Source: an uncultured SAR116 cluster alpha proteobacterium
GTDB taxonomy: Bacteria > Pseudomonadota > Alphaproteobacteria > Puniceispirillales > Marisalimonadaceae
Direction of reading: 5' to 3'
Assembly (NCBI GenBank): GCA_902625215.1
Contig: CACOAO010000017.1
Location: 1-36,689 of the forward strand
Length of the DNA: 36,689 nucleotides
The notes under the pieces are model-generated. The model made no database searches and was not told the DNA's origin. It saw nothing but the letters and a program-made list of their open reading frames with translations. The position numbers and the translations under genes were made by a program. Within the stretch, counting starts at the first letter, position 1, and each line of letters begins with the position of its first letter. Shown piece after piece: positions 1 through 36,689 of this stretch.

Positions 1-2
1 AA

Positions 3-590
3 ATATCAAGGGTTAGTTGGTTAGAAAGTTTTATCTTAAAAGAGAACTCTAAAGAACATTTCTCACAATTAACCAATTTAATTATTATTGTTATTTGTAG
101 TTTTTTACTAATATTATCTGCAAAAATTAAAGTAAATTTGTATCCAGTTCCAATGACTTTACAACCCTTAGCAGTGCTCATGATAGCAATGTTATGTGGC
201 AGAAATATTTCTGTTGCTTCTGTAAGTTTATATTTATTTCAAGGAATGATAGGAATTCCGGTATTTGCTTATGGCGGGGGTATGTTATATTTATTAGGTC
301 CAACAGGAGGGTTTCTGTTTGGATTTTTATTTGCTTCTATACTAATAGGAGAGCTTGCAGACAGGGGATGGGGAAAATCACTATTTAAATCTGTTATAGC
401 AATGTTGACAGGACTGTTTGTTATTTATATTTGTGGTGTTTTTCAACTTGGTATTTTAAAAGGTTTTGATTTTGCAATTATTAATGGTTTAAAACCTTTT
501 ATTATTGGTGATTTATATAAGCTTATATTAGCTGCAATCTTATTACCTCAAATTTGGAAACTTGTTAATAAGGTTAATAAATTAAATTGA
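3..590 (+). CDS. bioY: BioY biotin transporter, 5' end cut by window edge
   Basis: This is the substrate-binding membrane component (S component) of an ECF-type biotin importer in the inner membrane. The frame is open from the first bases of the window, so the true start lies upstream. A start at the TTG at 138 would cut off the first membrane helix, visible around bases 80-125. The family signature VPMTLQPLAVL follows that helix (PVPxTLQ in BioY). Further hydrophobic segments and the glycine-rich LGPTGGFLFGF motif are also typical. The C-terminus ends in a short charged tail (WKLVNKVNKLN). No BioM or BioN energising genes are visible. The gene converges on the next one with only 6 bp between the stops. 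Identification is firm; transport of biotin is the family function. Confidence 0.88.
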   Translation: MSRVSWLESFILKENSKEHFSQLTNLIIIVICSFLLILSAKIKVNLYPVPMTLQPLAVLMIAMLCGRNISVASVSLYLFQGMIGIPVFAYGGGMLYLLGPTGGFLFGFLFASILIGELADRGWGKSLFKSVIAMLTGLFVIYICGVFQLGILKGFDFAIINGLKPFIIGDLYKLILAAILLPQIWKLVNKVNKLN

Positions 591-609
591 AATGATTTAA
601 GCATCATTT
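590..609. terminator. Possible weak bidirectional terminator hairpin
   Basis: A perfect 7-bp inverted repeat, AAATGAT / ATCATTT, has a 6-base loop and covers the stop codons of the two converging genes. Read on the - strand it is followed by T-rich sequence; on the + strand there is no T-run. The stem is short and AT-rich, so the call is tentative. Confidence 0.3.
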
Positions 610-872
610 AAAGCATTATTCTTTGCTTCAATGGAAGAGAGACCAGCGCTCTTATTTTCCAATGCGTTCTCGAGGGCGAGTATCTCAATTCCTTCAATTG
701 CCTCAAGTTCACTAACAAAGTAATCTTCTGGTGTTATATTTGAGGGGTGTTCAATACTAATTGCTATTATTGCAGCTATGGTTGATGAAACATTCTTAAC
801 CTTTTTATCTTTATAATTTTTTAAAGAAATTACCTTACACGGTGAATCATTAACACCTAGTTCATGCTTCAT
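597..872 (-). CDS. Small hypothetical protein, downstream partner of the Ig-repeat protein
   Basis: A 91-aa protein of no family I recognise. It has no convincing signal peptide. There is one mildly hydrophobic stretch (SSTIAAIIAISI, about residues 29-40), followed by an acidic, Glu/Ala/Leu-rich C-terminal half likely to be helical. Its ATG lies 19 bp after the stop of the Ig-like repeat gene, with GGAG about 9 bases upstream, so the two are probably co-transcribed and translated as separate proteins. It does not resemble the repeats of its neighbour, so it is not simply a frameshifted continuation of that gene. Function unknown. A real gene is likely from its ribosome binding site and operon position. 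Confidence 0.55.
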   Translation of the reverse strand: MKHELGVNDSPCKVISLKNYKDKKVKNVSSTIAAIIAISIEHPSNITPEDYFVSELEAIEGIEILALENALENKSAGLSSIEAKNNALNDA

Positions 873-891
873 TAATTATGCTCCACATACA

Positions 892-2064
892 TTACTGACC
901 AACTCTTCTTATAACAATTCTTCCAGAAGGTTTGTTATTAACGTTTTCAACAGTTCTAGTGGCTTGGCTGTACAAGTTTGTTTCTATACCAAAGTTATCA
1001 ACTACTGCAACTCTTGCTCTTACTTGTGATCCAACTAAGGATTGGGTTAAAGGAAGGACAGGACCACTAAGACTATTTAAACCTAGCCAATTTCTCCCAT
1101 CTTTTGATGTTTCCCAGCTGATTGATATTGATGCAATACCGTCCTCATCTGAAAGTGAATCTGACAATGCCCTTAGAGTTACACCTTCTTTAGGATCGCC
1201 TATAATTGAAACTTCACCTTGTACTGGGTCATCCAGATTATCAATAGTTTCAGAAGGACTTGTGTATAAGACTTCTCTAGTACCATGAGAGTCGATGTAT
1301 GATACTACAGCCCTATATGAATAACCAACTTGACTTTGTGTTAATCTTAAAACTTCATTTTGACCAGCTGGATATGCTTCCCATGAAGATTTAGAAGATG
1401 ACCTTTGCCATGTTATATCAAATCCGCCGATACCATCTTCATCTGCAATACTAGAGGTGTCAACTACAAGTGCACTATCTTCAACAGCAGATCCAATTAA
1501 GCGAGCTGAACCTGTTGGCTTATCATTTACATTTCTAACTGGTGTGGATGGTGGACTTATAAGTGGTTCTAAATTTCCCTGTCCATCAACATATGATATT
1601 GCAACGCGTAATCTGCTACCAACATGAATTTCTCTAGGTGTGAATGATTGGTTAGTCGCCCCACTAATATTAGTCCATTTTTTGTTATCGGAAGAAATTT
1701 GCCACTGTACGCTTACTGATCCCATACCGTCAGAATCTGTTACGGAGGAAAGGTCAATAATTAATGGCACGTCTTCAATTGCTGCAAAACCGGCAGTTTC
1801 TGAATTGTCTTCTTTATTTAAACCTTTTTTAGAATCAGAAGTAGTGTTAGACACATTTTCATTAACATTTGTGGATAATTTTTTTTGTTTATCAACATAA
1901 AGTTTGTTATGATCATGTTGTTTAATGTTACTCTTTTGTTTTTGGACTTTACTGTCCTTTATTGTAGGATCACCACCTGCTAAAACAATTTTGGCATCAA
2001 GCGTTGCAATTCCTACTATCAAACAAAAAGTTAATAGTAAGAGATTGTCTCTAATAAAACGCAT
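892..2064 (-). CDS. Secreted protein with three bacterial Ig-like (VCBS/RTX-type) repeats
   Basis: A 390-aa exported protein. An N-terminal hydrophobic signal (residues about 8-29, LLLLTFCLIVGIATLDA) is followed by a polar Lys/Asn-rich linker to about residue 85. Then come three repeats of roughly 95 aa. Each has an acidic D-x-DG-x-G turn (TDSDGMG, ADEDGIG, SDEDGIA), a WQxSxD-like strand, a T-Q-xxVG segment and a V-D-xxG strand, joined by linkers such as NVNDKPTG. This is the repeat type found in long RTX adhesins and surface proteins. The protein is short for that class and stops about 15 aa into what looks like a fourth repeat (NNKPSGRIVI). A GGAGG site precedes the ATG. Role in surface binding or adhesion is inference; no catalytic domain is visible. 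Confidence 0.7.
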   Translation of the reverse strand: MRFIRDNLLLLTFCLIVGIATLDAKIVLAGGDPTIKDSKVQKQKSNIKQHDHNKLYVDKQKKLSTNVNENVSNTTSDSKKGLNKEDNSETAGFAAIEDVPLIIDLSSVTDSDGMGSVSVQWQISSDNKKWTNISGATNQSFTPREIHVGSRLRVAISYVDGQGNLEPLISPPSTPVRNVNDKPTGSARLIGSAVEDSALVVDTSSIADEDGIGGFDITWQRSSSKSSWEAYPAGQNEVLRLTQSQVGYSYRAVVSYIDSHGTREVLYTSPSETIDNLDDPVQGEVSIIGDPKEGVTLRALSDSLSDEDGIASISISWETSKDGRNWLGLNSLSGPVLPLTQSLVGSQVRARVAVVDNFGIETNLYSQATRTVENVNNKPSGRIVIRRVGQ

Positions 2065-2207
2065 CTAAACCTCCACATACTTAAATACTAGCAAACAATA
2101 TATATCACAGAACTAAAAAAGAAACAGTTTTTTTAATTCAATAGATCTTTATATTGAGTTTATTCTAATAAAATTAATCAAAAATAATATTTTTGCATAT
2201 TTCAATT

Positions 2208-2495
2208 TTATTTAATTTTTAATAAAATTTCTTGAAGTAATTCTTTACTTTCATCAATGGAAGATTTTAATTCTATTAATTCTTTTTTTATTTTATCTAA
2301 GTCTTTGTTATAAAATAGTTTATTTTCTTGTTTGACTACCTTAGTTAATGTTAATGTATCGTTAGCATCTTTGTTAGAATAATCATAATCATTTTGATTA
2401 GTAATATTAAAATTATCGCTAGAAGCGATGTATTTCTTGATTTCTTCCATTTCAGACTTAATTGAATTAAGCTTTTTTTCTTTAATTTTATTCAA
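2208..2495 (-). CDS. Small coiled-coil hypothetical protein
   Basis: A 95-aa, Lys/Glu-rich protein with helical, coiled-coil-like segments at both ends (about residues 1-24 and 63-95) and an Asn/Asp-rich low-complexity middle. The longest frame starts at a TTG without a clear ribosome binding site; an in-frame ATG at residue 16 (MEEIKKYIASSDN) is an alternative start. The EEIKKYIASSD and LTLTKVVK segments faintly recall the conserved N-terminal and central motifs of PopZ/DUF2497 proteins, but the C-terminal oligomerisation domain of that family is missing. It is divergent from psd. No function is assigned. Confidence 0.45.
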   Translation of the reverse strand: MNKIKEKKLNSIKSEMEEIKKYIASSDNFNITNQNDYDYSNKDANDTLTLTKVVKQENKLFYNKDLDKIKKELIELKSSIDESKELLQEILLKIK

Positions 2496-2566
2496 TTTTA
2501 TACCCGATTCTCTATTTAACTATCTTTATTGTATAAAAAAATACGTTCGTGTATAATATCAATTTT

Positions 2567-2595
2567 TTGAAATAATGCTACTTTTTGAGTATAAT
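2567..2595 (+). promoter_or_regulatory. Sigma-70-type promoter for psd-pssA
   Basis: A TTGAAA -35 box and a perfect TATAAT -10 box are separated by exactly 17 bp, ending 29 bp before the psd ATG. The spacing and the match to the sigma-70 consensus make this one of the clearest promoters in the window. Confidence 0.55.
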
Positions 2596-2624
2596 TACAT
2601 AATTAAAATTATATAGGAAAAAAA

Positions 2625-3350
2625 ATGAACATTGTTGATTCTATCAAAACGTCTGTTTTAACTCCAATACATCCTGCTGGTTTTCCATTCATAGCCTTGT
2701 TTTTTATTTTAACTGTTATTATTGGTTGGTTCTGGGCTCCTTTATATTTTGTTGGTATAACATTAACACTTTGGTGCGTATATTTTTTTAGAAATCCTGA
2801 AAGGATTACTCCAGTATTGTCTGGCTCTAATGTAAATAATTTAATAACTTCTCCAGCTGATGGAAGAGTGATAGAAATTACTGAATTAACCCCTAATGAA
2901 GAAATAGGTTTACCAGAAGGAAAATGGAAAAGAATTTGCATCTTTATGAATGTTTTTGACGTTCACGTGAACAGATCTCCTATGTTAGGTCAAATTACAT
3001 ATAAAAAATATATTCCTGGGTCTTTTTTTAATGCAAGTTTAGACAAAGCATCAGATGAAAACGAGAGACTTATTCTGAATATGGATACGAAGAACGGCAA
3101 TAAAATAGCATTTGTACAAATTGCAGGTTTAATTGCCAGAAGAATTATTTGTGATGTTGATATTGGTAATTCGCTAAAAGCTGGAGAAATATTTGGGCTA
3201 ATTAGATTTGGAAGTAGGGTGGACGTTTATATTCCTTCAGAAGTTTCTGTGATGGTTCTAAAAGGACAAAAAATGATTGCAGGAGAAACAATTCTTGGTG
3301 ATTTCAGTAAAAATGCTAAACCTGTTAAGGGAACTTTTCATGAAAAATAA
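2625..3350 (+). CDS. psd: Phosphatidylserine decarboxylase proenzyme
   Basis: Decarboxylates phosphatidylserine to phosphatidylethanolamine at the inner membrane. The 241-aa length fits the short Psd class. Two hydrophobic segments (about 20-55) anchor it. Conserved landmarks are SPADGRV (76-82, catalytic Asp79), FDVHVNRSP (111-119, catalytic His114) and FGSR (195-198), where self-cleavage between Gly196 and Ser197 should generate the pyruvoyl group of the small alpha subunit. A consensus promoter lies just upstream, and pssA, the preceding pathway step, overlaps its 3' end, so the two are translationally linked. Identification is firm. Confidence 0.95.
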   Translation: MNIVDSIKTSVLTPIHPAGFPFIALFFILTVIIGWFWAPLYFVGITLTLWCVYFFRNPERITPVLSGSNVNNLITSPADGRVIEITELTPNEEIGLPEGKWKRICIFMNVFDVHVNRSPMLGQITYKKYIPGSFFNASLDKASDENERLILNMDTKNGNKIAFVQIAGLIARRIICDVDIGNSLKAGEIFGLIRFGSRVDVYIPSEVSVMVLKGQKMIAGETILGDFSKNAKPVKGTFHEK

Positions 3351-4131
3351 AGGCATCAAACTTGCCAAAAAAGCATTTCAATCAAGACCAAGGCGTTTTT
3401 CTGTAATTTGGATGCTTCCTAATTTTTTAACTATATGTGCTTTAATTTTTGGTTTGCAGGCAATGTATCAAGCAATTTTTAATAATTGGGACAATGTTAT
3501 TATAATGATAATAATTGCATCTGTTTTTGATATGTTAGATGGAAGAGTCGCAAGACTATTAAAAACAACAAGTGAATTTGGTATGCACCTAGACTCTCTT
3601 TCAGATTTTGTTGTGTTCGGAGCTGTGCCAGCATTTTCTATCTACTTATGGATGGATAAACCTCAAGGTAATTTTTTTTGGATTATAATAGTTTTGTTTG
3701 TGATATGTTCAGCGTTAAGACTAGCAAGGTTTAACTCAGAATTATCTGAGAGACCTAGTTATGCAAAGAATTACTTTACGGGCGTCCCTACCCCAGCAGC
3801 AGCTTTTTTGATTTTGTTTCCGATTGCTATTGACGATTTTTTAATGTCCTACAATTTAAAATCTTTTGATATAATAGCGCTGTGGATTGGTTTTATATCA
3901 ATTGCTATGGTAAGTAATTTACCGACTTTTTCTGGTAAAGTATTTCAAATACCTAAATCTTTTGTGATACCTTTGTTAATAATCTTAGCTATTCTTAGTA
4001 ATGCAATCATAAGTAATCCTATCAAAGGTTTTATAATTTTAGTATTAGTTTATTTAATAAGTATTCCCTTTGCATCAATTTTTTACTTACGGTTGAAAAA
4101 GAAAGCTGAGGCCTTAAACCTTAAAAACTAA
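3340..4131 (+). CDS. pssA: CDP-diacylglycerol--serine O-phosphatidyltransferase
   Basis: Makes phosphatidylserine from CDP-diacylglycerol and serine, the substrate of the upstream Psd. The CDP-alcohol phosphotransferase signature DG-x2-AR-x8-G-x3-D-x3-D is complete in the stretch DGRVARLL...GMHLDSLSD. Multiple hydrophobic helices follow, giving a type II membrane-embedded PssA. I chose the ATG at 3340 (MKNKGIKLAKK, 263 aa) over an in-frame ATG at 3277, which would run 63 bp further into psd and add 21 non-conserved residues. The chosen start overlaps the psd stop by 11 bp, typical of translational coupling. Confidence 0.93.
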   Translation: MKNKGIKLAKKAFQSRPRRFSVIWMLPNFLTICALIFGLQAMYQAIFNNWDNVIIMIIIASVFDMLDGRVARLLKTTSEFGMHLDSLSDFVVFGAVPAFSIYLWMDKPQGNFFWIIIVLFVICSALRLARFNSELSERPSYAKNYFTGVPTPAAAFLILFPIAIDDFLMSYNLKSFDIIALWIGFISIAMVSNLPTFSGKVFQIPKSFVIPLLIILAILSNAIISNPIKGFIILVLVYLISIPFASIFYLRLKKKAEALNLKN

Positions 4132-4136
4132 AAAAA

Positions 4137-5198
4137 TCACCTGTATTGGAAAAAGTTTTTCCACCCTAGTTTAGAATTTCCAACTGCTTCAGCCTCGTAG
4201 ACAGCTCTATTACAAGCTCTAGCAAAGCAATCGCTTGCTCTAGACCCTAAAGCTAATATATCTAAATTATCTAACACTTGCTCTTTGATGTTTTGACATG
4301 TTGTTATTGAAAAGATTGTGTCTCCATCCATAGGTGTATGAGCAGGAGTCAAAGACCTTGCTATTCCATCATGTGCCATTATAGCTAATCTTTTTAGATT
4401 TGAACGAGTTAGTGGCGCATCCGTAGCAATTACACCAATGACAGTATTACTTGAAATATTATCAAAATTTTGTGAAAAATCAGATTGTGATGACAATCTT
4501 TTTGCTCTTAAAATATTATCGTACATAGCTTTTGATATTCCATATCCACCAAATTCATCTCCAAACTCCAAGTGAGCAGATAAAAAGTTAGGACCCTCAT
4601 TAAGTAAAGGATTACCTACTGCATTATTTACCACGATTGCACCTACTGTATATACTTTTCCATTGGAAAAAGTTTGAGTCCATGATGTTGACCCTTGTCC
4701 ACCTTTAAGGGTGGCTGTAGTTGCACCACACCCTGCTCCAAAAGAACCTAAAAGAAACTTTGTGTTAGCTGATTTATATGCTTTATTAGCAAGTGTTCTC
4801 CAAGGGGAACGTTCTCCAATGATGTTTATATGAGGTTTATCATTTAAATTTAGATCAAAAATTACTGCTCCAGGAACAAGTGGAACAACTGCTTTGCCAA
4901 CTTTATACCCTTTATTGTCTTTTCTTAATAAATCTTGAACCTCTGAACAAGCATCTAGCCCAAATGCCGAACCACCAGAAAGTACAATTGCATCAGCACG
5001 TCCAATTGAGTTTTCCAGACTTAACATATCTGTTTCTCTGGTACCAGGACCTCCTCCTCTAACATCCACAGCAGCTGAAAAAGGTTTGTTTCCAGTTATA
5101 ACCGTTACACCAGTACCAATTTTAAGATCCTCAGCATGACCAACTTGAATTCCAAGGATATCTGTTATAAGATTTTTCTTCCCGGGGCCAGGACACAT
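4137..5198 (-). CDS. P1/S58 (DmpA/NylC-like) self-cleaving hydrolase
   Basis: A 353-aa member of the P1 peptidase family (MEROPS S58), N-terminal-nucleophile-type hydrolases that cut themselves into alpha and beta chains. Family marks include DVRGGGPGTRETD (45-57), GGSAFGLDA (75-83), GAGCGATT (154-161) and GVIATDAPLT (255-264). The last is preceded by Asn251-Thr252, matching the Asn-Thr self-cleavage site described for NylC-type members rather than the Gly-Ser site of DmpA itself. Thr252 would then be the nucleophile. No signal peptide is visible, so it is probably cytoplasmic. Members act on N-terminal amino acid amides, beta-peptides or nylon oligomers; the natural substrate here is unknown. 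A GGAGAGAGG site precedes the ATG. Confidence 0.82.
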   Translation of the reverse strand: MCPGPGKKNLITDILGIQVGHAEDLKIGTGVTVITGNKPFSAAVDVRGGGPGTRETDMLSLENSIGRADAIVLSGGSAFGLDACSEVQDLLRKDNKGYKVGKAVVPLVPGAVIFDLNLNDKPHINIIGERSPWRTLANKAYKSANTKFLLGSFGAGCGATTATLKGGQGSTSWTQTFSNGKVYTVGAIVVNNAVGNPLLNEGPNFLSAHLEFGDEFGGYGISKAMYDNILRAKRLSSQSDFSQNFDNISSNTVIGVIATDAPLTRSNLKRLAIMAHDGIARSLTPAHTPMDGDTIFSITTCQNIKEQVLDNLDILALGSRASDCFARACNRAVYEAEAVGNSKLGWKNFFQYR

Positions 5199-5279
5199 TA
5201 TAGACCTCTCTCCATAATTTTTGTTAAGAATAAGTATTAAATGACGTTAATATTATCTCCTTATAAAGACAACAAGTAG

Positions 5280-6452
5280 TTGGATACAGATAAAAGAAAT
5301 ATTTTAGTTCTTTCTGTCGCGCAAGGCTTATCTATAACTACCACTAATATTAATATGATTAATACTGGTTTAGTTGGGGCAATATTAGCAAAAGATCCAT
5401 CTTATGCCACACTTCCATTATCACTTCAATTTTTGACTATAGCAATAACTCTAATACCTGTTTCACTGTTAATGGGCAAAATAGGAAGAAGACCAATGTT
5501 TTTAGTAGGAGCAATGGCCGCCTTTGCAGGATGCTTAATAATAGCTTTTTCAATTTTTAATAAAGTCTTTTCTTTATTTATAATTGGGTCAATTTTATTA
5601 GGTTTTTCTCAAGCAAATCAACAATTTTATCGATATGCTGCAGCTGACAACATAACTACAAAACTAAAAAGTAAAGCTATATCCTTAGTTTTAGCAGGTG
5701 GACTAATCGCTGCTCTAGTAGGGCCAGAAATTTCTAGATACTCTTTTGATTTTTTCCCAGATTATATTTATTTAGCAACTTATTTATTTGCTGCTCTTAT
5801 ACAAATTTTTAATTTTGGAATATTAATGTTTTTAAAAATAAAAAAACCAAAGCCATTAAAAGTATTAATTAGGCCATTGAGTAAAATTTTAATACGTAAA
5901 ACTGTCATTGTAGCAATTTTAGCTGCTTCAGTTGGATATTCTTTAATGAGTTTTATTATGACTGCTACTCCTTTGCAGATTGTAAATGTCTGTAAATTAG
6001 GAGATAGCGCAAGTGCAACTGTAATTCAATGGCATGTCATTGCTATGTTTGCACCATCTTTTTTTACTGGATCAGTTATAAATTTTTTAGGCAATCGTAA
6101 AGTTATGATTATTGGTGTGATATTATACATAATATCCATTTGTGTAGGTGTGATGGGTAAAACAATTGAATACTTCTGGATATCGTTATTTTTGTGTGGT
6201 TTAGGTTGGAATTTTCTTTATGTAGGTGGAAGTGACATAATTGCTAAATCTTCTTTACCTGAAGAAAGAGCAAAAGTTCAAGGTGTTACAGACTTTATTA
6301 TTTTTATATTTGTTGCATCCGGATCTTTTTTAGCGGGTATTCTGCATAATAATCTAGGATGGGAAATAATGATGTTTTACACATCAATACCCATATTTAT
6401 TTTGTTTTTAAGTATAGTGTTTATTAATACCAGAGAAATGAGGACAATTTAA
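5280..6452 (+). CDS. Major facilitator superfamily transporter
   Basis: A 390-aa inner-membrane transporter with about 12 hydrophobic helices. The loop 2-3 motif LLMGKIGRRPMFLVGA (about residues 64-79) matches MFS motif A. The frame is closed by a stop directly before the TTG at 5280. The next in-frame ATG would remove most of helix 1, so the TTG is the likely start, although no strong ribosome binding site is seen. The gene stands alone, divergent from the P1 hydrolase and convergent with moaA. The substrate cannot be read from the sequence; overall it looks like a drug- or metabolite-efflux type. Confidence 0.8.
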   Translation: MDTDKRNILVLSVAQGLSITTTNINMINTGLVGAILAKDPSYATLPLSLQFLTIAITLIPVSLLMGKIGRRPMFLVGAMAAFAGCLIIAFSIFNKVFSLFIIGSILLGFSQANQQFYRYAAADNITTKLKSKAISLVLAGGLIAALVGPEISRYSFDFFPDYIYLATYLFAALIQIFNFGILMFLKIKKPKPLKVLIRPLSKILIRKTVIVAILAASVGYSLMSFIMTATPLQIVNVCKLGDSASATVIQWHVIAMFAPSFFTGSVINFLGNRKVMIIGVILYIISICVGVMGKTIEYFWISLFLCGLGWNFLYVGGSDIIAKSSLPEERAKVQGVTDFIIFIFVASGSFLAGILHNNLGWEIMMFYTSIPIFILFLSIVFINTREMRTI

Positions 6453-6457
6453 GAGAC

Positions 6458-7474
6458 TTATCCACCGGTCAAGGACATATGTCTGTTTATTGATACATTT
6501 CGGGACTGACGTGAAATTTCAAAATCATGTCCCTTTGGTTTTTTTCCAATTGCTTTTCTAATAGCATCTTCCAGTGCATTTAAACCTTGTTCTCTTAATA
6601 CAGTTTTTAAATCAACATTATCATCTTGACCTAAACACATATAAAGGACACCGGTACTTGTAAGCCTAACTCTATTACAACTTTCACAAAAGTTATGAGT
6701 TAAAGGTGTAATAAAACCTAGTTTGTTTTTAGTTTCCTTTACAGAAACGTATCTCGCAGGACCGCTTGTTCTTTCTGGGAGATCCTTAAGAGTAAATTTT
6801 TTTTCAAGATCTTTTCTTACTTCAGACACAGGTAAATATTGTCCATATCTTTTATCTCCGCCTATATCACCCATTGGCATAACTTCAATTATAGTCATGT
6901 CAAAACTTTCTTCTCCGCACCATGCCAATATTTCTGCTAAATGATTTTGATTGAAATTACTTATAGCTACTGTATTGATTTTTACTTTTAGGCCAACTTC
7001 GCTAGCCCTTTTCAGACCTCGTTTGACTTTTTCTAGGTCTCCCCATCTAGTTATTTCTCTAAACTTATCAGGGTCAAGGTGATCTAATGATACGTTAATT
7101 CTTCTAACACCTGCTTTGTATAATTCTTCAGCCTTGAATTCTAGTTGACTACCATTTGTAGTAATTGTTAATTCATCAAGAGAATTTCCTACTTCTTCTC
7201 CTAAATTATTTATAACTTGCATTATTCCTTTTCTTACAAGAGGCTCACCACCAGTTAATCTAATTTTTCTCGTTCCGAGTTTTATAAAAATCCTACAGAT
7301 ATCCTCAATTTCCTCTAGGCTTAAGATATTTTTTTTTGGGAGAAATTGCATATCTTCTGCCATACAGTAAGTGCATCTAAAATCACATCTGTCAGTTACA
7401 GAAACTCTTAAGTAGTCTACAGTTCTTCCAAAAGGGTCGACCAACTTATTTGTATTTTTAATTATTTCATTCAT
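6458..7474 (-). CDS. moaA: GTP 3',8-cyclase (molybdenum cofactor synthesis)
   Basis: A radical SAM enzyme that carries out the first step of molybdopterin synthesis, acting with MoaC on GTP. The N-terminal cluster motif is C30-x3-C34-x2-C37 (CDFRCTYC), followed by the SAM-binding GGEP (75-78). The second [4Fe-4S] site is C263-x2-C266-x13-C280. The protein ends in the conserved Gly-Gly tail (MSLTGG) that inserts into the active site. I chose the ATG at 7474 ([10 protein letters not shown], 338 aa) because the 22-residue upstream extension is hydrophobic, unconserved and begins within AT-rich spacer. The product is needed by the Mo enzymes CoxL and SoxC further along the window. Confidence 0.95.
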
Positions 7475-7590
7475 AAAAAAGTTACTTATATATTTCTCAA
7501 AAAGAATATTATAATCTAATTTTAAAAATATAAGTAACAATTTTTTTTATAGTTTGTATGATATATTTAATTAAACAATTCTAGATAAAA

Positions 7591-8247
7591 ATGGATAATT
7601 ATAAAATTTACAGACAAAATCCAGCCGCTGGTGGAAATGCGAATAAGTTAGTAGTTTTTCTTCATGGATATGGTGCAGATGGAAAAGATCTCATTGACTT
7701 GGCTAATCCTTTTGGGATGGCTTTGCCAAATGCAAGCTTTATTTCCCCTGATGCGCCTCATCCCTGCGCAATGTCTCCTCAAGGAAGGCAATGGTTCCCA
7801 ATAGAGGAAATTCCAAATGGCGCTATTAAAGCATCCGTAAATTTGCTTGGCTTAATAGATAATGAAGTAAAAAAATTAAGCCTAACCTTCAAAGATGTAA
7901 TACTAATTGGTTTCTCACAAGGTGCTATGATGAGTATGCAGTGCTTGTTAATTAATCATGAACAACTCGGTGCAATAATTGGGTATTCTGGTGCATTGAA
8001 AGAGGAAAACATAGAAGCAGCAAATGATCAAATTTTAAATGGCAAACACAAATATTCAGATACGCCTATATTGCTTGTTCATGGAGAACAAGATGAAGTC
8101 GTTCCATTTCAATCATTAGAAAAATCAAAATACCTTCTAAATAAAATTGGATTTAACGTTCAGACGTTGTCTAGACAAAATCTTGCTCATGGTATTGATC
8201 CTGAAGGGATCAGTAAAGGAATGGAATTTTTAAAAACACTAAATTAA
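7591..8247 (+). CDS. Carboxylesterase/phospholipase family alpha/beta hydrolase
   Basis: A 218-aa cytoplasmic serine hydrolase of the phospholipase/carboxylesterase (EstB/YpfH) family. The full catalytic triad is visible: Ser109 in the nucleophile elbow GFSQG, Asp168 in HGEQDEVVP and His200 in LAHGI. The oxyanion region LHGYGADG (24-31) is also typical. Length is normal and no signal peptide is present. It is divergent from moaA with about 115 bp between the two start codons and is probably monocistronic. Family members hydrolyse short-chain acyl esters; the true substrate is unknown. Confidence 0.88.
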   Translation: MDNYKIYRQNPAAGGNANKLVVFLHGYGADGKDLIDLANPFGMALPNASFISPDAPHPCAMSPQGRQWFPIEEIPNGAIKASVNLLGLIDNEVKKLSLTFKDVILIGFSQGAMMSMQCLLINHEQLGAIIGYSGALKEENIEAANDQILNGKHKYSDTPILLVHGEQDEVVPFQSLEKSKYLLNKIGFNVQTLSRQNLAHGIDPEGISKGMEFLKTLN

Positions 8248-8331
8248 ATTTATGTAAATGTAATTTTTTGTTTAATTAAATTTTAATATTGTTAGTGTTA
8301 TTCTAAATCTAACGTTAATCGAACTTAATTT

Positions 8332-8889
8332 ATGACTGCTATTTCATTTTCTCCCACTTTAGTTTTAAATGCTGACTATCAACCTTTAAGTTATTTTCCA
8401 CTATCGCTGTGGTCATGGCAGGATACAATAAAAGCTGTTTTCCTGGATAGGGTAAATATAGTATCTGAATATGACGAAATTGTAAGATCTCCTGGTTTTT
8501 CAATGAAAGTACCAAGTGTAATTTCTTTAAAAGAATACGTAAAAAACCAGAAATCACCTGTGTTTACAAGATTTAATGTTTTTTTAAGAGATAAATTCTC
8601 TTGTCAGTATTGTGGTGTTGTTAAACAGTCACATGATTTAACATTTGATCATGTAATACCTAGATCTAAGGGTGGAAAAACTAATTGGTCAAATGTGGTA
8701 GCTGCATGTAGGCCTTGTAATTTCAAAAAAGGCAGTAAAAGTGCTAAGGAAATTAGTATGTTTCCAATTATCAAACCTGAAGCTCCTACAATTAATTTGT
8801 TGAAAAGAAATGGGAGACATTTCCCTCCAAATTATTTACATGAATCTTGGCGGGATTTTTTGTATTGGGATACGGAACTAGAAAGTTGA
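8332..8889 (+). CDS. HNH endonuclease domain protein
   Basis: A 185-aa protein with a C-terminal HNH nuclease fold. A zinc-type CQYC pair (about residue 91) is followed by LTFDHVIPRSKGG, the HNH core with the Asp-His pair, then NVVAACRPCN with the second CxxC pair. The N-terminal 80 residues (LVLNADYQPLSYFPLSLWSW) are the usual leader of this widely distributed stand-alone HNH family. No methylase, intron or phage context is visible, so a homing or restriction role is not supported. Its precise job is unknown. It converges on the dsbB region with 18 bp between stops. Confidence 0.85.
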   Translation: MTAISFSPTLVLNADYQPLSYFPLSLWSWQDTIKAVFLDRVNIVSEYDEIVRSPGFSMKVPSVISLKEYVKNQKSPVFTRFNVFLRDKFSCQYCGVVKQSHDLTFDHVIPRSKGGKTNWSNVVAACRPCNFKKGSKSAKEISMFPIIKPEAPTINLLKRNGRHFPPNYLHESWRDFLYWDTELES

Positions 8890-8907
8890 GTTTAGTTTAA
8901 ATTTAAA

Positions 8908-9039
8908 TCATATATATTCTGAGATCTTTAAAGCAGTTTTACAGCCGAGTTGAACATTAGCTTTCAATAATTTATAACCAGTTGCAGTTTCACCAGCACG
9001 ATCCTTTGTTAAAATTGAATCAATATGATTTTTATTTAT
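8908..9039 (-). pseudogene. Possible truncated coq7-like (demethoxyubiquinone hydroxylase) remnant
   Basis: Immediately after dsbB, in another frame, about 43 codons are open: NKNHIDSILTKDRAGETA and onward to ISEYI. The pattern I-L-x-x-D-x-AGE-x-A resembles the N-terminal start of COQ7-type proteins (I-x-R-V-D-H-AGE-x-GA), where the Glu is an iron ligand. From memory, coq7 often follows dsbB in alphaproteobacteria. The later residues no longer match well, the GQ that usually follows is absent, and the frame ends far short of the usual 170-plus residues, up against the HNH gene. It has no ATG of its own outside dsbB. A remnant or a chance match; weak call. Confidence 0.28.
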
Positions 9040-9530
9040 TCTTTTGCTAATATTTTCATTAATCTTTTGTTTAATAATAAAATACTTATTATCAAGAATG
9101 CAAAGAGTGATACTAGTGCGTTCCAACCAGCAAGAGAAAAACCAAATATTTCAAACATAACTTCATCACACTTTATTGGAGATTTATTTAATAAATTTGT
9201 AAGAGTGTCTTTTGAAAAATTAATATTTGATGAACACCCGTCAGGACCAGCCCAAAAACTCATCTCTATTCCAAAATGGTAAAATCCTGCTATAGAACTT
9301 GAGAGCCAAAGAATTCCTATTCCTAACAGTAGAAGTTTTTTAGAAATTGAAATTATCTTAACAATAAAAATAATTATCAAACTAAAAGTAATGATTGCGG
9401 CATGAAACCATCTTTGAGTGATACATAGATCACATGGCAAAGCCCCATGAAAATATTCCAAATAAAAGGCTGAAACTAGCATTAAAGAGGATATTAGAAA
9501 AGAGATTTTAAATATATTATTTATGGGCAT
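9036..9530 (-). CDS. dsbB: Disulfide bond formation protein B
   Basis: An inner-membrane thiol oxidase (164 aa) that reoxidises DsbA using quinone. The first periplasmic loop carries the redox pair CDLC in LPCDLCITQRW; the second loop carries the other cysteine pair (GCSS and IKCDE). Four hydrophobic helices surround these. The ATG directly abuts the stop of the upstream dedA-type gene, so the two form one transcript. Disulfide formation in the periplasm is relevant to the exported Sox proteins, though that link is inference. Confidence 0.92.
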   Translation of the reverse strand: MPINNIFKISFLISSLMLVSAFYLEYFHGALPCDLCITQRWFHAAIITFSLIIIFIVKIISISKKLLLLGIGILWLSSSIAGFYHFGIEMSFWAGPDGCSSNINFSKDTLTNLLNKSPIKCDEVMFEIFGFSLAGWNALVSLFAFLIISILLLNKRLMKILAKE

Positions 9531-10130
9531 TTAAAAAATATAAATCGAAAAAATGATAATTACTATTCCTAATATACTAGAAGATAAAAGAAGATGTTTT
9601 TGTAAAAATAATAGAGTAGGCATGCCAAAAAATTTAACCAAATATGCAACCACAAAAAATCTAATACCTCTTCCTGCAAGAGACATTAATATAAAACCAA
9701 AAATGTTTATTCCAGCCATGCCACTTGTAACAGTTATAATTTTGTAAGGTAGCGGGGTAAATGCTCCTAAAAAAATTATAAGCATACCATTTTCATTATA
9801 AGCCAGTTTTACTGCTTTAAACTTTTCTTCAGTAAACCAAGGTATGTTTAATAGTATATTTTCAATTGAGGGGCCTACAAAATATCCAAGTAACCATCCA
9901 ATAACTCCTCCAATCACAGAGCCAACCGTACAAAATAATGCAAATTTAAATGCTTTTTTTGGGGCAGCTAGTGTCAATCCAGCAAGAAATGGGTCAACTG
10001 GGATAGGAAAAATTATTGATTCTATTAAAGAAATAAAACCCAGAATTTTATCGGCAAGAGATTTTTCCGCATTATGCCTCGCTTTTTCAATTAAAAGATT
10101 GATTGTGGTTTTTATTTTTAAGTATGTCAT
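9531..10130 (-). CDS. YqaA-type DedA/VTT domain membrane protein
   Basis: A 199-aa inner-membrane protein of the DedA (SNARE-associated/VTT) superfamily, closest in layout to YqaA. It shows the re-entrant helix region IESIIFPIPVDPFLAGL (about residues 37-53), GSVIGGVIGWLLGYFVG (70-86) and the conserved FLGAFTPLPYKIITVTSG (about 120-137), followed by two more helices. DedA proteins are linked to lipid flipping and membrane homeostasis; the exact role of YqaA types is unresolved. It is the first gene of the dedA-dsbB pair. Confidence 0.85.
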   Translation of the reverse strand: MTYLKIKTTINLLIEKARHNAEKSLADKILGFISLIESIIFPIPVDPFLAGLTLAAPKKAFKFALFCTVGSVIGGVIGWLLGYFVGPSIENILLNIPWFTEEKFKAVKLAYNENGMLIIFLGAFTPLPYKIITVTSGMAGINIFGFILMSLAGRGIRFFVVAYLVKFFGMPTLLFLQKHLLLSSSILGIVIIIFSIYIF

Positions 10131-10176
10131 ATCGCTTGTCTTATAATAAAAAAATTATATTAATATTTTAAATTTG

Positions 10177-10182
10177 TTGACA
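10177..10182 (+). promoter_or_regulatory. -35 element of the tRNA-Leu promoter
   Basis: A perfect TTGACA sits 40 bp before the tRNA. No good -10 box lies at the ideal spacing; the TATTAC/TACTAA stretch at 10193-10201 is too close. Position and sequence suggest a stable-RNA promoter, but only the -35 is convincing. Confidence 0.35.
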
Positions 10183-10221
10183 TTGTTATATGTATTACTA
10201 AGTGAATTTCAATATTAATTT

Positions 10222-10306
10222 GGGGATATGGTGAAATAGGTAAACACGCTGGTCTCAAAAACCAGTGCCGAAAGGCTTCCCGGTTCGATTCCGGGTATCC
10301 CTACCA
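10222..10306 (+). tRNA. tRNA-Leu (anticodon CAA)
   Basis: An 85-nt class II tRNA read by eye. The acceptor stem GGGGATA pairs with TATCCCT (first pair G-U), followed by discriminator A and an encoded CCA. The anticodon stem CTGGT/ACCAG encloses loop CTCAAAA with anticodon CAA at positions 34-36, reading UUG leucine codons. A long variable arm (GCC-GAAA-GGC) marks it as leucine or serine type, and the T arm CCCGG-TTCGATT-CCGGG is perfect. The 202 bp after it, up to the glutamate synthase gene, hold no gene or clear terminator that I can see. Confidence 0.95.
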
Positions 10307-10508
10307 AACCTCACAGATTAAGTAAGAATAAAGTTTTTAAGACTTGATCTTGATCATTATATTTGTTTTGAGCATTTAACTGATCTTTTCACACAAATTA
10401 TTACACAAAATAAGTGAATTGTCTTTTTTGCATGTCTGAAATCTATCAATAACAGAGTAAAAGTTATTCATTTTGCATTAAACAGAATAAAAATTTTGCG
10501 GAATTTAA

Positions 10509-13500
10509 ATGAATAAAAAAAAGCAATCAGAGCTATTATATGACCACAATATTGAAAAAAGCAGTTGTGGTGTCGGTTTTATTACTAAAAAAGATAGTAA
10601 ACAAACTCATGATTTATTAATAAAGGCTCATGAAGCTCTATGCTCAGTTCCCCACCGTGGTGGAATGTCTTCTGAGGGAATTGGAGATGGTGCAGGAATA
10701 TCAATTGATTTATCAGTAGATTTTTTTTCAAAAATTACAAACAAAACCTTAAAATTTGGAGAATTTATAGTTGGCAATTTTTTTATGCCAAAAAATACAG
10801 CTAACAAAGTAATCGCTAATAACTTAATTATTAAAACTTTAGAAAATAGTGGCTTTACACTTATTAAATCAAGAGACGTGCCTGTAAATAAATCAGTTTT
10901 AAATAAAATATCTAAATCATCTCAACTATTAATAAAGCAATTTATTTTTAGTATTCAAAACATTAATGATAAGAATATAGATAAAGCTATATACCAATGT
11001 CTACTAGACATTGAAGCAGTAGCATTTAATGATAAGAAGTTAGATGAGTTGTATCCTCTTTCCTTATCTAGAAAACTACAGGTATTAAAAGGTAGGTTAA
11101 AGTCAAATGAGATTATACCTTATTTTAAAGATTTAAATAACAAATCTCATAAGATTTTTTCTTTATATTTTCACACTAGGTTTTCAACAAACACTGAACC
11201 TCATCCGTTTATGGCACAACCTTTTAGATTGATAGCGCATAACGGAGAATTAAATACAAATAAAAAAAATATTCTATCAGAAAACGCAGCATATAAATCT
11301 AAGAATAAAAATATTATAAGACCAAAGGGTCAATCTGATAGTTGTAGATTGGATCAAACCTTACAAAATAGAATTTTTGAAGATGGATTAGACATAGTTT
11401 CTGCTGTAATTTCTATGATGCCACCGGCGTGGGAGAACGACAAAAGTTTATCTGAAGAGATTATAGCAATGTTTGAATATTTTTCATTATTTGAAGAAAA
11501 AAATGACGGTCCAGCTGCTGTTATATTTGGAGACGGAAATGTTATTGGTGCTAGACTTGATAGACTAGGTCTTAGACCGTTGAGAACAATTGAAACTGTT
11601 GATTATTTAGCAGCTATGTCAGAAGCAGGACAAATAAGTTTCCCAGAAGAAGAAATTATTTCAAGGGGAAGAATAGAGGCAGGGGGTATATTATTCTATA
11701 ACCATAAAGAGAAAAAAACATATAATACAGAAGATGCATTAAAACTTCTATCTTCTAAGACTAATTACAAAAAACTTTTACAAGAGTGCAGCATTAAGCT
11801 TCACCAAATTGAACAATTTAATGAAAGTAAAAATTCAATAGAAAATATAGATAATTTATCAGCTAAATACGTTGCTTATCATCACAATCAAGAAACCTTC
11901 AGATTTTTCTTGGATCCGATGCTTGAAACTGGAGCGGAAAAAGTTTCTGCGATGGGTTATGGTAATGCAATTAATGCATTGTCTGATCAAGAAGGTGGTA
12001 TGGCTAAATATTTTTCACAAAAGTTTGCACAAGTAACTAATCCACCTCTTGACTCAATCAGAGAAGCGGATGGAATGACACTTAGGGTATCACTAGGTTC
12101 TAAAACCAAAAATTTAAATAAGAAGTTTCCACAAATCATAATAGATTCTCCTATTTTAAAGCTTGACGATTTAAATAAAATTAAAAACCAGAATTATACT
12201 CCAATTAAAAATTTTGAAATTTTGTATGAACCAGATCATAAAAACGCTCAAAAAAATGAACGAATTTTAAAAGATCAAATTGAAAAAATTTGTTTAAATA
12301 TATGTGAGTTTGCATCATCTAGTGGAGGAATAATTATAATTTCAGATGCCAATGTTGATTCAAAAAAGGCAGTAATACCATTAATTCTTATAGTTTCAGC
12401 CATAAATCAATGTCTTATTAATGAGGGTTTACGTTTTAATGTTTCAATTATAGTTGAAAGTGGTCAGATTTGTTCTTCGCATCATATAGCATGCACACTA
12501 GGTTTCGGAGCTGCCGCTGTTTACCCATTATGTGTTGAAATGAGAATAAAAGAAAAATACTCATTAAATGAAACTTCAGCTTACAACAAGTTTATTAAAG
12601 CTTCTGAAAAATCACTTATGAAAATTATGGGTAAGGTAGGACTATGCACTGTAGAAAGTTACTCAGGTGGTGAATTTTTTGAGCCTAATTATTTAGATAC
12701 ATCAGATCCCTCATTAAAAAAATATTTTCCTAACATGTTTTCTCCTGTTGGGGGTGTAAGATTTAAAACTATCGCCCAAAGTTCTCTTGATTGGCACTTA
12801 AGATCTAACATTGTAAATAATGAAAAAGACATTCCTATCCTTGGACTTTTTAAGGAGCGTTCGGAAGGTGCAGGTCATTCTTATGGTATAACAGCTGTAA
12901 GAGAGTTTGTTGACTTAACAGAAGAAAAGATTTCTTTTAAAAAACTAAGTGATTCAGAAGATATTAAAAGATTAAGTTTTTTCACTATTAATCAAATGGA
13001 GGACGCATATGGTATTAGTGACGCAGGTTACAAAAACACAAGTTTTGATTCATTAAGTGATAAACAGATTGATGAATTTAAAATCACTCCCGGTTACTTT
13101 AATTTTATAAAATTAGTTGGAAAAGAAAGATTAGTTAGACCAGCTGCGTTAAGAGATGTGCTTGACTTTCCTCTAAATTTTGAAAGCACAATTGATACAA
13201 ATGATTTTACTAGTGAACTATTAAAATTAGATTATGTTGGTAACCATAATTTTTTAATAAAGGGATTAATAGTAAATAAAGTTCATAGAAACATCTACAG
13301 TGTTACATTTAGTAACAAGGAAAATATCAATATCAAAATTAAAAACTTTTCAATTTCTCTTCAAAAAGTTTTTAAAGAGAATGTTTCTGAAATGTTGATT
13401 AAAAACCAACATTTACAATTTAGAGCCAGAAGTAAAGCTGACAATTTTTTCTCAAATTTTAAAACAGCACCTAATTCAATTGAATTAAGTCAAGTTCAGC

Positions 13501-15929
13501 CTGCTTCAGAGATTACAAAAACTTTTGCTTCAGGTGCTATGAGTCATGGTGCGTTAGTTTCAAATGCTCACGAAGCAGTAGCTCATGGTACTAATATGGT
13601 AGGAGCGCTCTCAAACTCTGGTGAAGGTGGAGAGCATATGTCAAGATATGGTACCATTCGTGCATCCAAAATTAAACAATTTGCATCTGGTCGTTTTGGT
13701 GTTTGGGCAGGATATCTTGCTGATCCAATGTTAGAACAAGTTGAAATAAAGATAGGACAAGGGGCAAAGCCTGGAGAAGGTGGACAGTTACCTGCATCTA
13801 AAGTGTCAGTTGAAATAGCTGCTGCCAGAGGAGGTGTTCCTGGCGTTGAGTTGGTTTCTCCACCTCCCCATCATGATACTTACTCAATTGAAGATTTAGC
13901 TCAACTAATACACGATGCAAAAGCAGCTAGGGTAAAGGTTATTGTAAAGCTTGTATCATCTGATGGTATAGGTACCATTGCCGTTGGTGTTGCCAAAGCT
14001 GGAGCTGATGTAATAAATATAGCAGGTGGTACTGGGGGCACTGGTGCGGCAGCTGTAACATCACTAAAATATACGGGAAGATCAGCTGAAATTGGATTAG
14101 CTGAAGTTAACCAAGCCCTAAGTATTAATAAAATAAGACAAAAAGTAATCTTACGTTGCTCTGGAGCACATCAAACCGGTACTGACGTCGTTAAATCAGC
14201 TATATTGGGCGCCGATAGTTTTGAGTTTGGAACGTCGGCAATGATGATGCTGAAATGTGTCATGGCCAAAAATTGTAACATTAAATGTCCAGCTGGCTTA
14301 ACAACAAATTCGGAGTTATTTGACGGTGATCCAAGAGCACTAGCCCAATATTTTTTAAATATCGCACATGAGGTAAGAGAAATTTTAGCTAATATTGGCT
14401 TTAAATCTATTAAAGATATTAGAGGGCGTACTGATTTATTACATTTAATTAATCATAAATCTTCTGTTGGACAACTTAACCTTAAAATGATGTTGAAGCA
14501 GGTAGATAATCTTAAAATTTTGAATCCAATCTATCTTGAAAAAAACTATGACCATGACCAAAATCTATACAATTGGTTCTTAGAAAAATTTAATTTTTCA
14601 AAAGACGACACAATGTCAGCAAAAAAAATTACTCTAAATAATCGAAATAAAACGTTTGGTGGACAACTTTCAATTGATATTGAAAGGTATTTAAATTATG
14701 AACCCAAAATCAGTAAATTAGGGCAATCTCGTTTTTTTACTCTTCCTTCTGGGAGAAAGTGTTTAAAACCCAAATCACTTTTCATAAATACAGATGGTTC
14801 TGCTGGCCAATCATATGCAGCTTTTTGTAATGATGGTATGGTATTCAAACATATTGGGACATGTAATGATGGAGTAGGTAAATCTTGCTCTGGTGGAGAA
14901 ATAATTATCAAATCTCTAATAAATAATAATAAAAATATAATTCAAAATGTTTTGATAGGTAATTTTGCCTTGTTTGGTGCAACAGGAGGAAAATTATTTG
15001 TCGAAGGTCAAGCAGGTGACAGATTTGCAGTTAGAAATTCAGGTGCGACAGCTGTTATTGAAGGAGTAGGAGATTACTGTGGAGAATATATGACCAATGG
15101 AACTATTTTAAACCTTGGTTCTTTTTCAAGAGGTTATGGAAATGGAATGTCTGGAGGATTTTTATATCAATATGACCCATATAAAAAATTAAGTAATTTT
15201 ATTAGTACAGAGTCTGTTTTCATTGGAGAATTGTCTGAAAATACAGAAATTTCAAAAATACATGCACATACCATACAAAATTTACTGAAATGGCACCTTG
15301 ACGCGACAGGATCTAAGAAAGCCAAATATATCTTAGATAATTGGAGTATAGAAAAAAATAATTTTTCTTTTGTAACTCCGAAATCTCTATTACAGTATCA
15401 AGATTACGAAGAAATTTTAAAATCCAAAACTAGAAAAGAATTATTAGAAGAATTATCTTCTTACTTGGTCAAATTTCAAATACAGAAATTAAAAAAAATA
15501 TGGAAAGATGGCAAACATGTTTTAGACGGCCATGTTCCTAATGTTGATGAGACAGACAAAAGAAAAACTCATGAACTCCTAAATAATTGGAAGATATATG
15601 AAACAGCAAAAACTCTTATTGTTCCAGGTAGCTCAAAAACAATTAGAGACTTAATCTTAACTGAAGACTTTAATCTTATATCTAAACTATTGAAGTTTTC
15701 AAAAGATGCTATATCTAAATATAATGATGAAGAATTGTCAGTATTAATATCTAATAAAAGAATTGATGATTATAAATCAGCCTTAAGATTACGAAATGTC
15801 ATTTCAATTGATAGTCCAAGTACTTATGGTTGGTTAATTTATCAGCAAAATAAAAACAGTAAAATTATTTACAATATGCCTTCTTATGAAGAATTGTTCT
15901 TTGAACAATCACTCCATAGTTTTGTCTGA
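10509..15929 (+). CDS. gltB: Long, divergent glutamate synthase large subunit
   Basis: A 1806-aa GOGAT large chain; typical GltB is about 1500 aa. Domains in order: class II glutamine amidotransferase with the nucleophile Cys20 (SSCGVGF, so a 19-residue propeptide is removed) and RFSTNTEP / AHNGELNT; a central domain (FAQVTNPPLDSIRE); the FMN/synthase barrel from about residue 1005 (SGEGGEHMSRYG, GQGAKPGEGGQLPASKVS, PPPHHDTYSIEDL, GGTGGTGAA); [3Fe-4S] cysteines 1250, 1256 and 1260; and a C-terminal GXGXG beta-helix to about 1620. A further 180 residues of Lys/Leu-rich sequence have no counterpart in ordinary GltB. Several normally invariant stretches differ (GRSAEIGLAE instead of the usual LPWELGLAE). 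No gltD follows; a CysJ-like flavoprotein does. Glutamate synthesis from glutamine and 2-oxoglutarate is the likely reaction. Confidence 0.88.
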   Translation: MNKKKQSELLYDHNIEKSSCGVGFITKKDSKQTHDLLIKAHEALCSVPHRGGMSSEGIGDGAGISIDLSVDFFSKITNKTLKFGEFIVGNFFMPKNTANKVIANNLIIKTLENSGFTLIKSRDVPVNKSVLNKISKSSQLLIKQFIFSIQNINDKNIDKAIYQCLLDIEAVAFNDKKLDELYPLSLSRKLQVLKGRLKSNEIIPYFKDLNNKSHKIFSLYFHTRFSTNTEPHPFMAQPFRLIAHNGELNTNKKNILSENAAYKSKNKNIIRPKGQSDSCRLDQTLQNRIFEDGLDIVSAVISMMPPAWENDKSLSEEIIAMFEYFSLFEEKNDGPAAVIFGDGNVIGARLDRLGLRPLRTIETVDYLAAMSEAGQISFPEEEIISRGRIEAGGILFYNHKEKKTYNTEDALKLLSSKTNYKKLLQECSIKLHQIEQFNESKNSIENIDNLSAKYVAYHHNQETFRFFLDPMLETGAEKVSAMGYGNAINALSDQEGGMAKYFSQKFAQVTNPPLDSIREADGMTLRVSLGSKTKNLNKKFPQIIIDSPILKLDDLNKIKNQNYTPIKNFEILYEPDHKNAQKNERILKDQIEKICLNICEFASSSGGIIIISDANVDSKKAVIPLILIVSAINQCLINEGLRFNVSIIVESGQICSSHHIACTLGFGAAAVYPLCVEMRIKEKYSLNETSAYNKFIKASEKSLMKIMGKVGLCTVESYSGGEFFEPNYLDTSDPSLKKYFPNMFSPVGGVRFKTIAQSSLDWHLRSNIVNNEKDIPILGLFKERSEGAGHSYGITAVREFVDLTEEKISFKKLSDSEDIKRLSFFTINQMEDAYGISDAGYKNTSFDSLSDKQIDEFKITPGYFNFIKLVGKERLVRPAALRDVLDFPLNFESTIDTNDFTSELLKLDYVGNHNFLIKGLIVNKVHRNIYSVTFSNKENINIKIKNFSISLQKVFKENVSEMLIKNQHLQFRARSKADNFFSNFKTAPNSIELSQVQPASEITKTFASGAMSHGALVSNAHEAVAHGTNMVGALSNSGEGGEHMSRYGTIRASKIKQFASGRFGVWAGYLADPMLEQVEIKIGQGAKPGEGGQLPASKVSVEIAAARGGVPGVELVSPPPHHDTYSIEDLAQLIHDAKAARVKVIVKLVSSDGIGTIAVGVAKAGADVINIAGGTGGTGAAAVTSLKYTGRSAEIGLAEVNQALSINKIRQKVILRCSGAHQTGTDVVKSAILGADSFEFGTSAMMMLKCVMAKNCNIKCPAGLTTNSELFDGDPRALAQYFLNIAHEVREILANIGFKSIKDIRGRTDLLHLINHKSSVGQLNLKMMLKQVDNLKILNPIYLEKNYDHDQNLYNWFLEKFNFSKDDTMSAKKITLNNRNKTFGGQLSIDIERYLNYEPKISKLGQSRFFTLPSGRKCLKPKSLFINTDGSAGQSYAAFCNDGMVFKHIGTCNDGVGKSCSGGEIIIKSLINNNKNIIQNVLIGNFALFGATGGKLFVEGQAGDRFAVRNSGATAVIEGVGDYCGEYMTNGTILNLGSFSRGYGNGMSGGFLYQYDPYKKLSNFISTESVFIGELSENTEISKIHAHTIQNLLKWHLDATGSKKAKYILDNWSIEKNNFSFVTPKSLLQYQDYEEILKSKTRKELLEELSSYLVKFQIQKLKKIWKDGKHVLDGHVPNVDETDKRKTHELLNNWKIYETAKTLIVPGSSKTIRDLILTEDFNLISKLLKFSKDAISKYNDEELSVLISNKRIDDYKSALRLRNVISIDSPSTYGWLIYQQNKNSKIIYNMPSYEELFFEQSLHSFV

Positions 15930-15952
15930 AATATAAAATTGAGATTGATAAA

Positions 15953-17701
15953 ATGAATAATTATAAGAAAATTGAAACTGGTGAAGACATAAAACCTTTT
16001 AGTTTTGACCAAGAAGCTTGGATTTCAGGTTTTATTGCTGGCATGAAACAATCTGCCTCCTTATCTAATAATAGTTTAATTCAAGAACATAACAAAAATC
16101 TTATAAATTTAGATATTTTATTTGGTACACAAACTGGTAATTCAGAAGCTATAGCTGAAGATATGTCTAAAATTGCTAATGAAGCTGGGTTTAGAGCAAA
16201 AGTTAATTCTTTAGACAATATAACAATGGATATTTTAGGTAACATGGAAAATGTTGCCATTATTACTTCCACTTATGGAGAAGGTGAAATGCCTGATAAC
16301 GCCCAACTATTTTGGGATGCTTTATCAGCTAATACAGCCCCTAATTTAAGTAATATTAAATATTCTGTGCTAGCTCTTGGTGATACAGGATATGAAGAAT
16401 TTTGTCATGCTGGGAAACTTATTGATACTAGGTTTGAACAACTCGGGGCTACTCGAATTCAAGAGCGTGTTGACTGTGACGTTGATTATGAAGAATCATC
16501 TGAAAAATGGACTTCATCATTGATTGCCAAATGGAAACCAGAGGTTGAAGTTATAAAAGAAAAATCAAATGATCAATCCAATTTAAAAGAATACAATAGA
16601 AAGAACCCATATAGTGCAAAACTTTTATCGAATAAAATGCTTTCCGGCGTTAATTCAAATAAAGAGATTATGCATTATGAGATTGATTTAGGAGATAGTG
16701 GTTTAAAATACGAAGTTGGTGACTCATTGAGTATCTTCCCAACAAACAAAGAAGATCTTGTAAAGAAAATCATTGATCGATTAGGTGTTGAATTTGACTT
16801 TGTGCCGGTAGGTTATGAAAATGACATTAAAACGTTACTAACTGAAAAGTTTGAAATACTTACTCCTACAAAGAGGTTGATAGAATATATTGCAAAAAAC
16901 ACAAGTGATAAAAAACTAAAGTCAATTATCGATCATAATAATAATAAAGAACTTGAAAACTACAAATGGGGTATGGATGTTTTAGATTTCATGAATATTA
17001 ATCCCAACTTCAAAATTGATATTACAGATTTTCTTGGCCTTTTAAAATCTTTACAACACAGAACTTATTCAATTTCATCAAGTATAAATAAAGTTAAAAA
17101 TGAAGTTCATTTAACTGTATCATCTGTGCGATGGAAAAGAGATACTAGAAATTACAATGGTGTTTGTTCTACTTTTCTTGCTGATGACTGTACCCCTGGT
17201 GATAATATAAAAGTTTTCTTTACACCAAACAAATCATTCAGGTTACCAGATGACAATAAAGATATAATAATGATTGGCCCAGGTACAGGTATTGCTCCTT
17301 TCAGAGCTTTTTTACAAGAAAGGGAATATAGAAATAGTTCAGGCAAGAACTGGTTATTTTTTGGAGATCAAACAAAAAATGATGACTTCATTTATAAAAA
17401 TGAGCTTGAAGATTTCATTTCCTCTGGGGTTTTAAATAAATTAGATCTAGCTTTTTCTAGAGATCAAAAAAATAAAATTTATGTTCAGAATGTAATGTAC
17501 GAAAATAAAAAAGAATTTTACAATTGGTTAGAATCAGGCGCTTATTTGTATATTTGTGGAGACGCTAATCGTATGGCTAAAGATGTTGAGGATATGATAA
17601 TTAAAATAATTATGGAATGTTCTAATATTTCTTTTGATGCGGCATTTGAATACTTGAATAATTTAAAAAGAGAAAAAAGATATCTTAGGGATGTTTATTA
17701 A
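15953..17701 (+). CDS. CysJ-like NADPH diflavin reductase
   Basis: A 582-aa cytoplasmic electron-transfer flavoprotein. Domains: an N-terminal extension with WISGFIAGM; an FMN flavodoxin domain (53-195) with FGTQTGNSEAIAED and TSTYGEGEMPDN; an FAD domain with RTYSISSS (370-377) and GVCST (403-407); an NADPH domain with GPGTGIAPFRAF (442-453) and FSRDQKNKIYVQ (501-512); and the C-terminal KRYLRDVY tail typical of sulfite reductase flavoprotein alpha. In CysJ this passes NADPH electrons through FAD and FMN to the hemoprotein CysI. No CysI, nitrite or nitrate reductase lies nearby. Instead it begins 23 bp after gltB on the same strand, so it may feed glutamate synthase. The family call is firm; the partner is inference. 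Confidence 0.88.
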   Translation: MNNYKKIETGEDIKPFSFDQEAWISGFIAGMKQSASLSNNSLIQEHNKNLINLDILFGTQTGNSEAIAEDMSKIANEAGFRAKVNSLDNITMDILGNMENVAIITSTYGEGEMPDNAQLFWDALSANTAPNLSNIKYSVLALGDTGYEEFCHAGKLIDTRFEQLGATRIQERVDCDVDYEESSEKWTSSLIAKWKPEVEVIKEKSNDQSNLKEYNRKNPYSAKLLSNKMLSGVNSNKEIMHYEIDLGDSGLKYEVGDSLSIFPTNKEDLVKKIIDRLGVEFDFVPVGYENDIKTLLTEKFEILTPTKRLIEYIAKNTSDKKLKSIIDHNNNKELENYKWGMDVLDFMNINPNFKIDITDFLGLLKSLQHRTYSISSSINKVKNEVHLTVSSVRWKRDTRNYNGVCSTFLADDCTPGDNIKVFFTPNKSFRLPDDNKDIIMIGPGTGIAPFRAFLQEREYRNSSGKNWLFFGDQTKNDDFIYKNELEDFISSGVLNKLDLAFSRDQKNKIYVQNVMYENKKEFYNWLESGAYLYICGDANRMAKDVEDMIIKIIMECSNISFDAAFEYLNNLKREKRYLRDVY

Positions 17702-17724
17702 AAAATAAAAATATTTTTAACTTT

Positions 17725-17743
17725 GATATTGATAATCGTTATC
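17725..17743. promoter_or_regulatory. Fur box (iron-responsive operator)
   Basis: This 19-bp site matches the classic Fur consensus (GATAATGATAATCATTATC) at 17 of 19 positions by eye, with an internal GATAA/TTATC dyad. It sits in the 62-bp gap before the LysR gene, ending 20 bp before its ATG, and overlaps a TTGATA -35-like hexamer. Iron-loaded Fur bound here should repress the LysR-hmuTUV transcript. Confidence 0.68.
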
Positions 17744-17763
17744 ATTATTACTACTCTAATAAT

Positions 17764-18660
17764 ATGAAATGGGATAGACTTAAATTATTCAACATTGTTG
17801 CACAAACATGCAACATCACTCACGCCTCAGAAATTCTAAACCAAAGCCAATCTTCACTTAGTAGACAAATGAAATCTTTGGAACATGAAATTGGATCTAA
17901 ACTTTTTTTGAGAAAATCTAATGGTATTTATTTAACAAATGAAGGTAAATCTCTGTTCTCTCATGTTTCAAATTTGGCTGAAACTATTGAGGAGATTCAT
18001 AATAAAATCAGAAATCATGATGATGTGCCAGCAGGAAAATTAAGGGTGTCAGCAACAAATGCTTTTGGATCACTTTGGGTTGCGCCAAATATGATTAAAT
18101 TCAATGAACAATATCCAAATATTGAAGTTGCCTTGAATTTAAGAGATTCCGAACCAAAAGTGGTACATATAGAGTCAGATGTCGAAATTAGAATGACACC
18201 AAGTTCCTCTCAAGATGATATTCAAATTAATTTAGCAAAATGCAGATATAAAATTTATGCATCTAGACAGTATCTCAAAAAGAATAAAGTCCCATATAAT
18301 ATTCAAGAACTGGACGATCATCGTATCATTTCCTATGGTGAGACAGCACAACCGCCTCTTGATAGAAATAGATTAAATTGGCTATTATTCATTGGTAGAG
18401 ATGATAAAAAACCTAGAAAGTCAGTATTAGAAGTATCAAGTATTTCTGGTATTGCCAAGGCTGCTGAAATAGGAATGGGTATTGCTTCTTTACCAGATTG
18501 GATGGAGTTTGATATGAATTCACTTACTGAAATTTTACCCGAATTAAGGGGGCCTGAATTAAATATTTCTCTATCATTTAAAGATCAATTAAAAAATGAT
18601 CCTAGGGTAAAGGCTTTTAAGGAATTTTTAGTATCTGAAATAAAAAAGTCATTTCCATAA
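17764..18660 (+). CDS. LysR-family transcriptional regulator
   Basis: A 298-aa regulator. The N-terminal winged helix-turn-helix is clear (ITHASEILNQSQSSLSRQMK, about residues 18-37, then LEHEIGSKLFLR), followed by the coiled linker helix and a periplasmic-binding-protein-like effector domain with SISGIAKAAEIGMGIASLPDW near residues 221-241. The gene lies between the gltB-reductase pair and hmuTUV on the same strand, with a Fur box directly in front and a 41-bp gap to hmuT. That places it most simply as the first gene of an iron-controlled operon. It could alternatively respond to an amino acid and act on gltB; the sequence does not decide. Confidence 0.88.
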   Translation: MKWDRLKLFNIVAQTCNITHASEILNQSQSSLSRQMKSLEHEIGSKLFLRKSNGIYLTNEGKSLFSHVSNLAETIEEIHNKIRNHDDVPAGKLRVSATNAFGSLWVAPNMIKFNEQYPNIEVALNLRDSEPKVVHIESDVEIRMTPSSSQDDIQINLAKCRYKIYASRQYLKKNKVPYNIQELDDHRIISYGETAQPPLDRNRLNWLLFIGRDDKKPRKSVLEVSSISGIAKAAEIGMGIASLPDWMEFDMNSLTEILPELRGPELNISLSFKDQLKNDPRVKAFKEFLVSEIKKSFP

Positions 18661-18701
18661 AATAATTGTTAAAAAATTAAAAATATTTATAAAGGTAAAA
18701 A

Positions 18702-19547
18702 ATGCGAATAATTTATTTAATTCTATTATTGTCAATATCCAATGCTTATGCGATTTGTGAGCAATCAATGTCTAGATCCAAGATTGTTGTAGCTGGAGGA
18801 TCAATTACTGAAATCGTCTATTTTTTAGGTATGGAAGATAAATTAGTTGGCGTTGATATTACCTCAAATTTTCCTAAAGAGGCAAAAAAGTTAAAATCAA
18901 TAGGTTATTTAAGAAATTTATCAATAGAAGGTATATTATCTTTAAGTCCAGGATTAGTTTTAGCTGAAGAAGATATAGGTCCCCCTATAATTGTAAACCA
19001 ATTAAGAAAAACATCTATAGATTTGAGAATTATAAAAGAAAAAAATAATTTAAATGGTATCCATAACAAAATTGTGTGTATTTCCAAGATTTTAAATACA
19101 TCCTTAGAAGACAATAAAGATTATGTTGAATTACAAAAAAAATTATATCGGGTTAGAAACTTAAAAAAAATTAATAGTAAAAAAATAAAAAAAATACTCC
19201 TTATCCTAATGATGAGGGGTTCATCACCTGTGGTTGCAGGAAAGAATACTTCTGGTCAAGGTTTCATTGAAATGATAGGACATGAGAATTCTATGAAAAA
19301 TTTAAATGGTTGGAAACCAGTTAGTTCTGAAGAAATAATAAAGAAAAATCCTGATTATATAATTATAACGAAAAGGGCTTTTAAAAGTTTTTCGTCATTA
19401 GATCAATTTTTGAGTATTCCTGGAATATCTTCTACTCTAGCAGCTAAAAAAAAGAATATAATTGTCAAAGATGGAATGTCTATGTTGGGTTTTGGACCAA
19501 GAACAATAAATGTTGCTTTAGATATAGATAAAAAAATTGGGGACTAA
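18702..19547 (+). CDS. hmuT: Heme ABC transporter, periplasmic heme-binding protein
   Basis: A 281-aa periplasmic binding protein that delivers heme to the HmuUV importer. A short signal peptide (residues 1-17, cleaved after AYA) is followed by the family start KIVVAGGSITEIVYFLGMEDKLVGVDITSNFP, then GYLRNLSIEGILSLSPGLVLAEEDIGPP and GKNTSGQGFIEMIG, all typical of HmuT/BhuT. The order T-U-V is the usual heme-import layout. The 3' end overlaps hmuU by 11 bp. Heme rather than siderophore specificity rests on these motifs; no TonB receptor or HmuS is in the window to confirm it. Confidence 0.87.
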   Translation: MRIIYLILLLSISNAYAICEQSMSRSKIVVAGGSITEIVYFLGMEDKLVGVDITSNFPKEAKKLKSIGYLRNLSIEGILSLSPGLVLAEEDIGPPIIVNQLRKTSIDLRIIKEKNNLNGIHNKIVCISKILNTSLEDNKDYVELQKKLYRVRNLKKINSKKIKKILLILMMRGSSPVVAGKNTSGQGFIEMIGHENSMKNLNGWKPVSSEEIIKKNPDYIIITKRAFKSFSSLDQFLSIPGISSTLAAKKKNIIVKDGMSMLGFGPRTINVALDIDKKIGD

Positions 19548-20580
19548 TATAGTTAAAGTCGGTAAAAATTTTTTCAGATATATAAATAATATACAATTAA
19601 AATTAATATTAGTACTTATAGTATTCACATTAATATGCATGACACTTGGATTTTTTTTTGGAAGCTTTGACATTTCAATTAAAAAATTCATTCATGGGAA
19701 TCTAAGTCAATTAGAAAAAGAAATTCTTTATCAAATCAGAATACCAAGAGTATTATTAAGTGCTTTTGTTGGTGCAGCTCTCGGTTTAGCAGGTGCCTGT
19801 TTGCAAGGTTTGTTTAGAAACCCTCTTGCAGATCCTGGGTTAATAGGGGTTTCGGCTGGTGCTGCTTTAGGTGCCGTGTTGAGTATTGTTGTTTTTTCAA
19901 ATTTGTTAGAGCATCACTTTTTAGGAATATATTTATTACCTATTTCATCTGTAACTGGAGCATTAGTTGTAATTTTAATTTTGTATTATCTCAGTAAAGG
20001 ATTTATCTATGACGGAGTTACTTACATGCTGCTAATAGGAATAGCTATAAATGCTTTGGCAAGTGTTGGAATAGGCATACTAACTTTTGTTAGTGACGAT
20101 GCTCAGCTAAGGGGTTTAACTTTTTGGATGATGGGAAGTTTTGCTAATGCTCAGTGGAACCTAGTAATACCTACCATTTTTTTAATATTCATATCAATTA
20201 TTTGGATTATACCTCAATCTAGAAAAATTGACATCATTCAAATTGGAGAGCTTGAAGCATCAAGACTAGGAATAAATGTAATTAAGTTGAAATTTGTTGT
20301 CATAATGTCATCAGCAATAATGGTTGGAGTTAGTGTTTCCATTTCTGGTATGATAGGTTTTATTGGTTTGGTTATTCCACATCTAGTTAGATTAATTGGA
20401 GGTGTTAATCATAATTATTTATTGATTGGTTCGGCCTTTTTAGGATCTAGTCTTTTAGTTTTATCAGACATTCTTTCAAGAATTACAATTCAACCAGCTG
20501 AATTGCCTGTAGGCCTTGTAACTAGTGCTATTGGAGCTCCTTTTTTTCTGTGGTTAGTTTTAAGGATTAAAAAATCATGA
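19537..20580 (+). CDS. hmuU: Heme ABC transporter permease (FecCD family)
   Basis: A 347-aa inner-membrane permease with about ten hydrophobic helices. FecCD family marks include RIPRVLLSAFVGAALGLAGACLQGLFRNPLADPGLIGVS (residues about 68-106, split here for reading), the cytoplasmic coupling region GELEASRLGI (about 237-246) and GMIGFIGLVIPHLVRLIGG (about 270-288). It starts at a TTG inside the end of hmuT; no upstream ATG fits, and the ribosome binding site is weak, consistent with translational coupling. Its stop overlaps hmuV as ATGA. Function is heme or iron-complex import with HmuT and HmuV. Confidence 0.9.
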   Translation: MGTNIVKVGKNFFRYINNIQLKLILVLIVFTLICMTLGFFFGSFDISIKKFIHGNLSQLEKEILYQIRIPRVLLSAFVGAALGLAGACLQGLFRNPLADPGLIGVSAGAALGAVLSIVVFSNLLEHHFLGIYLLPISSVTGALVVILILYYLSKGFIYDGVTYMLLIGIAINALASVGIGILTFVSDDAQLRGLTFWMMGSFANAQWNLVIPTIFLIFISIIWIIPQSRKIDIIQIGELEASRLGINVIKLKFVVIMSSAIMVGVSVSISGMIGFIGLVIPHLVRLIGGVNHNYLLIGSAFLGSSLLVLSDILSRITIQPAELPVGLVTSAIGAPFFLWLVLRIKKS

Positions 20581-21338
20581 GTATAGAAATCAAGGATGTA
20601 AGATACATGGTAAATGACACTTGTCTTTTAGACAAAATTACATTTGATATTAATCCTGGTGAAATAACTACAATATTAGGTCCCAATGGAGCAGGCAAAT
20701 CAACTCTAATTAAATTGATATCAGGTGATATGAAGCCGTCTTCTGGAGAAATATTATATGATAAAATCCTATTAAACAAACTTACATTAGAAAATAAATC
20801 TCATAGAAGAAGTGTTTTGTCCCAATCACAGAATATTAACTTTGACTTTACGGTTAGAGATATTGTTGAAATGGGATGGATTAATGATTTTAATAATAAT
20901 TTTGAAAAAATACTAAATGAAGTTTCAAAAGAGTGTTCTATAGTTGATATTATTGAAAGAAAATTTAGGTATCTATCCGGGGGGGAGCAAAAAAGGGTAC
21001 ACTTAGCAAGAACACTTTTGCATATTAAGAGCATAGAAAATATATATGAAAACAAATATATTCTATTAGATGAGCCTTTAGCGAACTTAGATATTTTCTA
21101 CGAATTTAAATTAATAAAAATTATTAGAAAATTAGCAAAAAATGGATTAGGAATACTTATGATTTTGCATGATATAAACTTAGCTTATAAATTTTCAAAC
21201 AAAATAGCTCTAATGTTAGATGGTAAAGTAAAATACTTTGGAAATCCTGAAAAGGTTATAAATCAAAAGAATTTAGAAAAAATTTATGGTTTAAAAATGA
21301 AAATTTTTACTAAGCCCTTTTTTATAAAATATTATTAA
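20577..21338 (+). CDS. hmuV: Heme ABC transporter ATP-binding protein
   Basis: The 253-aa ATPase of the heme importer. Walker A GPNGAGKST (35-43), the Q-loop (SQSQNINFDFTV, about 82-93), signature LSGGEQKR (133-140), Walker B ILLDEP (162-167) and the switch His198 (LHDINLA) are all present. The start overlaps the hmuU stop by 4 bp (ATGA), so stoichiometric translation is expected. Length is normal for HmuV. Confidence 0.9.
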   Translation: MSIEIKDVRYMVNDTCLLDKITFDINPGEITTILGPNGAGKSTLIKLISGDMKPSSGEILYDKILLNKLTLENKSHRRSVLSQSQNINFDFTVRDIVEMGWINDFNNNFEKILNEVSKECSIVDIIERKFRYLSGGEQKRVHLARTLLHIKSIENIYENKYILLDEPLANLDIFYEFKLIKIIRKLAKNGLGILMILHDINLAYKFSNKIALMLDGKVKYFGNPEKVINQKNLEKIYGLKMKIFTKPFFIKYY

Positions 21339-21363
21339 CGTTACAAATTGAAGTATTTTAATT

Positions 21364-21666
21364 ATGCAGAAACTTATAAACTTATTCAAAGCTAAGTCAT
21401 TTTATCATCTGTGTAAGATATTTGTAATTTTTGGGATAACAGGAAGTTTATCACTTTTTGTTTCCGAATATATATTAAATTACATAGATTTGGGGAAATA
21501 TATAAGTACTTTAATAGTCTATTTATTTTTGAAGTTATTATTTTTACTTGTAATTTACCAAATTTTATTAATATTAATTGCTCTAATATTCGGAGAGTTT
21601 CAATATTTCAGCAGATTTATAAAAAAATTCCTAAATAGATTCAAAATAAATAAAAAGTCTGACTGA
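21364..21666 (+). CDS. Small membrane protein resembling DUF6787
   Basis: A 100-aa protein with two hydrophobic helices (about 18-38 and 48-77) and a basic C-terminal tail (KKFLNRFKINKKSD). The pattern FxITGSLSLF ... YQILLILIALIFGEFQYFSRFIKK looks like the small DUF6787 membrane family (ITGSxS and FGQFxFFxxFxKK). That match is from memory and unverified. It lies 25 bp after hmuV on the same strand and could be the last gene of the iron operon. Function unknown. Confidence 0.6.
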   Translation: MQKLINLFKAKSFYHLCKIFVIFGITGSLSLFVSEYILNYIDLGKYISTLIVYLFLKLLFLLVIYQILLILIALIFGEFQYFSRFIKKFLNRFKINKKSD

Positions 21667-21903
21667 CTTTAGATAAGAATAAGTTAAGAATATTGTTTCA
21701 AGAAAAAAAAATTTTCCTAAATTATTAGATCATAGTTTTTGTTGTTTGATTTAAATAAATTTTGCTAAAATTTTTTTAATCACCGCGAAAAATACCCATA
21801 TAATCATAAAGTTATAAAAACCTATTATAAACTCATGATTTAAAAAATTGAGTAATTGATTTATTTATTTATTCTAATGAAAAATGTCTTGGGAGAATTT
21901 ATT

Positions 21904-22104
21904 ATGATTAAAGGATTAGCAAGATATAGGTCATTTTTGGTTGGCTTAATTTTTATTTTCTTTGGTTTTTATTTTTTTTTAGTATCACATGAAGGCGCAA
22001 ATCATCTCAATAATAAATTACTTGGTTTGAACGAAATGACATGGATGTGGTTGGTAATGGGAATTTCACATTTTTTTCTAAAAACTTGTGATTGTAAAAA
22101 ATAA
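21904..22104 (+). CDS. Small two-helix membrane protein upstream of the cox operon
   Basis: A 66-aa protein. I chose the ATG at 21904 because GGGAG lies 8 bases before it; the open frame extends back to 21856 but without a ribosome binding site. Two hydrophobic segments (about 10-28 and 46-60, the second rich in Trp and Met: TWMWLVMGISHFFL) are followed by a short tail with a CDCKK cysteine pair. I recognise no family. It lies between hmuV and coxM, with about 240 bp free of genes before it in which I see no clear feature, and a small hairpin right after it. Role unknown; a link to CO or iron metabolism is only positional. Confidence 0.5.
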   Translation: MIKGLARYRSFLVGLIFIFFGFYFFLVSHEGANHLNNKLLGLNEMTWMWLVMGISHFFLKTCDCKK

Positions 22105-22124
22105 TCTTTAGTGAATAAAGATTA
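22102..22124 (+). terminator. Weak hairpin after the small membrane protein gene
   Basis: A perfect 9-bp inverted repeat (TAATCTTTA / TAAAGATTA) with loop GTGAA begins at the stop codon. It is AT-rich and lacks a strong T-run, so it could be a weak terminator or an mRNA-stabilising end before the cox promoter. Confidence 0.35.
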
Positions 22125-22167
22125 GAATAATAATTTAACATGTTTAATTTTTAAAATTTTAAATGAC

Positions 22168-22196
22168 TTGATATTTATATCTTTTACCTACATTAT
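22168..22196 (+). promoter_or_regulatory. Candidate cox operon promoter
   Basis: TTGATA and CATTAT hexamers are 17 bp apart, ending 38 bp before the coxM ATG. The -35 fits sigma-70 at 5 of 6 positions and the -10 at 4 of 6. No repeated operator is visible. Confidence 0.35.
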
Positions 22197-22234
22197 AGTT
22201 TAGAATGATTTTAAAGTTAATCGGGGAGATATTG

Positions 22235-23089
22235 ATGATACCAAGCGCTTTCACATTTTATAAACCGGATAGTATTGAAAAAGCAGTTTCTATTATGAAG
22301 GATTTTGGAGACGAGGCAAGAGTCATAGCTGGAGGCCATAGTTTAATTCCAGTTATGAAGCAAAGACTTACTGATATAAAGCATTTAATAGACTTGTCTG
22401 CCATAGAAGAACTTAAAGGTATTAATATTAGTGGTAAATCTATAACGATTGGCGCAATGACAACTCAAGTTGAATTAATTACTAACGAAAACCTATTTAA
22501 AACTGCACCTGTTATAAGAGAAGCTTCACTACAAATTGCGGACCCACAAGTAAGAAATCTTGGAACAATTGGTGGTAATGTAGCAAATGGTGATCCTGCA
22601 AATGACATGCCTGGCTTAATGCAACTCTTAGATGCAACTTACAAATTAAGTGGTACTAATGGCTTGCGAGAAGTTAAGGCAAGAGAATTTTACGATGGTG
22701 CTTATTTTACTGCTAGAGAGGATGATGAAATATTAATTTCAATCTCTTTTGACGCTCCAATAGGTGGTTATGCGTATGAAAAACAAAAAAGGAAAATTGG
22801 TGATTATGCAACTGCTGCTGCTGGAGTGATTTTGAATGTTGACAATGGCGTTTGTTCAAGCGCTTCTATTGCGTTAACCAACTTATCTGATACACCTGTT
22901 TACTGTGATGAAGCAGTAAGTATGCTTACGGGTAAAAATATTGATGATAATTTATTAAGTCAAGCAACAAAGTCTTGTGTTGAACAAAGTGACCCTGTAG
23001 CTGATCAAAGAGGACCAGTTGAATTTAAAAAATATGTTGCAGGGATAGTAATAAATAAAGCTCTCAAAAGAGCTTTTGAACGTTCATAA
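22235..23089 (+). CDS. coxM: CO dehydrogenase medium (FAD) subunit
   Basis: The 284-aa flavoprotein subunit of aerobic CO dehydrogenase, which takes electrons from the CoxS iron-sulfur clusters and passes them to the quinone pool. FAD-binding motifs AGGHSLIPVMK (about 33-43) and TIGGNVANGDPANDMPG (about 111-127) match CoxM. The start at 22235 follows a strong GGGGAG site; an in-frame ATG at 22205 lacks one. It is the first gene of coxMSLDEFG, the order characteristic of form I operons. Confidence is high because all three structural subunits follow in order. Confidence 0.94.
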   Translation: MIPSAFTFYKPDSIEKAVSIMKDFGDEARVIAGGHSLIPVMKQRLTDIKHLIDLSAIEELKGINISGKSITIGAMTTQVELITNENLFKTAPVIREASLQIADPQVRNLGTIGGNVANGDPANDMPGLMQLLDATYKLSGTNGLREVKAREFYDGAYFTAREDDEILISISFDAPIGGYAYEKQKRKIGDYATAAAGVILNVDNGVCSSASIALTNLSDTPVYCDEAVSMLTGKNIDDNLLSQATKSCVEQSDPVADQRGPVEFKKYVAGIVINKALKRAFERS

Positions 23090-23101
23090 TAGGGGGAAAA
23101 C

Positions 23102-23605
23102 ATGGAAAAAATTAACGTCTCAATGAAGGTTAACGGCAAAGATGAAAATCTACACGTAGAACCAAGAACTCTATTAGTTCACGCTTTAAGAGAACATTTA
23201 GAATATACAGGTGCACACATAGGGTGTTCGTCTTCTCATTGTGGTGCCTGTACTGTAGATTTAAATGGAAAATCTGTTAAATCATGTACTATTTTTGCAC
23301 CTCAAGCCGAAGGGGCAGAAATTTTAACTGTTGAAGGTATTGGTACTCCAGATAAACTTCACGTAATTCAGGAAATGTTTAAAGAACATCATGGTCTTCA
23401 ATGTGGATATTGTACGCCAGGGATGATTATGAGATCTTACAGGTTTTTGCAAGAAAACCCTAATCCCACTGAAGAAGAGGTAAGATTTGGTATTTCAGGA
23501 AATTTATGTAGATGTACGGGATATCAAAATATTGTGAAATCAATAATGGCAGCTGCCAAAAAATTAAATGAAGAAGCTAACGTTGAGAAAAAGGAAATTG
23601 CATAA
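23102..23605 (+). CDS. coxS: CO dehydrogenase small (2x[2Fe-2S]) subunit
   Basis: The 167-aa iron-sulfur subunit. The N-terminal plant-ferredoxin cluster is bound by [12 protein letters not shown] plus the later SC in KSCTIF; the C-terminal cluster by QCGYCTPG and [11 protein letters not shown]. These carry electrons from the molybdenum site in CoxL to FAD in CoxM. It begins 12 bp after coxM behind a GGGGG site and overlaps coxL by one base (TAATG). Confidence 0.96.
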
Positions 23606-26028
23606 TGGATGATGTTAAAACCCCATCAAGTGAAGAAAGAAAAAGTGCTTTAAGTGGTCTTGGAACTTCAAGAAAAAGAGTTGAGGATGCTAGGTTTACG
23701 CAAGGTAAAGGTAATTACGTCGATGACATAAAACTCAAAGGTATGTTATTTGGTGATTTTGTAAGATCACCAGTTGCACATGCTAAAATAAAAAAGATTG
23801 ATACAGCTGCGGCATTAGCTTTACCCGGAGTTCATGCTGTATTAACCGCTGCTGACCTTGAACCCTTAGGTTTACATTGGATGCCTACATTAGCTGGAGA
23901 TAAACAGATGGTCTTAGCTGATGGAAAGGTTCTTTTCCAAGGTCAAGAAGTTGCTTTCGTGGTTGGTGACGACAGATATGCAGTATCTGATGGAGTTGCT
24001 CTAGTAGAGGTTGAATATGACGAACTCCCTGTTGTCACAGATCCATTTAAAGCAGAAATGGAAGATGCTCCAGTCTTGAGAGAAGATATTGCTGATCAAA
24101 AAGAGGGCGCGCACGGTCCTAGAAGGCACCCAAATCATATATTTACATGGGAATCAGGAGATAAAGAAGGGACAAATAAAGTACTTGATGAGGCAGAAGT
24201 TGTCGCAGATGAAATGGTTTATTACCACAGGACACATCCTTGTCCATTAGAAACTTGTGGCTGTGTTGCTTCCATGGATAAAGTTAATGGTAAGCTTACA
24301 GTTTGGGGTACTTTCCAAGCTCCTCATGCAGTTAGAACTGTTGCATCATTAATCTCCAGTATACCAGAGCATAATATAAGAATCATTTCCCCAGATATTG
24401 GCGGTGGGTTCGGTAATAAGGTTGGAGTTTATCCTGGTTACGTCTGTGCTATAGTTGCATCTATTGTTACAGGCGTTCCAATAAAGTGGGTTGAAGATAG
24501 AATGGATAACCTAATGGCCACCGCTTTTGCCAGAGATTATTGGATGCATGGAAAAATTTCGGCAACGAAAGAAGGCAAAATAACTGGATTATGGTGTCAT
24601 ACGACCGCTGACCATGGAGCCTTTGACGCATGCGCAGATCCAACTAAGTTTCCTGCTGGTTTTATGAATATTTGTACTGGTTCTTATGACATTCCGGTAG
24701 CATACTTAGCAGTTGATGGTGTTTATACTAATAAAGCACCAGGTGGGGTTGCTTACAGATGTTCATTCAGAGTGACTGAAGCTTCATACTTTATTGAAAG
24801 GATGATTGAAGTTTTAGCCTTAAAATTAGGAATGGATTCTGCAGAACTTAGGTCGAAAAATTTTATTAAAAAGGAACAGTTTCCGTATACGTCAGCTTTA
24901 GGTTGGGAATACGACTCTGGTGATTATCATCAAGCATGGGATAAAGCCCTTGAAGCTGTAAATTATAAAAAACTAAGAGAAGACCAAGCCAAACAACTTG
25001 AGTTATTTAAATCTGGAAAATCCAGAAAATTGATAGGAATTGGACTAAGTCACTTTACTGAGATAGTTGGGGCAGGACCAGTTAAAAATTGTGATATTTT
25101 AGGTCTGGGTATGTTTGATGCTTGTGAAATCCGAATTCATCCAACTGGATCAGCAATTGCGAGATTGGGAACAATCTCACAAGGTCAAGGGCATGCTACT
25201 ACATTCGCTCAAATTTTGGCATCTGAGATTGGAATTCCTGCATCTGATATAACTCTTGAAGAAGGCGATACGGATACGGCACCTTATGGGTTAGGAACCT
25301 ACGGCTCACGATCTACACCTGTTGCCGGCGCTGCTACCGCAATGGCTGGTAGAAAGATTAGAGCAAAAGCTCAGATGATAGCTGCATATCTACTCGAAGT
25401 TCACGATGACGACTTAGAATGGGATGTAGATAGGTTTGTAGTAAAAGGAGCACCTGAAAAATTTAAAACTATGAAGGAAATTGCATTTGCTTCTTACAAT
25501 CAAGCTATTCCAGGTGTAGAACCAGGTTTAGAAGCTGTAAGTTACTATGACCCACCAAATATGACATATCCTAATGGAGCATATATCTGTGTTATGGAAA
25601 TTGATGTTGACACAGGTGTTTCGGAAATAAAGAAGGTTTACGCCCTCGATGATTGTGGAACAAGGATTAATCCAATGATTATTGAAGGTCAGGTTCATGG
25701 CGGATTGACTGAAGCTTTAGCAATCTCAATGGGTCAAGAAATAGCGTACGACGAACAAGGTAATGTCATGACTGGAACTTTGATGGATTTCTTTGTGCCT
25801 ACTGCATGGGAAACACCAAACTATGAAACTGACTTTACAGAAACTCCTAGTCCACACCATCCAATTGGTGCTAAGGGGGTAGGAGAAAGTCCAAACGTTG
25901 GTGGTGTTTCTGCTTTCTCTAACGCAGTTCATGATGCCTTCAAATCATTTGGGTTGACCCAAGCACATATGCCTCATGATCACTGGAGAGTTTGGAAGAT
26001 CGCTAAGGACCTTGGACTTCATAATTAG
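23605..26028 (+). CDS. coxL: Form I aerobic CO dehydrogenase large (Mo-Cu) subunit
   Basis: An 807-aa catalytic subunit that oxidises CO to CO2 at a Mo-S-Cu centre with molybdopterin cytosine dinucleotide. The loop AYRCSFR (383-389) is the hallmark of true form I CoxL; Cys386 corresponds to the copper-binding Cys388 of Oligotropha. GGGFGNKVG (266-274) and QGQGHATTFAQ are cofactor-binding segments. Glu761 in GVGESPNVGG corresponds to the catalytic Glu763. Length is normal. Codon and base use is richer in GC than the flanking genes, which fits a conserved, strongly expressed enzyme. No disruption is seen, so the enzyme should be active. Confidence 0.97.
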   Translation: MDDVKTPSSEERKSALSGLGTSRKRVEDARFTQGKGNYVDDIKLKGMLFGDFVRSPVAHAKIKKIDTAAALALPGVHAVLTAADLEPLGLHWMPTLAGDKQMVLADGKVLFQGQEVAFVVGDDRYAVSDGVALVEVEYDELPVVTDPFKAEMEDAPVLREDIADQKEGAHGPRRHPNHIFTWESGDKEGTNKVLDEAEVVADEMVYYHRTHPCPLETCGCVASMDKVNGKLTVWGTFQAPHAVRTVASLISSIPEHNIRIISPDIGGGFGNKVGVYPGYVCAIVASIVTGVPIKWVEDRMDNLMATAFARDYWMHGKISATKEGKITGLWCHTTADHGAFDACADPTKFPAGFMNICTGSYDIPVAYLAVDGVYTNKAPGGVAYRCSFRVTEASYFIERMIEVLALKLGMDSAELRSKNFIKKEQFPYTSALGWEYDSGDYHQAWDKALEAVNYKKLREDQAKQLELFKSGKSRKLIGIGLSHFTEIVGAGPVKNCDILGLGMFDACEIRIHPTGSAIARLGTISQGQGHATTFAQILASEIGIPASDITLEEGDTDTAPYGLGTYGSRSTPVAGAATAMAGRKIRAKAQMIAAYLLEVHDDDLEWDVDRFVVKGAPEKFKTMKEIAFASYNQAIPGVEPGLEAVSYYDPPNMTYPNGAYICVMEIDVDTGVSEIKKVYALDDCGTRINPMIIEGQVHGGLTEALAISMGQEIAYDEQGNVMTGTLMDFFVPTAWETPNYETDFTETPSPHHPIGAKGVGESPNVGGVSAFSNAVHDAFKSFGLTQAHMPHDHWRVWKIAKDLGLHN

Positions 26029-26047
26029 TCTTTACGATAAATAAAAA

Positions 26048-26917
26048 ATGCAGTGGAATGATATTAAGACGAGTTTATATGATTTAGATTATATAGCTTC
26101 TGAAGAGCTTGCGATGAGCATACATTTAGCTATTAATTTAGAAAGACCTCTATTATTAGAAGGTGAAGCAGGTATTGGCAAAACTGCTTTAGCGATCGCA
26201 CTATCTAAATTGTATAAAACTACTCTTATTCGATTACAATGCTATGAAGGTCTTGATTCTGCATCTACAATTTATGAGTGGAATTATCAAAAACAATTAT
26301 TATCAATTAGATTAAATGAAAATAAAAATGACAATAAAATAAGAATTGATGAGCATATTTTTTCTAAGGAATTTCTCTTAGAAAGACCACTTTTACGGGC
26401 ACTAACACAAAAGAAAACTCCTGTTTTACTTATTGATGAAATTGATAGAGCTGATGAAGAGTTTGAAGCGTATTTATTAGAAATTTTGTCAGAATATCAA
26501 GTCTCAATTCCTGAATATGGAACAATACAAGCAGTTACAAAACCTATTGTCATTATAACATCTAACAATACAAGAGATTTGTCTGATGCTCTCAGAAGGC
26601 GATGTATTTATAATTATGTATATTATCCCAAAAAAGAACTTGAATTAGAAATTTTACAAAAAAAATTACCTAATATAGATTTTCAACTTTCAACGCAAAT
26701 AGTAAATTTTGTCCAAAACCTAAGATTACAAGACTTAGAAAAAAAGCCAGGTATTGCTGAAACTTTAGATTGGGCAGCTGCCATATCAGGCTTAGGACTC
26801 AAAGATCTATCTGAAAATTATAAAATCTTGCATTCAACGTTAGTATGTTTGCTCAAGACTGAAGCAGATAAAGCTATTATTTCACCTGAAACACTCCAAA
26901 AATTAGCTAAAATATAA
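26048..26917 (+). CDS. coxD: CoxD-type AAA+ ATPase (MoxR class)
   Basis: A 289-aa ATPase chaperone that helps build the Mo-S-Cu site of CoxL. Walker A GEAGIGKT (39-46), Walker B LLIDEIDRAD (127-136), sensor 1 ITSNN and a Leu/Arg segment LSDALRRRCIY with the arginine finger are all visible. It works with the vWA protein CoxE, whose ATG directly abuts this stop. This is the standard position in form I cox operons. Copper and sulfur insertion is known for the family from Oligotropha. Confidence 0.92.
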   Translation: MQWNDIKTSLYDLDYIASEELAMSIHLAINLERPLLLEGEAGIGKTALAIALSKLYKTTLIRLQCYEGLDSASTIYEWNYQKQLLSIRLNENKNDNKIRIDEHIFSKEFLLERPLLRALTQKKTPVLLIDEIDRADEEFEAYLLEILSEYQVSIPEYGTIQAVTKPIVIITSNNTRDLSDALRRRCIYNYVYYPKKELELEILQKKLPNIDFQLSTQIVNFVQNLRLQDLEKKPGIAETLDWAAAISGLGLKDLSENYKILHSTLVCLLKTEADKAIISPETLQKLAKI

Positions 26918-28114
26918 ATGCTTAAACCCACAAAATTTTTGGTAAGATCGTCAATAACATCTCGCTTACTAGATTTTACACATCATATGAATGCGAACGG
27001 ATTTAACACTACTTTTGATCAAGTTTATCAATCATTAAAAGGTTTAAAACATATTGATTTGTCACATATAAACGACTGGAAAAGTGCTTTAAAATCAATT
27101 TATTGTTATAACATGCAAACTTTTGAAAATTTTGATGAATTATTTGATTCATTTTGGAGAAACGAAGGTAGAAAAAAAACTAATCTTGAGAGAAAAAAAA
27201 ATGATCTAAATACAAATAAAAGCCAAAAAAATACTAAAAGTATTTTAACACCTATAGAGGGTCATACTTTAACCAATGAAACTACAAATGACATTTTAAA
27301 TGATGATAATGAAGCAGAGATTTCAAATGAGACTAAATCTAAAATTGCTGCAAGTTATTTAGAAAATAATAGGAAAACAGATTTAAAAGAATTAATTGAT
27401 TCTGATTTACAAAAAAGAATATATGACGCAGTTTTAAGAATTGCAAAATCAATTAAACATAAAAGATCAAGAAGATTATTAGCCAAAAAGAAAGGTGAAA
27501 AATTAGACTTAAGAAAAATTATTAGTAAATCATTAGCTTACGAAGGTTATCCTCTTAAACTGTATAAAAAAAGCAAGCCTAAAAAACCAATGAAAATAGT
27601 AACTATTCTTGATATATCCGGTTCAATGAAAATTTATAGTCAAATATTTTTAACTTTCGTAAAAGGATTGGTAGGTATTAATCAAAGTGTTGATGTGTAC
27701 TTGTTTCATACTAGGTTAATGAGAGTTACGGACTATCTGAAGGAAAACGATACTCTTAGAGCTGTAAATAGAATTTCTATGCTTACTGAAGGTTTTTCAG
27801 GTGGTACTAAAATTGGAAAATCTTTAAAGGAATTTAATAATGTATATTCAAGAAATACAGTAAATGGAAGAACAGTAGTAATAATTATTTCAGATGGATA
27901 TGATACAGGCAACCCTGAAATAGTTGCCGAAGAATTAGAAAGACTTAAAAAAAGAAATTGTAAAATTGTTTGGTTAAATCCATTGTTAGGATGGCAAAAT
28001 TATGAACCTGTGGCTTCAAGTATGCAAGCTGCGTCAAAATATCTAGATCTATTTGCCCCCTGCAACACTTTGGAGCATTTAGAAAATTTAGAAAAAGATT
28101 TGATCTCGATATGA
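26918..28114 (+). CDS. coxE: CoxE-type von Willebrand factor A domain protein
   Basis: A 398-aa partner of CoxD in CO dehydrogenase maturation. The C-terminal vWA domain carries the metal-binding MIDAS motif DISGS (232-236), with GGTKIGKSL and IISDGYDTG further along. The middle (about residues 84-150) is a Lys/Asn/Glu-rich linker of low complexity. A basic region around 180-195 (KHKRSRRLLAKKKG) precedes the vWA fold. It follows coxD with no gap and overlaps coxF by 4 bp. Confidence 0.92.
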   Translation: MLKPTKFLVRSSITSRLLDFTHHMNANGFNTTFDQVYQSLKGLKHIDLSHINDWKSALKSIYCYNMQTFENFDELFDSFWRNEGRKKTNLERKKNDLNTNKSQKNTKSILTPIEGHTLTNETTNDILNDDNEAEISNETKSKIAASYLENNRKTDLKELIDSDLQKRIYDAVLRIAKSIKHKRSRRLLAKKKGEKLDLRKIISKSLAYEGYPLKLYKKSKPKKPMKIVTILDISGSMKIYSQIFLTFVKGLVGINQSVDVYLFHTRLMRVTDYLKENDTLRAVNRISMLTEGFSGGTKIGKSLKEFNNVYSRNTVNGRTVVIIISDGYDTGNPEIVAEELERLKKRNCKIVWLNPLLGWQNYEPVASSMQAASKYLDLFAPCNTLEHLENLEKDLISI

Positions 28115-28899
28115 TGGATAATGATAAAAAACAAGATTTTGAAAAAGTATTAGATTTACTTGAAAAAAAAGGTTCTTCCTTTGCTATTGCAACAGTAATT
28201 AGAACTATGTCTTCCACAGCTGCTAAGCCAGGCATGAAGGCCATAATATCAGATAAAGGTGAGATTTTATCAGGTTGGTTAGGAGGTGGATGCGTTACTA
28301 GTGCAGTTTGTAAAACAGCTAGAGAAACCTTAAATCAAAAAAAACCTAAATTAGTCGTCTTAAGTCCTGACGACTTAAAAAAAGATTTAAAAGAATTAGA
28401 TAATGATCAAATTTTTCATAAAAAAAATTACTGTCCTAGTGAAGGTTCTATGGATGTTTTTGTAGAACCCTTTTATCCTAAACCAGAATTAATTGTTTTT
28501 GGAAACACACCCATTGCAAATGAATTAATTAAATTTGCAGAGAAATTTAGCTTTAATTTTTTACAAATAAAAAATTTAAAAAATATTAAAAAATTAAACT
28601 TAAAACAACATTCAGAAAAATATATTATAATTGCGACACAAGGGAATTATGACTTATTAGCAATAAAAGAAGCAATTAGTATCGAAGCAAGTTACACAGG
28701 ATTAATTGCTAGCAAGAAGAAATTTGAAGCGTTGAAAAAAACATTAATTAAAGACGGATTTAAAGAAAATATTCGACAAATAACATGTCCTGCAGGTATC
28801 TTCATTAGTGCAATTATGCCTGAAGAGGTGGCTTTGTCTATATTTGCTGAAATAATTGAATTTAAAAGGTCTGGAGAAATTAAAAGTAATAAATACTGA
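28111..28899 (+). CDS. coxF: CoxF/XdhC-type molybdenum hydroxylase maturation protein
   Basis: A 262-aa XdhC/CoxI family protein, thought to bind the molybdenum cofactor and help sulfuration or insertion. The N-terminal XdhC domain shows ATVIRTMSSTAAKPGMKAII (about 28-47) and SGWLGGGCV (about 55-63). A C-terminal Rossmann-like domain begins near ELIVFGNTPIANELIKFA, and the family ending CPAGIFISAIMPEEVALSIFAEI is clear. The glycine loop of the Rossmann domain is degenerate (GNTPIA rather than GxGxxG). Start and coxE stop overlap as ATGATG...TGA. The position fixes it as coxF. Confidence 0.86.
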   Translation: MMDNDKKQDFEKVLDLLEKKGSSFAIATVIRTMSSTAAKPGMKAIISDKGEILSGWLGGGCVTSAVCKTARETLNQKKPKLVVLSPDDLKKDLKELDNDQIFHKKNYCPSEGSMDVFVEPFYPKPELIVFGNTPIANELIKFAEKFSFNFLQIKNLKNIKKLNLKQHSEKYIIIATQGNYDLLAIKEAISIEASYTGLIASKKKFEALKKTLIKDGFKENIRQITCPAGIFISAIMPEEVALSIFAEIIEFKRSGEIKSNKY

Positions 28900-28948
28900 G
28901 TAATTATAAAATATGCTTAGTTTAAATTTTTATAAATTGGAGAAAGAT

Positions 28949-29416
28949 ATGGAATTAAATGATGAAATAACAATACCTGCTAAACTTGATCTTGTTTACA
29001 AATCTTTAAATGACCTTGAAGTTTTAAAAGCGTGTATACCTGGGTGTGAAGAATTAGTAGAAGAAGAAGATGGAAAATTATCAACTAGAGTTGTGTTGAA
29101 AATTGGTCCTATAAAAGCCAAATTTAATGGTAAAGTTAGCCTAGATTTGACTAATGGTCCCACAAAATATTCTCTTATTGGGGAAGGTGATGGTGGGGTA
29201 GCAGGTTTTGCAAAAGGTGGAGCAGATGTCGAACTGGTTCCAAGTGGAGATGAGACTATATTAAAGTATATTGCCAAGAGTGAAGTTAAAGGAAAAATCG
29301 CACAATTAGGAAGTCGTCTTATATTAAGTACAGCAAAAAAACTTTCTAAAAAATTCTTTGAAAATTTTAAAGAACATATGCAAAATGACGGAAATAAAGA
29401 AACTCAAAAAAGTTAA
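28949..29416 (+). CDS. coxG: CoxG quinone-binding SRPBCC protein
   Basis: A 155-aa START/SRPBCC-fold protein of the CoxG (PF06240) family. Typical segments are PAKLDLVYKSLNDLEVLKACIPGCEEL, then VVLKIGPIKAKFNGKVSL and GGVAGFAKGGADVEL. CoxG helps move electrons from CO dehydrogenase to membrane quinone; work on mycobacterial CoxG showed quinone extraction. I chose the ATG at 28949 because GGAG lies 7 bases before it and the 12 upstream residues are unconserved. The protein ends in a Lys-rich tail (FKEHMQNDGNKETQKS) and has no C-terminal hydrophobic anchor, unlike longer CoxG proteins. Confidence 0.9.
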   Translation: MELNDEITIPAKLDLVYKSLNDLEVLKACIPGCEELVEEEDGKLSTRVVLKIGPIKAKFNGKVSLDLTNGPTKYSLIGEGDGGVAGFAKGGADVELVPSGDETILKYIAKSEVKGKIAQLGSRLILSTAKKLSKKFFENFKEHMQNDGNKETQKS

Positions 29417-29461
29417 TTCCCTTAGTAAGTTTTATTTGCCTAAAAAAATGTAAGCCATGAA

Positions 29462-30001
29462 ATGAATGTTGAAGAACAAAAAAAAAAATTACCAACCTTA
29501 TCAAGTGAATTATTAAATAAATTAGATAATTGGGAAATATCTTATAAATCTTATTCCCATCAGCCTCTTATGACAGTTAAAGAATCAAAAGCGATACAAG
29601 AAAAATTATTTGGCCTAGATAAATCTAACGGACATATTAAGAATCTCTTTTTAAGGGATAAAAGAAAAAATAATATATTATTCGTTACTCATCAAGATAC
29701 ACTTGTAGATCTAAAATTACTTGCAGAAACTATAGAAATGGATCGACTTAGTTTTGGGTCCCCTCAAAGATTAATGGAAATTTTAGGTGTTTTGCCTGGC
29801 GCAGTTTCGCCATTTTCAATGATAAATGGAGTAAAACATAACGTTAAACTCTTCTTAGATAATAATTTAAAGTCATTTAAAAAAATTTTTGCACATCCAT
29901 TAGTAAATAATCAAACTATCGAAATATCTTTAGATCAACTGGAGCTTTTTTTTAAGAAAATAACTACAACACCTAAATGGATTCATCTAAAGAAAAGATA
30001 A
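29462..30001 (+). CDS. ProX/YbaK-type prolyl-tRNA editing deacylase
   Basis: A 179-aa trans-editing protein that removes wrongly attached amino acids (alanine in ProXp-ala types) from tRNA-Pro. Family marks are KNLFLRDKR (60-68, with the conserved Lys60), FVTHQ and SFGSPQRLMEILGVLPGAVSPFSMIN, plus HPLVNNQTIEISL near the end. Length is usual for the stand-alone family. It lies between cox and sox on the same strand and has no metabolic link to either. Alanine specificity is not proven by the sequence. Confidence 0.88.
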   Translation: MNVEEQKKKLPTLSSELLNKLDNWEISYKSYSHQPLMTVKESKAIQEKLFGLDKSNGHIKNLFLRDKRKNNILFVTHQDTLVDLKLLAETIEMDRLSFGSPQRLMEILGVLPGAVSPFSMINGVKHNVKLFLDNNLKSFKKIFAHPLVNNQTIEISLDQLELFFKKITTTPKWIHLKKR

Positions 30002-30021
30002 ATACCAAAGGCTTTGATGTT

Positions 30022-30050
30022 TTGCGCATTATTAATCTATATTTGATAAA
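30022..30050 (+). promoter_or_regulatory. Possible sox operon promoter
   Basis: TTGCGC and GATAAA hexamers are separated by 17 bp and end 19 bp before the soxS ATG. Each matches sigma-70 consensus at about 4 of 6. Weak but well placed. Confidence 0.25.
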
Positions 30051-30069
30051 GTAGTATAAGAGTAAAAAT

Positions 30070-30444
30070 ATGTTTAAAACTTACAATATTTCATTATTAA
30101 GAGTTTTTGTTTTATTTATATTGTTAATGAAATTAACTCTTATTTCCTCTTACGGAATGGAAAAGAGTTTATTGCTGATGGTTACTGATAAGTCTTGTCT
30201 AATTTGCATGGTATGGGAAAAACAAATTGGTAAAATCTATCCTAAAACTGAAATTGCGAATAAATTTCCTCTTTCAAGAATTCAAATTAAAGATTTTGTT
30301 AATTATCCTAAACACAAACTAAAAAAAACAAATATAACCCCAACATTTATTTTTATAAGAAATAATAGTGAGAAGGGTCGAATTGAAGGATACACAAGTC
30401 CAGAGATGTTTTGGTGGCAAGTTGACGAAATAGTTGGTGACTAA
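30070..30444 (+). CDS. soxS: SoxS-like periplasmic thioredoxin
   Basis: A 124-aa exported thioredoxin-like protein. A hydrophobic N-terminal signal or anchor (residues 8-27) is followed by the redox pair C43-L-I-C46 (DKSCLICMVWEKQIGKIYPK), NITPTFIFI with the cis-proline (TP) and GRIEGYTSPEMFWWQV. The W-x-x-x-I-G-x-I-YPKT stretch after the CxxC and the GRIEGY ending match SoxS, which keeps the SoxY carrier cysteine reduced and active. It leads the soxYZ genes, with 49 bp to soxY. Confidence 0.8.
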   Translation: MFKTYNISLLRVFVLFILLMKLTLISSYGMEKSLLLMVTDKSCLICMVWEKQIGKIYPKTEIANKFPLSRIQIKDFVNYPKHKLKKTNITPTFIFIRNNSEKGRIEGYTSPEMFWWQVDEIVGD

Positions 30445-30493
30445 TATAATGTAATAAGTAATTATATATAATATAATTTTTTTGGAGATTTTG

Positions 30494-30955
30494 ATGAAAC
30501 GTCAAAAAATGATAACTATTTCAAGAAGAAATGCTATTTATTTGATGAGTGGTGTTGCTACTACTGTATTATTTTCAAAATATGCAATCGCAAAACCTAA
30601 TCTTGCTTTACAAAAAATTAAAGAAATAAGTAGGAACAGTGTTGAAGAAATTGACTTATTTTTAGATGTTCCAGAGATTGCTGAAAATGGAAACCAAGTT
30701 AAAGTAAGTTTTGATATTGAAAGTCCTATGACAGAGGATGATTTTGTGAAAACAGTATATTTGTTCGCAGATGGTAATCCAGCACCTAACGTAGCTAAGT
30801 TCTCTTTTAGTACTGATATGGGTGCTTGCGCTGCTACAACTAGAATGAGATTGTCAAAAACCCAAAACGTATATTTATTGGCAGAGTATAATAATGGAAA
30901 ATTTGCAATGACAAAATCAAAAGTAAAAGTAACAATTGGCGGTTGTGGCGGTTAA
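30494..30955 (+). CDS. soxY: SoxY sulfur carrier subunit
   Basis: The 153-aa periplasmic carrier that holds the sulfur substrate covalently on a C-terminal cysteine during thiosulfate oxidation. The protein ends in GGCGG with Cys151, the swinging-arm signature. A twin-arginine-like leader (SRRNAIYLMSGVATTVLF, about 10-27) would export the folded SoxYZ complex. The start at 30494 has GGAG 7 bases upstream; the frame extends 4 codons further without support. It is followed 15 bp later by soxZ. Confidence 0.95.
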   Translation: MKRQKMITISRRNAIYLMSGVATTVLFSKYAIAKPNLALQKIKEISRNSVEEIDLFLDVPEIAENGNQVKVSFDIESPMTEDDFVKTVYLFADGNPAPNVAKFSFSTDMGACAATTRMRLSKTQNVYLLAEYNNGKFAMTKSKVKVTIGGCGG

Positions 30956-30970
30956 AAGGGGAGATACGTT

Positions 30971-31297
30971 ATGTCTAAGATTAAACCAAGAGGGAAAGTT
31001 CCTAAAAAAGCGTCTGTTGATGAAATTATCGAAATAAAAACACTTATAAGGCATCCAATGCATAGTGGGCGTATGAAAGACAAAAATGGTAAAAATATTC
31101 CTAAAAGAATAATTAACAAATTTTTAGTTAAGTTTAATGGCAAACAAGTCTTTGGAATGGATCTAGAACCCTCCATATCAACAAATCCTTATATAGCTTT
31201 CCCTTTTAAGGCAAAAGAAACAGGAACTTTTGACTTTGAGTGGACTGACGATAATGGTGAAAAATATTCAATGTCTAGAAAAATGACTGTTTCTTAA
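30971..31297 (+). CDS. soxZ: SoxZ sulfur carrier partner subunit
   Basis: A 108-aa Ig-like beta protein that forms the SoxYZ heterodimer. Typical features are KTLIRHPMHSGRMKDKNGKNIP (about 19-39), the acidic start of the sandwich strands (MDLEPSISTNPYIAF) and GTFDFEWTDDNGE. It has no signal peptide, as expected because it is exported with SoxY through the Tat pathway. GGGGAG precedes the ATG. Confidence 0.94.
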   Translation: MSKIKPRGKVPKKASVDEIIEIKTLIRHPMHSGRMKDKNGKNIPKRIINKFLVKFNGKQVFGMDLEPSISTNPYIAFPFKAKETGTFDFEWTDDNGEKYSMSRKMTVS

Positions 31298-31313
31298 ACT
31301 ATTAGGTTTTGCT

Positions 31314-32591
31314 TTGGGAAAAAACAAAAATAAAAAAATAAGATTAAATCGTAGACAGCTACTAGTAGGTACAGCATCATTAAGTGCTATTGCTTTTACT
31401 TCTAGAATTAGTAACTCACAAGAAACAAATCCTAATAATTTGCCACCTAATGTACCAGAATGGACTTCTGAATTAGGAGTTGGGGTTGATGCTAATCCTT
31501 ATGGAATGCCTTCCGAATATGAAAATAATGTAATTCGAAGAAATGTTGAATGGTTGACAGCTAGCACTGAATCATCTGTAAACTTTACTCCCATTCAGGA
31601 CTTAGAAGGTATAGTGACACCGAATGGCTTATGTTTTGAAAGACATCATGGTGGGGTATCAGTAATAAACCCTAGAGATTATAGGCTTATGATCAATGGC
31701 TTAGTTGATAGAGAGATGATTTTCACATTAGATGATTTGAAAAGATTTCCACAAACCAATAAATTTTATTTTTTAGAATGTGCTGCCAATGGAGGCATGG
31801 AGTGGAAAGGATCACAACTTAATGGCTGTCAATATACTTTTGGTATGGTCCATAATGTTCAATATACTGGAGTAAAATTGTCAGATTTAATTCTTGAAAC
31901 AGGTCTAAAATCAAAGGCTAAGTGGGTCCTGGCTGAGGGAAGTGATTCTTCAGGTATGACAAGATCAATACCAATTGAAAAGATACTGGATGATTGCATT
32001 ATTGCGTGGGCTATGAACGGTGAAGCTTTAAGACCCGAGCAAGGATATCCTGCAAGGCTTGTTGTTCCCGGATGGGAAGGAAATATGTGGGTTAAGTGGT
32101 TAAGAAGATTAGAATTTGGTGATATGCCATATATGACAAGAGAAGAAACTTCAAAATACACAGATCTATTACCAGATGGAAAAGCAAGGATGTTTACCTG
32201 GGTAATGGACGCAAAATCTGTTGTAACATCACCCAGTCCAGAAAAATCAATTTTACATAAAGGTATTCATCAGTTAAGAGGTCTTGCATGGTCAGGTAGA
32301 GGAAAAATCAAACGTGTTGATGTTTCTCTAGATGGAGGAAAAAACTGGCAGACTGCTAAATTACATGACCCTGTAATGAGCAAAAGCTTAGCACGATTTA
32401 CACTACCATTTGAATGGAATGGACAAGAACTTCTGGTTCAATCAAGAGCTATTGATGAAACAAATTATGTACAGCCAACTATTAATGAACTTCAAAAATT
32501 AAGAGGAGTTAATTCAATATATCATAATAATTCCATTGCAACTTGGAAAGTTAATAAAGATGGAACGGTAGACAATGTTCGCCTTGGTTAA
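31314..32591 (+). CDS. soxC: SoxC sulfane dehydrogenase molybdenum subunit
   Basis: A 425-aa molybdopterin protein of the sulfite oxidase family that, with SoxD, oxidises the sulfane sulfur on SoxY. A Tat-type leader LNRRQLLVGTASLSAIAFTS (about 11-30) is present. The molybdenum-ligand Cys156 sits in LECAANGGMEW, and GWEGNMWVKWLRRLEFGD is the conserved cofactor loop; a C-terminal dimerisation domain follows. It starts at a TTG with AGG 7 bases upstream, as no suitable ATG precedes the Tat leader. It overlaps soxD by 17 bp. The cofactor depends on MoaA, encoded at about 7 kb. Confidence 0.94.
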   Translation: MGKNKNKKIRLNRRQLLVGTASLSAIAFTSRISNSQETNPNNLPPNVPEWTSELGVGVDANPYGMPSEYENNVIRRNVEWLTASTESSVNFTPIQDLEGIVTPNGLCFERHHGGVSVINPRDYRLMINGLVDREMIFTLDDLKRFPQTNKFYFLECAANGGMEWKGSQLNGCQYTFGMVHNVQYTGVKLSDLILETGLKSKAKWVLAEGSDSSGMTRSIPIEKILDDCIIAWAMNGEALRPEQGYPARLVVPGWEGNMWVKWLRRLEFGDMPYMTREETSKYTDLLPDGKARMFTWVMDAKSVVTSPSPEKSILHKGIHQLRGLAWSGRGKIKRVDVSLDGGKNWQTAKLHDPVMSKSLARFTLPFEWNGQELLVQSRAIDETNYVQPTINELQKLRGVNSIYHNNSIATWKVNKDGTVDNVRLG

Positions 32592-33219
32592 AAAATTATT
32601 AATATTTTTATTAATAGTATTTATTCCTAATTTACTCATTGCTAAGGAAAGAAAGTTTAATCTTGGTAAGATTGCAACTAAGACAGAAATCGCTGGTTGG
32701 GACATTGATGTAAGACCTGATGGATTAGGAGCACCCATAGGAAGTGGAAGCGCGATAATTGGTGAAGAAGTTTATGCTGAACAATGCGCTTCATGTCACG
32801 GAGATTTTGGAGAAGGACTTGATAGGTGGCCAGAATTAGTTGGTGGCGAGGATAGTCTAGATACTCATGATCCTGTTAAAACAACAGGAAGTTATTGGCC
32901 TTACGCATCGACTATGTATGATTATATCTATCGTGCAATGCCTTTTGGTGTGGCTCAGTCATTAACTCATGATGAAACATATCAAGTAGTCGCTTATCTC
33001 CTTTATATGAACGAAATTATCGAAGAAGATTTTGTTTTAAATGACAAAAATATTGGTAAAATCAAAATGCCAAATGTGGAAGGTTTTCTTATGCCTGATC
33101 CAAGACCAGATATTGCTAACATAAGCGGGAATCCGTGTATGAAAAATTGTAATTCTCCAACTAAAATAATTGGCAAAGCTCGCGATATTGACGTAACTCC
33201 AGAAGAAGAAAAATCCTAA
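32575..33219 (+). CDS. soxD: SoxD cytochrome c subunit, short monoheme form
   Basis: A 214-aa exported c-type cytochrome, partner of SoxC. The signal peptide covers residues 1-23 (cleaved after LIA). One heme site, C71-A-S-C74-H75, and a candidate Met ligand in RAMPFGVAQSL are present. The end carries the PDPRPDIANISGNPCMKNC segment that marks SoxD. The well-studied Paracoccus SoxD is longer and diheme; here the second heme domain is absent and the chain stops after an acidic tail. The ATG lies inside the 3' end of soxC. Confidence 0.9.
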   Translation: MFALVKKLLIFLLIVFIPNLLIAKERKFNLGKIATKTEIAGWDIDVRPDGLGAPIGSGSAIIGEEVYAEQCASCHGDFGEGLDRWPELVGGEDSLDTHDPVKTTGSYWPYASTMYDYIYRAMPFGVAQSLTHDETYQVVAYLLYMNEIIEEDFVLNDKNIGKIKMPNVEGFLMPDPRPDIANISGNPCMKNCNSPTKIIGKARDIDVTPEEEKS

Positions 33220-33234
33220 ACAAAAGGAAAAGTC

Positions 33235-34923
33235 ATGCGTTCGAGACGTGAATTTATTCAACTAGCATCTATTTCGGCAATGCTATTGGCGACTAAATCA
33301 TGGAATTCTGTTGCCGCAAAACAAAAATTAAGTATTAAAGATTTATTAGATTTTGATTCTAAAGGTCAAGTGACACTTTTGCATTTGACAGATTTACATG
33401 GTCAATTGAAACCTGTATATTTTAGACCACCTTCAGAAAACTTTGGTGTAGGAAAATATGAGGGTATACCGCCGCATTTGGTTGGGCAAGCATTCCTTGA
33501 ACATTTTAATATTTCTCCAGGGACACCACTAGCATATGCACATACCATGGTTGATTATATTCCTTTGGCAATGGAATATGGAAAATTAGGAGGTCTGGAC
33601 CACACTGCAACATTAATTAATAAAATTCGTTCTGAAAGAGGTAATGACAAAGTTCTTCTTTTAGATGGTGGTGATACTTGGCAAGGATCTTATACTTCGC
33701 TAAAAACTCAAGGTGAAGACATGGTAGAACTTATGAAAGCCATAGGAACTGAGGCTATGGTTGGTCACTGGGAATTTACACTTGGTAAAGAAAGGGTACA
33801 AGAATTAATAGACAAGATGGGATACCCATTTTTAGGTGGAAATGTTTTTGACACTGAATGGGATGAGCCAGTATTTGAAAGTACAGCTTTTTTTGAAAAA
33901 GGTGGTGTGAATATAGCTGTAATAGGTCAACATTTCCCATATACTCCAATAGCAAATCCCAGCTATTTGGTAAAAGGATGGTCTTTTGGAATTAGACCTG
34001 AGATTATTCAAAAAAATGTAGATAGTGCAAGAAAAAAAGGTGCTGAAATAGTTGTGCTTCTCTCTCATAATGGTTTTGATGTTGATCAGAAGTTAGCAAC
34101 AATGATAGAGGGTGTAGATGTGATTTTAACTGGACATACTCATGATGCTATACCTAAAGCAATAAGAATTAATGAGACGCTTCTTTTATCATCCGGTTCT
34201 CACGGTAAATATTTAGGCAGAATAGACTTAAAAGTAAATAATGGCAGAGTCGTAGAAACATCCTCAAATCTAATACCAATATTTTCTGATATAATACCAC
34301 CAGATAAAGAAATAAGAAATTTAATTAATAAAGTAAGAGCACCTTTTGAAAAAGAATGTAAGCGTGTCGTAGGAGAAACAGAAATACTCTTATATAGAAG
34401 AGGTAACTTTAATGGAAGTTGGGATGATGTAATTTGTGACACAATTATTCAAGAAAGGGATACTGAAATATCTTTAAGTCCAGGATTTAGATGGGGAACT
34501 ACGATTTTGCCAGGACAAAAAATTACAATTGATGATATTTATGCACAAACTGCAATGAATTATCCCGAGGTTTATAGAGTTGAAATGACAGGAAAAATGA
34601 TAAAAGAAATTCTCGAAGATGTTTGTGATAATATTTTCAACCCTGATCCTTTTTTTCAACAAGGGGGAGACATGGTTAGAGTTGGTGGACTTACATATAC
34701 CTGTACTCCAAAAAATGATATTGGAAAAAGAATAAGCAATTTGCGAATTGTTTCTACAGATAAACTTTTAGAAGCAAACAAGAAGTATATAGTAGGTGGA
34801 TGGGGTTCAATTTATCCTGATGTTGAAGGACCGCCTATTTATAAATTGTTAGAAAAGTTCATATCTCAAAAAAAGATACTTAAAAAGAATAATTCAAAAG
34901 TTGTAAAAATAAAAGGGATGTAA
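33235..34923 (+). CDS. soxB: SoxB sulfate thiohydrolase
   Basis: A 562-aa periplasmic di-manganese enzyme that hydrolyses the sulfone group from SoxY-bound substrate to release sulfate. It has a Tat-type leader SRREFIQLASISAMLLAT (3-20). Metal-binding motifs of the 5'-nucleotidase superfamily are in SoxB-specific form: LTDLHGQLKP (51-60), LLLDGGDTWQGS, MVGHWEFTLG (in place of the GNHE of nucleotidases) and ILTGHTHDAIPKA. The length matches SoxB. It is the last gene of the + strand sox arm. Confidence 0.96.
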   Translation: MRSRREFIQLASISAMLLATKSWNSVAAKQKLSIKDLLDFDSKGQVTLLHLTDLHGQLKPVYFRPPSENFGVGKYEGIPPHLVGQAFLEHFNISPGTPLAYAHTMVDYIPLAMEYGKLGGLDHTATLINKIRSERGNDKVLLLDGGDTWQGSYTSLKTQGEDMVELMKAIGTEAMVGHWEFTLGKERVQELIDKMGYPFLGGNVFDTEWDEPVFESTAFFEKGGVNIAVIGQHFPYTPIANPSYLVKGWSFGIRPEIIQKNVDSARKKGAEIVVLLSHNGFDVDQKLATMIEGVDVILTGHTHDAIPKAIRINETLLLSSGSHGKYLGRIDLKVNNGRVVETSSNLIPIFSDIIPPDKEIRNLINKVRAPFEKECKRVVGETEILLYRRGNFNGSWDDVICDTIIQERDTEISLSPGFRWGTTILPGQKITIDDIYAQTAMNYPEVYRVEMTGKMIKEILEDVCDNIFNPDPFFQQGGDMVRVGGLTYTCTPKNDIGKRISNLRIVSTDKLLEANKKYIVGGWGSIYPDVEGPPIYKLLEKFISQKKILKKNNSKVVKIKGM

Positions 34924-34925
34924 GT

Positions 34926-34955
34926 CTAGAAGGCAATCGAGAGATTGCCTTCTAG
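34926..34955. terminator. Perfect hairpin between converging soxB and soxF
   Basis: A 13-bp perfect inverted repeat (CTAGAAGGCAATC / GATTGCCTTCTAG) closes on a GAGA tetraloop of the stable GNRA class. It fills the 40-bp gap between the two stop codons. There is no T-run on either side, so it may block read-through or protect both 3' ends rather than act as a classic intrinsic terminator. Confidence 0.65.
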
Positions 34956-34963
34956 TGATTCAA

Positions 34964-36229
34964 TTAAGAGAACATATCGGATGTTATTCCAGAATACCAT
35001 CCAATTGATTCTTCGTAGGTTGCTTTTCTTAGATTACTATCTTCACCTGTTTTAGAAATAAACCCACTTGTTTTATCTATTTTCTCAGCAGTAGCTTTAT
35101 AGTTTGCTCCAACTTTAATACCATCGTTTGTTGCGACAAGAGACCAACAAGTATTTGCAAAACGTGGAGTAAAAACTTTGCTGCCTGTTAAGCTCCCTCT
35201 TATATGGTTTGCAGCAACTTTGGCTTGGCTGTTAGCTGAGAAACCAGATTTAGGCATTGATTTAGCAATTGATGCGTCACCAAGAACGTAAATATTTTCG
35301 TCAGCTTTAGCTTGCATAGATGCAGGAACAATTGGACACCAATCACCATTGTTTACACCAGCATTCATAGCTATACGTCCAGCTTTTTGGGCAGGGACAA
35401 CACTTGCTGCATCTGCTTTAAAAGTGTCTAAGTCAGTTTCAAACACCATTGTTTCAGCATTAATTTTTTTGATACCACCGTGAGTTTCTGCACTTATCCA
35501 CTCAATCATTCCAGGATAATGCTTTTGCCAACCTTCCATAAATAATCCTTGTTTGGAAAACTTATTTTTAGGATCCAAAATTACAATTTTAGCTGTAGGA
35601 TTAGATTTTTTAAATTGATGAGCAATCATTGACACTCTTTCATAGGGCCCAGGTGGACAACGATATGGGTTTGGTGGAGGTACCATTACAAAAGTTCCAC
35701 CTTTTTTCATTCCCTTAACCTGATTCTTTAAAAGTTGAACTTGAGTACCAGATTTCCATGCGTGAGGCATTTTAGACTGTGCTTCAGCAGAGTAACCATT
35801 AACACTTTCAAACTTAAGATCAATTCCAGGTGAAATTACAAGTTTGTCATATGATATGCTTGCGCCAGAACCTAGATTAACTTTTTTAGCAGCGTTGTTA
35901 ACAGATAAAGCCCATTCATGAACCATATTTACTCCATGATTTACCGCTAAACCATAATAATTATGACCAATAGAACCATAAGCTCTAAAGTCTCCTAAAT
36001 AAAGGTTAGAAAAGAAACAAGTGTAGTATCTCTTTGAGGCTTCAACCAGAGTTACATCAATTGCACCTTTTGAGTCTTTAGCAATATATTTTGCAGCAGT
36101 TGCCCCACCAGCCCCACCGCCAATTACAACAACTCTTGGAAGGGCTCCAAAAGCAATTGAAGGCATTGACAATGCAGTTGTTGTTGCGGCAGCTAGCCCA
36201 ACGAAGGTACGTCTTTTCATTTTTGTCAT
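34964..36229 (-). CDS. soxF: SoxF / flavocytochrome c sulfide dehydrogenase flavoprotein
   Basis: A 421-aa periplasmic flavoprotein that oxidises sulfide. The Tat-like leader KRRTFVGLAAATTTALSMPS is followed by the FAD Rossmann motif VVVIGGGAGGATAA (33-46). Cys71 in YYTCFFSN is the covalent FAD attachment site. If cleavage follows Ala29 it becomes mature residue 42, as in Allochromatium FccB. Cys191 (PYRCPPGPYERV) and Cys361 (NTCWSL) correspond to the redox-active disulfide. I chose the ATG at 36229 because GGAGGAGGA lies just upstream; a TTG 5 codons earlier would sit in that binding site. It is transcribed after the soxE-like cytochrome gene. Confidence 0.92.
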   Translation of the reverse strand: MTKMKRRTFVGLAAATTTALSMPSIAFGALPRVVVIGGGAGGATAAKYIAKDSKGAIDVTLVEASKRYYTCFFSNLYLGDFRAYGSIGHNYYGLAVNHGVNMVHEWALSVNNAAKKVNLGSGASISYDKLVISPGIDLKFESVNGYSAEAQSKMPHAWKSGTQVQLLKNQVKGMKKGGTFVMVPPPNPYRCPPGPYERVSMIAHQFKKSNPTAKIVILDPKNKFSKQGLFMEGWQKHYPGMIEWISAETHGGIKKINAETMVFETDLDTFKADAASVVPAQKAGRIAMNAGVNNGDWCPIVPASMQAKADENIYVLGDASIAKSMPKSGFSANSQAKVAANHIRGSLTGSKVFTPRFANTCWSLVATNDGIKVGANYKATAEKIDKTSGFISKTGEDSNLRKATYEESIGWYSGITSDMFS

Positions 36230-36300
36230 ATAATCCTCCTCCAAAAATTAATAATCTTTATAAATGTTAACGTTTTTTACTCTTAAGTAAAATTTTATTT

Positions 36301-36621
36301 TTACTTTAATTTACTTAAGTAAAGAGCAAGAGAATTGATTTCTTCTTCACCAAGTCTTTCTGCAACCATTTGCATAACTGCATTTTCTTTTTCTTTAGTC
36401 TTATAAGCTAAAATTTTTGTTATAAATTGACTTGTTTTCATACCAGTTATCTTTGGTATACCTTGACCTAAACCAGTTGAATTATGACAAGTAACACATT
36501 CACCAAATAGATGTTCACCATAATCAGCATCTGCACCTATTAATTGTTTTTGGTCGGCACATAATTTATTTGTCGAAAAAAAGGATAAAACAATTAATAA
36601 AAGTATAGATTTTGACCTCAT
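36301..36621 (-). CDS. Small monoheme cytochrome c (SoxE/FccA-like)
   Basis: A 106-aa exported cytochrome. The signal peptide ends near residue 22 (KLCA), the heme site is C42-V-T-C45-H46 and a likely Met ligand is in AVMQMVAERL. The final LGEEEINSLALYLSKL helix is typical of class I cytochromes c. It lies 71 bp upstream of soxF, so it is the probable electron-accepting partner of the flavoprotein, like FccA. Many SoxE proteins are larger and diheme; this one has a single site, so the name SoxE is by position. GGAGAGG precedes the ATG. The last 68 bp of the window hold no gene. Confidence 0.82.
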   Translation of the reverse strand: MRSKSILLLIVLSFFSTNKLCADQKQLIGADADYGEHLFGECVTCHNSTGLGQGIPKITGMKTSQFITKILAYKTKEKENAVMQMVAERLGEEEINSLALYLSKLK

Positions 36622-36689
36622 AACCTCTCCCAGGCTTTAAAGCTAAACAAATTTTACTCTTAATTTTTTAATTATTTCTAAATTAAAAT

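Follow-up and report, generated by a model that had tools for sequence, protein, structure and literature searches.

A glutamate synthase that probably takes its electrons from a dedicated CysJ-like diflavin reductase in place of GltD

We propose that a divergent large subunit of glutamate synthase (GltB*) and the diflavin reductase encoded beside it (CysJ*) make up an NADPH-dependent glutamate synthase (GOGAT) in which the reductase replaces GltD. GltB* forms its own clade, the two genes are adjacent, some genomes seem to have GltB* only, the pair occupies the gltBD slot in three lineages, and a mutant is reported to be auxotrophic. Together, these observations make a GOGAT with a dedicated diflavin reductase very probable. 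Some lineages have no other GOGAT that we could find, and in others, including the organism under study, the pair is a second one. GOGAT is a main gate of ammonium into amino acids, and many bacteria appear to use a form with an iron-free flavin reductase as the partner, possibly saving iron.

The window, which is the whole stretch of DNA that we analysed (36,689 nucleotides), comes from an uncultured alphaproteobacterium of the SAR116 cluster. The gene pair described in the first-pass annotation is real: gltB* is followed after 23 bp by cysJ*, and both are intact. The features are as follows.

10509..15929, + strand: gltB*, divergent glutamate synthase large subunit (1806 aa; PRK11750, 1043.9 bits)
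10566..11774, + strand: GltB* class II glutamine amidotransferase domain, residues 20-422, nucleophile Cys20 (GATase_2, 3.5e-86)
11871..12683, + strand: GltB* central domain, residues 455-725 (Glu_syn_central, 3e-75)
12951..13463, + strand: GltB*-specific insert, about residues 815-985 (no counterpart in canonical GltB)
13377..14402, + strand: GltB* FMN/synthase barrel, Pfam match to residues 957-1298 (Glu_synthase, 2.8e-107; alignments with 1llw, 1ea0 and 7mfm)
14256..14288, + strand: GltB* cluster cysteines 1250, 1256 and 1260 (CX5CX3C; in 74/74 full-length GltB*)
14751..15248, + strand: GltB* GXGXG beta-helix, residues 1415-1580 (7.2e-48)
15396..15926, + strand: GltB*-specific helical C-terminal extension, about residues 1630-1806 (no canonical GltB counterpart; AF2 helices)
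15953..17701, + strand: cysJ*, dedicated NADPH-FAD-FMN diflavin reductase (582 aa; TIGR01931, 608.1)
16115..16510, + strand: CysJ* flavodoxin (FMN) domain, residues 55-186 (Flavodoxin_1, 1.3e-34)
16595..17176, + strand: CysJ* FAD-binding domain, residues 215-408 (FAD_binding_1, 2e-31)
17270..17590, + strand: CysJ* NAD(P)-binding domain, residues 440-546 (NAD_binding_1, 7.1e-15)
17764..18660, + strand: LysR-type regulator (profile match; paralogue on contig C1)
18702..19547, + strand: periplasmic binding protein of an iron/haem/B12-type ABC transporter (PF01497, 6.7e-24)
19537..20580, + strand: FecCD-type permease of an iron/haem/B12-type ABC transporter (PF01032, 9.7e-87)
20577..21338, + strand: ATPase of an iron/haem/B12-type ABC transporter (best NCBIfam match the haem ATPase PRK13548, 240.8 bits, below the cut-off of 261)

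Relatives of the binding-protein and permease genes also adjoin the pair in loci L050-L052 and L054, and the binding-protein gene (18702..19547) is probably part of the same iron-related cluster as the pair.

In profile searches, the four domains of GltB* (GATase_2, Glu_syn_central, Glu_synthase, and GXGXG) are present in order, which bears out the original description of an intact GltB with Cys20 and an FMN barrel. Cys20, Arg224, Asn245, Gly246, and Asp277 are kept in all 74 full-length GltB* proteins. The three cluster cysteines are present too, as first noted, but their spacing needs correction: it is CX5CX3C in all 74, the window's copy among them, and not the CX5CX4C that structure alignments give for the solved glutamate synthases (GltS). 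The FMN-barrel motif also differs (DGG..TG in canonical GltB, SGA..TG in GltB*). Given these two changes, mechanistic details and even the substrate could differ. GltB* narrowly misses the cut-off of the NCBIfam model PRK11750 (1043.9 vs. 1047), and it aligns to the canonical GltB of the same genome in two blocks with 29-46% identity. In a phylogenetic tree, 26 GltB* proteins form a single clade apart from 11 canonical GltB (SH-aLRT 100).

GltB* also carries an insert of about 170 amino acids that separates the central domain from the FMN domain, and its C-terminal extension is about 175 amino acids long. Neither segment has a Pfam match over the cut-off. In the AF2 models, the extension is helical, and the insert (residues 815-994, pLDDT 80.3) has no match in the PDB at E ≤ 0.001. 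For residues 815-1806 (pLDDT 74.8), the seven best structural matches are GltS, followed by FMN barrels, with the model's own FMN barrel partly below pLDDT 50 and to that extent unsure.

The reductase is complete and of the NADPH-FAD-FMN sulfite-reductase-alpha type, as originally described: Flavodoxin_1, FAD_binding_1, and NAD_binding_1 were all found within its 582 amino acids. In a tree of these proteins, five other CysJ-like proteins fall outside CysJ*, including one encoded beside cysI (L130), while three (L132, L133, and L136) are placed among CysJ*, on long branches.

We scanned 84,980 species genomes, found 553 relatives, and kept 80 loci. The reductase gene directly follows gltB* on the same strand in 79 of the 80, and the remaining locus is cut by the end of its contig. 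The adjacency extends across Alpha-, Beta-, and Gammaproteobacteria, Actinomycetota, and Verrucomicrobiota and is more than chance. It also holds in all five of the plasmid loci that we read, from nine listed with full-length GltB*. Furthermore, the distances among GltB* proteins track those among CysJ* proteins (r = 0.948 across 73 loci; the best of 500 permutations gave 0.19). There were also 27 records with phage matches; the one that we examined (H22) is a bacterial contig.

Canonical GltB is present in 32 of 52 carrier genomes and was not seen, among the matches listed, in the other 20. For 17 of these 20 GltB*-only genomes, there were only two matches, both to GltB* itself. No gltD was seen to accompany the GltB* clade: we found no full-length match to GltD in any of the 20 genomes (completeness is known for 2 of them), as compared to 5 of 5 controls with canonical GltB. 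One of the 20, G367, has a GltD-like match at 30% identity over residues 26-313. In G164, which is 99% complete, an ELFV-type glutamate dehydrogenase is likewise missing.

Three lineages have the pair at the genomic position that gltBD holds in their relatives; they are Pantoea, the SAR92 clade, and one alphaproteobacterium. In seven Pantoea loci, it lies between arcB and sspB, which is the slot as in E. coli K-12. Ten SAR92-type loci read aroK-aroB-[pair]-hemE, and an Acinetobacter contig reads aroK-aroB-x-gltB-gltD. In G164, the pair occupies the slot that is filled by gltBD in the window's genome.

Genetic evidence is available from Pantoea ananatis. PMC12364357 states that this bacterium has no close homologue of the E. 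coli GOGAT, that it has only a gltB with 64% identity to the A. tumefaciens gene, and, second-hand from Hara 2012, that a gltB knockout leads to glutamate auxotrophy. In P. ananatis LMG 2665, we saw only GltB* among the matches listed, and it is 68% identical to rhizobial GltB*. From this we infer that the gene that was knocked out is gltB*. In the literature that we searched, neither an enzyme assay nor a complex nor a cysJ* mutant is reported, and the portions of PMC10532344, PMC5764234, and PMC9045290 that were available to us do not describe the pair.

Both proteins are complete, with their catalytic and cofactor motifs conserved. In the proposed reaction, GltB* would lose a 19-residue propeptide and hydrolyse glutamine at Cys20, and the ammonia would travel through a tunnel inside the protein to reach 2-oxoglutarate at the FMN site. 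Electrons from NADPH would flow through FAD and then FMN in CysJ*, and on to the iron-sulfur cluster and FMN of GltB*, by analogy to the transfer from CysJ to CysI.

A point that is new to this analysis is that the exchange removes two [4Fe-4S] clusters and that pairs that are a second GOGAT are often found beside HemS-like haem genes or iron-uptake genes. Replacing GltD (two [4Fe-4S]) by CysJ* (FAD and FMN) would lower the iron need per protomer from 11 to 3. We put the chances at about even that the pair is an iron-sparing GOGAT: an isozyme for iron limitation where both enzymes are present, in some cases controlled by IdeR/DtxR or Fur and in an operon with a HemS-like gene, and elsewhere a permanent replacement of GltBD. 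According to PMC3751524, Caulobacter down-regulates its canonical GOGAT when iron is limiting, so a substitute that needs little iron would be of real use.

A HemS-like gene is immediately 3' of the pair in 26 of the 80 loci. No GltB*-only locus has one (0 of 20; in 19, the sequence where it would be expected is present), and Methylopila jiangsuensis and Yoonia maritima are examples of species that have both enzymes and the HemS-like gene. The association with having one or two GOGATs gives p = 3.5e-5 by Fisher's exact test, which ignores kinship (leaving out L053, where downstream sequence is missing, gives 4.2e-5), and a median p of 0.125 with independent pairs. IdeR-like boxes are present in 7 of 10 actinobacterial promoters of the pair; as a control, a site of at least 13/19 was found in 1 of 8 canonical loci (L165), about 6.8 kb from gltB. 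Fur boxes of at least 14/19 are present in 4 of the 27 gammaproteobacterial promoters with upstream sequence (L085 has none). Two of these four loci are from one species, and L073 has nine more such sites elsewhere. When 79 upstream stretches were scanned for three iron motifs, 13 reached p ≤ 0.02 with one of them, and about 5 were expected by chance. L050, a near-copy of the window, is not among the 13, so iron control is not supported by the promoter in the window itself. A promoter scan of the window gave 50 sites (vs. 45.8 in shuffles), inverted repeats upstream were nothing compelling, and an Irr-type core motif was found in none of 42 alphaproteobacterial promoters.

The first-pass annotation had also stated that the usual partner is missing. 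This is correct at the locus itself, which has no GltD, but not for the genome, where contig C1 carries gltD in an operon with a canonical gltB (1545 aa). The pair is therefore probably an accessory isozyme in this organism, perhaps an iron-sparing one. On C1, the LysR paralogue lies between a reductase stub and the canonical gltB, and it is 65% identical to the copies of the window's LysR gene in L047-L052.

Where both systems are present, the pair could instead be a redundant copy that was gained by horizontal transfer and does nothing in particular, which would be compatible with its being a GOGAT. We consider this somewhat unlikely. Its distribution is patchy: within the window's genus, 37 genomes (many of them incomplete) yielded 4 with full CysJ*, one of which has a gltB* that reads in two frames; and the pair is found on plasmids. 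On the other hand, 17 of 20 gltB* loci have HemS-like or iron-uptake genes in the same 20 kb, as compared to 0 of 20 canonical gltBD loci from the same genomes, and the IdeR-like boxes also argue for a role.

It is improbable that GltB* is a GOGAT fed by ferredoxin, flavodoxin, or a distant GltD-like protein (such as the match in G367), with CysJ* serving sulfite reductase or another acceptor. GltB* has no counterpart to the 1llw residues between the matched stretches (914 and 934), which we take to be the ferredoxin loop of the FMN domain, and we dropped the ferredoxin-dependent reading because this loop is missing. As to sulfite reductase, the reductase is labelled cysJ or sulfite reductase alpha in four annotated plasmid records, and CysJ* passes the cut-off for PRK06214, "sulfite reductase subunit alpha" (433.7 vs. 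432). However, the true CysJ of P. ananatis passes as well (438.5), so PRK06214 does not discriminate, and CysJ* misses the cut-offs of TIGR01931 (608.1 vs. 668.15) and PRK10953 (483.4 vs. 838). NIR_SIR (CysI-type) proteins are present in 11 of the 20 GltB*-only genomes, but none was found in the other 9 or in the window's genome (88.8% complete), and we found no cysI that pairs with this flavoprotein. Apart from its GltB* locus, P. ananatis carries a distinct cysJ that adjoins cysI. Because of these gaps and the separate cysJI, we dropped the sulfite reductase reading; the near-invariant adjacency to gltB* also argues against another acceptor.

It is likewise improbable that the pair works as a reductive amidotransferase on some 2-oxo acid other than 2-oxoglutarate, or acts in haem or iron metabolism, as the HemS-like neighbor and the changed FMN-barrel motifs might suggest, given the gltBD slot in three lineages, the GltB*-only genomes and the lack of HemS-like genes at their loci, and the auxotrophy reported second-hand for P. 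ananatis.

If GltB* and CysJ* do form a GOGAT, then genomes that are read as lacking gltD and having a spare cysJ are mis-annotated, GOGAT chemistry is separable from the [4Fe-4S] chain that has been seen as part of the bacterial enzyme, and nitrogen assimilation is tied to iron supply. The pair resembles the bacterial NADPH-dependent GOGAT (GltB-GltD, EC 1.4.1.13) in its domain order, Ntn cysteine, FMN barrel, three cluster cysteines, and GXGXG helix, and in the genomic slot that it holds in three lineages. It differs in having CysJ*, with no [4Fe-4S], instead of GltD, and in the insert, the C-terminal extension, and the CX5CX3C spacing. Like ferredoxin-dependent GOGAT, GltB* is a large subunit without GltD that could accept single electrons from outside; unlike it, GltB* lacks the ferredoxin loop and has its own NADPH reductase gene alongside. 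CysJ* shares the FMN-FAD-NADPH domain order with the CysJ of NADPH sulfite reductase, but its partner is GltB* rather than CysI and it scores under the TIGR01931 cut-off. Finally, gene context has led to the proposal that in archaea a glutamate synthase core works with another kind of electron-input subunit, an F420H2 dehydrogenase where the pair has a diflavin reductase.

The window is contig C17 of an alphaproteobacterial genome of 2.0 Mb (66 contigs, 88.8% complete). It encodes a divergent glutamate synthase large subunit ("divergent GltB") and, after a gap of 23 bp, a CysJ-type NADPH-FAD-FMN diflavin reductase ("the paired reductase"):

10509-15929: gene for the divergent GltB, 1806 aa, intact
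15953-17701: gene for the CysJ-type paired reductase, 582 aa, intact

The first-pass annotation had the coordinates and domains of both genes right. It also proposed that this GltB is paired with the reductase instead of GltD. The reductase is indeed beside gltB, but GltD is not missing from the genome: contig C1 carries a canonical gltB (1545 aa) and gltD. Two segments of the divergent protein are absent from canonical GltB: an insert of ~170 aa and, at the C-terminus, an extension of ~175 aa. At this locus, the nearest named relatives are SAR116-cluster genomes (L050-L052; 94-96% identity in divergent GltB). Downstream of the paired reductase are a LysR regulator and then a FecCD-type ABC transporter. 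In the other three members of the genus that carry the pair, the 5' flank is unlike the window's (by eye), which suggests an inserted block. (A tRNA-Leu (caa) at 10222-10306 ends ~200 bp 5' of gltB.) The window also contains aerobic CO dehydrogenase-type genes (22205-26028; the large subunit passes TIGR02416 with 1374.8 bits, cut-off 991.15) and a Sox/Fcc-like sulfur-oxidation cluster (30482-36621; assigned by eye from translations).

Cys20, Arg224, Asn245, Gly246, and Asp277, the glutaminase residues, are invariant across all 74 full-length divergent GltB proteins, as are three cluster cysteines. These cysteines are spaced CX5CX3C (74/74), whereas solved glutamate synthases have CX5CX4C; the barrel motif reads SGA..TG, with its first G variable in 7 of 74, rather than the DGG..TG of canonical GltB; and the ferredoxin loop of ferredoxin-dependent glutamate synthase is absent. 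A predicted model of the insert had no clear structural relative. Depending on the cofactor site (FMN, FAD, or NADPH), between 66 and 78 of 78 paired reductases fit a simple pattern, and all 78 have a C-terminal DVY.

Beyond these domain assignments, we infer a mechanism from both parent families: electrons would pass from NADPH to FAD to FMN within the paired reductase, whose flavodoxin domain would deliver them singly to the Fe-S cluster of the divergent GltB; the cluster would reduce FMN, which would turn 2-iminoglutarate into glutamate, with ammonia supplied from glutamine at Cys20. The reductase may dock at the insert or at the C-terminal extension.

We scanned the cluster-cysteine segment against 84,980 species genomes, which gave 595 pattern matches, 553 of them encoding a relative, and took the best 80 of these 553 as our locus set. 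The 80 loci span Alpha-, Beta-, and Gammaproteobacteria, Actinomycetota, and Verrucomicrobiota. The adjacency that the first-pass annotation wanted checked in relatives is kept: a same-strand match to the paired reductase starts after the GltB match in 79 of 80 loci, and gltB of the remaining locus, L120, is cut off by the end of its contig. Pairwise distances for the two proteins are correlated (r = 0.948 across 73 loci; the maximum of 500 permutations was 0.19). In a tree of selected sequences, 26 divergent and 11 canonical GltB proteins form two clades (SH-aLRT 100). A tblastn search lists nine plasmid records with full-length divergent GltB (51-58% identity; Rhizobiaceae, Ketogulonicigenium, and Tsukamurella), and the reductase gene is directly downstream in all five of these that we examined. 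The system is patchy, as 3 of 385 genomes drawn evenly from the class, including the window's own, encode the C-terminus of divergent GltB. In L052 (G023; SAR116, near the start), L104 (Shinella sp. UYSO24), and L119 (Vibrio mexicanus), gltB lies in more than one frame, which may reflect assembly error or decay. In Psychromonas and Vibrio intestinalis (L141, L146), the pair and canonical gltBD are side by side.

In 20 of the 52 carrier genomes tested, canonical GltB is absent from the matches listed. Seventeen of the 20 have just two matches, both to divergent GltB itself; G367, G462, and G481 also have weaker ones beyond those listed. A gltD that co-occurs with this GltB clade had been raised as a check, and we found no full-length GltD match in any of the 20 genomes, versus 5 of 5 controls. 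The 20 include Pantoea and Leucobacter isolates and the 99%-complete G164 (2 of the 20 have a completeness figure). NIR_SIR proteins are present in 11 of the 20. Neither a NIR_SIR protein nor an ELFV-type glutamate dehydrogenase was found in G164, so the pair is the only reductive route to glutamate evident from this genome.

In three lineages, the pair occupies the position that gltBD has in relatives. In seven Pantoea loci, that of P. ananatis among them, arcB and sspB flank the pair; the surrounding gene order, rapZ...degQ, is the one in which E. coli K-12 has gltB-gltD. (E. coli has yhcC in this slot too, and ~15 kb of additional genes separate gltD from sspB.) Ten loci of SAR92, Porticoccaceae, or Cellvibrionales type have the pair immediately before hemE and after aroK-aroB, which is adjacent in eight of them and ~2 kb away in the other two; an Acinetobacter contig has aroK-aroB-x-gltB-gltD, but hemE is not next. 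(This contig, L148 or CAKLQH020000003.1, was deposited as an Acinetobacter phage but is bacterial chromosome, with pil, aro, and glt genes.) In G164, the pair is between uppP and a GST gene (both named by eye), and, further out, its neighbours match those around canonical gltBD of the window's genome at BLAST identities of 35-50%.

According to the part of PMC12364357 available to us, P. ananatis AJ13355 lacks a close homologue of the E. coli glutamate synthase, its gltB is 64% identical to Agrobacterium gltB, and a gltB knockout is a glutamate auxotroph (citing Hara 2012); that part names no partner subunit. In P. ananatis LMG 2665, divergent GltB is the only GltB among the matches listed, and it is 68% identical to rhizobial divergent GltB. 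We infer that the gene knocked out in AJ13355 is the divergent gltB. The paired reductase is a second reductase in P. ananatis, since a separate cysJ directly adjoins cysI (L130). In a tree of CysJ-like proteins, five fall outside the paired reductases; L132, L133, and L136 fall inside on long branches, with unsure placement.

A link to iron is new here. Canonical NADPH-dependent glutamate synthase has one [3Fe-4S] cluster and two [4Fe-4S] clusters in GltD (PMC8097209, in part). As the paired reductase should hold flavins only, the pair should need 3 Fe versus 11. A HemS-like gene is next after the reductase in 26 of 80 loci (e.g., L043, L044, L054, L055, L061, and L072). PF05171 matched 22 of 26 HemS-like proteins scanned (24 from the 80 loci and two from plasmid loci) at E<=0.01, and the HemS-like profile matches solved HemS-type proteins over ~300 positions; this third operon gene represents a divergent HemS/ChuX-like family. 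Its role may be haem breakdown, reduced by the paired reductase, or haem storage. Among 20 genomes selected from the 32 with both synthases, HemS-like or FecCD/TonB genes occur within the same 20 kb around 17 of 20 divergent loci (HemS-like in 15) versus 0 of 20 canonical loci. The HemS-like gene is found in 17 of 32 loci from genomes with both synthases versus 0 of 20 from genomes with no canonical GltB listed. Fisher's test gives p = 3.5e-5 with every locus included and 4.2e-5 when one of the 20, which has nothing sequenced downstream, is dropped, but kinship-corrected pairs give a median p of only 0.125.

The box scans used consensus sequences for IdeR, Fur, and Irr. Of 10 actinobacterial loci, 7 have IdeR-like boxes (at least 13/19) upstream of the divergent gltB (0.019 expected per stretch), with four of these 7 from close relatives; of 8 canonical loci, 1 has such a box, far from gltB. 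Fur-like boxes (at least 14/19) are present in 4 of 27 gammaproteobacterial loci, all Vibrio or Psychromonas and two from one species. Among 42 alphaproteobacterial promoters, none has an Irr-type core, and 9 contain TGA-N9-TCA (shuffled mean 2.4, maximum 8), a pattern that resembles a RirA box. A motif scan flagged no iron box for L050, a near-copy of the window's pair; the window's pair adjoins an iron/haem/B12-type transporter. In Caulobacter, canonical glutamate synthase was 2.3- to 2.5-fold lower under iron limitation (PMC3751524, in part).

The window's genome also has a shortened reductase on contig C1:

L007 5694-6827 (C1:131.7-132.8 kb): reductase stub, 377-379 aa, close upstream of canonical gltBD

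Its similarity to the paired reductase is confined to the FAD/NADPH half (57% identity), and the stub lacks the flavodoxin domain. A LysR paralogue, 65% identical to the copies in L047-L052, is also upstream of canonical gltBD. In a quick tree of the FAD/NADPH half, 21 stubs from the genus form one clade that groups with SAR116 paired reductases (SH-aLRT 99). Across genomes that are often incomplete, the stub, whole or cut, is in 27 of 37 from the genus, the full reductase in 4 of 37, and either one in 0 of 24 others from the order. Because its reading frame is open in many members of the genus, the stub is probably functional in its own right.

The first-pass annotation was aware of no described enzyme of this kind, and a full-text literature search that reached few subscription papers likewise turned up no account of a GltB-CysJ glutamate synthase. 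A 2021 review covers, in the part available, NADPH (GltD), ferredoxin, and NADH forms as well as archaeal open frames (PMC8097209). The nearest proposal is for an F420H2-dependent glutamate synthase of methanogens (PMC3448663, in part).
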